From: Acanthochromis polyacanthus | Lineage: Eukaryota; Chordata; Actinopteri; Pomacentridae | Assembly (NCBI RefSeq): GCF_021347895.1 | Contig: NC_067132.1 | Coordinates: 29,295,757 to 29,359,756 of the forward strand | DNA length: 64,000 nt | Direction: 5' to 3' | Shown: in pieces, positions 1 through 64,000 of the stretch | Numbering within the stretch: position 1 is the first letter of the stretch | Layout of the letters: every line of letters starts with the position of its first letter | The notes under the pieces: model-generated | Seen by the model: the letters and a program-made list of their open reading frames with translations, nothing else | Told to the model about the DNA's origin: nothing | Database searches by the model: none | Translations under genes and position numbers: made by a program

Positions 1-540
1 AAAAGAGGAAAGTCATTTTTCCTTCCCAAATACGTCATTTTATTTTATAGTTTTTCTTGGTCGCTTTGGTTCATTTCTCAGATCAGAATTGAAATTCTAA
101 AAACTACTTGTTCAATCTTCACATTGTGTCACTTGTGCACATCAAACAAGCAGTTTTCTTTGAACAAGCTGCAAATGCTTTAGTGCATCCATGCAGATGA
201 TTATGTACAATTCCCTGCTGTTTCCTACATGATTAACTGCTTTAGTCATGTTGATCAGAATGTATTCTACTGGATCTCTGCTGAGTAGTCTCACCCAGCT
301 TGTAGTTTGTCATCATTTATAGCATCATTACTTTGTGAGTTCTCTCTACTTCTAGTCAGAGTCGTTCTGTTTCCGTCGAGGTGTAGGATTTTATGTTGCA
401 GTGAAAAATGAGACAACAGTGAGGAAAATGTGAAAAAAAACAACTGTTAGGAATTCAAAGGTTTTATGTGAGTCCTCTCAGATACATGTGCTGTTTTCTT
501 GGACTGATTTTACATGACATCTCTTTACCTGATGTTGCAG
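1..540. other. Upstream/intronic sequence of HHLA2-like gene 1
   Basis: No leader exon was found here, so the signal-peptide exon of gene 1 probably lies before the window. The stretch from about 460 to 540 resembles the sequence just before the V exon of gene 2 (about 9860-9935) rather than the 42-bp in-frame extension found before the V exons of genes 3 to 7. Otherwise it is AT-rich and unremarkable. Confidence 0.5.
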
Positions 541-2041
541 ATACTGAGGTGTCCTGTGTTTTTATGGAGAGATGCATCTTACCGTGCAGCTTCCAGGCTG
601 GTCCTCAAGTCATCATCCACTGGGCTCATATGAAAGGACTTGGTGTCCACTCGTTCTACAGCAACCAAGACCAGCTTGGAAATCAGCACCAGATCTACAG
701 AAACAGGACGTCACTGTTCAAGGACCAGATCTCCAGAGGAAACGCCTCACTGCAGCTGACAGGAGTGAAGGTTCAGGATGAAGGAATATACGAGTGTTTC
801 ATCAGCACCAACAATAGAAACAAGGAGTCATTTATCAACCTAAAAGTTGATGGTATGAGATGTGCATAGTAATACAATAAAACATGAATTAGTTTCTTAG
901 TTATTTATTTGCAATATATTTCTAAGAGAAAAATTATCAAATATATTATTGAATGAACATCAAAGATCTTTTCTTTCTCCTCTTTTGCAGCTCCAGTCCA
1001 TGAAGTGAACATCCAGCAGGTAGAAAACAGGATGAGCTGCAGCTCAGAGGGGATCTACCCTCAACCTGAGCTCACCTGGTCCACCACACCTCCATCCAAC
1101 ATCAACCTCCACAACACAACCACAGTCCAGCAGAATGAAGAGCAGCTTTACAGCATCAGTAGTTCTCTGATCCTCTCACACAGTCATACTGATCTGGTCT
1201 ACAGCTGCACCGTCACAACTCCAACAAACAACATGACGGCCTCTCTGTCTAGAACAGGTAAGTGGACTTATGTTCAGAGCAGGAGGGAATGTACACCTGT
1301 CAACTCAGTAATGCTGAGGAGACGCTGATAAGTGACACCTCTGTGAAGATAAGTGGAGGTAAAACAGCAAAAGTTCCTCTGATTATCTGGAAGATGTGTT
1401 TGACCTGCAGACATCAAAGATCACAAAACTCCATCATGGAGCTTCCAGAGACAGAAAATTAACTGAATCTTTTATATTTCAGGGAATTCAGTCAATGGAG
1501 GAAGAAACAGAGTCGGGCTGGTTGGAGCTGTTTTGGTTGCAGCAGCAGCAGTAGTAGTAGTAGTAGTAGTAGGAGTAGGAGTCGGTCTGTTTCTGTTCTG
1601 GAAAAAGAAAAAAGGTAAGAAGATGTTCTTCCTTCACTTTGGTATTTATTTCTTGTTTGTTGTTTGTGTTGATGATGTTTTCTGAACATTTCTCAGGTCA
1701 AAAAGAAAACAACATAGGAAGGCTAAGCAGCATTAAACCTTTGTTAAGTAAGTAAATGTTCTTTGTTAAACTTGTGTGCTGCTCTGTGTGAACTACAGTA
1801 AATGAGGGAACATGTTAAAGGAGAAAACTGTTGTCATCAAGTTAGTTTTCTGGGATGTTTCAGGAACATTTCCACCATTTATTTTCTACAACATGCTTTG
1901 TTGTATCAGATCAGATTCAGCTCTGCAGAAGCTGAATTTCATTCTGAAGGAGAATACAGAAAGAATTGTTTTGTATTTTATGTTTTTGGTGCTAAATTTG
2001 ATCTCATTCTATTTGCAGATGCATTAAACTTGAAGATATAA
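541..2041 (+). CDS. hhla2-like: HHLA2-like B7-family receptor/ligand, gene 1 (5' partial, two Ig domains)
   Basis: Type I membrane Ig-superfamily protein of the B7 group; HHLA2 is a co-stimulatory/co-inhibitory ligand of lymphocyte receptors in mammals, and the role in fish is inferred. Exons by splice sites: V-like 541-852, C-like 991-1257, transmembrane 1483-1614, tail 1697-1747, last 2019-2041 (TAA at 2039). All junctions are phase 1. The V domain has the B-strand cysteine (CILPCSF), the C-strand Trp (IIHW) and the D-x-G-x-Y-x-C signature. The C domain shows the C...W...Y-x-C pattern. NRT and NAS are N-glycosylation sites. The third Ig domain is missing; only a stump remains in the intron. 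The membrane helix is unusual: Ala/Val-rich and partly encoded by GCA/GTA trinucleotide repeats. The leader exon is outside the window. Family is confident; the exact tail is less so. Confidence 0.8.
1264..1358 (+). pseudogene. 95-bp stump of the third Ig exon, gene 1
   Basis: It encodes the F/G-strand end of a V-like Ig domain (SEQEGMYTCQLSNAEET). It directly follows the donor of the C exon and has no acceptor of its own, whereas genes 4 and 7 carry a full 291-bp exon here. Its old donor (GGAG followed by gtaaaac) is kept. It is presumably skipped. Confidence 0.75.
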
Positions 2042-2329
2042 ATGCAGGAACACAATGGAGGTAAAAAAAACGGTTAATGAGTTTGTTACAGAACAACTGA
2101 AGAGGAGCTTTAATATTGTGTTTTGGAGACATTTGACAAACATATTGTTCTTTAACTTATGAATAAATTCTATGATTTTTAATCAGACGTTTTTTACTCG
2201 AGCAGCTGTGAATTACTTTGTCTTGATGTTTAAATTTCATTCCAGGGTTGTTTCTCTGCTATAAATAAGCTATCAGTCGACTTCCATGACTTTTCATACA
2301 GATTATTTTAAATCCTGCAGTAAATGACT
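2042..2329. other. 3' flank of gene 1
   Basis: Related to the 3' flank of gene 3 (about 23270-23370), with an AATAAA-like signal near 2162. No gene was seen. Confidence 0.4.
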
Positions 2330-3312
2330 GTAAAATCAGCTGAACAAAATGTAATCAAGTTCATTCTACATCTGGAGACCAGAAACACACAACTCAGGGA
2401 ATAAGTGGACAGGATCAATCTGAACTGGAAATATTTCACTACAGCGACTTGGATCATGAAATAGACCCAGACAACAATTTCTTCTCCACCTGCAGCAACT
2501 ATTGCCACTACTACACTGAAGAACAGTCCAACCAGAACATTAAATCCAAGGACAAATGATCAATTATCCAATTCAACAGCAGAAGCCTGTATGCAAACTT
2601 CAATAACATAAAGGAATTTCTACAGAAATGTTCACACCCATTTAACATAATTGCTGTATCTGAAACCTGGATAAACACGGAAAAAGGCATTGACTTTGAG
2701 CTTGAGGATTATGAACTGAGGTACAACAACAAACAAACTAAAAGTGGAGGAGGTGTGGCAATATATGTGGATAAAACGCTGGATTTGAAAGTTTTAGATA
2801 GCATAACGACTGTGGCAGAGAACCTATTAGAAAGCATAACAGTTGAGATCAGCAATGGAAGGAATAAAAATGTCTGCATTAGCTGTATATACAGGACACC
2901 GGGATCAAGGATTGACTTTTCAAGGACTGGATGGAGGGCATGTTTTCAAATAAGGGTAACAAAACTGTATTCATATGTGGAGATCTTAATCTTGATCTGT
3001 TAAATCCCAACAACCATAAAATCATAGATGAATTTGTCAATACAATGTACAGTTTGAGCCTGTTTCCAAAAATCACCAGAGCCAGCAGAATCACATCCCA
3101 TTGTGCCGCTCTAATAGACAATGACATTGACAATAACACAGTGGGTGGACTTTTAATCAGTGATATCAGTGATCACCTGCCTGTTTTCACAGTATACGAT
3201 AACATTTTCTGAAAAAACAAGCCAAACAAACTAATACAGTACAGACGAGTAAGGACACAGGAATCCATCAGTGCAGTAAAGAACGACCTACTGGCACAGA
3301 AACTGGGGGATG

Positions 3313-3350
<38 letters not shown>

Positions 3351-5450
3351 TGTTCAATTTATATACCAACACACAGACGCTGATAGTGCATATGAAATAT
3401 TCTTGGAAACTTTTAAGTCACTATACGATAAACACTGTCCAGTCAAAGAATATAATAGAAATTTTAAATATACTAACTGTCCATGGATCACAGAGGGACT
3501 ACAAAATAGCTGCAAAAGAAAAATAAACTATACAGGGATTTCATAAGACAAAGAACTAAAGAGGCAGAAAATAAATATAAAAAATATAAAAATACGTTAA
3601 CTCATATTATAAGGAAAAGTAAAAAAGAGTATTTTGGGAAAATACTAGAAGATAACAAAAACAATATTAAAGGAATATGGAATATACTGAACAGTATTAT
3701 AAGAAATAGCACCAGACTAACAATATTTCCTGGGTATTTTATTGATAAAGATAATGAACTTGATAATATGGAGGACATAGCAAACAAAGTTAACAATTTC
3801 TTTGTAAATGTTGGACCTCACTTAGCAGCAAACATCCCAGATCCTGGAGCAGCTGGGGAAAAACCTGAAAGGCTGCTAGAGGGAAATTCCAGCTCAATGT
3901 TTCTTACACCAGTGGATGAGAAAGAAATATTGAATATTGTTGAAGAATGTAAAAATAAAAAATCTACTGATGTGAATGATATTGATATGATATTAGTGGG
4001 GGAAAAAAGTCATTGAGGGGATTTCAAAACCTTTAACATACATCTGTAACTTATCATTCCAAACAGGTTCATTTCCAAACAAAATGAAAATAGCAAAAGT
4101 AATACCTCTATACAAAAGTGGGAACAAACACCACGTCACAAACTGCAGGCCTGTCTCACTACTTCCACAATTCTCCAAAATATTTTAAAAAACTATTTAA
4201 CAATAGATTGGATTCATTTTTAGAGAAGCACAATTTACTCAGTGACAGTATGGATTCAGATCTAACAGATCAACATCATTAGCAATTTTAGAATCAATCG
4301 AGGAGATCACAAATGCTATAGACCAAAAAAAAAAAAAAAATGCAGTGGGGTTATTCATTGATCTGAAAAAAGCTTTTGACACAATAAATCATGATATATT
4401 AATCAATAAACTGGAAAGGTATGGTATCAGGGGTGTTGCATTAAAATGGATTACAAGCTACTTGAGACAGAGACAGCAGTTTGTGAAGCTGGGTAATGTT
4501 AGTTCAGCATGTTTGGACATTGCTTGTGGCGTCCCCCAGGGGTCAGTGTTAGGACCAAAACTTTTCCTGCTCTATATAAATGATATCTGTAAAGTTTCCA
4601 AGTGGTTTAAGTTAATCCTATTTACAGATGATGCAAATATTTTCTGCTCTGGTGAAAATTTAGATAAATTATTAGAAGATATTACTGCAGAAATGAGAAT
4701 ATTGAAAATATGGTTTGATAGAAACAAATTATCGCTAAATTTAAATAAGACAAAAGTAATGATATTTAGTAACTGCAGAATAAATTCACATGTACAAATC
4801 AAGTTAGATGGAGTGCAAATAGAAAGAGTTTCTCAGCATAAATTCCTCGTGGTAACAATAGATGAAAAGATTAACTGGGAATCGCATATTAAACATGTAC
4901 ACAATAAAATGTCGAAAAGTATCTCAGTGTTATACAAAGCAAAACCGGTGCTGGATCAGAAGTCACTCCACATTCTTCACTGTTCACTAGTCTTACCGTA
5001 CTTAAACTACTGTGTAGAGGTTTGGGGCAATAACTACAAGAGTTCGTTACATTCATTATTCATTCTCCAAAAAGGGCAAGAAGGATAATTCACAAGATTG
5101 GGTATCTGGAGCACACCAACTTATTATTCTTACGGTCAAAATTATTCAAAGTCACAGATTTGGTGGGCAGCACAAATAATGTACAAGGCCCAAAATAAAA
5201 TACTATCAGGAAATATTCTAAATATTTTAGTGGTTGAGAAGGGAGATATGATTTAAGAGGAAAATGCAACTTCAAAGCATGTAGTGCCCAAACCACCAGG
5301 AAAAGTTTTTCTGTTTCAGTCTGTGGAGTCAGACTGTGGAACAGTATGAATGTGGAGTTGAAGCAATGTACAAGTATAAACCAGTTTAAAATATAGTATA
5401 AAAACATGATCTTTGCACGATACAAGGAGGAGGAGGGGGCTTGACTTATG
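2330..5450 (+). mobile_element. Degenerate non-LTR retrotransposon (Jockey/CR1/L2-type, Rex1-like)
   Basis: Remains of an apurinic-type endonuclease followed by reverse transcriptase. Endonuclease pieces: SETWI and KSGGGVAIYV at about 2650-2770, CGDLNLDLL near 2975, ISDHLPVF near 3170. The reverse transcriptase is best preserved in an open stretch at 4345-5088, with KKAFDTINHDIL, a GVPQGSVLGPKLFLLYIND block, and the catalytic box changed from the usual FADD to FTDD. Several stops and frame changes separate these parts, so it is dead. The clade is judged by motif style only. The outer limits are approximate, and the 3' end could reach about 6045, where an AATAAA-like end occurs. Confidence 0.8.
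3318..3351. repeat. (ATA)n microsatellite inside the LINE
   Basis: Uninterrupted ATA/TAA trinucleotide run that breaks the endonuclease/reverse transcriptase linker of the retrotransposon. Confidence 0.9.
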
Positions 5451-6824
5451 CCAGGTGTTTACAGGAGTTATGGTTTATGTTGTTAATTAGTTAATTGGTA
5501 ACTAAGGATGAATTGTTGATTGGTTTCTAGTTCTGTTCTCTTTAGTCTGAGGGTATGTGCATGTATGTATGCATGTATATATATGTATATATGTGTATGT
5601 ACATAGGTGTATGTGTGTGTGTATGTATGAATATGTATAAACGTGTGTGTATGTGTATTTATATAAACATGGATATGTGTGTATATATTTACTGATTAAT
5701 ATAAATAGATAATATCATAATACTTTATCATATCTTACATGTATAAATATAAATTGAATGTTATATAATTAAATTTTAGGAAGCTGGAAATTATTAATGA
5801 ATAGTTTATGGAAAAGGGTGTGATTAAATAAGTGTTTGCTCACTTCTCACTTCTTTTCGAATATGTAAATTCTTCTGCTTTATGAAATTGTTTTGTATGC
5901 ATGTGCATGTATATGAGTCTTGGGTATGTATGTATAGATATGTTTGGAGGTATGTGTATGCATATACAGTATATATATGGATATTTAATATCCATTCTTT
6001 GCTCACCTGATACTTGTGTTTACATATCCGAAATAAATATCTCAAACAAACACAAATTTACTTAAAAACTGTTCTTATGTGCAGAATTGAAGTTCTTCGA
6101 CCTGAGGTCACATTTGTCTGATATAAAGTAGATCGGTAGTTAGAGTGAAATCCTGACTGTTTTTGTTGTGTAGATTTCAGGGTAATTTAAGGCCCAGAAC
6201 ATTAACAGTAAACTAACTCAGCTCCATTGAACAAATTCAATCTTTCTGTTACATATATAATCTACTTATTACGGAGGGTTTGTCTTGTTTCAGAATGGCT
6301 CTTTACAGAGTGACTACATGCATTTATCTGATAGAATTTGTGCTTTTTTCTGATCATTTCATGAACATAAATGTCTGTTAAGTTTGATTAAATTAAATCT
6401 CACTGAATAAAACAGGTTAAAACAAACTAACTTTCATTTTCTGTTCTTTGCATTTTGGAAATGCTGAAAGGCTAAAATAAGGTCAGGAAATAAAATGAAT
6501 GAACAAATTCTGTTTATGCTGCAGCAAGAATGGACACAGTCAGACTTCACTGTGATTTTTACTTTAAGTTTATGAAACTTTGATTTTTTTTAAATGGCAT
6601 AAATAAAATCATTTTAATGTTTTCACTCCTGACCTGCAGTTTCATGTCTTCTGTTGTGTAAATCTCTGACACACCTGAGGTGAAGGAATGTCCTTGAAGC
6701 CTGAGTCATGATTTGTCACAGTGGATAGAAACTATCTCTGCTGGTATAAACATTAAACCAGTCGGATGAGGTTTATGATGAGCGCCACACGACTAAAGTT
6801 CATTTTTATTGCTGCACCTTAAAG
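5451..6824. repeat. Non-genic stretch with TATG/TGTA-rich simple repeat (about 5555-5690)
   Basis: Alternating pyrimidine/purine microsatellite with TATG, TGTA and TATA units, decaying on both sides. A second, weaker patch lies near 5895-5985. The remainder up to the leader of gene 2 is AT-rich 5' flank with no coding signal. Confidence 0.6.
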
Positions 6825-9800
6825 ATGACTGGGATCAAACACGTCGTGTTTTTGGCGGTTCTGACTTTTCTTTGGACTCCTTCAAGTGGAGGTGAGTGAA
6901 GCGATTACATTATTATTATTCTACGATCTAAACCTGAATCATAGATGTTTACTGTTTTCATGGTGGTTTACACCAGAAGAAACAAACACATTTAACCTCT
7001 AAGACCCGAGTTTCGGTTTGGTTTGTATTTTAGTTTTTTTCTACTTACTTTGGATAATGAGTCACCAATAAATATAATAACTGGATAATATCTAATATCT
7101 GATTATTATGTTTAGTACATTTACATCATATATATATATTTTACTAGATTTACATTGTTATTACGATTATTATTATAATTAGTAGTAGTAGTAGAAGCAG
7201 TAATATTAGCATTATTATTATCATTAACAATATGCCCATTTGGGGGAAAAAAATCAAAAAACAACAAGAAGTTTTCCCAAACTTGGACCACCCGGCGAGG
7301 TCATCTGTATGTCATGGACATGAGGCAGTGACATCGGACACCACATTTACAAAGATGACCCCTGTGACCTTGAAAATGAGGTCAAGGTCACCAAATGCAA
7401 ACTTGACCTGTGTCTTACTATGGTACACCTGTGTACCAAATATGGTGAGGCTACATCAATATTTTATCGAGTTATCGCGCGGAAACCAAATTGTTACAGA
7501 CAAACAAGCAAGCAAGACCATGCAGCTGAAAACAATACCTTCCGGAAAACAGAGTTTTGCCGGGTGGTAAAAACATGTCCACATATGTGGACAGCAGGTC
7601 TTCAGAGGTTAAAGTTCTACAAAAAAAAACTGCATCCAGAGATGAACTTTAACGTGTTTGTGCTTCTTATTGACAGTTTACATGTAGTTTAGTGTTAAAA
7701 CGTCAGAGATTTATCAAAAGTGAAGTGTTTCTAGAAGTTTGACCTACAGAATAGGAGCGGAAACATCTTAGCTTTGTGCACAGAGGTGGAGACTCTTCAT
7801 TTCCTCATTGCTTTTTTACTTTTGTATCATTCAATCAGGGCTGCTCAGTGGCGTAGTGATTAGCACTTTCGCCTTGCAGCAAGAAGATCCCTGGTTCGAA
7901 TCCCGGTCTGGGCCTGGGATCTTTCTGCATGGAGTTTGCATGTTCTCCCTGAGCATGCGTGGGTTTTCTCCGGGCACTCCGGCTTCCTCCCACAGTCCAA
8001 AAACATGCTGAGGTTAATTGAGTACTCTAAATTGTCCGTAGGTGTGAATGCGAGTGTGATTGTTCGTCTGTGTATGTAGCCCTGTGACAGACTGGTGACC
8101 TGTCCAGGGTGTCCCCTGCCTTCGCCCGAGTCAGCTGGGATAGGCTCCAGCACCCCCCGCGACCCTAATGAGGATAAAGCGGTGTATAGAGGATGGATGG
8201 ATGGATCATTCAATCAAATGATGAATGATTTAAATGCACACAATTCAGCTACAATTCAGCTACAATTCAGTTGTCCACATGTGGTGGAAAAGTTGGAATT
8301 TCTGCAAGAATTCAAAATGAAATTCTGCAAAGGTGAACTTCAAATGCAACAAACTGCAAAACGTTTGCATGACATTTAACAAAAACTGTATAGAAAAGCA
8401 AATGTTTAACTCAGGTTGTAAGTGGTTGTTTCAGTTTCTATTAGTACTGCAGGATTAGTTCAGTCATAAGTCATAAATCGTTCCAGCTGGAATCTTGCAG
8501 AACCAGTCAGGACTCAGTGAAGCCTGAGCAGGTAGAACAGACAGCTGGTGGATGTTTGTAGTTCTTTACAGTACATTCCTGATGGTAACATTTCTTTGTC
8601 ACAGCATTGTTTGGTGATTAAGGATCAAACGTCAAACCACTGTTCTGGTGTTATGTAAAAACGGTTTACAGATTATTGTTGCTTTTAAGTTTCCACTGAT
8701 TTCAACAATAATATTGGCAACAAAAATAACAAATCCTTACCTTTCTGAATCCTAAAACCTGCCGGTGGGTTTATAAAACATGTCATCTTTTTAAAAAATA
8801 CCAGAAAGACACAATTTATAAGAGTCAGAACCTGTGAAAACAGCGCTAGACTTGCTCCATCTGACAAATAAACTAAATTAAATGTTAAAATTGTGTTTTT
8901 TCATCAAAATCACTTTAATCTATATGGCTCATTTTTTGAAAACTTGCCAAAAATAAAGTGTTTCCACGATGCAGATTCTGTAAAAAACTAAAAATTCTGC
9001 ACCAATCAACACAAAAGTGAAGCCATTAGTGACTCATGAGAATAATTAGACTGAACGTGGACAACTGGAGAAACTGACAGAGCTGGACCTGTCCAGCAGC
9101 CATCTAAAGGGCCTGCCCTCTATTGTTGGCTGTCTCACCAGTCTACAGAAAGTAATCCTGTGTCACAACAAGCTTACCTCTCTGCCTGACAGCCCAGCAC
9201 AGCTCACAAATGTTAAGCCATTGGACTGCTGCAATAACCAGCTGACTGATGTGTTCACACAGAGCAGAAACAAGAGTCTGGAGAAAAATCATCCATCCAT
9301 CCATCCTCTATACACCGCTTTATCCTCATTAGGGTCGCGGGGGGTGCTGGAGTCTATCCCAGCTGACTCGGGCGAAGGCAGGGGACACCCTGGACAGGTC
9401 ACCAGTCTGTCACAGGGCTACATATACAGACACACAATCACACTCACATTCACACCTACGGACAATTTAGAGTTACCAATTAACCTCAGCATGTGGACTG
9501 TGGGAGGAAGCCGGAGTACCCGGAGAAAACCCACGCATGCACAGGGAGAACATGCAAACTCCATGCAGAAAGATCCCAGGCCCAGGCCGGGATTTGAACC
9601 GGGGATCTTCTTGCTGCAAGGTGAAAGTGCTAACCACTACACCACTGTGCAGCCCGGAGACAAATCAAATAACGATAATTAGTAGAATATCTAGAGTATG
9701 TGTCATGATAACTTTGTTACACTGCAGAAAAGACATTTGTGAGTTCTCTCTATTTCATGGTCGTTTCCATCGAGGTGCAGAAGTTTATTTTGTGGTTAAA

Positions 9801-11443
9801 AAAAAGAGGCCACAGTGAGGAAAAGATGTGCAAAAACAACTGCTAGGAATTCAAAGGTTTTATGTGAACCCTCTCAGATAAATGTGCCGTCTTCTTGGAC
9901 TGATTTTGGATGACATGTCTGATCTGATGTTGCAGATCCTGAGGTCTCCTGTGTTTTTATGGAGAGATGCATCTTACCGTGCAGCTTCCAGGTCGATACG
10001 CAAGTCGTCATCCACTGGAGTAAAACAGGAAACGTCCACTCATACTACGACGACCAAGACCAGCTTGGAAATCAGGAGAAGCTCTACAGAAACAGGACAT
10101 CACTGTTCAAGGACCAGATCTCCAGAGGAAACGCCTCACTGCAGCTGACAGGAGTGAAGGTTCAGGATGAAGGAAGATACCAGTGCTACACCAGCACCCT
10201 CATTACAAACAAGGATTCATTCATCAACCTAAAAGTTAATGGTATGAGAAACACACAGTTAAACAGAAATCACATCAACAAGTTCATGTTGTCAGATTGG
10301 TGTATTGACTTATTACTCTGCATCCATGCTGACTCCATTGTCACCAATAATACTTTGACACGCAGAGATTTTCTGTTTATAGCACGGCTGTAAATGGAAA
10401 TGTGACTCATTGTGTTTGAAGAAGGTGATAGAGGATCCACAAAACTAACAGAAAGGCACGGAGAATTTATAAAATCTACATTGTAAACAAAAGTATAAAT
10501 CTATTGTTTATTTTAACAGGGAGTTTAGTTAGCAAGCGGCTAATTTGCATCTGTTGTCCCAGAAACTTAAACAGTCCAGTAGATGTACATTTTCCCTTCA
10601 GTCTGTGTGTAGCACTGATTCATATTTAACTGTTATCCAACACTTTACCTTAAAAAGATATTTCTGATAATACTAACCTGGTTTTTCTGATCTTTTCTGC
10701 AGCTCCAATAAGAACAGTCGACATCCAGCAGGTAGAAAACAGGATGAGCTGCAGCTCAGAGGGGATCTACCCTCAACCTGAGCTCACCTGGTCCACCACA
10801 CCTCCATCCAACATCAACCTCCACAACACAACCACAGTCCAGCAGAATGAAGAGCAGCTTTACAGCATCAGTAGTTCTCTGATCCTCTCACACAGTCATA
10901 CTGATCTGGTCTACAGCTGCACCGTCACAACTCGCAGAAACAAGATGACAGCCTCTCTGCCTAGAACAGGTAAGTGGACTTATGTTCAGAGCAGGAGGGA
11001 ATGTACACCTGTCAACTCAGTAATGCTGAGGAGACGCTGATAAGTGACACCTCTGTGAAGATAAGTGGAGGTAAAACAGCAAAAGTTCCTCTGATTATCT
11101 GGAAGATGTGTTTGACCTGCAGACATCAAAGATCACAAAACTCCATCATGGAGCTTCCAGAGACAGAAAATTAACTGAATCTTTTATGTTTCAGGGAAAT
11201 CAGTCAATGTTGGAGGAGTCATAGGTGCAGTGGTTGGAGCTGTTCTGGTTGCAGCAGCAGCAGTCGGTCTGTTTCTGTTCTGGAAAAAGAAAAAAGGTAA
11301 GAAGATATTCTTCCTTCACTTTGGAATTCATTTCTTCTTTGTTGTTTGTGTTGATGATGTTTTCTGAACATTTCTCAGGTCAACAAGAAAACAACACAAG
11401 AAGATCAAGCAGTGAAACCAGGTCAGTAAATGTTGTTTCTTAA
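6825..11443 (+). CDS. hhla2-like: HHLA2-like B7-family protein, gene 2 (two Ig domains, divergent leader)
   Basis: Exons: leader 6825-6891 (signal peptide starting MTGIKHVVFLAVLTFLW), V-like 9936-10241, C-like 10703-10969, transmembrane 11195-11296, tail 11379-11443 read to a stop. Assembled length is about 268 residues. The leader differs from the MKDSVFLMFLW type shared by genes 3, 5 and 7. The V domain keeps its Cys, Trp and D-x-G-x-Y-x-C, but the C-C' loop is shorter than in its neighbours. The membrane helix is Gly/Ala/Val-rich and is followed by WKKKK. The tail exon ends in an altered donor (AGgtcagt), and the usual last exon was not found; SINE and LINE insertions start 280 bp downstream, so the tail probably terminates by read-through. 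The 3-kb first intron holds a TIR element, two SINEs and an LRR fragment. Confidence 0.75.
7287..7568. mobile_element. Short element with ACCACCCGGC inverted ends (MITE-like)
   Basis: The ends ACCACCCGGC at 7287 and GCCGGGTGGT at 7559-7568 are exact inverted complements. The interior contains TGACCTTGA and, facing it, AGGTCAAGGTCA. No transposase coding was found. Superfamily unknown. Confidence 0.5.
7838..8204 (+). mobile_element. tRNA-derived SINE with GGAT tail, full copy
   Basis: The head has a tRNA-like A box (about 7849-7860) and a B box GGTTCGAATCC (about 7894), a long conserved body and a GGATGGATGG tail. It is flanked by the perfect 12-bp direct repeat ATCATTCAATCA at 7826-7837 and 8205-8216, so both ends are fixed. 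It lies in intron 1 of gene 2. Confidence 0.85.
8217..9061. other. Intron 1 of gene 2, no further feature seen
   Basis: AT-rich intronic sequence without coding or repeat signals I can support. Confidence 0.4.
9062..9283 (+). pseudogene. Leucine-rich-repeat gene fragment
   Basis: One open frame reads as about three leucine-rich repeats (LTELDLSSSHLKGLPS, LQKVILCHNKLTSLPD, then LDCCNNQLTDV). It starts abruptly, has no start codon or splice signals, and is cut by a SINE at 9291. It looks like a retrocopied or transduced fragment of an LRR protein gene; the parent is not identified. Confidence 0.65.
9291..9655 (-). mobile_element. tRNA-derived SINE, inverted copy
   Basis: Same family as the copy at 7838, opposite strand: it begins with the CCATCCATCC tail and ends with the tRNA-like head. 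Direct repeats GGAGAAAAATC (9280-9290) and GGAGACAAATC (9656-9666) flank it with one mismatch, which suggests an older insertion. Confidence 0.85.
10976..11070 (+). pseudogene. 95-bp stump of the third Ig exon, gene 2
   Basis: Same remnant and same breakpoint as in gene 1: it follows the C-exon donor directly and has lost the acceptor and the first two thirds of the exon. Confidence 0.75.
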
Positions 11444-11724
11444 ACTTGTGTGCTGCTCTGTGTGAACTACAGTAAATGAGGGAACATGTTAAAGGAGAAA
11501 ACTGTTGGCATCAAGTTAGTTTTCTGGGATGTTTCAGGAACATTTCCACCACTTATTTTCTACAACATGCTTTGTTGTATCAGCTAAGATGATGATCTCA
11601 GTCAGAGTTCAACAACATCCATGAAATGAAAACATTAAAGTCACTGAAATGAGGAGAAAACAGAAAATCACATGAAGGAGTCAGGATTGATGTGAAGATT
11701 TATTTTGTAGTTTATATGAAAGAA

Positions 11725-12140
11725 GGAGCTGCACAGTGGAATAGTGGTTAGCACTTTTGTCTTGCAGCAAGAAGATCCCCGGTTCAGATCCCGGCCTGGG
11801 CCTGGGATTTTTCTGCATGGAGTTTGCATGGGTGCTGGAGTCTATCTCAGCTGACTCGGGTGAAGGCAGGGGACACCCTGGACAGGTCACCAGTCTGTCA
11901 CAGGGCTACATATACAGACACACAATCACACTCACATTCACACCTACGGACAATTTAGAGTAACCAATTAACCTCAGCATGTTTTTGGACTGTGGGAGGA
12001 AGCCGGAGTACCCGGAGAAAACCCACGCATGCACAGGGAGAACATGCAAACTCCATGCAGAAAGATCCCAGGCCGGGATTTGAACCGTGGATCTTCTTGC
12101 TGCAAGGCGAAAGTGCTAACCACTACCCCACTGAGCAGCC
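11725..12140. mobile_element. Fold-back pair of SINE heads
   Basis: A plus-strand SINE head (11725 to about 11829, with A and B boxes) is joined directly to a tail-less minus-strand copy (about 11830-12140). The unit therefore has tRNA-like heads at both outer ends and no GGAT tail. Clear target duplications were not found. Confidence 0.7.
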
Positions 12141-14538
12141 TGTCAAGGAGGATGTAAACGGGAAATACCAAAGGTTTGTGGAGGCGAACAAGCAGGCAAT
12201 GGTATCATGTGTTCCAAAAAAGGTGAGAAAGAAAAGTACATCCTTCCTCAAACATCCGGAAATAGTAAGCACACGGGAAAAGGTGAAAGCTGCAAGTCAG
12301 AATTCCAATGCAGCTTCAAGCGAGGATGATAACCAGCAGCTAAAAGAAGCAAAGGCACTGTTCTATGACACATATAGCAACTTGAAAGAGCAGGAGATAA
12401 AGGAGAAAATCCACAGAGTAGAAAACCTACCCGGTGACAGCCGATATGGTGAAGCATGGACGGTTATAAATGAGATCACTGGCGGAAAGAAGACCAAAGA
12501 AGGACAAGTGGCTGGTGAAAGTCCTGAGCAGAGAGATTAAGACATGGTACAACCATTTCCGAAACCTACTTGGCTCAGCACCAAATACTGAGGACACTGG
12601 AGAAGATGTTGACATGGTCTTAGCAGAATGCAGCATTAGTGACGGCCCCTTCTTGCCAGAAGAATATATCAAAGTCAAGATCTCACTAAAGCAGGGAAAG
12701 AATTCTGGCCCTGACGAAATTCCCCCTGAGGTCCGTAAGAACTGTGACCTGGACAACATCGTATTGGACATATACAACCAGGCTCTGATCAATGGCAGTA
12801 AACCAGACCTCTGGTCACTCTCTTGCATTGTTCCGGTCCCAAAGTCGGGTGACCTGTCCAAAACCGACATCCACAGAGGTATTAGTTTGACCTGCATAAT
12901 AGCAAAGATGTGCAACTGCATGATATTGAACAGAATCAGGCCTGCAATAGATCCCCAGCTTCGGACAAACCAAAATGGATTCAGGCCAAAGAGAACAACT
13001 GTCGCCCAAATTGTAGCCTTGAGAAGAATAATAGAAGCGGTGAAGGAGAAAAACCTACCGGCTGTTTTGACGTTCACCGACTTTAAGAAAACTTTTGATT
13101 CGATCAACCGAAGCAAAATGTTTAAGATTCTGAAGGCATATGGTATCCCACCAAACATGCTGAATGCAATCGAGAGTATGTATACCAACACGAGAGCTAA
13201 AGTGAGAACACCAGATGGGGAGACAGAGGAATTTGAAATCAAGGCAGGTGTACTACAAGGGGATACTCTGGCACCATTCCTTTTTATCATTGTCTTGGAT
13301 TATGCACTGCGCCGAGCTATAAGTGGTAAGGAGGACAAGCTGGGATTCACACTTACCCAAAGAAGGTCTGCCAGTGACGTAAAAAGCGTCATCAAACAGA
13401 CTGGACCGGAGAGCAACTAGGGGCAGGATTGGCTGAGAACTCTCTTATCCCGCCCACGTTTTACCGCAGAGGCTTCTGTTGCTGTCTATCAAGTATAGCC
13501 ACGCCCCCTGGCTCCGCCAACTTTAACGATTTATTTAAAATTCAGTATTGATTTATTTTAAGATCGGCCACCTGATCTCTCATTTTGACCATGAAAACTA
13601 ACGGGAAAAATCCTGAGCTGTAGAAAATCAGTCTATCAAATTTGATTTTTTCCGGTGATGAATTGGAGTCTATGGAGCAAAAGCTTTTTGAAGCCAACCC
13701 TAGCGGATGGCGTGATATTGCAGGTTTTTGACACTTCCGGGTGGGCTTCAATTCTGGAGCCAGATGCTACGTCCATCTTTAAATACAGTCTATGCTCCTG
13801 AGTGATAATATCCATCAGGCACAGCAGCTGCTTTAACTCATCGAAACTGAGTGCAATAGGGTGGGACTGGTGCTTAACGCAAGAAAAACTGAGGTGATCA
13901 CATACAACATCAAAGACAACCTTCATCTCAGAACGACCTCTGGGGCAGAACTTAGAAGTGTGGAGGACTTTAAGTATCTAGGATCATGGGTCGAATCCAC
14001 AGAAAATGACCTGAAAATCAGAAAGGCACTTGCTTGGCAGGCACTCAACAAGATGAGGAGCATCTGGAGGTCTAAGATGTCGTGGGATACCAAAGTCCGC
14101 CTCTTTCGGGCGACCGTGGAATCAGTTCTACTCTACGGATGCGAGGCTTGGACAATGACATCAGCCTTTGAGAAATCCCTTAATGGTTGTTACACCCGTA
14201 TGTTGAGGGCAGCCCTCGATATAAAGTGGTTTCATCACGTGGCGAACAGTGAGCTATATAAGGGAATGAACAAAGTTGGAGACACGGTGGTTGGTTGGAG
14301 AATGCAGCTAGCAGGGCTTTGCTTTCGTCACAAGGAATTACCTGCCAGTGACCTTTATCCTCTGGGCACCAATGCATGGGAACAGGACAAGAGGGCAGAG
14401 AAGAATAAATTACATCGATATATTGAAGAGAGATACTGGAATTGAGAGTGAGGGGGAGCTGGACACATGTATGATGGACCGCGATGTCTGGAGGATCCAT
14501 GTTGGAGCCCGGCTGAGGCCGCCGTAGTAGTAGTAGTC
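12141..14538 (+). mobile_element. Degenerate non-LTR retrotransposon, second type
   Basis: The reverse transcriptase lies in frames 12141-12540 and 12470-13420. Motifs in order are GKNSGPDEIPPEV, NGFRPKRTTVAQIVALRRIIE, TFTDFKKTFDSIN and GVLQGDTLAPFLF. The frame shifts near 12500. The catalytic Asp-Asp box is absent because a foreign segment sits where it should be. The C-terminal part resumes at about 13800 (GLVLNARKTEV, then LLYGCEAWTMTSAFEKSLN) and stops at 14445. It is 5'-truncated at the SINE junction, and its clade differs from the element at 2330. Confidence 0.8.
13372..13797. mobile_element. Insertion replacing the RT catalytic region
   Basis: It interrupts the retrotransposon between GFTLTQRRS and the restart at SDNIHQAQQLL. 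It contains blocks common in fish interspersed repeats (the CTACGTCCATCTTTAAATACAG stretch near 13768 and an acceptor-less GC-richer start). No transposase and no convincing terminal repeats were seen, so the type is uncertain. Confidence 0.5.
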
Positions 14539-14539
14539 A

Positions 14540-17500
14540 ATGCTATGACTGAACATTTCCACCTTAAAACTGCAGTTTAACAATGACAGTCTCAGTTCAA
14601 CTGAATTATTGTAACTTTCCAGCTCACACTTCCTGGTTTCTGAGTCTCTGTGTTCTGACTGATGCAGACTTTGAATGCAGACAGTAGATGTGTTCACAGT
14701 TCCATTAATACTACAATAAACTAACTGTTGGTCTGCTACGTAGACGCTCACACATCTTCACTAGCAAACCTGAAAACACTCTCAGCTTTCACTTCCCTCA
14801 TTATAAATCAGACTGTAGTCGTTGTGATTCTTCCTGAGGTGGACGGAGCTCAGCAGATGGAGCTCAGGATACCTGGAGATTTTAGAACCTTAAACTGGGT
14901 TTGGGCTCCGTCTGTACAAACCAAGGAACCTCCAAACTCCAGCAGCAACAACTCCAACTTCAACTGTTTTGTGCAGTCAGTGTGTTAGAGAACCAGCTCA
15001 TAAATATGTGACAATTTAATGTTTTTGGGGGATTTAATCAACAACCATGGAGGGACTTTAATCAATACATCCTTCTATTTAAGTTGGAATTTACTTTCAT
15101 CAATTTTTCAGTCAGCACAGCTGTGATGGTGATTCAAATGCAAGAAAATTTAAATATTAAGGTGACTGAACCTCATTTATTACTGTTTGCAGTCAAGTAC
15201 CGATGGAGCCACCGAGGAATGAGGGGAGACAAGAAGAAGCTGCACAAGATCCTGCTGCTGCTCCGCTGAGGTCAAATAGCAACCTCCAAGGCTAAAAAAT
15301 GAAGACTGTAGTTCCACAATTGACCACTTGAGGCCGATTACAAAAGTTAGTCAATCCCCATAGACCTCTATGTTAAAATGTTCAATTTTACAGCACAAGT
15401 AAGCATGACTACATCCTGTTACAAAGCCAGTTTTAGTCTCCATGGCTAATTTCTACATTCATGAAAACTCTACAAGGAGTGAATTTTTTAAGAACTCACC
15501 CGTTTAAATTGTATTGAGGCTTAAATTTCTGCATAATTAAGGGCAATGGTGCTCTGAGGGAAATGTAGACAGTCTATGGTTCTTCTCAGCTTCAGATCTT
15601 TGCTCATTTCAGTGACTCATAACTCATTTTAATAATTAGGACAGTGTATTAGTGGCTGCAGTTCCTCGTACGTCCGACAGACGCTGGTTTCAAAAAGTGA
15701 GTCAAACCCCATAGACCTCCATGTTAAAATGTTCAACTTTACAGCAGAAATAAACATGACTACAGCCTGGTACATGAGACAGTTTTGGCCCCAAAAGCTA
15801 ATTTCTCCTTTCATGAAAACATGTTCACATTTACAGGAAACCGAACTAAATAGGAAAGTGTGTAAGTGGATGCAGTTCCTCAAATGTCCACTAGAGGCTG
15901 GTCCCCATAGTTCTCAATGTTAAAATGTCCAACTTTAGCATGTTAACATTTACAGGAAACAGAATGAAATAAGGGAATCTGGAGCTAAATGAAGAGAACT
16001 GAAGGATTAAACTAAACATGATTAACTTATTTATTGAGCTGTGAAGCAAACTTGGTGAGAAAATTTCCTCCAGAAACAACCTCAGTTCTGTGTTCCTGAG
16101 CAGCTTTGTGAACATTTTTATAATTAAGAACATTTCAGACCATGAAGCTGTTGGTGCTTTGGTTCATTTGGAGGTTAGACTGTGGTTCATGACGTCTTCC
16201 TGCTCTACCTCGTGTCCTGAATGGTGTTTAATTCATCTTTAGAACATGTAGAAAACTAAATCTACAAGCAGAAAACCACCACCAGGAGGCAGCATTTCAG
16301 CTTCGTTCAAACAAATTTTGAGGATTTCAAAGAAGAGACTGCATCTGATAACTGTCTCACTGTTTTCTGACCATCTAGAATTAACTTTACAGAGATCTAC
16401 AAGCTGGTTTTGACTAATTACACCGTGTTCAGTCAGAATGTTTATTCTAGATTTAACCGTCAGAGATATCTGTAAACAAACAGCTGCAGATTTAATCCAA
16501 CAATAACTGACCATCATTTACTTCAGGTTAATTTAGATTATTAATGTAAATATGCAAAATAACTGTAGAATTTTTTAAAAAGTCCTCTGGTTGGGGCACC
16601 ACAACATACTGTAAAATAACTATTTCTGTCAAAATTACAGTAATTTTCCACAATTAGACACTTTCTGAGCTCAATTTGACATTAAAACATTAATTAAACA
16701 CGGTTTTAAAATATGTTAATAGATTGGCAATATTTAGAGATATTAAGCGCTGATGGAACACATTTATTCAATATTTTTGTTGTGAAATATAAGTAGCTAA
16801 AGTAGATTTGTCTCCTTCAACAAACAAACAAATCAGTGTAAAGTAACCGTCACTAATTGTGTTTAATTTCAGAAACATATTCAGAGTTTGTCACTTGAAT
16901 TTGACAGATTTATCTGCAAAATAAAACAGAAATATCTATGAAATTACAACAAATGTGCATGAATTTGCAGTGGATGTCATCAGTCTTTAATTTTAAAATA
17001 ATCTTTTTATAGTTATTCATAGTTACAGGTTTTGAATGTAATCTTTCATTAGACGTGTCAATTTATAGTTTATTTTTGGAGCTTTATTGCATTCTTGCTA
17101 ATATTTCAGAAATATGGGGGGAAAATCAAAATAATTGCTTTTTTTTACAGTTTAGTGGTTAAAATGATCAAATAAATGGAGTCAGTAAACAGTAGAAGAA
17201 AGCAGAAAATAGAAATACTCAAATAAAACACAAATATCCCAACGTTTCTCCAAAGTACGGCACTAAAAGGATTTAGATATTTTACATCATTGTGTAAATA
17301 ATATCTCTATATAGTTATTTATTATAACTATTTATTAAATCCTGATGTTACACTTTTACTAAGTGTTAAAATAGTTGGCATTAAACTGACAGAAACAGAC
17401 TTGAAGTGAAGATGATCAGCTCCAGATTGAACAAATGAAACTTTGCCTCCATCTGCTGGTTATTTTCAGTCATGTGTTTTATTATTATGGTGCTAGAAAT

Positions 17501-19012
17501 AGAAAATGAAGACAGGATTTTATGTGAATCTACAGTTTTTGGTTGTTAAAAGTGAAAGATTTCTATCTTCTGTCAGCATCAGTGTCACAATTTAAAGCAG
17601 AAATCTGAGCTAAAGTCTAAAAACAAGTCATAAAAATCCTGATATTTCCAGGTTTCTGTTCTCCTGTAGAAACGAGTCCAGCTTTCATTGTTTGTTCACT
17701 GCAGCGACTGAAGTTTCATCATCAACATGAAGGCAGCTAACCGGTGAACAAACCTGCTGACAGCTGCTGCAGATGTTACATGAGGGACTGTGGAAATGAA
17801 ACCTTTTAACCACATTTTAAATTCACCACAGTTCATCCTTTTAGGCTCCGTTTCAGACACATTTCCAGATTTGTTTAACCCACCAGACGTATTTAAGAGT
17901 AGAGTTTTGTTCATTCTTTATTCTGTATAAATATCTGAGTCCTTCATATTTGACAGCGATAAATAAAGTTTTTGTTTTACTCTTTAAAGTCTGATCTCTG
18001 CTGTTTCTCTTGTGTTTTATGGAGGTGAAAACTGCATTAAAAATTGGTGGAATCCTGTAAATTTCTAAAGGTGTAAAAATGGTGGAAATAACAGGAAATA
18101 TCTGTAAAACATTAATGTTTTTAGCTGATTTAAATACAGTAATACAGCATCATTTTAGAGTTACTGTGTGATTTAACAAAACTGGGAAAATAATAAATAG
18201 GTTTTTTTATTTCTATCTTCAATAAAAAATAAAGAGATTTAAAACTTAGTAATTTCAACATCAAAAAACTACAAAACAATTAAATGCTATTTGTGGAAAT
18301 CCAGATATTTTTTAATTCTACAGTCTTACTAGAAACTGTCTGTAATTTAACAAAACTGGAAACATCTCTAAAATAAGAAATGTTAACCAAGTTTCAGCCT
18401 TTAATATACTTTTCTCTCAAATAACAGCAAATATCTGTCAAATTCTGATATTTTTGCTGATTCAAATCCAGTAAAATAATGTTATTCTGCATTCAGATGT
18501 TAAAAGAATTAACCAGTTATTGTAGAAAATATCACAGAACATATTTTTAACCTGCTCGTTAAATTAAATTTTCTGTTGTTTTCCTCCTGTTTTGATCAAA
18601 AACCTGCATAAAGTTCTTTATATTGTTTTCATTTCTCACTGAAAGCAACATAATATCTAAAATAACATGTTTTGTTTCATATCAAATCTGCTTTTTAACA
18701 TCAAAATATGTTGAGAAATCCTGGTTAGAATTTGGAAATTGTTTTCTTCTCCTGCTTTTATTTAATTTTATCAGTTTTGTCTAATTTCGAGTTGATGTTA
18801 AGCTGTTTTGTGACCTCCAGTAAAACTACATGTGTTGATAAAGTAAACAGCATAAACAATGTATGAACAGGCTGATGACTGCAGGGGATTTGGTCCAAAT
18901 GCATGCTGGGTAAATATCCCGTAGACGATAAAGAACATGCAGTTTGTGTGAAAATGTAAAACCTTTTCTTACCTCCCTCTGCAAGAATCCCCGAGGCCAA
19001 CAGAATCCAGGG
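14540..19012. repeat. Duplicated non-coding block, copy 1 (partner about 47290-54632)
   Basis: Collinear and nearly identical to 47290-54632 once the transposon nest at 48779-51540 is removed. It includes a cluster of related interspersed repeats with the phrase CCCCATAGACCTC...ATGTTAAAATG (15340-15960) and an AATAAA-type end at about 17955. Open frames here are short and not conserved as proteins. It may derive from the 3' region of an older cluster gene. The block ends inside a leader-like exon that is complete in the other copy. Confidence 0.7.
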
Positions 19013-19120
19013 GCCTGTCAGAGAGGAAGGACTGGAACCAGCGATGGTAATGTTTACGACTGTTTCCAGGAGAAGGATGGGATGTCAGGATTTAGTCCAG
19101 GTGTTTTCAGAATGGAGGTG
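19013..19120 (-). mobile_element. Small LINE reverse-transcriptase fragment
   Basis: Close to part of the minus-strand reverse-transcriptase remnant at 57545-58090. It marks the junction where copy 1 of the duplicated block stops. Confidence 0.5.
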
Positions 19121-20057
19121 ACGGCAGAAAGTTTGAAACAAAGTAGGACAAAGCCAGTAGATGGTTTAGAGTTGTGGTGAGGAGTCTGGATAGAGCAGGA
19201 AAGAAGGTCTGAACAAACTCAGAGGAGATGAAGGTAGAAGTTTTGATTCCTGTCATTAGCTTGGAGAGCTAAGATATTTACCAGCTTTTCTCCTCCTTCT
19301 GTTCCTGTTTTTGTCTTTAAAATCTTCACGTCTCTGATATTTTAGTTTACTGTGGTTGATCATCTGTTACTAACTCAGTCTGTTTAATGTGAACAAGCTC
19401 ACATCAGGCTGAAACTCCATTAAAGTCACTGAGTTGACAACCAGCTTCATCAGACTGTTTATTCTGACTGCAGCTGTTGGGTTCAGTGAAGCCAGATCAT
19501 GAAAAGATCTCCTGGATATGTTGAACCTGCTTCTTAGTGCAGAACTCAGACCTCTGATGTTGAATTCTGAGGTTTCCATGTGATCAGACTTGATCTCATG
19601 TCACATTTAGAGGGTGGATTACTAATGAAATTATTATTTTTAAAAACAGGAACCATCATCTGAGCTCAGCGGAATTAAACTTGGTCATTTGTTTGTGTTT
19701 CATCAAAAGAATATGGAACAAGAAATGCAGAACAGAAAATCAACAACAGTTTTTTTTTTGACTGCAGCTGACTGGACACTTCAACAAAAAAACCACTGTA
19801 CAGCTTCGTAGGCAGCTTTTTCTTTCATAGCAGAAACAGTTTGTTTAAACTCCGCCTCATTTCAGTCATTTTTAGAAGCTGTAGATCATGTTGGACCTGC
19901 TTCACATGTAAATGAGGTTCAGTCCCTGCGTAATTTCTCTATTTGAACTCTGAGTAACTGGAAACCTTCTGGGGAAATGTTAACAGCAGGACTCTAAAGT
20001 TCAGTCTTTTCCTCCAGATCTGTTGTAAAACATAAAACAATCAGGACTGTGATCAGG
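19121..20057. other. 5' flank of gene 3 (shared with gene 5)
   Basis: Closely matches 30930-31752 in front of gene 5, so the promoter region was copied with the gene. No obvious TATA box could be fixed. Confidence 0.5.
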
Positions 20058-23000
20058 ATGAAGGATTCTGTGTTTCTCATGTTTCTGTGGATTCTGACTG
20101 TTTCCAGAGGAGATGAGTGAAAACTTTCTCTTCACTTCATAAAAACATTTTTAACGTTTATTGTGTTTTACAGTTAATGTCTTTTGTGTCTCTTATTTCA
20201 CAAAACTTCTCTAAAAACAAAAACTCTCAAACTGTTGTCGTTGTCACAGAAGTTCAAATGTCAAACCTGGAATCTGTAATGTGGCTTTAAAAAGGCTGAG
20301 CTGTGACACAGATGGAATGTATTTAATTATGTTGATTGTTTATTAGTGTATTTGCTAGAAAGTATTTTTTTAGAATAACATTTCTTTGTGGGTCAGGTTC
20401 AGGGTTTCTGCAGAAATCAGTCAGTCAAATTTAAGACTTTTATTAATGCCATTTTAATGCTGTACTGTAAAAATGTTAACGCCCTGACTGTGAACTCAAC
20501 AATTTACATGGGTTTGTTTTGTTTTAAAAGATGATTTTTACATGAAATACGTCCCTATAATTCACTATTTCTGAATCCTGAAACCACCCACAGGCTGCAG
20601 TCATTCTCTGAAATCCACATTTTCAAGCCATTTCTGCTGGAATTTGCATTTCAACCTTTTCCCAGTTCTCCTCCACCTGGTCCAACCTACCGGTCACTTT
20701 AAAAACATGCAGCTTTTGGCACTTGTACCCGACCGGCCCAAACAATTATCGCAATGCTTTGTTATGTTTAAGCAGATGCACAGATCTGACGAATGGTAAG
20801 CTATAATTATACTTTATTATTGTCAAATATTTTTCTTGAAAATTGCAGAAAGAATTTTTAATGCCACTGAGAATCAAATTTAATGCTTTTTGATGCCATT
20901 TAAGGCCTTTTATTTACTGCTGATAAACAAACAGAATAGATTAAATTAACTGATGTTGCCACGGTTACAGTCTCAGTTATATAAAGGAAATATAAAGGAA
21001 ATATTAGCGCTATCTTCAAGGTGTTCATTCAGACAGATGGCTTGGTCAGAGTTTCCAAAGCCTCTTTCTTGGTCTTTATGTCTCTTCATCTGAAATGAGA
21101 ACTGAAAATGTCCCTGTGGTTCACTGACGTACAATAGAAACTATTGTACGTTAGTTCCTGTTTGCTGATTACAGGAAACATGAACTTGTTTCCCACATGA
21201 AGGTACTGATGAGATGAAACAGTTTGTTTCTCACACTTCAGTGGGTTAAAGATAACTATAGTTTACAGCTGAAGACATCAGAACTGTTTCTAATTCATAA
21301 AACTTCATTTATATTCAACTCACACTATGACTGTTGTTCATCTTTGGACAGAAATGAAGTTTTTGATTCATTCGAGAATGAAAGAGGATTTATCAGCTCA
21401 ATGTTCTGAAATTTACTGAATATCTGATCAAGGAGGAGATTTAAATTCTGATAAAATGCTGAACAGACTAAAGAAAAACACACAACATAGCACTGTTTAG
21501 TTGTAATTCTTATTTTTCAGTAACAGAACTAAATCTAAGTGTGTTTCTGATGCAGGTCTGAGTCTCTCACTAACATGGTCTTTACCTGATGTTGCAGATC
21601 CTGAGGTGTCCTGTGTTTTTATGGAGAGATGCATCTTACCGTGCAGCTTCCAGGTCGCTACTCAGGTCGTCATCCACTGGGCCCATATGAAAGGACTTGG
21701 TGTCCACTCGTTCTACAGCAACCAAGACCAGCTTGGAAATCAGCACCAGATCTACAGAAACAGGACATCACTGTTCAAGGACCAGATCTCCAGAGGAAAC
21801 GCCTCACTGCAGCTGACAGGAGTGAAGGTTCAGGATCAAGGAAAATATGAGTGTTACACCAGCACCATCAACAGAAACAAGGAGTCATTTATCAACCTAA
21901 AAGTTGATGGTAGGAGAAAAATATAGTAACACAAGAAACCACTGAGTTATTATTTTAAAAATAATGAACAGTATTGTTGAATGAACATCAAAGATCTTTT
22001 CTTCTCCTCTTTTCCAGCTCCAGTCCATGAAGTGAACATCCAGCAGGTAGAAAACAGGATGAGCTGCAGCTCAGAGGGGATCTACCCTCAACCTGAGCTC
22101 ACCTGGTCCACCACACCTCCATCCAACATCAACCTCCACAACACAACCACAGTCCAGCAGAATGAAGAGCAGCTTTACAGCATCAGTAGTTCTCTGATCC
22201 TCTCACACAGTCATACTGATCTGCTCTACAGCTGCACCGTCACAACTCCAACAAACAACATGACGGCCTCTCTGCCTAGAACAAGTGAGTGGACTTATGT
22301 TCAGAGCAGGAGGGAATGTACACCTGTCAACTCAGTAATGCTGAGGAGACGCTGATAAGTGACACCTCTGTGAAGATAAGTGGAGGTAAAACAGCAAAAG
22401 TTCCTCTGATTATCTGGAAGATGTGTTTGACCTGCAGACATCAAAGATCACAAAACTCCATCATGGAGCTTCCAGAGACAGAAAATTAACTGAATCTTTT
22501 ATATTTCAGGGAAATCAGTCAATGGAGGAATCATAGGTGGAGTGATTGGAGCTGTTCTGGTTGCAGCAGCAGCAGCAGGAGGACTCGGTCCGTTTCTGTT
22601 CCATAAAAAGAAAAACCGTAAGATGTTCTTCTTCATTTTGGAATTTATTTCGTGTTTGTTGTTTGTGTTCATGATGTTTTCTGAACATTTCTCAGATCAA
22701 CAGAAAGACAACACAGGAAGGCCAAACAGCATTAAACCTCTGCTGAGTAAGTAAATGTTCTTTGTTAAACTTGTGTGCTGCTCTGTGTGAACTACAGTAA
22801 ATGAGGGAACATGTTAAAGGAGAAAACTGTTGTCATCAAGTTAGTTTTCTGGGATGTTTCAGGAACATTTCCACCACTTATTTTCATCAACATGCTTTGT
22901 TGTATCAGCTAAGATGATGATCTCAGTCAGAGTTCAACAACATCCATGAAATGAAAACATTAAAGTCACTGAAATGAAGAGAAAACAGAAAATCACATGA

Positions 23001-23120
23001 AGGAGTCAGGATTGATGAGAAGGTGTATTTTCCACTTTATACTAAGAAAGGATAAAGAAGGAACTGTGTTGGTTTTTATCATTGTTTGTGTTTCTGTTTT
23101 TCCTCCGTTCAGATGTATGA
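20058..23120 (+). CDS. hhla2-like: HHLA2-like B7-family protein, gene 3 (leader donor mutated, possible pseudogene)
   Basis: Exons: leader 20058-20112 (MKDSVFLMFLWILTVSRG), V-like 21556-21909 (or from the second acceptor, 21598), C-like 22018-22284, transmembrane 22510-22617, tail 22696-22746, last 23113-23120 (TGA). Spliced length is about 280 residues. The V domain is nearly that of gene 1 (C-strand HWAHMKGLG) and has DQG in place of DEG before the F-strand Cys. The leader donor reads GGAG/atgagtg where every other copy has GGAG/gtgagtg, so normal splicing should fail. A GT four bases on shifts the frame into an early stop. The remaining exons are intact, including a Gly/Ala-rich membrane helix. 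A longer open frame in the last exon (23113-23245) is out of phase. Confidence 0.7.
22291..22385 (+). pseudogene. 95-bp stump of the third Ig exon, gene 3
   Basis: Same breakpoint and content as in genes 1, 2 and 5. Confidence 0.75.
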
Positions 23121-25812
23121 AGCTTGAAGATAAAGATGGAGGACGTTCTTCAAATGAAGAAAATGTTGAACCTGAACTCCAGTCTGGTCACTCTGGAAAC
23201 GTAAACAAGAAATGGTTCAAGAAAAATGAACTTCTGCAGCAGTGACTGAAGGACTAAATAGAGTCTGTGATGTTTTGAAGGTTTGATGAGTTTGTTCCAG
23301 AAAGACTGAAGAAGAGCTTTAAAACTGTTTTAGAGACAAACTCATTGTTCTTCTTCAGATCATCACTGAAAGTCAAAGATTTCAGGAGTTGTGTTCTGCT
23401 GTTGTTGGTCCAATGACCACCAATCAGTGCCTTCAGCTTAAAGGAAGTACTCTGACCAAATAACACAGTTCACATTTCATTCATTCATTTGTCATTGTAA
23501 GTTAGAAATTATTCCATAATTTAACGTGTCTGCCTTAAAAAGATCCGTTAGTTAATAACCAGGATTATAGTTCAACATTCCCTTAATTCTCCACATTTCT
23601 AAAAATGGAACTGTAAAAATCTGAGTAAAAATCAGGATTCTACAGCATTAAGCACAGCAAGACAAGCGATGGTCGCACATTTCAAACCTCAAAATAAGTT
23701 GATTAAACTAGATGTTTAGTAAAACCCATTTTAATTTTGTTTGCACAACTAAATATTCTGAATTAATTCAACGTCCTGCTTTTATTCTTCCGTTTCAGAA
23801 GTCTTGCTGATTTGATGTGGAGCATGGATGCTGTATTTTGTTATAAATGTGAATCCAGAAACTTCAATTAAAAAAAAAAAACTTTTTTAATTTTTGAGAA
23901 CGTATCAATTAATTTAAATGGTGTGAATTCAGATTTGAAATGAGTCAAATTTTCCTTTGATTTTTGATCTGAAGTTAAAACATCTGATACCAGAAGAAAA
24001 AACAGCCAAATGTGAACTAATTTTACTTTTACTGTTTTGAATTTCACTTTTAAATGTGAGCTTGTTCACTTGTTTGTGTTGGTTTTGATTTGTTTTTTCA
24101 TTTTGAATTGAAAATAGAAGGAACTGGATATATTCAGTTCAACTTTTACAGATATCTTTATAAATATCCAGATTTTATGCTGTAAAAATTTCAGTCAAAT
24201 AAGAATCAGTAGAACACAGATTGTCCCTCCTGTAAGTTTTGATATTTAGCTTTAATGATCCACCCAAACCTGTTCTCTTCTGCTCTTTTTTTCTCCTCAT
24301 GAGACACAAATAAAGACATTAGAATATTATAATAACAGGAATTAGGAATGGTACATTCCTTTTCTGCTCATAAATCCGACATACTGGACCTTGACAAGAC
24401 AAACCTGATGAGGTGGTGTCGTCACTGGGACAAGACGAGCTCTCCGTTGGATCTTTAGAGGTTTGATGAGAGTCTGAAGACCTGAATGGTAGAACTGGTG
24501 GAGAGAAATCAGCAAAGAGAAGAGAGGGGAGGCGGGTTAGAGAAAGCCAAGGACCAGGTGAAGTGAAGTCAGAGCAGAGATGGAAAAGCAGACAGGAAAC
24601 AAAGGTTAGGGAAAGTGAAGACTGGAAACAGAGCAGGGAGCGGTGGAATCCAAAGAGACGCTACGACTATTTAGAGACGACACAGGACCGACTGGAGGAC
24701 TGAGTCCAAGAGAGGATGTGCAGTCTGTGGTCCAGCAGGGAGAGAGTGAATGAACAGAGCTTAAACAGCTGCAGGTGAGGTGGTGGACAGGTGAGCTGAT
24801 GACTGAATGAGAGTCAGCTGCAGGAATCAGCAGAGTGCAGGCAGGTGAATGAGAGAGAGACAGAGAGACAGATGCAGAGACAGAAAGTAAATGGAACGTG
24901 TTGAAAAGCAGCATCTTCTCTGAGTCCTGGGGCCCAATCATTTCCATCAATAGAAACTTGTTAGTTCTGTTTAAAATCAACTTTATTCTCACAGTTTTGA
25001 TGATGTTCTGACTTTAACTGTAACATGAATATTAAATAACACAAACACAAGTTTATCTTTACTTTGTTTTCCTGCCAAACAAATGACAACAAATGTTAGA
25101 ATTCTGCTTTATTTTCACTGATATTTAAATTCCTGACAATTAAAAATAAAGTCAGTTCAGCTTTTAGACAGAAATTCATCTAGATTTTTACTGTTGCTTA
25201 TAAATTATGTGATTAATTTAGATGAAAGTGTATTTAGTTGATCGTAAATCTAGAGTTTTGAAAATCCTTCATGTCCAGACAGACGTCTCTAAAGTCCTGC
25301 TCTGAAACTTTCACATGTTACAGAAAAAGCTTTTATTGATTTCTTGTTCAGACTAATGGATCATCCTCCATAGAACCCTCATAGTAGCAGTAAAATAAGT
25401 TTATAAATGTAGAAGAACACTGATGTTTTGGTGAAAATGTTGCCTCAACATACTTCAAAACTGATTCCTTTGTTTTCCTCAGACCTGTAAAATAATTTCA
25501 GTTGTGTTTAAATAATAGAAAAAATGAGCATCAACCCAGAACAGAGCTGAAATGAAAAGTGACTGAATGTAGAGTTCAGGGTTTCTGCTGTTGGCCTTCT
25601 TCCTCTGCTTCACCTCCACATCCTGAAAGCACAGATTCTACACAAAGTTCACCTGAGAGGATAAAAAAAGCTTCAGAAAGTGACAGCAGATGAAGGATTT
25701 CTGTCTTTTCACCAACATCCAAAGCTGACAGAGAAAAACAGTGGAGTTCAGTCCTGTTGCTTTGACAGCAAAGTTAAAGCTGCAGGAGCTGCTGGATGTG
25801 AGCAGAGGGCAG

Positions 25813-25826
25813 CAGCAGGGGGCGCT
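25813..25826 (+). promoter_or_regulatory. CTCF-like motif
   Basis: CAGCAGGGGGCGCT fits the core of the vertebrate CTCF consensus. Occupancy cannot be judged from sequence. Confidence 0.35.
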
Positions 25827-26299
25827 GTTGGAGGGTTTCCATCAGCCTTCAGCGTGTTCAGGACGTCAGAGAAAGTGTGACATTAAAACAGTGAACAGAG
25901 CATCTGTGATCTGTGTTCAGGGTCCAACCTCCGTTTTCCATCAACTCTCAGCTTCATCAGATCAGTTTACTGCTGCATAGAAATCAGCTGATCAGATCTG
26001 TTCCTCCACAACACACAAACACACTTTAAACACTGACACACACAAAGTAAACTGGATTTTTCTCTTTCTAGTTACTGATTTTAAAGGCAAGTTTGATCAT
26101 TTCATGGTGTAAAAGTGTCTGAAATTCCAGTTAGAACACGATGAGACGTCGAAACTGTAAATCAGAGTAATGACATGATGAATGCCAGCAGCACTTTAAA
26201 GTCCTCCCTTTAAGGTGGAATAATGTGGAGGATATTTAGATGAGATTATCTTTGACTGTCTCCCTGAGGACAACTTTGTTTTGGACATTGGAGAGAATC

Positions 26300-26480
26300 C
26301 AGACGTCATTTTGTGTCTTTTTGTGGTTGTTTTGTGTCTCTTAAGTTTGTTTTGTTTCTAGTTTTGATCATTTGTTGTCTGGTTTTAGTTGTTTGGTGTC
26401 TCTTAGTGGTCATTTGTTGTGTTCTAGTGGCTTTTTAGTTTATTTTTGTGGTCATTTTGTGTCTCTTTGTGGTCGTTTTT
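26300..26480. repeat. Degenerate T/G-rich tandem repeat
   Basis: Repeated TTTTGTGTCTC and TTGTGGTC words with variable spacing. Confidence 0.6.
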
Positions 26481-27200
26481 CACAACTTTTCCAGCTAAAT
26501 CAACACTTAAAAACCTCATAATCATAAAGTTTGTAGAGTCAACAGTGAAGTGTTTGACTGAATAAATGAGTGATGGAGTTACAGCGTCCTCTGCTGGACA
26601 CAAACTGAAATCATTTATTGTCGTTTCTCCAAGAATGTTTTTATTTTTAATAATAAAGTGACAATAAAACCAGTAGAGGTCACAGACTGTTACAATCATT
26701 GTGTTTTATCAGCATGAAAATATGACATAAAGTCCGATAATCCAGTATTAACACTGATAGTCGAATAATCCATGAAAATACAGACTCCTGATTGTATTTG
26801 AAGCCTCATGTTTGTATTTAGCTCCAATCACACTGAAAGTCTAGTTTGAAATCTGTTCTATGAAAAATCAAGATAAAAAACAAAGAGTCTGTTCCAGTCA
26901 GTGGAGGAAGTCAACTGAAGATGATTTACAGCAAAGAAAAACTCTGAAATAAAACTTAAACATCTATAAAACTGACAATGAACAAAATAATAATAAAAAC
27001 AAGAGAAAAACAATAGTAGTAACAGCAGACAAAAGTGCATCAGTGGCTAGAAATTCACCAGTTAATTATTCATTCAGTGACCCTGAGATCTTCATGTTTC
27101 AGTAAAAGCAGCATTAGATGATGAACAGCGATGATGCAGTCAGTAAGATGGAAAGCTGCTTGTTTTTTTAATAAGTGTTTTTTCTTTCCTTCATATTGTT

Positions 27201-27253
27201 TCAAGGACACAAATATTTTGAATCCTGAGGAAGACGTTTCTCCTGCAGGTCCA
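27201..27253 (-). pseudogene. Former last coding exon of gene 4
   Basis: It follows a good acceptor (ctatttgcag on the minus strand). Joined in phase 1 to the tail exon it continues MDLQEKRLPQDSKYLCP and stops at 27201. The frameshift in the membrane exon makes it untranslated in the sequence as given. Confidence 0.5.
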
Positions 27254-27540
27254 CTGCAAATAGAATGAAATAAAAAATAAATTAATAAAAATAAAACTCA
27301 AAAACCAAAAAGAGTTCTTTGTATATTCTCCTTCTGTGTGAAATTCAGCTTCTAAAGAGCTGAATCTGATCTGATACAACAAAGCATGTTGATGAAAATA
27401 AGTGGTGGAAATGTTCCTGAAACATCCCAGAAAACTAACTTGATGACAACAGTTTTCTCCTTTAACATGTTCCCTCATTTACTGTAGTTCACACAGAGCA
27501 GCACACAAGTTTAATGAAGAACATTTACTTACTGGTTTCA

Positions 27541-30500
27541 TCACTGTCTGTTCTTCTTGTGTTGTTTTCTTGTTGACCTGAGAAATATTCAGAAAACATC
27601 ATCAACACAAACAACAAACAAAAAATACATTCCGAAGTGAAAGAAGAACATCTTCTTACCTTTTTTTCTTTATATAGAAAAGTAGAAGGACGACTCCTAT
27701 TACTACTCCTATTCCTGCTCCTGCTATTAAAGCCCAAGTTTTATCCTTCATCCACTTGACTCCTCCTCCATTGACTGATTTCCCTGAAATATAAAAGATT
27801 CAGTTAATTTTCTGTCTCTGGAAGCTCCATGATGGAGTTTTGTGATCTTTGATGTCTGCAGGTCAAACACATCTTCCAGATAATCAGAGGAACTTTTGCT
27901 GTTTTACCTCCACTTACCTTCACAGAGGTGTCACTTATCAGCGTCTCCTCAGCATTACTGAGTTGACAGGTGTACATTCCCTCCTGCTCTGAAGATAAGT
28001 CCTGCAGTGTGATGTCTCCTGACTCTGACACATCCTTCACCTGCTGCCTCCACTCCTCTGAGACTGTGGAGCTGCCATCAGTCCTGCTCTGCTTCACCAT
28101 CATCTGACTGTGGTTGAATCTCCAAAGCAGGTGAGAGAAGGAAAAGTTGGAGGCAGCGCAGGTGATGATTGTTTCACTTGTTGATCCATTGATAGGAGCT
28201 GAAATGATGGAAGAGAAAAAGACAAGAATGAAGCAAGTCAATAATGTGTGAGTGGATTGTTGAGATGAGATGTTTTCCTCACTGAGTTTCCTCCAAGCAG
28301 CTCTCCTCCTGTTTGTTGGAGTTGTGACGGTGCAGCTGTAGACCAGATCAGTATGACTGTGTGAGAGGATCAGAGAACTACTGATGCTGTAAAGCTGCTC
28401 TTCATTCTGCTGGACTGTGGTTGTGTTGTGGAGGTTGATGTTGGATGGAGGTGTGGTGGACCAGGTGAGCTCAGGTTGAGGGTAGATCCCCTCTGAGCTG
28501 CAGCTCATCCTGTTTTCTACCTGCTGGATGTTCACTTCATGGACTGGAGCTGGAAAAAAAAAAAAAGACAGATAATTTAGGTGTGCAGACAGAGTTAATA
28601 ATGGTTTCAGGTTAGGTTTTATTTTTTTCTCCTACCATGAACTTTTAGGTTGATAACTGACTCCTTGTTTCTGTTGATGGTGCTGATAAAACACTTATAT
28701 CTTCCTTCATCCTGAACCTTCACTCCTGTCAGCTGCAGTGAGGCGTTTCCTCTGGAGATCTGGTCTTTGAACAGTGACGTCCTGTTTCTGTAGATCTGAT
28801 GTTGGTGTCCAAAGTCGTCGTGGTTGCTGTAGTACGAGTGGACACGAAGATTTCTTTTTGTCAACTGAAACCAGTGGATGACGACATGATCAGCGACCTG
28901 GAAGCTGCACAGTAAGATGCATCTCTCCATAAAAACACAGGACACCTCAGTATCTGCAACATCAGGTAAAGACCATGTTAGTGAGAGACTCAGACCTGCA
29001 TCAGAAACACACTTAGATTTAGTTGTTGAGCAGCGTTTGTTCTGTTACTGAGAAATAAGAATTACAACTAAACAATATTACAATAAATTAAAAGGTTAGA
29101 TAAATAAACATTTCCAGATGTTAACTTCAAGAAGTTCAGATTCGTTAATATTTCTGAGATCTGAGGCTGTAAAGAGACGATAGAATCCTAAAACATCTTT
29201 TAAACTACAATTCAATTTTCTTTATGCAGCGCAGATTCCTAACATATATCTTCTCAGTGCTTAGCATGATGAGGTACAGACCTACAAATTATAAACAAAA
29301 ACTACAAATGTAACTAGTAAATAGTAAAGGTTTAACTAGTGGAATATTTATCTCTAATGTTTTGCTGCAGCAGTTTACACCGACTGAAAATCAGATCAAA
29401 TAGAACTTTAGCATTGACTTTATACTTTTTTTAATGAGTTTCCTTGAACAAAGATAAATAACAGTCAGTATGTAAATAAAGATGATCAGGGGGTTTTTCT
29501 GATTGACTAAATGTTGGTTTTTCCATTTGATTTGTTGACAGCAGGAAGAATAGAAAATATAGTAATGAGGTTCATCTTTTCAAATCTAATGTGTCAGATT
29601 TAAGAGATCTATTAGTGGGAGCTGAAGATCATATTCTAAATTCCTAATATAATTAAAATATTTTAATTTGTGTCTGATGAAGAAAAACATTCTCATTTAT
29701 TTCTCTTTTCTTTTCCATGTTTGTTTTCCACCTCTCCTCAACTCCTCCTTTGTTCAGTGATTTTCATCTCAATCAGCTGCTGAGCATTCCTTTCCTTCAT
29801 GTCATCTTTATTCTCTACCAGACAGTTTCACCCACATCGATGTGGGGAAACAAGTGTATTCCTGTCTGCTCCCAATCTTACCTGTATGTCAGTAAATTTA
29901 GACCTGTTCCTTCCAGCTCTCTTTTTACAAGATGAGGACGGAACAGAAAGTGTTTGTTCTCCACATGAGACCAACTCAGAACTCAACTGTTTCAAACTGA
30001 GACTGTAACGAGGAAACGTCAGTTAATTTCATCTATTCTGTTTGTTTTACAGCAGTAAATAAATGATGTCCTGAAAACCAAATCTGAGTCTTCAACACAA
30101 ATATTTGACCCACAAATAAAACTGACTTTTTTCTTTTATACTTACTACTAAATATAGCCACAAATAATGACACAGAATAATTAAATACATTAAATCACAG
30201 CACATCTGTGTGAGACGAAGAAAGGTACAGCAGGTTTTCTGACATCTGACTGAATGTGTCTCTGTTTTGAAGATAAATACTGATGAATAACTAATGAAGT
30301 TACTGCTGTTGTGTGTGTGTGGTTTTTACATCTAAATATGTGACAACATTTTGACTGAGACATACTGGTTTAGTAAAGGAGATAGATTTGTCAATTAAGT
30401 GATCTATGAGACATTTATTGTAAAAACAGATTCTATTTCTGTATTAAAATAAAAAGCAGGAATGTAAAGGCAAATTTTAAACTAAACAAAGCTCTGATAT

Positions 30501-30582
30501 TCCTGCTGTCAGTGTTCGTTCACTCACCTCCTCTGGAAACAGTCAGAATCCACAGAAACATCAGAAACACAGAAACCTTCAT
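27541..30582 (-). CDS. hhla2-like: HHLA2-like B7-family protein, gene 4 (three Ig domains, opposite strand)
   Basis: Exons on the minus strand: leader 30582-30528 (MKVSVFLMFLWILTVSRG), V-like 28995-28636 (second acceptor gives 28953), C-like 28549-28283, third Ig 28198-27908, transmembrane 27783-27660, tail 27577-27541. Spliced length is about 377 residues. It has the V-C-V order known for HHLA2; the third domain has C...LLWRF...EGMYTC. The membrane exon is 124 bp instead of a length keeping phase 1, because the lysine run has seven A where relatives have six. The tail then reads a short basic sequence to TGA at 27541 rather than the acidic tail of its relatives. In the third Ig exon AAGGTAAGT creates an extra donor-like site. 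It is the only gene in this orientation. Confidence 0.8.
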
Positions 30583-31752
30583 CCTGGTCAGAATCCTGAT
30601 TAATGTTACAGCAAAGACTGAACTTTAGATTCTGTTGCTGTGAGACGTTCAGTCATCCTGACACAAACTCTGAGAAAAGATCTGTGAGAACAAGCAGGTA
30701 AAGTCTACTTCAGACAGAGAGGTGAGCGTCTACCTGGATTTACTGGTCTGTCATCAGATACATCATGATGTAACGCCCAGCGTCCTGATGTGCTGTGCTC
30801 AATGAATGAAGAAGAAAAAAAAACCCACAAGCCTGCTGAGGTGAAGAGGAGAGGTGGAGTCTTTTTGTTCACATAACTGACATTCTGTTGTGTCACCCAT
30901 AAAGGCAGCAGATGAAGGTTTGATCTGCTGACAGATGGTTTAGAGTTGTGGTGAGGAGTCTGGATAGAGCAGGAAAGCAGATCTGAACAAACTCAGAGAA
31001 GATGAAGGTAGAAGTTTTGATTCCTGTCATTAGCTTGAAGAGCTCAGATATTTACCAGCTTTTCTCCTCTTTCTGTTCCTGTTTCTGTCTCTAACTGTGG
31101 TTGATCATCTGTTACTAACTCAATCTCTTTAATGTGAACAAGCTCACATCAGGCTGAAACTCCATTAAAGTCACTGAGTTGACAACCAGCTTCATCAGAC
31201 TGTTTATTCTGACTGCAGCTGTTGGGTTCTTTCATGAAAAGATCTCCTGGATATGTTGAACCTGCTTCTTAGTGCAGAACTCAGACCTCTGATGTTGAAT
31301 TCTGAGGTTTCCATGTGGTCAGACTTGATCTCATGTTACATTTAGATGGTGGATTACTGATATTATCTTTTAAAACAGGAACCATCATCTGAGCTCAGCG
31401 GCCTTAAACTTTATCATTCATTCATGTGATTTCTTCAAAACGACAGACTGCAAAGTATCATGGTTAAAATGTGGAACATGAAATACAGAACAGAAAATCA
31501 TTAGATGACAGCTTTTTGACTGCAGTCTCGACAAACAAACCAATGTGCAGCTTGGTAGGAGACTTTGACATAACAGAAACAATGAAGTGTGCCTTTGAAA
31601 CTCGGCCTCATGAATGCGGTTCATCTCTGGTCACAGTTTCTCTATTTGAAGTTTCACTTTGTAACTGGAAACATGTTGACAGCAGGACTCTAAATATCTT
31701 TTTTTACCATCAAGATCTGTTCTGAAACATGAAATAATCAGGATTGATCAGG
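30583..31752. other. Divergent intergenic region between genes 4 and 5
   Basis: The leaders of genes 4 and 5 face away from each other across about 1.2 kb, so promoters of both should lie here. The right part (from about 30930) repeats the 5' flank of gene 3. No TATA box could be assigned with confidence. Confidence 0.5.
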
Positions 31753-34700
31753 ATGAAGGATTGTGTGTTTCTCATGTTCCTGTGGATTCTGACTGATTCC
31801 AGAGGAGGTGAGTGAAAACTTTCTTCCCTTCAGAAGTTTCTTAATGTTATTTTCGATACATCAGTTTATTGTGTTTCACAGTAAATGTCTCTTATTTCAC
31901 AAAACTTCTCTAAAAACAAAAACTCTCAAAGTGTTGTATCATGATTCACAGAGTAGAACCCAAGCAGCAGCGCAGACGGGTGGGTGAAATTCATAAAGAT
32001 TTAATGAAACAAGAATATAGGAACAGGAAAAACACTTAACAACGAAGGCAGGGGAATTCAACGGGAAGGAGGAAAATAACTAAACTAAACCAAGGGCGGA
32101 CCCGAAGGCCGAAGTAAACTAAACGAAATTAAAAGGGAAGGGGGCTTACCGAGTCCGGGGAGAAGAAGAAGGAAGAGGCGGCGGGGGGGAGCTGTCCGAG
32201 ATAGTGGGGGGGATTGAGTGGAGCGGACCAGATCATCAGAGAGGCGACGGGTCCTGAAGAGCAGGAATGTAATGGCGATAATCCAATAATTAAACAGAGT
32301 CCGGGAAAAGGGCGTGTAACAAGGAGGGAGAGACGGTGAGCAGGATCGAGCAGTGAGTCCGTGTTGGCGCCAGCTGTGTTGGAGAGCACAGCCGCTTGTC
32401 ATTCAGTTGACGAGCTGGAGGAGGAGGGCGTGACATGTTGTCACTGTCAAAGAAGTTCAAATGTCAAACCTGGAATCTGTAATGGGGCTTTAAAAAGGGT
32501 GAGCTGTCACAGAGTATATTAAATTATTCTGGATCATTTATTAGTGTATTTGCTGGTAAGTATTTGTTAAAAATGACATTTCTTTGTGGGTCAGGTATTT
32601 GTATTGAAGGATCAGATTTGGTCCTCAGGAATCCATTTATTTACTGCTGATAAACAGAATAGATTAAATTAACTGATGTTTCCTTGTTATAGTCTCAGTT
32701 TTAAACAGTTGAGCTCTGAGTTGGTCTGAAGAACTGTAGAGAAACTGTTCTTATCTCGCTCTGTAAAATGAGAACAAAGGGAAATGTTCCTGTGGTTCAC
32801 AAACATTTAAAATAGAAACTACCAGACTGCAGCAAACAGTAACGTGTTTCCCACATGAAGGTGTGCAGAACTGATGAGTCAAAAAAATAAAACTTCGTTT
32901 ACATTCAACACTCACACTATGACTGGTGTTCATCTTTGGACAGAAAGGAGGTTTTTGATTCATCCAAGGATGATTTATCAGCACTCAAGAAGGAGATTTA
33001 AATTCTGATAAAATAACGACACACAATATAGCACTGTTTAGTTGCAGTTACAGCAAACAGGACCTGGTTTCTCACATGAAGGTACTGATGAGATAAAACA
33101 GTTCTTTTCTCACACTTCAGTGGGTTAAAGATAACTATAGTTTACAGCTGAAGACATCAGAACTGTTTCTAACAAATAAAACTTCATTTATATTCAACTC
33201 ACACTATGACTGTTGTTCATCTTTGGACAGAAATTAAGTTTTTGATTCATTTGATGATGAAAGAGGATTTATCAGCTCAATGTTCTGAAATTTACTGAAT
33301 ATCTGATCAAGGAGGAGATTTAAATTCTGATAAAATGCTGAACAAATTAAATAACACACAACATAGCACTGTTTAGTTGAAGTTATTATTTCTCAGTAAA
33401 AGAACAAACGCTGCTCAACAACTAAATCTAAGTGTGTTTCTGATGCAGGTCTGAGTCTCTCACTAACATGGTCTTTACCTGATGTTGCAGATACTGAGGT
33501 GTCCTGTGTTTTTATGGAGAGATGCATCTTACCGTGCAGCTTCCAGGTCGATACTCAAGTCATCATCTACTGGATTCAGATGAAAGGACTTCATGTCCAC
33601 TCGTTCTACAACAACCGGGACCTGCTTGGATATCAGCACCAGATCTACAGAAACAGGACGTCACTGTTCAAGGACCAGATCTCCAGAGGAAACGCCTCAC
33701 TGCAGCTGACAGGAGTGAAGGTTCAGGATGAAGGAAGATACAGATGTCGCATCGACACTTTCAGTGAAATCAATGATTCAATTATCAATGTCAAAGTTGA
33801 CGGTATGAGAAAAATACAGAAAAACATCAATTCATTTTATTTAACCTGGAATGATTAGTAACTGTCCCTGCATCTAAATTCTCCCCTTTTCCAGCTCCAG
33901 TCCATGAAGTGAACATCCAGCAGGTAGAAAACAGGATGAGCTGCAGCTCAGAGGGGATCTACCCTCAACCTGAGCTCACCTGGTCCACCACACCTCCATC
34001 CAACATCAACCTCCACAACACAACCACAGTCCAGCAGAATGAAGAGCAGCTTTACAGCATCAGTAGTTCTCTGATCCTCTCACACAGTCACACTGATCTG
34101 GTCTACAGCTGCACCGTCAGAACCCGCAGAAACAGCTGGACGACCACTCTGACTAGAACAAGTAAGTGGACTTATGTTCAGAGCAGGAGGGAATGTACAC
34201 CTGTCAACTCAGTAATGCTGAGGAGACGCTGATAAGTGACACCTCTGTGAAGATAAGTGGAGGTAAAACAGCAAAAGTTCCTCTGATTATCTGGAAGATG
34301 TGTTTGACCTGCAGACATCAAAGATCACAAAACTCCATCATGGAGCTTCCAGAGACAGAAAATTAACTGAATCTTTTATATTTCAGGGAATTCAGTAAAT
34401 GTTGAAGAAATCAAGTGGATGATGGATAAAACTACTTGGGCTTTAATAGCAGCATTTGCAGCAACAGTATTTGCAATTGGCATTCTACTGTACTGTAGAA
34501 AGAATAAAGGTAAGAAGATGTTCTGAATTTAATTTGGAACTCATTTGTTGTTTGTGGTGATTTTCTGGACTTTGAATGTTTCTGAATGAAACCAGTAAGT
34601 AAATGTTCTTTGTTAAACTTGTGTGCTGCTCTGTGTGAACTACAGTAAATGAGGGAACATGTTAAAGGAGAAAACTGTTGTCATCAAGTTAGTTTTCTGG

Positions 34701-35018
34701 GATGTTTCAGGAACATTTCCACCACTTATTTTCTACAACATGCTTTGTTGTATCAGCTAAGATGATGATCTCAGTCAGAGTTCAACAACATCCATGAAAT
34801 GAAAACATTAAAGTCACTGAAATGAGGAGAAAACAGAAAATCACATGAAGGAGTCAGGATTGATGAGAAGATTCATTTTACACTACAGACTAAAAAAGAA
34901 TAAACAAGGAACTATTTTGGTTCTTATGTTGATCTGTTTTGGGGCTGAACTGTATTCTATTTTAGTTTCAGAATCATTTGTGATGATAAAAATGCGGGGA
35001 GACCTGAAACAGTGCTGA
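31753..35018 (+). CDS. hhla2-like: HHLA2-like B7-family protein, gene 5 (two Ig domains)
   Basis: Exons: leader 31753-31807 (MKDCVFLMFLWILTDSRG), V-like 33449-33802 (second acceptor 33491), C-like 33895-34161, transmembrane 34387-34509, last 34972-35018 (TGA). The frame closes exactly, about 281 residues. The V exon, membrane exon and 3' flank are nearly those of gene 7 (shared F-G loop with SEINDS, shared helix exon starting GNSVNVEEIKWM). Gene 7 keeps the third Ig exon, while gene 5 has the 95-bp stump seen in genes 1 to 3. The usual tail exon is skipped because its acceptor and most of its length are gone near 34590. The first intron carries a 498-bp insertion. Confidence 0.82.
31938..32435. 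mobile_element. 498-bp insertion in intron 1 of gene 5
   Basis: Comparison with the same intron of gene 3 shows an extra segment bounded by the direct repeat TGTTGT (31932-31937 and 32436-32441). It is richer in G and C and purine-biased, with no coding I recognise. The family is not identified. Confidence 0.6.
34168..34262 (+). pseudogene. 95-bp stump of the third Ig exon, gene 5
   Basis: Identical breakpoint to genes 1, 2 and 3, although gene 5 is otherwise the sister of gene 7, which has the whole exon. Confidence 0.75.
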
Positions 35019-36181
35019 AAACCTGAAGAACACAGTTAAACCACCATCAGATGAACTTCAGTCCAGTCTGTGAGGTTTGACTGCTCTGATGAATGTTTGT
35101 TGAAATCCCGTCTTTGGAGAACAAGTGGAGACAAACAGGATAAATGAGCCTCTGTACCAGTGACTGAAGGATAAACGCTGCTGTGATGTTTTAAAGTCTT
35201 CATTAGTGGGTACCTGAAGCCATAAGAAGACTGAGAATGTAGTTGTTTTTTTTTACAGTGGTGACCTGAAAGAACCTCTGGAAACCTTTAAGTGGGACAA
35301 CTAAACCAAAGGAGTTCAGTTCTGCTGTTGTAAACAGACTGGTTGTCATGATTTAAACTGATGTACTTTATTATTGGACAGTATTTATAGTAGAGCACAG
35401 ATTATAGTGTTTCTGAAGTACAAGATTCAGTGTGATCAGTATAAGTAATGAAGTATTATTGTGTTACATGTCAGGATGGATTTATATAGAGGAAATATCT
35501 TTGATTGAAATTATTTTCATTATTTTTATACCAAGAAAACATTTAAAACTCAGGCATTTTCTGCTCCATGATTGCTTCCTTCTCCAAACTGCAGTTTTTC
35601 TTGTGTGACTTTATTTTCTGTGTAAATAGTTTGTCAGACATGAAGCAGCTGCTGTGTTTCCAGTTTGTGTCCTGCAGGGGGCGCTGGAAGCTCAGTCATT
35701 GATTTCCATGTGTGGAAAGTGAAAGAGTTAAAGGGAGAAAAAGATCAGTGCTGTCAGTGTGTGGAGCTGAATGGAAATAAACTACAGAGCTCATATTCTC
35801 TGGAATCAACAAACACTGAGGATTCATTCTGTGTTTTAACAGTTTTTCACAGCAGTGGAGGAAGAACTGCTTTGTTGGATCAGTTCTTTGTTGATTTTCA
35901 TTTAATGAAGAAGAAAAATCCAGAAAATCTCCAAGTTTTCCTTCAGAGATCTGTCTTAGAAACCTACATGAAATCCATTTCTTCTTCAAAATCTACTGAA
36001 ATTTTTGGTGTTAAATATTCTTTGAGATTTTTGAAAATCAGGTTTTTCACCTTTTAAAGTCTGATTTCTGCTGTTCTTCTGTGTTTTATGAAGATAACAT
36101 TAACTGAGATGGTTCAGTCCCAAACTTCTGCACTTGAATCAAACAACGTCTGGAATTGTGTTTTTCTCTGAACTTTGGATG
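35019..36181. other. 3' flank of gene 5, duplicated downstream of gene 7
   Basis: Nearly identical to 62357-63519. It contains a 130-codon open frame (35665-36057) with a twin at 63003-63395. That frame has no ATG in good context and lies in what looks like 3' untranslated sequence, so it is not called as a gene. Confidence 0.6.
35671..35687 (+). promoter_or_regulatory. CTCF-like motif
   Basis: CCTGCAGGGGGCGCTGG matches the CTCF core. The same site recurs at 63009 in the duplicated flank. Confidence 0.35.
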
Positions 36182-36187
36182 TTGGTG
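36182..36187. repeat. Left target-site duplication TTGGTG
   Basis: Exact 6-bp copy of 42372-42377. The unoccupied site at 63520-63525 has a single TTGGTG between the same flanks. Confidence 0.9.
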
Positions 36188-36258
36188 AGAGAGAGGATCT
36201 AACCACAATGTGTCAAAATTTGATGGATCTTTTGTTCACTGGGCGAACAAAAGGAAAC

Positions 36259-36588
36259 ATGAGGTCAGCATAAATTAGCATAAATTAAGCAAGCAATGAG
36301 GTCAGCATAAATTAGCATAAATTAAGCAAGCAATGAGGTCAGCATAAATTAAGCAAGCAATGAGGTCAGCATAAATTAGCATAAATTAAGCGAGCAATGA
36401 GGTCAGCATAAATTAGCATAAATTAAGCAAGCAATGAGGTCAGCATAAATTAGCATAAATTAAGCAAGCAATGAGGTCAGCATAAATTAAGCAAGCAATG
36501 AGGTCAGCATAAATTAGCATAAATTAAGCGAGCAATGAGGTCAGCATAAATTAAGCGAGCAATGAGGTCAGCATAAATTAAGCAAGCA
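36259..36588 (+). repeat. Tandem array of 37- and 27-bp units, left arm
   Basis: Ten contiguous units starting ATGAGGTCAGCATAAATT: six long (37 bp, with an extra 10-bp AGCATAAATT-type step) and four short (27 bp). The order long-long-short-long(G variant) occurs twice, giving a higher-order repeat of 138 bp. A degenerate unit follows at 36589. There are no spacers between units. Confidence 0.92.
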
Positions 36589-36625
36589 ATGACATCATCA
36601 TAAATTTGCATAAATTAAGAAAGAA

Positions 36626-36666
36626 ACTACTACTACTACTACTACTATTACTACTACTATTACTAG
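36626..36666 (+). repeat. (CTA)n microsatellite before ORF1
   Basis: CTA/TTA trinucleotide run between the array and ORF1, mirrored at about 41867-41907. Confidence 0.9.
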
Positions 36667-36686
36667 TTGAAGGTGCACTCACCAAC

Positions 36687-37382
36687 ATGTTTGCGAAAAA
36701 GAGTCCCGACGGAGCATCGATGATCAGCGAGACGGTTGTGACTATTTTGCAAAACTCTAAGGCTACCCCTGATCGTCCAACGAAGACTGCGGTGTATGTG
36801 CGGCGGACTCAGAAGCCACCATCTGAGTCTTTACACGAAGAGTGGTCTTTGGAGCCTTATGGAGGTCGCGGTAGCTGGGGTTATGTGTTCAAGTATGAGA
36901 CGGGGGAATTGTGTTTGTATCAGCGGGATGAAGGTGAAGCATTGGGGGGTGCGATGTTGCAGGTTACGCTGTCTTCCACCGACTGGGCGGTGTTACAGCT
37001 GACTAACCCTATGAGTTACCCGCATGGAGTACCCTCTCCTGTGGAAAAGCGAGTGTGCGGTGTTGGGCCTTGCTCCGATGAGTTTTCTGCAATTTGGTTG
37101 GCAAAAACTTCGGGTCCCTGCCGTACTTACTATCGCGCCCGTTACACTGGAAGCGGTGGTTTTCTTTCTCCTAGCGAGTGCCAGAAGAATAAGGAAAAGG
37201 ACAATTTTGTCCTGGAAACTTTCAGCTCAGGGTGTGGAGTTTACCACACCGTGCTAGTTCTACCAATGACGGCTTGGAATGTGAAGACAAGTGAGATGAG
37301 GGATAAAATTAATTCACTCTTTCACAGTTGTCGTGATTGGAAGGATACTCTGATGACGAAAAGAGCTCACACAATGTGCTAG
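36687..37382 (+). CDS. Palindrome ORF1, left copy (231 aa, unknown function)
   Basis: Start chosen at the ATG at 36687 (AACATG context). The frame is open further upstream, but only across a CTA trinucleotide run that would read as polyleucine and has no ATG. The product has eight cysteines (including CGVGPC at about residues 114-119) and a central part rich in Gly, Tyr and Trp that suggests a beta-rich fold. There is no membrane segment after the chosen start. I do not recognise the family. It is the outermost gene of the arm, 109 bp before ORF2 and on the same strand. Both copies in the palindrome have the same length and sequence as far as I can compare, so the frame is probably translated or was until recently. 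Confidence 0.6.
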   Translation: MFAKKSPDGASMISETVVTILQNSKATPDRPTKTAVYVRRTQKPPSESLHEEWSLEPYGGRGSWGYVFKYETGELCLYQRDEGEALGGAMLQVTLSSTDWAVLQLTNPMSYPHGVPSPVEKRVCGVGPCSDEFSAIWLAKTSGPCRTYYRARYTGSGGFLSPSECQKNKEKDNFVLETFSSGCGVYHTVLVLPMTAWNVKTSEMRDKINSLFHSCRDWKDTLMTKRAHTMC

Positions 37383-37406
37383 ACCACGCCTTACTTGAAG
37401 GCTCGT

Positions 37407-37414
37407 TATAAAAG
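37407..37414 (+). promoter_or_regulatory. TATA box upstream of ORF2/ORF3, left arm
   Basis: TATAAAAG, 78 bp before the ORF2 start codon and 25 bp after the end of ORF1. It is the best core-promoter signal in the element and would drive ORF2 plus the closely linked ORF3. Confidence 0.55.
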
Positions 37415-37491
37415 AGAGAGAGAAATTTGCATCCGAAACCAGACTGGCCACTACATTCCCAGGTGAAACCCGCCATTAAAGAGAAAAAAAA

Positions 37492-38352
37492 ATGAGCAGA
37501 CGTCTCACTACCACTTTCCTCGGCCCCATAACTTTGGGCTCGCGGCCTATGGAAGATTCACCGGTATCGTCCCCGCTGCCCATGGAGATCTGCCTCGATC
37601 CCCCAGCCCCGCAGCCCATGGAGGCCTCCCTCGATCCCCCAGCCCCGCAGCCCATGGAGGCCTCCCTCGATCCCCCAGCCCTCGCAGCCCGCGGAAGTTT
37701 CACCGGAGCTCTCTCTTCGATCATCTCACCACCACCGTCACCTACATCTGACACAGGCTCTACAACTCAGACTCCCGACTCTGATATGACTCTGTCATTG
37801 GAGACCCTCCCTCGGACCCCGCCCAGCACCCCCCTGGTGAGTCATCCGGCTCAACCTCCATCTTCCCCGCCAAAGGAGGCTGACAAGGGAGATGAGGCTG
37901 ATGGGTGGTTGTCGAAGGCCTTCGTCAGCGTGGTGAGAACAGCCATACTTTATCTCCTCGATAAAGTTCTGGAAACATACAGACAGGATTGCTACGGATG
38001 CCAGACCGACCATCCTAGCCAGAAAGAGCACCCATGCCTGGAAACAATTACCTCTCATTTCTTGGAGGACAATTTCTACGCCATCACGGGCAAGATCTAC
38101 ACCCCCAACTTTATCCCAGCCATCCAACACCTCTTAGAACTGCATAACTTCCCCACGGAGGAGAAACGCGTCAGAACCGTTGCTGGAACTGTTTTGTTTG
38201 ACCTGAGATCAGAGCCGTACATCCAGCAGACCATCGACGATATGTACTGCGACCTGATGAAAAACCACAACACCGTCAAATTGGCAGACCTTGCAACGGT
38301 GGCCTACATATGGAAGGACCCCGCAACGCCCTGTAGATACATGAAGTTTTAA
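37492..38352 (+). CDS. Palindrome ORF2, left copy (286 aa, Pro-rich N-terminus, Cys/His box)
   Basis: The first ATG after the TATA box, preceded by an A-run. Residues 1-135 are Pro/Ser/Thr-rich and probably disordered; they include a 12-residue tandem repeat around DPPAPQPMEASL. Residues 139-286 look helical and hold a candidate zinc box C167-x2-C170-x3-H174-x5-H180-x-C182 (with HPSQ inside), followed by NFIPAIQHLLELHNF. This layout would suit a regulatory or DNA-handling protein, but I do not recognise the family and assign no function. ORF3 follows after 4 nt on the same strand, as in compact viral genomes. The mirror copy is at 41041-40181. Confidence 0.65.
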   Translation: MSRRLTTTFLGPITLGSRPMEDSPVSSPLPMEICLDPPAPQPMEASLDPPAPQPMEASLDPPALAARGSFTGALSSIISPPPSPTSDTGSTTQTPDSDMTLSLETLPRTPPSTPLVSHPAQPPSSPPKEADKGDEADGWLSKAFVSVVRTAILYLLDKVLETYRQDCYGCQTDHPSQKEHPCLETITSHFLEDNFYAITGKIYTPNFIPAIQHLLELHNFPTEEKRVRTVAGTVLFDLRSEPYIQQTIDDMYCDLMKNHNTVKLADLATVAYIWKDPATPCRYMKF

Positions 38353-38356
38353 AGTG

Positions 38357-38827
38357 ATGGGGAATAACGAGGCTAAAGTCGTGACAGAGGTGGAGAGACA
38401 CACGACCGTGTCTCATCTCATAGAACTCTTGAGTCAAATGATTTACAACAGAGTTTCAACCGGTAGAAAACCAAACACATTTAGGGTTAGAGCAACAGAC
38501 GTTGAGAAACTGGAAAAAATGATGGAAGCGGTTAGAACTCGCTCTTTTTCTCCACCTTGGAGCGAGATCGTATGTCGTGCCGTGTCCGTCAGCAGTCCTG
38601 ATTTGTCGGCTGCCTTTAGAGACATTTTACAAGAACTGGTGAAGGATGTTCTCAAACCCTGGCACCTGACTGCTTTTTATACCCTGTTTGTCGATGTCAT
38701 TTGTGAGCTTCTGCAAAACAACCACCCTGTAAACATCCAAGTCGAACTGAGAAAATTACATTATAGTATCAACCAAGCAGCAGATTATTCTGTCTTAGCT
38801 CAGACTTTAGATATGATAAAAAGTTAA
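38357..38827 (+). CDS. Palindrome ORF3, left copy (156 aa, possibly Bcl-2-like)
   Basis: Start taken at the ATG at 38357, four bases after the ORF2 stop (an in-frame GTG precedes it). The product is predicted to be almost entirely alpha-helical, without a signal peptide. Residues about 87-118 (F-x2-I-x2-EL-x2-D followed by W-x3-AF and a hydrophobic run) resemble the BH1 segment of Bcl-2 proteins, though the usual Asn-Trp-Gly-Arg core is not present and no BH2 or C-terminal anchor is clear. Anti-apoptotic Bcl-2 homologues are known in several DNA viruses, so the idea fits, but the resemblance is weak. It could equally be an unrelated helical protein. It is the last gene before the central AT-rich spacer. 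Confidence 0.6.
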   Translation: MGNNEAKVVTEVERHTTVSHLIELLSQMIYNRVSTGRKPNTFRVRATDVEKLEKMMEAVRTRSFSPPWSEIVCRAVSVSSPDLSAAFRDILQELVKDVLKPWHLTAFYTLFVDVICELLQNNHPVNIQVELRKLHYSINQAADYSVLAQTLDMIKS

Positions 38828-39705
38828 TTGTAAGTTTTGTGTTTCAAGAATTATTTTTCTGTCAACAATTTTTTATTCTGTTGTTCAAAAACAGTTAGTT
38901 GTAAATTTTGCATGTTAATTTTTTCTGTACTGTTTTATTAAAAATGTTAGTTGTAAGTTTTGCATGTTAATTTTTATTCTGTGCTGTTGTTGTTTTTTAA
39001 AACAAGTTAGTTGTAAGTTTTGTGTTTCAAGAATTATTTTTCTGTCAACAATTTTCTGTTGTTTAAAAAAGTTTAAGTTTTGCATGTTAACAATTTTTTC
39101 TGTTGTTTTTTTAAAGTTAGTTGTAAGTTTTGCGTGTTAACAATTTTCTCTGTATCATTGTTTAAGTTTTTGTGTATCAAGAATTATTTCTGTACCGTCG
39201 TTTTATTTTTAAAAAAAAATGTTGGTTGTAAGTTTTGTATCAAGTTTTTTTATTAATTTTTTCATTAAACAACAGCACAGAAAAAATCTTGATACAAAAC
39301 TTACAACCAACATTTTTTTTTAAAAATAAAACGACGGTACAGAAATAATTCTTGATACACAAAAACTTAAACAATGATACAGAGAAAATTGTTAACACGC
39401 AAAACTTACAACTAACTTTAAAAAAACAACAGAAAAAATTGTTAACATGCAAAACTTAAACTTTTTTAAACAACAGAAAATTGTTGACAGAAAAATAATT
39501 CTTGAAACACAAAACTTACAACTAACTTGTTTTAAAAAACAACAACAGCACAGAATAAAAATTAACATGCAAAACTTACAACTAACATTTTTAATAAAAC
39601 AGTACAGAAAAAAATTAACATGCAAAATTTACAACTAACTGTTTTTGAACAACAGAATAAAAAATTGTTGACAGAAAAATAATTCTTGAAACACAAAACT
39701 TACAA
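38828..39705. repeat. Central AT-rich spacer with degenerate repeats and loop
   Basis: Each half consists of imperfect copies of about 50-65 bp built on GTTAGTTGTAAGTTTTG and TTTCTGT...AACAATTTT words; the halves are inverted to each other. The unpaired loop is 39245-39287. There are no genes. Transcripts from ORF3 in both arms would converge here, and T-rich runs could hold poly(A) signals, but none is clear. Confidence 0.75.
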
Positions 39706-40176
39706 TTAACTTTTTATCATATCTAAAGTCTGAGCTAAGACAGAATAATCTGCTGCTTGGTTGATACTATAATGTAATTTTCTCAGTTCGACTTGGATGT
39801 TTACAGGGTGGTTGTTTTGCAGAAGCTCACAAATGACATCGACAAACAGGGTATAAAAAGCAGTCAGGTGCCAGGGTTTGAGAACATCCTTCACCAGTTC
39901 TTGTAAAATGTCTCTAAAGGCAGCCGACAAATCAGGACTGCTGACGGACACGGCACGACATACGATCTCGCTCCAAGGTGGAGAAAAAGAGCGAGTTCTA
40001 ACCGCTTCCATCATTTTTTCCAGTTTCTCAACGTCTGTTGCTCTAACCCTAAATGTGTTTGGTTTTCTACCGGTTGAAACTCTGTTGTAAATCATTTGAC
40101 TCAAGAGTTCTATGAGATGAGACACGGTCGTGTGTCTCTCCACCTCTGTCACGACTTTAGCCTCGTTATTCCCCAT
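39706..40176 (-). CDS. Palindrome ORF3, right copy (156 aa)
   Basis: Mirror of 38357-38827, same frame length and same predicted product. It converges with the left copy across the central spacer. The same cautions about the Bcl-2-like reading apply. Confidence 0.6.
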   Translation of the reverse strand: MGNNEAKVVTEVERHTTVSHLIELLSQMIYNRVSTGRKPNTFRVRATDVEKLEKMMEAVRTRSFSPPWSEIVCRAVSVSSPDLSAAFRDILQELVKDVLKPWHLTAFYTLFVDVICELLQNNHPVNIQVELRKLHYSINQAADYSVLAQTLDMIKS

Positions 40177-40180
40177 CACT

Positions 40181-41041
40181 TTAAAACTTCATGTATCTAC
40201 AGGGCGTTGCGGGGTCCTTCCATATGTAGGCCACCGTTGCAAGGTCTGCCAATTTGACGGTGTTGTGGTTTTTCATCAGGTCGCAGTACATATCGTCGAT
40301 GGTCTGCTGGATGTACGGCTCTGATCTCAGGTCAAACAAAACAGTTCCAGCAACGGTTCTGACGCGTTTCTCCTCCGTGGGGAAGTTATGCAGTTCTAAG
40401 AGGTGTTGGATGGCTGGGATAAAGTTGGGGGTGTAGATCTTGCCCGTGATGGCGTAGAAATTGTCCTCCAAGAAATGAGAGGTAATTGTTTCCAGGCATG
40501 GGTGCTCTTTCTGGCTAGGATGGTCGGTCTGGCATCCGTAGCAATCCTGTCTGTATGTTTCCAGAACTTTATCGAGGAGATAAAGTATGGCTGTTCTCAC
40601 CACGCTGACGAAGGCCTTCGACAACCACCCATCAGCCTCATCTCCCTTGTCAGCCTCCTTTGGCGGGGAAGATGGAGGTTGAGCCGGATGACTCACCAGG
40701 GGGGTGCTGGGCGGGGTCCGAGGGAGGGTCTCCAATGACAGAGTCATATCAGAGTCGGGAGTCTGAGTTGTAGAGCCTGTGTCAGATGTAGGTGACGGTG
40801 GTGGTGAGATGATCGAAGAGAGAGCTCCGGTGAAACTTCCGCGGGCTGCGAGGGCTGGGGGATCGAGGGAGGCCTCCATGGGCTGCGGGGCTGGGGGATC
40901 GAGGGAGGCCTCCATGGGCTGCGGGGCTGGGGGATCGAGGCAGATCTCCATGGGCAGCGGGGACGATACCGGTGAATCTTCCATAGGCCGCGAGCCCAAA
41001 GTTATGGGGCCGAGGAAAGTGGTAGTGAGACGTCTGCTCAT
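40181..41041 (-). CDS. Palindrome ORF2, right copy (286 aa)
   Basis: Mirror of 37492-38352 with the same Pro-rich repeats and C-x2-C-x3-H-x5-H-x-C box. The A-run just before its start codon is one base shorter than in the left arm and does not affect the frame. Confidence 0.65.
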   Translation of the reverse strand: MSRRLTTTFLGPITLGSRPMEDSPVSSPLPMEICLDPPAPQPMEASLDPPAPQPMEASLDPPALAARGSFTGALSSIISPPPSPTSDTGSTTQTPDSDMTLSLETLPRTPPSTPLVSHPAQPPSSPPKEADKGDEADGWLSKAFVSVVRTAILYLLDKVLETYRQDCYGCQTDHPSQKEHPCLETITSHFLEDNFYAITGKIYTPNFIPAIQHLLELHNFPTEEKRVRTVAGTVLFDLRSEPYIQQTIDDMYCDLMKNHNTVKLADLATVAYIWKDPATPCRYMKF

Positions 41042-41117
41042 TTTTTTTCTCTTTAATGGCGGGTTTCACCTGGGAATGTAGTGGCCAGTCTGGTTTCGGA
41101 TGCAAATTTCTCTCTCT

Positions 41118-41125
41118 CTTTTATA
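41118..41125 (-). promoter_or_regulatory. TATA box upstream of ORF2/ORF3, right arm
   Basis: Complement of TATAAAAG, mirror of 37407-37414. Confidence 0.55.
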
Positions 41126-41149
41126 ACGAGCCTTCAAGTAAGGCGTGGT

Positions 41150-41845
41150 CTAGCACATTGTGTGAGCTCTTTTCGTCATCAGAGTATCCTTCCAATCACG
41201 ACAACTGTGAAAGAGTGAATTAATTTTATCCCTCATCTCACTTGTCTTCACATTCCAAGCCGTCATTGGTAGAACTAGCACGGTGTGGTAAACTCCACAC
41301 CCTGAGCTGAAAGTTTCCAGGACAAAATTGTCCTTTTCCTTATTCTTCTGGCACTCGCTAGGAGAAAGAAAACCACCGCTTCCAGTGTAACGGGCGCGAT
41401 AGTAAGTACGGCAGGGACCCGAAGTTTTTGCCAACCAAATTGCAGAAAACTCATCGGAGCAAGGCCCAACACCGCACACTCGCTTTTCCACAGGAGAGGG
41501 TACTCCATGCGGGTAACTCATAGGGTTAGTCAGCTGTAACACCGCCCAGTCGGTGGAAGACAGCGTAACCTGCAACATCGCACCCCCCAATGCTTCACCT
41601 TCATCCCGCTGATACAAACACAATTCCCCCGTCTCATACTTGAACACATAACCCCAGCTACCGCGACCTCCATAAGGCTCCAAAGACCACTCTTCGTGTA
41701 AAGACTCAGATGGTGGCTTCTGAGTCCGCCGCACATACACCGCAGTCTTCGTTGGACGATCAGGGGTAGCCTTAGAGTTTTGCAAAATAGTCACAACCGT
41801 CTCGCTGATCATCGATGCTCCGTCGGGACTCTTTTTCGCAAACAT
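41150..41845 (-). CDS. Palindrome ORF1, right copy (231 aa)
   Basis: Mirror of 36687-37382 with the same length and cysteine pattern. It is preceded on the minus strand by the mirrored CTA run and tandem array. Confidence 0.6.
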   Translation of the reverse strand: MFAKKSPDGASMISETVVTILQNSKATPDRPTKTAVYVRRTQKPPSESLHEEWSLEPYGGRGSWGYVFKYETGELCLYQRDEGEALGGAMLQVTLSSTDWAVLQLTNPMSYPHGVPSPVEKRVCGVGPCSDEFSAIWLAKTSGPCRTYYRARYTGSGGFLSPSECQKNKEKDNFVLETFSSGCGVYHTVLVLPMTAWNVKTSEMRDKINSLFHSCRDWKDTLMTKRAHTMC

Positions 41846-41943
41846 GTTGGTGAGTGCACCTTCAACTAGTAATAGTAGTAGTAATAGTAGTAGTAGTAGT
41901 AGTAGTTTCTTTCTTAATTTATGCAAATTTATGATGATGTCAT

Positions 41944-42300
41944 TGCTTGCTTAATTTATGCTGACCTCATTGCTCGCTTAATTTATGCTGACCTCATTGC
42001 TCGCTTAATTTATGCTGACCTCATTGCTCGCTTAATTTATGCTAATTTATGCTGACCTCATTGCTTGCTTAATTTATGCTGACCTCATTGCTTGCTTAAT
42101 TTATGCTAATTTATGCTGACCTCATTGCTTGCTTAATTTATGCTAATTTATGCTGACCTCATTGCTCGCTTAATTTATGCTAATTTATGCTGACCTCATT
42201 GCTTGCTTAATTTATGCTGACCTCATTGCTTGCTTAATTTATGCTAATTTATGCTGACCTCATTGCTTGCTTAATTTATGCTAATTTATGCTGACCTCAT
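41944..42300 (-). repeat. Tandem array of 37- and 27-bp units, right arm
   Basis: Eleven units in the same order as the left array, plus one additional short (27-bp, G variant) unit at the inner end. This single unit accounts exactly for the 27-bp shift of the symmetry axis between the ORFs and the outer ends. Confidence 0.92.
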
Positions 42301-42371
42301 GTTTCCTTTTGTTCGCCCAGTGAACAAAAGATCCATCAAATTTTGACACATTGTGGTTAGATCCTCTCTCT

Positions 42372-42377
42372 TTGGTG
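42372..42377. repeat. Right target-site duplication TTGGTG
   Basis: Pairs with 36182-36187. After it the flank continues AAAAGCCAGAAAT exactly as in the empty site after 63525. Confidence 0.9.
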
Positions 42378-43194
42378 AAAAGCCAGAAATCTCTGATTAT
42401 ATTATTATTAAACTCACTGATGCATTAACGTGTTCATCATTTATTATGTGGAACAACTTCTACCACCTTTAAACAATGTTGGAAAGTCTGAAACTTATAA
42501 CCTTCACAGCACATTAAATGTCAGAAATGATTAATTTAAAAACACTAATTGAAGCACAGATATTCAGGTCAGCATCAGTTTATGACAAACAACCACAAAG
42601 ATGTCACTTGATGTGGAACTCTGAGGTTAACAACAGTTTTTATAAAAAGCAGACACCACCTCCTCTGAACTCAGCAGAGTTGAACTTTCTTATTTTTTCA
42701 CTTCATTCCAAACGTGTTGCAGCACGACTGAGCTATTAGACCTCCTCCTTATTGGCAATGAACAAATCCAGTTTCTACCTTCAGGGTCTGAATTACACCA
42801 CCTCAGGCAGTCACAGGAAACATGAATAACGATTTTACACCACAAATTTCCTGCCTGCAGCTGATTGGACACCACCTCAGGCAGCCACAGGAAACATCAA
42901 TAACGATTTTACACCACAAATTTCCTGCCTGCAGCTGATTGGACGAGTGTTTGACCTGGAGGCGGCCTGCTGGATGTTTAACCAACAGTCTGTTTGGAGA
43001 ATCAGACTTCATTTCAGATCATTTACGCTTTGATTTAAAGTTTTTCTCCAGTTTTCAGAGAGAGAACTGAAGCATTTTGCAGCAGGATCCAGGCAGAAAA
43101 GTTTCCACCTGCTGAACATCTTCCTTCATGGCAGGAATCAGAAACTCAGACTTTTCTATCCACATCTGTTTTCCAACATTAACCGTGCAGGAAT
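42378..43194. other. Continuation of the gene 5 3' flank and 5' flank of gene 6
   Basis: Matches 63526-64000 up to the window end. At about 42800-42945 a segment of about 71 bp (CCTCAGGCAG...CTGATTGGAC) is tandemly repeated. The last 200 bp must include the gene 6 promoter. Confidence 0.55.
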
Positions 43195-46100
43195 ATGAGC
43201 AGCGTGAAGAGCTGTGTGTTTTTTGTCATGTTTCTGTGGAAGCTGACTGTTTCCAGAGGAGGTGAGTGACCAGAATTATACAAACTTTGATCACTTGAAA
43301 CTCTCCTTTCATTTCACTGAAAGATTTTTTTCCACTTGATTTTGGAAGCAGCAGTTCATGATAAACTTTTCTTTTAACGTAACTTATTTTGGACACAAAC
43401 TGAAATGTTAAAAGAAGAAACCATTTAAAAAGTGTAATCTGTGACTGGGACACTGATAGAAAAACTCAGGAGTTGATAAAACTTCTGTTTTACATCAGCA
43501 GGAACGTGTTCAGCTTCATAAATCTGATTAATCCTCCACACAGAGACAGGATCCGTCACATCTGAGAGCAGAAAACCTTCTGGGTCTCAAATCACCAAAT
43601 CTTTAGACATTTTTTACTCAATCATCTGGTTTTCCTGAAATGTTTGGAGAAAATAAAATAGATATTTGTAAAGGCATTGGTCTATTTTTGTTTCATAAAC
43701 TAAATACTTTCAGAAATATATACATTTCTAAATGCCTGTAGACTCACGTCCAGCATGTTTGTTTTTTCACAAATTGTGCAACGACAATTTATCAGGACAA
43801 GTCTGAACTTTTCGGTTATTTCTCACCGTGACATTCATTCACATCCTGCAACACCTGTTCAAACAGGCTCTATTCATGGCTGAGTTGAAAAGGACAATAA
43901 ACAAAAAACGAATAATGCACAAGTTAGTAGTGATGTTTTCATCACATTCAGACGGTTAGATCAGACCGTTACTGACTGAGCAGGTATGTCAAGTTTTACA
44001 GCAAAAACAAAAGTACTGGACACCCAGAAAGCTGAACTGGCTGAGCAGTGACCCACCAACAGGAGCTGTAGATGCAGCAGCCTGGCCTTCATTCCATCTC
44101 ACAGCCGTTTGCAGCAGGTCTTCCCTCATTCTTCTCTTTATTTAATGTCTAAGCTGTCTAATATAGACAACAAAACCCAAGAAAATCACTTAAAGAAAAC
44201 TGAGGTACTGCTAGACAATCTGATCAAAGTAGAACAGAGGTCTGGAGGAAAATAAGAAAATAGTTTTTGAATACAGGCGTATAGCTTCGTTTTCTGTCAC
44301 ATTTTCACCTCAGTGCGTTGCTCTGTCACTGATCAGGAGAGATGCTTGAAGGTCAACTGTCCTGAAGTTCCTATAAATGTACAAATACTCACACTTTAAG
44401 TCCAGCTGTGACTTTGGTCTTGTTCATTCTCAGTTTAACACAAAGCAAGAGAATCATTTTCATCGAATCAAACAGTTTCCAGAATGATTAAGAGAATAAA
44501 TTCACCACAAAAGTGTGAAAGACATCATTAAATGTTGTCATATTATTAGTTGACTTCCAGCATTTTTTCATGTTTCAACTCAGCCACAATCAGAGAACAT
44601 TTGATCCACTTGTCCAATACTGCAGATACTGAATCAACAACATGATGACATGACAATTCACAGTTTTATCTTAAATACTTCCTACATCAAATATAGAATT
44701 AAATTTCAATATTTGAAAAACTTGTCCTGAAAGTGGGTTGGCAGGCAATTTATAAAATCAACAAGATTATTGGAAAGTATTTCTTATATGGAGCAAAAAT
44801 TTTACAGCTATCTTTATAAATATCTACATTTTATGATGTAAAAAATTAAGAACGCTGCTCAACAATTAAATCTAAGTGTGTTTCTGATGCAGGTCTGAGT
44901 CTCTCACTAACATGGTCTTTACCTGATGTTGCAGATACTGAGGTGTCCTGTGTTTGTATGGAGAGATGCATCTTACCGTGCAGCTTCCAGGTCGATACTC
45001 AAGTCATCATCCACTGGATTCATTTGACGACAGGACATGTTGTTCACATGTACTACGACAAACAAGACCAGCTCGGATATCAGCACCAGATCTTCAGAAA
45101 CAGGACGTCACTGTTCAAGGACCAGATCTCCAGAGGAAACGCCTCACTGCAGCTGACAGGAGTGAAGGTTCAGGATGAAGGAAGATACCAGTGTTTTATC
45201 AGCACCATCATTAAAGATCAAGATTCAATCATTAACCTAAACATTTACGGTATGAGCTGCACACTGTAAGACAGAAAGCCACTGCAATCTTTCTTTAAAA
45301 AAAAAACCTATCAAATGTATTGGTGAATGAACATCAAAGATCTTTTTTTCTCCTCTTTTCCAGCTCCAGTCCATGAAGTGAACATCCAGCAGGTAGAAAA
45401 CAGGATGAGCTGCAGCTCAGAGGGGATCTACCCTCAACCTGAGCTCACCTGGTCCACCACACCTCCATCCAACATCAACCTCCACAACACAACCACAGTC
45501 CAGCAGAATGAAGAGCAGCTTTACAGCATCAGTAGTTCTCTGATCCTCTCACACAGTCATACTGATCTGGTCTACAGCTGCACCGTCAAAACCCGCAGAA
45601 ACAGCTGGACGACCACCGTGAGGCATCAGAGTGAGTAATGAATCTAATCTATGAAATAAACTCAGAAATCAGGTTCATGAAGATGCCCCTTTAAAAATTG
45701 AAACTGTCCTTCCTGGCAGCATTCACACAAAAAGACTTTCACTTTTTATGGAGCTCCAAAGGTCACAGCTGTTAGATGTTTTCTAAAACAGAAACACATT
45801 TTGGCAAGATACACGAGGAATTGGAAATTAAGAATATAATAATAATTCAACATGAAAAGTAACACTTTGTTTCTGTGATTTTACCAGTAATTATATGAAC
45901 TTTGCATAACAGGGAAACACTGTGCAGAATTAATGGCTAATTATTGGATTAACTGGGAGTCAGGAGGAGTCAGGTACCACTAAGAAGGAGAAAGAAGTCT
46001 TCACACTGAGCTACAAAACTATTAAGGAAATCTTTGGGTCCATCCGTCTTTATACACATCAGATTCCTCCCTGATGATACTGCAGGATGGATAACAATCT

Positions 46101-46737
46101 AAACAACACAACCTACCGCACAAACTGCTAAAAATGTGACTAAACTGTGCTTTTGTTATGTATGATTCCAGCTGTAATGAACTCCAGAGAAACAACAATC
46201 CCATGCACCACTTCAAACTCTGATCTAAGAGGCTTCAGCCTCGTTTGGAGATTCAACCACAATCAGATGATCCTGAACCAGAGCAGCACTGAGATCCCAG
46301 CTACAACCATAACAGAGTGGAAGCAATATGTGAAGGATGTGTCAGAGTCAGGAGACATCACACTGCAGGACTTAACTTCAGAGCAGGAGGGAATGTACAC
46401 CTGTAAACTCAGTAATGCTGAGGAGACCTACGAAACAAGCACCATTCTTAGGATAGAGAACTATAAAGGGAGGACTCAACCAGGTAAGATGAAGTTCCAC
46501 TGAGGAATGTCAGTAATGAAAAGACTGTTTCCACCTAACATTTAGATTTTATCACCTGTGGAAGTTTGGTTTGTAGAAATGAACAGATTCTTCTTTGTTC
46601 CAGATGGTTCAGCTGCAGGAATAGCAGCCGGGGTGGTTGTACCCATTGTGGTTCTAGCATCAGTGGGCCTGGTAGGATTCTGCATATATAAGATGATTAT
46701 AAGATGCCAGGAAAGACCACCGGACAGGAATGCGTAA
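43195..46737 (+). CDS. hhla2-like: HHLA2-like B7-family protein, gene 6 (three Ig domains, most complete)
   Basis: Exons: leader 43195-43261 (MSSVKSCVFFVMFLWKLTVSRG), V-like 44893-45249 (second acceptor 44935), C-like 45364-45630, third Ig 46172-46483, transmembrane 46604 to the read-through stop at 46735-46737. This gives about 378 residues in an unbroken frame. The third domain (C...LVWRFNHNQM...EGMYTCKLSN) is more divergent than in genes 4 and 7. The helix exon (GIAAGVVVPIVVLASVGLVGF) differs from all the others. A good donor at 46734 (GC/gtaagt) suggests further tail exons; a candidate at 47168-47210 would give about 391 residues. The distinct exons 1, 4 and 5 suggest an older lineage that escaped conversion except in the C exon. 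Confidence 0.82.
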
Positions 46738-47167
46738 GTACACCCTTTGTATTAAATACAACATCACTGCTGCACTATAATTCAAGGATATTTATTATTG
46801 TTATTCCATTTCTGCAATGAAACTTTGGTGGCACTTCCAAAAGAAAACAAGAACAGCATAGTATAAAAAACAACAAACAACTGTATAAAACACGTATTAA
46901 ATATATATATATATAAATACACAAGTAAATAGTATTTTAAAGTGTACAGTTTAGTATTGCAATGAGGTGCAACGTCTCAGTATGAACTAAACTTAAAATG
47001 ACGGTTACAGTCACATTTCCTCTTAGGATGTAATTTCATTTTTTAATCTATGACTTTTACACATATAAAGTCTGTGATGCAAGTCCTTCCTCACATTTAC
47101 ATTATTTATTGCTAGTCTTTATTGTCTTCATTGAGAACTTTTCAGAGTTCTTGTTACAAAGTGACAG

Positions 47168-47210
47168 AGAGAATCTAGAAAGGAAGAAGATGAATGTGAA
47201 GAAAACTTAG
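47168..47210 (+). CDS. Candidate last tail exon of gene 6
   Basis: Follows a tgacag acceptor and, in the phase set by the donor at 46734, reads AENLERKKMNVKKT and stops. The assignment depends only on phase and splice dinucleotides. Confidence 0.3.
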
Positions 47211-48849
47211 AAACTGAGCATGAAGGAGCAGAGTCCTTCAAGGAGACCAGAGACTTTGCTTTTTTTTTTTACTACAGAAGATACCTCAATGCTACGACTG
47301 AACATTTCCAGCTTAAAACTGCAGTTTACCAATGAAGGTCTCAAAAACACAGAATCAGAACTGATCCTGTCAGAGTTTAACTTTCTGTATCGTTCTTCTT
47401 CTTCAGAATCACTTTGACTGAATTATTCCAACTTTCCAGCTCACACTTCCTGGTTTCTGAGTCTCTGTGTTCTGACTGATGCAGACTTTGAATGCAGACA
47501 GTAGATGTGTTCACAGTTCCATTAATACTACAATAAACTAACTGTTGGTCTGCTACGTAGACACTCACACATCTTCAATATCAAACCTGAAAACACTCTC
47601 AGCTTTCACTTTCACTTCCCTCATTATAAATCAGACTGTCGTCGTTGTGATTCTTCCTGAGGAGGACGGAGCTCAGCAGATGGAGCTCAGGATACCTGGA
47701 GATTTTAGAACCTTAAACTGGGTTTGGGCTCCGTCTGTACAAATCAAAGAACCTCCAAACTCCAACAGCAACAACTCCAACTTTAAGTGTTTTAATCCTG
47801 AATTTTTGAGCACATTTAGTTTTCCAGCCACATGTGCAGTCAGTGTGTTAGAGAACCAGCTCATAAATATGTGACTTTTTAATGTTATTTTGGGATTTAA
47901 TCAACAACCATGGAGGGACTTTAATCAATACATCCTTCTATTTAAGTTGGAATTTACTTTCATCAGTTTTTTCAGTCAGCACAGCTGTGATGGTGATTCA
48001 AATGCAAGAAAATTTAGATATTAAGGTGACTGAACCTCATTTATTACTGTTTGCAGTCAAGTATCGATGGAGTCACTGAGGAATGAGGGGCGACAAGAAG
48101 AAGCTGCACAAGATCCTGCTGCTCCGTGAGGTCAAATAGCAACCTCCAAGGCTAAAAAATGAAGACTGTAGTTCCACAATTGACCACTGGAGGCCGATTA
48201 CAAAAGTTAGTCAATCCCCATAGACCTCTATGTTAAAATGTTCAATTTTACAGCAGAAATAAGCATGACTACATCCTGTTACAAAGCCAGTTTTAGTCTC
48301 TATGACTAATTTCTACATTCATGAAAACTGTACCAGGAGTGAATTTTTTTCGGACTCACCCGTTTAAATTGTATTCAGGCTTAAATTTCTGCATAATTAA
48401 GGGCAATGCTGCTCTGAGGGAAATGTAGACAGTCTATGGTTCTTCTCAGCTTCAGATCTTTGCTCATTTCAGTGACTCATAACTCATTTTAATAATTAGG
48501 ACAGTGTATTAGTGGCTGCAGTTCCTCGTACGTCCGTCAGACGCTGGTTTCAAAAAGTGAGTCAAACCCCATAGACCTCCATGTTAAAATGTTCAACTTT
48601 ACAGCAGAAATAAACATGACTACAGCCTGGTACATGAGACAGTTTTGGCCCCAAAAGCTAATTTCTCCTTTCATGAAAACATGTTCACATTGACAGGAAA
48701 CCGAACTAAAAAGGAAAGTGTGTAAGTGGATGCAGTTCCTCAAATGTCCACTAGAGGCTGGTTTCAAAGTCCCCATAGGCCCATTTACTGTTGGTAAATA
48801 AAGAGGGCTGCGTGCGCAGCCTGGAGCCAGAAGAATAGCGGCTCGCAGT

Positions 48850-49310
48850 GGCTTGTCAAGCCATGCAGGTGCATTATCAGTAAAAGATCGCGAAAAATAC
48901 TTTAAGAAACTCACTTTAACAAATGGCAAGAGGCTCCCACATCCCTGTACACTTACCAAATGGGACTATGACGTTAGTAAGTGGCCCAATATTCAGTGGC
49001 CTGATATTTATTTATATTTAGTTGAAAAACCTAGCATGTACACTAGAGAGAAGCTGCGAGCATACAAATCTATAGAGGCCTATGATTATGCAATTTATAC
49101 AAGGACACTGACAAAGAGTTTTGTGTTTTGATGTCTGAAATCCTACCCAGCCAAAGGCAAGGGCAGAAGACTACGATGTATGAGGCATGGGTGATCATCA
49201 ACAAAGTGGAGAACTACATACACACAGCAAACTGCACCTGTATGGCGGCGACTCCAGCCACATTATTGTTTATGTCCCCCTGTCACAACAGTCGACAGGG
49301 CTTTTATTAG
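48850..49310 (+). pseudogene. Fragment of a SWIM-zinc-finger protein
   Basis: Frame from about 48850 reads KYFKKLTLTNGKRLPHPC and KWPNIQWPDIYLYLVEKPS. After a stop at 49132 it continues at 49128-49310 with EILPSQRQGQKT and an ANCTCMA box typical of SWIM fingers. Similar proteins in fish often combine this region with a YqaJ-type nuclease, which is not present here. Broken by stops. Confidence 0.6.
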
Positions 49311-49481
49311 TGGCTCTAATCGTGTGGGAACCGACAACTCGTCAGTATATTTTGCACTGATTTCGCTTTATTTGCCACAACAGAGCACACACGTGCATTG
49401 TTGATGGTATCCTCCGTCCAATCCACTCGCTTGATAGCCTGGAGCCACAGCCGCCTTCAGTTGCTCTGAAACGGCCAAGAG

Positions 49482-50946
49482 TAGGGTTGCCAACTGTCCC
49501 GTATTAGCCGGGACATCCCGTAAATTGGGCTAAATTGATTTGTCTCATACCGGATCTCAAATGTCCCGTATTTGTGGGCGCCGCCATTACTGTGGTGTAA
49601 CAGCGCGTCTACTCCTAAATGCTGCCTGCTGAGAAAGCGGCAGATATGCTTGTAATCAAAACGTTATAGAACCACAAGAGTACTCTCAAATATATCGGTC
49701 TAGAGCTCACGCTGCACTCTGGCAGCTGACCACACTCCAGAATTCAGTCAATAACAACTACCGGGCATAATCAACAGCAACAAAACAGAAACATGAACAC
49801 TGATCCGGCATCATGTCTCACAAAAACAAGGCTGGAGCCACATATTTTAGTTCACCAGAGTTTAAGACGATAACAAACCAAACCTCAGCCTGAGCTGACC
49901 GTCCTGTTTCTACAGCCCGTCTGTGAACACAGATCACACACAAACACAACTCCAAAATGACTGGAAAAGTCATAATTCCATCTATTTGCTTGCAAGTTGG
50001 ATAGAATAGATCATTCAGCATGACAATCTGCTTCATATCTGTCTTTGGTTTCATTTCACACATTAAGTAACCAGTAGCCTGAGTAAACTCCCAGTTAGCC
50101 CATAGCCTTTAAACTCTGATTAGCAGCTCACAGCCACATATTCTCCAAACAAAACACCAACACAAACTCTGCATTTTAAATGAACTGTGTCGCTCACCCA
50201 TGGACGATCTTATGATCTTCATAAGCCAATGAATTTAGCTGCAGCCGCTGTTCATCTTAAACTTAAACATCCAGCCGTGAAAAATGGCTCCTCCGGTCCA
50301 GTAATAGTGAGGTGTTGTCCTCCGGTCCAGTAATAGTTAGGTGTTGTCCTCCGGTCCAGTAATAGTTAGGTGTTGTCCTCCGTTTGTTGGTAGTTTTGTG
50401 CTGTCCCTTTGTTTTTTATCCCTCCATCAGCTTTACGTCTTCACCGCTGCTAGCCTGGATAGCATAGGCGTCAGTTTAGGGGGGGGACGGTGGGGACGTG
50501 TCCCCCCCACTTTTTGTCAGAGGTCATTTTGTCTCCAACACATTCAAATTCTTCACATGTAAGCCGTTGTAAACCGTTATTTTCAGCAGTATAGAAAATT
50601 CCGACGCTCCTGAACGCACCATCCTCACTTGGCCGAGAGTTGCACAGACATGCAGAACACCTTCGTGAGCTTAAAAAAAACGTGCAGATGCTAAATTTGC
50701 ACCCGTGCCAGGCGTGCAGGGGCAAAATTTCGGCCCGGGACAATTGGTGCTATAGCAGTCCAGCTTGTGGCATTGTGCCGCCATTCTTTGACATTTTCTC
50801 AAAGTGCTGTCTTACCAATGACACAGAAGCACATGAGAAAAGCAGGCGTGCTGCACCAATGCTAAACTTTGATCTCAAGTAGAGGGCCACAAAGTATCGT
50901 CCCACGGCCGCAGTTGGCCCGCGAGTTTGAGACCCATGATTTAAAG

Positions 50947-50977
<31 letters not shown>

Positions 50978-51314
50978 TATTTTATGACTGGAGCGGCCCA
51001 CCGGGGATATCCCCGGTGTTCCCGATTACCCAGCACGCCACCCAGGGTCTGCATTTCCATCTGACAATGGCTGTGGTCTCCATTCCCCCCACTTTTAAAA
51101 ACAAACTGACGCCCTTGCTGGATAGCCTTTAGAATGCTAACCGGCTCCACCGTGCTTATCTCATGAATATTCAATTAGCCATGTGCTGCTTATGCTGATC
51201 AATAACTTTAGCACTGAACAGGAAAGACCTGATAGTTACGATAGAGAGTTGAGAGGATGTTTTTTAGTGGCACTGTGCACCTGTCCCTTATTTGTGAGAA
51301 AGTTGGCAACCCTA
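49482..51314. mobile_element. hAT-like element nested in the THAP exon
   Basis: Inverted ends TAGGGTTGCCAACT at both borders and 8-bp duplications GCCAAGAG (49474-49481) and GCCGAGAG (51315-51322, one mismatch). There is no transposase frame; it is a 1.8-kb non-autonomous element. Confidence 0.75.
50464..51117. mobile_element. Second, inner hAT-like element
   Basis: Ends share GGCGTCAGTTT in inverted orientation, and the identical CTGGATAGC occurs on both sides (50455-50463, 51118-51126). A (TAT)n run lies at about 50946-50980. The 80-codon frame at 50640-50882 is not recognised. Confidence 0.7.
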
Positions 51315-51322
51315 GCCGAGAG

Positions 51323-51399
51323 CCCCTTGGTATGCGGTAGAACTTAAGTCCTTCTTGAGTATTTCGGTTCATACAACCAAAAACACAACAACCTAACAT
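51323..51399 (-). pseudogene. THAP zinc-finger exon fragment
   Basis: On the minus strand an ATG at 51399 starts CCVFGCMNR...GLKFYRIP, the N-terminal half of a C2CH THAP domain. The second half (WLQAIKRVDWTEDTINNARVC) is found beyond the nested element, at about 49470-49385, so the domain was split by that insertion. Confidence 0.7.
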
Positions 51400-54300
51400 T
51401 ATGATGCCGATAGTTCAGTGTTAGCTTTTAGTTTTGCTACTTCATGTGGTGCGAACAATGCCAGGTAAATGATATGAAGCAGTACTTCCGGCTCCATGAT
51501 GCGCACGCAGCTTGTTGATGACGTAGGCTCTGATGGGGTCTATAGATCTCAATGTTAAAATGTCCAAATTTAGCATGTTAACATTTACAGGGAACAGAAC
51601 TGGAGGGAATCTGGAGCTAAATGAAGAGAACTGAAGGATTAAACTAAACTTGATTAACTTATTTATTGAGCTGTGAAGCAAACTTGGAGAGAAAATTTCC
51701 TCCAGAAACAACCTCAGTTCTGTGTTCCTGAGCAGCTTTGTGAACATTTTTATCATGAAGAACATTTCAGACCGTGAAGCTGTTGGTGCTTTGGTTCATT
51801 TGGAGGTTAGACTGTGGTTCATGACGTCTTCCTGCTCTACCTCGTGTCCTGAATGGTGTTTAATTCATCTTTAGAACATGGAGAAAACTAAATCTACAAG
51901 CAGAAAACCACCACCAGGAGGCAGCATTTCAGCTTCGTTCACACAAATTTTGAGGCTTTCAAAGAAGAGACTGCATCTGATAACTGTCTCAAACTGTTTT
52001 CTGACCGTCTAGAATTAACTTTACAGAGATCAACAAGCTGGTTTTGACTAATTACACCGTGTTCAGTCAGAATGTTTATTCTAGATTTAACCGTCAGAGA
52101 TATCTGTAAACAAACAGCTGCAGATTTAATCCGTTTTCAAAAAGGCATCACTGCTGGACTTTCCAACAATAACTGACCATCATTTACTTCAGGTTAATTT
52201 AGATTATTAATGTAAATATGCAAAATAACTGTAGAATTTTTTAAAAAGTCCTCTGGTTGGGGCACCACAGCATACTGTAAAATAACTTTCTGTCAAAATT
52301 ACAGTCATTTTCCACAATTAGACACTTTCTGAGCTCAATTTGACATTAAAACATTAATTAAACACGGTTTTAAAATATGTTAATAGATTGGCAATATTTA
52401 GAGATATTAAGCGCTGATGGAACACATTTATTCAATATTTTTGTTGTGAAATATAAGTAGCTAAAGTAGATTTGTCTCCTTCAACAAACAAACAAATCAG
52501 TGTAAAGTAACCGTCACTAATTGTGTTTAATTTCAGAAACATATTCAGAGTTTGTCACTTGAATTTGACAGATTTATCTGCAAAATAAAACAGAAATATC
52601 TATGAAATTACAACAAATGTGCATGAATTTGCAGCGGATGTCATCAGTCTTTAATTTTAAAATAATCTTTTTATAGTTATTCATAGTTACAGGTTTTGAA
52701 TGTAATCTTACATTAGATGTGTCAATTTATAGTTTATTTTTAGAGCTTTATTGTATTCTTGCTAATATTTCTGAAATATGTGGGAAAAATCAAAATAATT
52801 GCTTTTTTTTACAGTTTAGTGGTTAAAATGATCAAATAAATGGAGTCAGTAAACAGTAGAAGAAAGCAGAAAATAGAAATACTCAAATAAAACACAAATA
52901 TCACGTTTCTCCAAAGTACGGCACTAAAAGTATTTAGATATTTTACATCATTGTGTAAATAATATCTCTATATAGTTATTTATTATAACTATTTATTAAA
53001 TCCTGATGTTACACTCTTACTAAATGTTTAAATAGTTGGCATTAAACTGACAGAAACAGACTTGAAGTGAAGATGATCAGCTCCAGATTGAACAAATGAA
53101 ACTTTGCCTCCATCTGCTGGTTATTTTCAGTCGTGTGTTTTATTATTATGGTGCTAGAAATAGAAAATGAAGACAGGATTTTACGTGAATCTGCAGTTTT
53201 TGGTTGTTAAAAGTGAAAGATTTCTATCTTCTGTGAGCATCAGTGTCACAATTTAAAGCAGAAATCTGAGCTAAAGTCTAAAAACAAGTCATAAAAATCC
53301 TGATATTTCCAGGTTTCTGTTCTCCTGTAGAAACGAGTCCAGCTTTCATTGTTTGTTCACTGCAGCGACTGAAGTTTCATCATCAACATGAAGGCAGCTA
53401 ACCGGTGAACAAACCTGCTGACAGCTGCTGCAGATGTTACATGAGGGACTGTGGAAATGAAACCTTTTAACCACATTTTAAATTCACCACAGTTCATCCT
53501 TTTAGGCTCCGTTTCAGACACATTTCCAGATTTGTTTAACCCACCAGACGTATTTAAGAATAGAGTTTTGTTCATTCTTTATTCTGTATAAATATCTGAG
53601 TCCTTCATATTTGACAGCGATAAATAAAGTTTTTGTTTTACTCTTTAAAGTCTGATCTCTGCTGTTTCTCTTGTGTTTTATGAAGGTGAAAACTGCATTA
53701 AAAGTTGGTGGAATCCTGTAAATTTCTAAAAGTGTAAAAATGGTGGAAATAACAGTGAATATCTGTAAAACAGTAATGTTTTTAGCTGATTTAAATACAC
53801 GAGTTACTGTGTGTGATTTAACAAAACTGGGAAAACAATAATAGTTGTTTTTTTTATTTCTATCTTCAATAAAAAATAATTTCAACATAAAAAACTACAG
53901 AACAATTAAATGCTATTTGTGGAAATCCAGATTTTTTTAATTCTACAGTCTTACTAGATACTGTCTGTATTTTAATAAAACTGGGGAAATCTCTAAAATA
54001 ATTAATGTGAACCAAGTTTAGCCTTTAATATACTTTTCTCTCAAATAACAGCAAATATCTGCCAAATTCTGACATTTTTGCTGAATCAAATCCAGTAAAA
54101 TAATGTTATTCTGCATTCAGATGTTAAAAGAATTAACCAGTTATTGTAGAAAACATCACAGAACATATTTTTAACCTGCTCATTAAATTAAAATTTCTGT
54201 TGTTTTCCTCCTGTTTTGATCAAAAACCTGCATAAAGTTCTTTATATTGTTTTTATTTCTCACTGAAAGCAACATAATATCTAAAATAACATGTTTTGTT

Positions 54301-54597
54301 TCAAATCAAATCTGCTTTTTAACATCAAAATATGTTGAGAAATTCTGGTTAGAATTTGGAAATTGTTTTCTTCTCCTGCATTTATTTAATTTTATCAGTT
54401 TTATCTCATTTCAAGTTGATGTTAAACTATTTTGTGACCTCCAGTAAAACTACATGTGTTGATAAAGTAAACAGCATAAACAATGTATGAACAGGCTGAT
54501 GACTGCAGGGGATTTGGTCCAAATGCATGCTGGGTAAATATCCCGCAGACGATAAAGAACATGCAGTTTGTGTGAAAATGTAAAACCTTTTCTTACC

Positions 54598-54687
54598 TCC
54601 CTCTGCAAGAATCCCCGAGGCCAACAGAATCCAGCAGATGATGGAGGAACAAAGCGCCCCCTGCTGGTCGTTCACTTCGCTGATCAT
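54598..54687 (-). other. Orphan leader-type exon on the minus strand
   Basis: ATG at 54687 opens MISEVNDQQGALCSS and then a hydrophobic IICWILLASGILAEGG, ending in phase 1 at a strong donor (gtaagaaaag). This is the shape of an Ig-type signal-peptide exon. No matching V exon was found downstream on the minus strand (47-54 kb). The other copy of the block (18970-19012) keeps only the last part. Confidence 0.45.
54653..54667 (-). promoter_or_regulatory. CTCF-like motif
   Basis: AGCGCCCCCTGCTGG, complement of the CTCF core, inside the orphan leader exon. Confidence 0.35.
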
Positions 54688-56410
54688 GGATCTGTAGAGG
54701 AAAAAAAGCTGGAGGCTCGAAGCAGAAACACGATCTGAATGCCTCCTTTGTTGGTCGACTTCCTGCCCTGTAACCTGAACTGAAAGAGTTAGAGAGCTGG
54801 ACACTGGCTGGAAACATGCAGGATTATTCCAAAGCAACAAAGATATTAGAAAAAAAACATAAAATATTATTAACACCATGAATCAAGAGCCGACTTTGTG
54901 CTCCATAGGTGCAAAAAAAATTAAATTACAGGAAAGACTCCCTTATGAAAACATTATTAAGTAAAATTTAAACCAAAAGAAGCTCTTTTTTATGGAAATT
55001 AACAACATACAGCAACAATTAAAGCAATATTGATGACATTACAATGTGCTACACAAGTAAAATATGCAAAATATCAGCTCATTAAAGGTTTTATTTGTAA
55101 AAAAAAAAAGAAGATACAGAACACCGATCTTAATAATGTGTCTAACATTCATTCATCTCCTGTGTGTTCTCCTCAAGTCATGTTTTATCAGGAACTACAT
55201 TGAAAAAGCAGATAAAACTTTACACAAACATTCAGGTGATTCTCTCTCGTTGCTCCAGAAATAACAAATAAATACAGATTACTTCAAGTCAGTTCAGTCG
55301 TTATGTTTTCCCAAATGGGAAACTTGGCTCTCAGTCGGACAGTTTTAACTGCCGTTTCAGTGCAAGAATACAAGAAAACAAGCTCTAAAGTGTATAAGCT
55401 TGTAAATTTACAGTACACGATGCTGGTAAATTCAAAATAAGGGAGGTAGATTGTGCAGTGGAACACAGAGCTGGCTTTGTGAAGAGCCTGCAGTCTCACC
55501 TGACGCCTTCGTAACACAGCGCAGGTAAGTTTAGGCCCTGATGGGGAGGTCACCAGAAAATAATCGTTGGTGTTTTACAGGGAAAGTGGAGGACTTTCGT
55601 CGGCATGGTTACAGTAACAAACATCTGGGGAAGAGTGCAGAGCGGTCATGGATCAAAGCAAGTCTGACTTTTGATTTAAACTGAAAACAAACAGCAGTCT
55701 CCCATGTTAGAGTCAGATCTGTTGTTCACCCGTCCATCCACCCCGACCTCCTCCTGACGCTCTTAGTAGTAATTCAAGAAACCTGTCAGCCACTTTAAGG
55801 GTTCAACATCTACAGAAATCTAACTCACAGCCATGAAATTGGTCAGGACACAGATTTAACTTCTTCCCAGCAGATCCAAATGATTCATTTGCTCCAGCAG
55901 AGGACACATTTTTGTATTTTTGGATGAAAATCGGCCACTGCTGCAACAATTCCATATTCTTCCCAGCTAAGACGTTGTTTCAGAGGCTGAAAACAGAAAA
56001 ATTTCCAGGTCTGACAAGAAATTCTCAAAATTTAGCCAAAAATATTTTACAGAACATAAGTAGAGACCAAGAGTAGCTTTCCATGTTAAAGTTAAGTCTT
56101 TTGTTCACCCATCCATCCACCCCAAACTCCTTCATTTTACATTAAAAAGCCATTTAAGGCGCCTTATTCCGATTTCAATAAATATTTAACTTTGCAAACT
56201 TAAAAAGCTGTGTTCATAATGGTAAAAAGCACATAACACCTAAAATAAAAAAGTAGTACGAGGAACAACTTTTGCATTATCAACTTAAAAACATAAAAAA
56301 AAACACTTAATTTTCAAGAAAAAAAACTTATTAACCAAATTAATGGTAGCTTTTTGGCTGAACAATTAAAAGTTTTGTGAGCTTCGAAAGATGAAAACAT
56401 GAAAAACAGC

Positions 56411-56425
56411 TGCTAGAGGGCGCTG
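56411..56425 (+). promoter_or_regulatory. CTCF-like motif
   Basis: TGCTAGAGGGCGCTG, a fair match to the CTCF core. Confidence 0.3.
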
Positions 56426-56680
56426 TTGCAATGAAAACAGAAGTTGTGAGTGTAAAAAGCTTCGTGAATGAGCGACGAATTTGGTTGCTGTTGTTGAAAT
56501 GACAGACCCTAAACTAAACTATAGTTTGATAACTAACATTCACAGGATGCAAAGTCAGATTTACAACAAATAAAGTCCATTTTTAACACTGTCAGTGTGT
56601 CGACCATCATTAATTTACCTGAGAGGAACGTTCCAGTTCAGCTGAATGATGCTGAACTGAATAAATAAAGTGTTTGTGCG

Positions 56681-56823
56681 TCAGATAATCGTTGAACCTT
56701 TACATCCTTTGTGCAGAGGTTTGTCGTCACACTTTTCGGTCTTGACAGATGTCTGTGGAGTAACGGTGATGAACTTGTTGCTCTCTGATCTTGTCAGTTG
56801 AGTTCCTGCCGTTCTAAAGAGAC
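56681..56823 (-). other. Candidate terminal exon on the minus strand
   Basis: After a strong acceptor (ttttgtttgcag) the phase-1 frame reads GLFRTAGTQLTRSESN and continues to KGCKGSTII and a stop at 56681. No upstream exon was recognised, so this may be chance. Confidence 0.25.
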
Positions 56824-57544
56824 CTGCAAACAAAATTAGAATTAAAAAAAAAAAAAGGTCAGATATGTTCAAAGCATCTTTTCTTCTGTAGAGCAAATGA
56901 ACCCTTAACAGTAATCATGATTTCTCTGCACATTTGTAGCCGTGGCAAAAGTTATGTGGAGAAAAGTTCAGATCTTTCCAACACGTCACGCTGCAGACGG
57001 GCCGGTTTGTGTCACTGCAGACTGAATTCAGGAAATGTGTTTAGAGTTCTTCCTGCTATCAAAGTGTTCAGAAGGCAGGAAGGTTTACAGCCCTCCTGTA
57101 GCAAGCGAGGACAGAAGTGGAAGAAGCAGGGAGTTCAAAGCTGCTGAGGAGGAGGTGGAATCTACCTTTTAATAAACCTGATTCCTTATCTGCTGTAACA
57201 TGAGATCTCAGAGCTTCACATCAGGAGACTTCTTTTGATTTGTCCATTTTTCAGGTTAAGATTCATAAATGTTTCTGGGACCTGACCTGCCTGTCACCTG
57301 TAAAGACAGATGAACTGAAACAGATAAAGATCAGTGTTTGTTTGTTTGTCACCTGCCAACTTTGAGTTTCTGTGTTTCAGTGTCTTTAGTTCACCTCGTC
57401 CTGAGTTTACTTTGTTAGTCGCTGGTTGTTTAGTTGTTAGTTTGATTTCTTTGTGCTCTGATGTAACTTTAAATTTTGGAATCACAGTCTTTACTCAGTC
57501 GCTGGTCTCCTTATCCTCACTAACGTCTGGCTTCTCCCTAAAAC

Positions 57545-58090
57545 CCTGACAGATTATGATGGTTTCTGATTCATCACAGTTTAGTTTGAGGAAGTTTGTT
57601 GACTTTATTTCTGTGATGCAGTTGGTGGGTTGAATGGGTGACAGCAGTCATTGTTGTGGTGGAGATGTAGAGCTGGACGTCATCAGTCAAAGTGGAGTCC
57701 ATGATGGTGGATGAAGTGGTCAGAGGAAGCATGTAGAGGATGAAGAGGAGGAGGCCCACAACAGAACCTTGGAGAACACCTTGGAAGAGTCCAGCAGTGG
57801 AGGATTTGTTGATGAACTGGAGTCTGTCAGAGAGGAAGGACTGGAACCAGTGATGCTAATGTTGACGACTGTTTCCAGGAGAAGGATGAGATGGTTGATT
57901 GTGTCAAAAGAAGGGGATGTTTAAGTTGCCAACGTTAGAAGGTTGTTGGTAACTTTGAGGTGGAACTGGAAAGAATCCTACAGGTTGACAGAGAGGTGGA
58001 CTTTGAGTTGTGACGCACATTTAAGTATTTTAGACAGAAAGGGGAGATTGGAGATCAGTCTGCAGTTGTTTGGGACATCAGGATTTAGAT
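57545..58090 (-). mobile_element. LINE reverse-transcriptase remnant
   Basis: The minus strand carries broken motifs of an L2/Rex-type reverse transcriptase: DTINHLILL, VLQGSVVGLLLFILYMLPL, then TDDVQLYIS in place of the usual YADD block. Heavily frameshifted. Confidence 0.65.
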
Positions 58091-58099
58091 GAAATGAGC

Positions 58100-58440
58100 T
58101 TTCATCTAAATTAATCACAATTTATAACCAACAGTAAAAATCTAGATTAATTTCTGTCTAAAAGCTGAACTAGCTGACGTTATTTTTAATTGTCATGAAT
58201 TTAAATATCAATGAAAATAAAGCAAAATTAAGATTTGTCATCATTTGTTTGCCAAGAAAAACATGACAAGTAACTTCTGTTTGTGTTATTTAATGTTCAT
58301 GTTACAGTTAAAGTCAGAACATCATCAAAACTGTGAGAATAAAGTTGATTTTAAACAGAACTAACAAGTTTCTATTGATGGAAATGACTCAGAGGACTCA
58401 GAGAAGATGCTGCTTTTCAACACGTTACATTTACTTTCGC
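58100..58440. repeat. Inverted copy of 24890-25210
   Basis: Shared stretch including GTTACAGTTAAAGTCAGAAC and the neighbouring text, in opposite orientations at the two sites. Confidence 0.6.
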
Positions 58441-58959
58441 TTTCTAAATGTGCTCACTTCAGCATAATATTTATGTGTTATATTAGAATTCTAGATATAT
58501 TTTTAAAGCAAACAGACATTGTTCTTCAGAGAGGCTCCAGTTTACCAAATTGTTTTTATATTTAACGTCATTTTACTGACAATGTGAAGCAACATTGAAC
58601 TTCTTTATATGCAGTTAGAAAATCTGACAGGAAGTAACTTTACAGGTCATGAAATGTCAGAAATAACATTTGGTAGTCATTTTGAAAACATTAAGCACTG
58701 ATCTTCATCGCAGACCATCTGTTAACAAACACAGAAAGCTGCAGATCAAAACCTGCCTGCTGACGTTTCAGACGAGTTAACAAAAGTAAACATGACCTCC
58801 GTAGAACACACACTTCTTGACCTTCCTTGCTTTGCACATCAGGACTCTGGGTGTGACCTGATGCTATCTTGTATTTCTTCATGACACATCAGGATGACTG
58901 AACGTTTCTCCTTAACAGCAGGAATCTGAAGTTCAGTCTTTACTGGAACATGAAGCAGG

Positions 58960-61900
58960 ATGAAGGATTCTGTGTTTCTGATGTTTCTGTGGATTCTGAC
59001 TGTTTCCAAAGGAGGTGAGAGAAAACTGATAACATGATTATTACTTTATTCAGTTTAAAATTTACTCTCTATTGTGTTTTTATGGTAAATGTTTTTCAGT
59101 TCACAAATCTTTATTCGCTACAAAACCAGTACGTTGTGGTTGTTACTGAAGTTTAAATGTAAAAAAACAAACAAACAAAAAAAAACTTTCATTTATTTTT
59201 AAAGAAGTTTTAAAGCAAATTATTAAAGAACAAACATTTCTGTTTGTGGGTCATATTTATTTTTATTTTATTTACATATTTATTTAATGCTGATAAACAC
59301 AATGGATCAAATTATGTGGTGTTTTCTTGTTACAGTCTCAGTTTAAACAGGTGATCTCTGAGGGTGGGGGTGATTTAAAGACTAAATTTAAACTTACAGG
59401 AAGGCTGACAGCAGAGGACAGAACAAACCTTTTTCTCTACATTGATGTGGAAGAGACTCTCTGGCAGAGAATAAAGATGAAATGACAGATAGAAATCCAC
59501 AGCTGATTGACAACAGGTGACTGAACAGAGGAATGAAGGACATCAGGTTCTAGGAGAAAAATGAGAATGAGAAGAACTGAGACAGTTTCTCCTTAGACAC
59601 AAATACTGATTCTGGTGGGGGGGGGGGGGGGGGGGGGGGGAGGCATGGGGGAGTCAGAGAACTCGAGCACAGACAGGAAGAACATTAAGAAATTTATTTA
59701 AACTAGAATGAAGAAAATACAAAGAGAATCAAGATTAAGAGGAAAACCAAATCTAGCTAAATATAAAATATGCAAAACTATCAAATCCAACACACAAAGT
59801 CTCAAGGGAAAAAAAAACTAACATGAACAACTACACTAAACAAACAGAGTACTCACAAACCAGGGGAAAACTAGACAGAAGGGACAGGGAAGCAAGCTCA
59901 GGGAATCCATGGAACCATGGGGAGAACAGGATCCAAAAGGGGAGCAAAGTCTCTGAAGGGATGTGATTCTTTATGATCCGGTGGGGAGTGAATGAAGGAA
60001 TGAGGTTTATACAGCTGGGGAGTGCTTGGAAACAGGTGAGCTGAATGGGCTGATTGCTGCAGCTGAACCACATTGTCTTCATGAGACTGCAGGCAGGCAG
60101 GAGATGCAGGAAAGAAGGAGAGAGAGAGACACAGGGGCAAAAGAGAAAGATGACGGATACAGGGAGACACACAGGTCAAAACTGATACAGGACAAGAGGA
60201 AGAAAGATGGAAATAAGAGGGAAAGAGGGAGAGGAACGGGCCTGGAGCAGGGATCATGACACAAACTTTTTCTGATTTTATCACCTCTTTACAGCCTCAG
60301 CTCCCAGAAATATTTAGAATTCTAAACTTGTTGAAGTTTCATGAATCAGAAACTGGAGACTGAAAGATCTGAACTCATGAAAACATATTTTTACAAACTT
60401 GTTGATTTTATAATCTTATTTTCATTTACTGTATATTGTTTAGTTGTAATTCTTATTTCTCAGTAACAGAACAAACGCTGCTCAACAACTAAATCTAAGT
60501 GTGTTTCTGATGCAGGTCTGAGTCTCTCACTAACATGGTCTTTACCTGATGTTGCAGATACTGAGGTGTCCTGTGTTTTTATGGAGAGATGCATCTTACT
60601 GTGCAGCTTCCAGGTCGATACTCGAGTCGTCATCCGCTGGATTCACGTGAAAGGACTTCGTGTCCACTCGTTCTACAGCAACCAAGACCTGCTTGGAGAT
60701 CAGCACCAGATCTACAGAAACAGGACGTCACTGTTCAAGGACCAGATCTCCAGAGGAAACGCCTCACTGCAGCTGACAGGAGTGAAGGTTCAGGATGAAG
60801 GAAGATACAGATGTCGCATCAACATTTTTAGTGAAATCAATGATTCATTTATCAATGTCAAAGTTTACGGTACGAGAAAAATACAGAAAAACATCAATTC
60901 ATTTTATTTAACCTGGAATTATTATTAACTGTCCCTGCATCTAAATTCTCCTCTTTTGCAGCTCCAGTCCATGAAGTGAACATCCAGCAGGTAGAAAACA
61001 GGATGAGCTGCAGCTCAGAGGGGATCTACCCTCAACCTGAGCTCACCTGGTCCACCACACCTCCATCCAACATCAACCTCCACAACACAACCACAGTCCA
61101 GCAGAATGAAGAGCAGCTTTACAGCATCAGTAGTTCTCTGATCCTCTCACACAGTCATACTGATCTGGTCTACAGCTGCACCGTCACAACTCCAACAAAC
61201 AGGAGGAGAGCTGCTTGGAGGAAACTCAGTGAGGAAAACATCTCATCTCAACAATCCACTCACACATTATTGACTTGCTTCATTCTTGTCTTTTTCTCTT
61301 CCATCATTTCAGCTCCTATCAGTGGATCAACAAGTGAAACAATCATCACCTGCGCTGCCTCCAACTTTTCCTTCTCTCAACTGCTTTGGAGATTCAACCA
61401 CAGTCAGATGATGGTGAAGCAGAGCAGGACTGATGGCAGCTCCACAGTCTCAGAGGAGTGGAGGCAGCAGGTGAAGGATGTGTCAGAGTCAGGAGACATC
61501 ACACTGCAGGACTTATCTTCAGAGCAGGAGGGAATGTACACCTGTCAACTCAGTAATGCTGAGGAGACGCTGATAAGTGACACCTCTGTGAAGATAAGTG
61601 GAGGTAAAACAGCAAAAGTTCCTCTGATTATCTGGAAGATGTGTTTGACCTGCAGACATCAAAGATCACAAAACTCCATCATGGAGCTTCCAGAGACAGA
61701 AAATTAACTGAATCTTTTATGTTTCAGGGAATTCAGTAAATGTTGAAGAAATCAAGTGGATGAAGGATAAAACTACTCGGGCTTTAATAGCAGTATTTGC
61801 AGCAACAGTACAAGCAGTCTGCATTCTACTGTACTGTAGAAAGAATAAAGGTAAGAAGATGTTCTGAATTTAATTTGGAACTCATTTGTTGTTTGTGGTG

Positions 61901-62356
61901 ATTTTCTGGACTTTGAATGTTTCTGAATGAAACCAGTAAGTAAATGTTCTTTGTTAAACTTGTGTTCTGCTCTGTGTGAACTACAGTAAATGAGGGAACA
62001 TGTTAAAGGAGAAAACTGTTGTCATCAAGTTAGTTTTCTGGGATGTTTCAGGAACATTTCCACCACTTATTTTCATCAACATGCTTTGTTGTATCAGCTA
62101 AGATGATGATCTCAGTCAGAGTTCAACAACATCCATGAAATGAAAACATTAAAGTCACTGAAATGAGGAGAAAACAGAAAATCACATGAAGGAGTCATGG
62201 TTGATGAGAAGATTCATTTTACACTACAGACTAAAAAAGAATAAACAAGGAACTATTTTGGTTCTTATGTTGATCTGTTTTGGGGCTGAATTGTATTCTA
62301 TTTTAGTTTCAGAATCATTTGTGTTGATAAAAATGCGGGGAGACCTGAAACAGTGA
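58960..62356 (+). CDS. hhla2-like: HHLA2-like B7-family protein, gene 7 (three Ig domains)
   Basis: Exons: leader 58960-59014 (MKDSVFLMFLWILTVSKG), V-like 60516-60869 (second acceptor 60558), C-like 60962-61228, third Ig 61313-61603, transmembrane 61728-61850, last 62313-62356 (TGA). The frame closes at about 377 residues. The V domain keeps Cys, Trp (VIRW) and D-E-G-R-Y-R-C, with an F-G loop like gene 5. The third Ig exon and the 84-bp intron before it are almost the same as in gene 4. That intron is in frame and lacks stops, so its retention would add a hydrophobic segment. The tail is very short (ESFVLIKMRGDLKQ). The first intron holds a 24-G run and a low-complexity insertion. Confidence 0.85.
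59617..59640 (+). repeat. Run of 24 G
   Basis: Unbroken homopolymer in intron 1 of gene 7, likely to fold as a G-quadruplex or to be of uncertain length in the assembly. Confidence 0.9.
59641..60262. mobile_element. Repeat-like purine-rich segment in intron 1 of gene 7
   Basis: Absent from the matching introns of genes 3 and 5. It begins at the G run and ends at GATCATGACAC, and resembles in style the segments at 24400-24900 and 31938-32435. No coding capacity or clear terminal repeats. Confidence 0.4.
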
Positions 62357-63008
62357 TGAAAACCTGAAGAACACAGTTAAACCGCCATCAGATGAACTTC
62401 AGTCCAGTCTGTGAGGTTTGACTGTTCTGATGAATGTTTGTTGAAATCCCGTCTTTGGAGAACAAGTGGAGACAAACAGGATAAATGAGCCTCTGTACCA
62501 GTGACTGAAGGATAGACACTGCTGTGATGTTTTAAAGTCTTCATTAGTGGGTACCTGAAGCCATCAGAAGACTGAGAATGTAGATTTTTTTTACAGTGGT
62601 GGCCTGAAAGAACCTCTGGAAACCTTTAAGTGGGACAACTAAACCAAAGGAGTTCAGTTCTGCTGTTGTAAACAGACTGGTTGTCATGATTTAAACTGAT
62701 GTACTTTATTATTGGACAGTATTTATAGTAGAGCACAGATTATAGTGTTTCTGAAGTACAAGGTTCAGTGTGATCAGTAGAAGTAATGAAGTATTATTGT
62801 GTTACATGTCAGGATGGATTTATATCGAGGAAATATCTTTGATTGAAATTATTTTCATTATTTTTATACCAAGAAAACATTTAAAACTCAAGCATTTTCT
62901 GCTCCATGATTGCTTCCTTCTCCAAACTGCAGTTTTTCTTGTGTGACTTTATTTTCTGTGTAAATAGTTTGTCAGACATGAAGCAGCTGCTGTGTTTCCA
63001 GTTTGTGT

Positions 63009-63025
63009 CCTGCAGGGGGCGCTGG
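63009..63025 (+). promoter_or_regulatory. CTCF-like motif
   Basis: Duplicate of the site at 35671. Confidence 0.35.
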
Positions 63026-63519
63026 AAGCTCAGTCATTGATTTCCATGTGTGGAAAGTGAAAGAGTTAAAGGGAGAAAAAGATCAGTGCTGTCAGTGTGT
63101 GGAGCTGAATGGAAATAAACTACAGAGCTCATATTCTCTGGAATCAACAAACACTGAGGATTCATTCTGTGTTTTAACAGTTTTTCACAGCAGTGGAGGA
63201 AGAACTGCTTTGTTGGATCAGTTCTTTGTTGATTTTCATTTAATGAAGAAGAAAAATCCAGAAAATCTCCAAGTTTTCCTTCAGAGATCTGTCTTAGAAA
63301 CCTACATGAAATCCATTTCTTCTTCAAAATCTACTGAAATTTTTGGTGTTAAATATTCTTTGAGATTTTTGAAAATCAGGTTTTTCACCTTTTAAAGTCT
63401 GATTTCTGCTTTTCTTCTGTGTTTTATGAAGATAACATTAACTGAGATGGTTCAGTCCCAAACTTCTGCACTTGAATCAAACAACGTCTGGAATTGTGTT
63501 TTTCTCTGAACTTTGGATG

Positions 63520-63525
63520 TTGGTG
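63520..63525. other. Unoccupied integration site TTGGTG
   Basis: Single TTGGTG between flanks that border the palindromic element at 36182 and 42377. It shows the pre-insertion state. Confidence 0.9.
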
Positions 63526-64000
63526 AAAAGCCAGAAATCTCTGATTATATTATTATTAAACTCACTGATGCATTAACGTGTTCATCATTTATTATGTGGA
63601 ACAACTTCTACCACCTTTAAACAATGTTGGAAAGTCTGAAACTTACAACCATCACAGCACATTAAATGTCAGAAATGATTAATTTAAAAACACTAATTGA
63701 AGCACAGATATTCAGGTCAGCATCAGTTTATGACAAACAACCACAAAGATGTCACTTGATGTGGAACTCTGAGGTTAACAACAGTTTTTATAAAAAGCAG
63801 ACACCACCTCCTCTGAACTCAGCAGAGTTGAACTTTCTTATTTTTTCACTTCATTCCAAACGTGTTGCAGCACGACTGAGCTATTAGACCTCCTCCTTAT
63901 TGGCAATGAACAAATCCAGTTTCTACCTTCAGGGTCTGAATTACACCACCTCAGGCAGCCACAGGAAACATCAATAACGATTTTACACCACAAATTTCCT

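What the first reader, a model, noticed from the sequence alone, without database searches (positions are those of the whole stretch)
36182..42377. A 6.2-kb palindromic, Maverick/adintovirus-like element with a 6-bp duplication and a visible empty site
Seen: inverted arms of about 3 kb, ends AGAGAGAGG/CCTCTCTCT, TTGGTG on both sides, and one TTGGTG at 63520 between the same flanks. Known: Maverick/Polinton integrations give 6-bp duplications and start with AG. Inferred: a linear virus-like genome end was copied into a snap-back dimer and integrated by an integrase supplied from elsewhere. A fully palindromic element carrying complete genes in both arms is, to my knowledge, not a described class in fish.
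Basis: partly seen in the sequence, partly recalled or inferred. Interest (0 to 1): 0.92.

Follow-up and report, generated by a model that had tools for sequence, protein, structure and literature searches.

The report
Snap-back palindrome of a fish Maverick
This stretch of a vertebrate (probably fish) chromosome holds a 6.2-kb DNA palindrome made of two mirror copies of one end of a Maverick virus-like element; it is likely a defective 'snap-back' viral genome that formed during replication and was pasted into the chromosome by an integrase that would have come from full-length relatives, which matters because it would be a physical trace of how these virus-like elements live outside the chromosome.

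Summary
In detail: 36188-42371 (6,184 bp) is a near-perfect palindrome with TTGGTG on both sides and a paralogous empty site at 63520-63525. The same genome holds 5 long two-ended elements (13.6-24.2 kb) with the same termini and 6-bp duplications; all 5 contain polymerase-B matches, and the 2 tested encode a chromodomain integrase. They fit vertebrate Mavericks. The arm is their integrase-side end, cut off 54 nt before the integrase ATG.

The centre records the event. Two long elements carry an 8-bp inverted repeat around a 43-nt loop exactly there. In the palindrome the arm is copied back from that stem and the loop remains once, 43/43 identical: the expected scar of a strand that folded back and copied itself. 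A second palindrome (C10, TSD CGCATG) has the same centre; a third copy shows a short fold-back at another inverted repeat. The palindrome encodes no polymerase or integrase, so integration in trans is inferred. Each arm carries three open genes that recur in other Maverick-type loci of this genome; one is predicted to have a Bcl-2 fold.

Whether the palindromes formed once and spread as a satellite, or formed twice, is unresolved. New variant of a known kind.

The parts
36182..36187 (.). left 6-bp target-site duplication TTGGTG
42372..42377 (.). right 6-bp target-site duplication TTGGTG
36188..36258 (+). terminal sequence of the left arm, (AG)4-type end; shared by both ends of the long elements
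   Evidence: 17 termini in the genome
42301..42371 (-). terminal sequence of the right arm
36259..36599 (+). subterminal array of 27/37-bp repeats, left arm
41933..42300 (-). subterminal array, right arm, one 27-bp unit longer
36687..37382 (+). ORF1, left arm, 231 aa from its ATG (listed as 36606-37382, 258 aa, from a TTG); accessory gene of unknown function
41150..41845 (-). ORF1, right arm, same protein
37492..38352 (+). ORF2, left arm, 286 aa; invariant C..C...HPSQ..H.C motif in 8 of 8 aligned sequences
40181..41041 (-). ORF2, right arm, same protein
38357..38827 (+). ORF3, left arm, 156 aa; predicted Bcl-2-like fold
39706..40176 (-). ORF3, right arm, same protein
39237..39244 (+). left half of the 8-bp stem, GTATCAAG
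39245..39287 (.). 43-nt single-copy loop; exact reverse complement of the loop in C8 and C24
39288..39295 (+). right half of the stem, CTTGATAC, after which the arm is copied back
63520..63525 (.). empty site (TTGGTG once) in the paralogous copy of the flank

Best explanation
The element is a 6,184-bp palindrome made of two copies of the integrase-side end of a vertebrate Maverick, flanked by a 6-bp target duplication, and it likely arose when a viral strand growing from the terminus snapped back at an 8-bp inverted repeat, copied itself to the end, and the resulting linear palindrome was integrated by an integrase that would have come from a full-length relative. Shown: the anatomy, the target duplication, the empty site, long relatives with PolB and integrase, the stem-loop at the junction point in two of them, the single kept loop, and a second palindrome with the same centre and another target duplication. 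Inferred: (1) protein-primed synthesis starts at the terminus and runs about 3.1 kb inward; (2) the 3' end at CTTGATAC leaves its template, pairs with GTATCAAG upstream in the same strand and is extended back to the terminus; (3) one more round makes a duplex with the viral terminus at both ends; (4) because integrase would need only the termini, a full-length relative supplies it in trans; (5) the product is a defective, helper-dependent genome that carries three accessory genes twice, one of them predicted Bcl-2-like, and no replication gene.
For: Same termini and 6-bp duplications in 7 of 7 two-ended insertions, 2 palindromic and 5 long. PolB matches in 5 of 5 long elements; rve and chromodomain above cut-off in 2 of 2 tested (C8, C24). 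The junction stem and 43-nt loop are in C8 and C24, and the palindrome's loop is their exact reverse complement; single-copy spacers bounded by short inverted homology are the mark of fold-back duplications (PMC3907307, abstract and passages). The polarity fits: the strand that returns on itself has its 5' end at the viral terminus. Second palindrome with the same centre and TSD CGCATG. Third, short fold-back in copy C2b at GGAGGCCTCC, the longest of 13 inverted repeats found in 4,554 nt of the C8 end. Arms of each palindrome share private variants. Empty site 299/300 and 298/300.
Against: No read, virion or extrachromosomal DNA was seen. The parental stem-loop is not an unusually stable fold (z -1.06; 30 of 200 shuffles as good) and the predicted best fold uses a neighbouring pairing, not the 8-bp stem. 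Both palindromes turn at the same one of 13 candidate repeats, which a random accident would not favour unless it is a hot spot or a single origin. No PolB-side palindrome was found (40 of 855 candidates scored). That the terminus is a protein-primed origin and that integrase acts in trans rest on family knowledge, not on a test here.
Confidence: 0.82

Rival explanations
1. Host-made fold-back: an extrachromosomal viral DNA broke or stalled, and host enzymes made the palindrome by fold-back repair of the broken end or by ligation of leading and lagging strands at the inverted repeat (ODIRA-like); integrase then inserted it.
For: The same junction anatomy is reported for human fold-back duplications (PMC3907307), and ODIRA starts from short interrupted inverted repeats and gives an extrachromosomal inverted dimer (PMC4689423, abstract and outline).
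Against: A protein-primed polymerase that starts at the terminus explains the strand polarity without host repair. Human spacers there were 766 bp and longer, here 43 nt.
Confidence: 0.13
2. Rearrangement after integration: two full-length copies inserted in opposite orientation and the DNA between them was deleted.
For: Would also give inverted arms with viral termini outside.
Against: The two flanks share one 6-bp duplication and match a single empty site at 299/300 and 298/300 bases; two separate insertions would not. A second locus has the same centre with other flanks.
Confidence: 0.01
3. Assembly artefact from fold-back reads.
For: Missed-adapter and fold-back long reads make false palindromes (recalled).
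Against: Such reads would mirror host flank too; here the flanks differ and carry a target duplication. The arms differ by a 27-bp unit, the centre is asymmetric and matches a stem-loop of long relatives, and a second palindrome exists.
Confidence: 0.02
4. An ordinary foldback or MITE-type DNA transposon moved by an unrelated transposase.
For: Long inverted repeats and small size.
Against: Termini, array, genes and duplication length are those of the Mavericks in the same genome, arms 0.2-0.5% from C8 and C24.
Confidence: 0.01

Closest known systems
Vertebrate Mavericks/Polintons (PMC8097293; section 7 and passages)
   Same: (AG)n ends, 6-bp duplications; the long relatives have PolB and integrase modules pointing inward, with accessory genes outside
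   Different: the palindrome has only the terminus and integrase-side accessory genes, twice; no polymerase, integrase, protease or capsid gene; 6.2 kb against 12.7-24.6 kb for intact elements in that paper
Adintoviruses (PMC11071296; passages)
   Same: the relatives' integrase has a C-terminal chromodomain; a gene predicted Bcl-2-like (that paper reports anti-apoptotic homologues in most mammal-associated species)
   Different: OTU domain of PolB and hexon match not tested; the palindrome carries none of the defining genes
AAV snapback genomes, a class of defective particles (PMC8235507; abstract and passages)
   Same: self-complementary molecule with one viral end at both sides, symmetric or with a loop
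   Different: parvovirus with rolling-hairpin replication, seen in virions; here a Maverick, seen integrated in a chromosome
Palindromic defective adenovirus genomes (recalled; Daniell 1976 was seen only as a reference and is not held)
   Same: protein-primed linear dsDNA virus; inverted duplication of one end, as I recall
   Different: not integrated; could not be checked here
Fold-back inverted duplications in human chromosomes (PMC3907307; abstract and passages)
   Same: single-copy spacer bounded by short inverted homology (2-8 bp at 13 junctions)
   Different: chromosomal, spacers 766 bp and longer, no mobile termini or target duplication

Membership tests
Vertebrate Maverick, applied to the palindrome | (AG)3-type termini | tested here: met
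   AGAGAGAGG / CCTCTCTCT; motif from PMC8097293
Vertebrate Maverick, applied to the palindrome | 6-bp target duplication | tested here: met
   TTGGTG, with empty site
Vertebrate Maverick, applied to the palindrome | own protein-primed PolB and integrase | tested here: not met
   no such gene among its ORFs; PolB hits in the genome lie elsewhere; junction lies 54 nt before the integrase ATG of C8/C24. Hence a derivative, not an autonomous member
Vertebrate Maverick, applied to the long relatives | PolB | tested here: met
   5 of 5 long elements
Vertebrate Maverick, applied to the long relatives | rve integrase | tested here: met
   2 of 2 tested; 3 not tested
Vertebrate Maverick, applied to the long relatives | adenovirus-type protease and packaging ATPase | tested here: inconclusive
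   one element (C24) looked at: Peptidase_C5 above cut-off; ATPase only by generic P-loop matches, Pox_A32 just under its cut-off
Vertebrate Maverick, applied to the long relatives | major and minor capsid genes | tested here: inconclusive
   ORFs in the expected place of C24, but no Pfam match for the four tested
Adintovirus | integrase with C-terminal chromodomain | tested here: met
   relatives C8 and C24
Adintovirus | PolB with OTU-like domain; recognisable hexon | not tested
   -
Snap-back defective genome | one viral end at both sides of a self-complementary molecule with a turn at inverted homology | tested here: met
Snap-back defective genome | present in particles or interferes with the parent | not testable with these tools
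Bcl-2 family (ORF3) | Bcl-2 helical fold | tested here: met
Bcl-2 family (ORF3) | binding of BH3 partners / effect on apoptosis | not testable with these tools
   -

The most novel reading that the evidence does not exclude
Palindromic snap-back genomes are a self-spreading satellite class of Mavericks: formed at one hairpin, replicated as palindromes by the parents' polymerase (which keeps their arms identical), integrated repeatedly by the parents' integrase, and delivering a double dose of accessory genes (one Bcl-2-like) in a convergent arrangement that could also make hairpin RNA against the parent virus.
Probability: 0.35. Interest if true: 0.88.

Novelty: new variant of a known kind. 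Interest (0 to 1): 0.74.

Why it matters
PMC8097293 notes that Maverick particles have not been observed (start of abstract), so the life of these elements outside the chromosome is inferred mainly from gene content. This palindrome looks like a physical trace of that life: a linear replication intermediate that misfired, had the viral terminus at both ends and was then integrated with a clean 6-bp duplication. If the reading is right, Maverick integrase needs only the ends and works on DNA lacking its own gene, and defective-interfering-like genomes of a eukaryotic dsDNA element can enter the germline. It also gives a search rule for other genomes: opposite-strand pairs of the integrase-side genes within about 6 kb, 6-bp duplication, stem and single-copy loop at the centre.

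Tried and rejected
Family searches of ORF1-3: Pfam gave only weak matches under the cut-offs, PHROGs none, PDB sequence profiles only E 0.54 and weaker for ORF1 and none for ORF2 and ORF3. Homologous-protein search: ORF2 and ORF3 none at E <= 0.001, ORF1 two, the better 45% identical to a Nibea albiflora hypothetical protein. IMG/VR scans with ORF1 and ORF2: no relative; ORF3 was not scanned. ORF2 model unusable (pLDDT 40); ORF1 was not folded. Viral fold library for ORF3: nothing at E <= 0.001, a mixed list in which viral apoptosis regulators recur.

One origin or two: FastTree put the window arms with C8 (0.744) and the C10 arms apart; window and C8 share one variant, C10 and C24 another, but window, C10 and C24 share a third against C8, C5 and C21. 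Outside the array the differences are few and mostly in low-complexity DNA. Left open.

dN/dS: 0.18-0.29 for ORF2 and ORF3 against relatives about 40% identical, with dS 1.9-3.0, near saturation; ORF1 there gave no dS. Close copies gave 0.28-1.6 from few changes. So no claim on present selection.

Folding: one search folded the wrong stretch (the terminus) and is not used; one search is the right one and is unremarkable; an RNA-parameter fold inside one search also preferred the neighbouring pairing. The bacterial promoter scan says nothing for a vertebrate element.

Rejected: joining of two insertions, assembly artefact, ordinary MITE (see rivals). A PolB-side palindrome was looked for and not found (40 of 855 candidates scored). 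Reverse-strand matches there within the elements were about 85-100 bp.
Full report
The element. Window 36188-42371 is 6,184 bp long. Its arms are inverted copies of each other and, aligned end to end, differ by one 27-bp repeat unit, two 1-bp homopolymer indels and one mismatch at the edge of the central loop; outside the subterminal array they differ at 0 of 2,623 aligned sites. TTGGTG lies on both sides. The flank 34168-36188 recurs at 61509-63526 at 98.3% identity (31 mismatches in 2,021), and that copy holds TTGGTG once, at 63520-63525; the element's two flanks match it at 299/300 and 298/300 bases. The duplicated flank has diverged far more than the two arms, so the insertion is likely younger than the host duplication, unless the arms convert each other.

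The parents. The window lies in a 957-Mb assembly, G000. The terminal 77 bases occur 17 times. They make 7 two-ended insertions, each with a 6-bp duplication: the window palindrome (TTGGTG), a second palindrome at C10:26715980-26721864 (CGCATG), and five long elements: C8 (GGTATG, 17.3 kb), C24 (GATATG, 17.1 kb, one extra AG at the right end), C21 (TATATG, 24.2 kb), C2 (GGTATG, 13.6 kb), C5 (CGCGTG, 15.8 kb, one changed terminal base; a 7-bp duplication is the other reading). The remaining three termini are single: a duplicated end of C5, a truncated copy C2b, and a diverged fragment on C10. DNA_pol_B_2 matches lie inside 5 of 5 long elements. In C8 and C24 the ORF that starts 54 nt beyond the junction point is a 360-aa integrase with rve and chromodomain matches above cut-off; the other three were not tested. 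Pieces of C24 also encode an adenovirus-type protease (Peptidase_C5 above cut-off) and a P-loop ATPase-like protein; four ORFs in the expected place of capsid and related genes had no Pfam match. This fits the architecture reported for vertebrate Mavericks: (AG)3 ends, 6-bp duplications, an integrase module and a PolB module pointing inward, accessory genes outside them (PMC8097293, section 7 and passages). The palindrome is two copies of the integrase-side end, cut off just before integrase.

The centre. In C8 and C24 the point where the palindrome turns is an 8-bp inverted repeat, GTATCAAG / CTTGATAC, around a 43-nt loop. In the palindrome the stem is kept, the loop is present once as the exact reverse complement seen from the left arm (43/43), and beyond the second stem half the sequence is not the parent's but the arm copied backwards. 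Read from the right arm, the strand runs terminus, arm, stem, loop, stem as in the parent and then returns on itself. That is the product expected if a strand whose 5' end is the viral terminus folded back at the stem and was extended. A similar scar, a single-copy spacer bounded by 2-8 bp of inverted homology (13 junctions), marks fold-back inverted duplications in human chromosomes (PMC3907307, abstract and passages). In C5, C21 and C2 the second stem half has one changed base, so the palindromes' source was likely C8/C24-like, in line with arm divergence (0.2-0.5% from C8 and C24, about 1% from C5 and C21, about 5% from C2). The stem-loop is not an exceptional fold: z -1.06 as DNA, 30 of 200 shuffles as good, and a neighbouring pairing is preferred.

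Two palindromes and a third fold-back. The C10 palindrome has the same centre, letter for letter in loop and stem, and its own target duplication. Its arms differ from each other at 2 of 2,622 sites outside the array, and from the window arms at 8. Each palindrome's two arms share private variants, as expected if one arm is copied from the other. Whether there was one origin and spread, or two events at one hairpin, stays open: the variants conflict. C2b runs about 1.45 kb in from its terminus, turns at GGAGGCCTCC and returns for about 64 bp that resemble a neighbouring repeat unit before unrelated sequence. GGAGGCCTCC is the longest of 13 inverted repeats (8 bp or more, loop under 80) in 4,554 nt of the C8 end. 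Searches with the three arm proteins gave 129 matches in 44 loci, 28 of them with all three; 2 of 44 carry them on both strands, the window and C10. The PolB-side end of C8 was found once per element, not as a palindrome (40 of 855 candidates scored).

Mechanism. Most likely: protein-primed synthesis from the terminus, loss of the template at the inverted repeat, snap-back and self-copying to the terminus, a second round to a linear duplex with viral ends on both sides, and integration by integrase from a full-length relative. The first and last steps lean on Maverick biology: PMC8097293 expects the end repeats to serve jumping-back in protein-primed replication, and the extra AG at one end of C24 fits such slippage. 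The sequence itself shows the fold-back junction, a palindrome that existed when it was inserted (one duplication, one empty site), and the missing genes. Host-made fold-back of a viral DNA is the main rival (0.13). Joining of two insertions, artefact and MITE are contradicted by the duplication, the empty site, the flanks and the second copy.

Known or new. Snapback defective genomes are known in AAV virions (PMC8235507, abstract and passages). Palindromic defective adenovirus genomes I recall but could not check. Searches for palindromic, fold-back or non-autonomous Mavericks and for related terms showed no description of one in the listings; one search found 0 papers, the others were capped at 12-20 rows of up to 310 papers, and only open-licence papers are held. 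PMC8097293 does not use the word palindrome. I therefore call it a new variant of a known kind: a Maverick snap-back genome integrated in a vertebrate chromosome.

Noticed in passing
all insertions; window 36182-36187: The target duplications read TTGGTG, CGCATG, GGTATG, GATATG, TATATG, GGTATG, CGCGTG: 7 of 7 end in TG on the contig strand, and the two single ends C2b and C10b are also preceded by TG. A target preference for RTG is suggested; the asymmetry is unexplained.
   Followed up: partly
L030 2040-2150 (C2:47185739-47185849): Truncated copy C2b folds back at GGAGGCCTCC and returns for about 64 bp before unrelated DNA: a third fold-back, at another inverted repeat.
   Followed up: partly
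C24:4581977-4581979: The right end of the C24 element has one AG more than the left end, as slippage at a protein-primed terminus would give.
   Followed up: no
44 loci: ORF1-ORF2-ORF3 form an accessory cassette (28 of 44 loci have matches to all three) with proteins that had almost no relatives in the 5.8-billion protein set.
   Followed up: partly
36259-36599 and C10 array (L021): The subterminal array differs between copies in unit order; the C10 palindrome's first unit resembles the array start at the PolB-side end of C8 (L022 560-615), which may mean exchange between the two ends.
   Followed up: no
27804-28535 (-) and 60976-61707 (+): Butyrophilin-like immunoglobulin-domain ORFs in inverted copies; the window is a cluster of duplicated host sequence with reverse-transcriptase ORFs at 4345-5088 and 12470-13420.
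   Followed up: partly
42795-42942: Two tandem copies of a 74-bp unit, 97% alike, in the host flank right of the element.
   Followed up: no
L022 about 2690-2970; window about 6995-7270: A short repeat of about 280 bp inside the PolB-side end of C8 matches many places in the genome at 70-92%, one of them in the window; probably a dispersed repeat.
   Followed up: no
C5:44306845 and C5:45074216: The end of the C5 element and its flank recur in inverted orientation about 0.77 Mb away, a segmental duplication that carries a second PolB copy.
   Followed up: no
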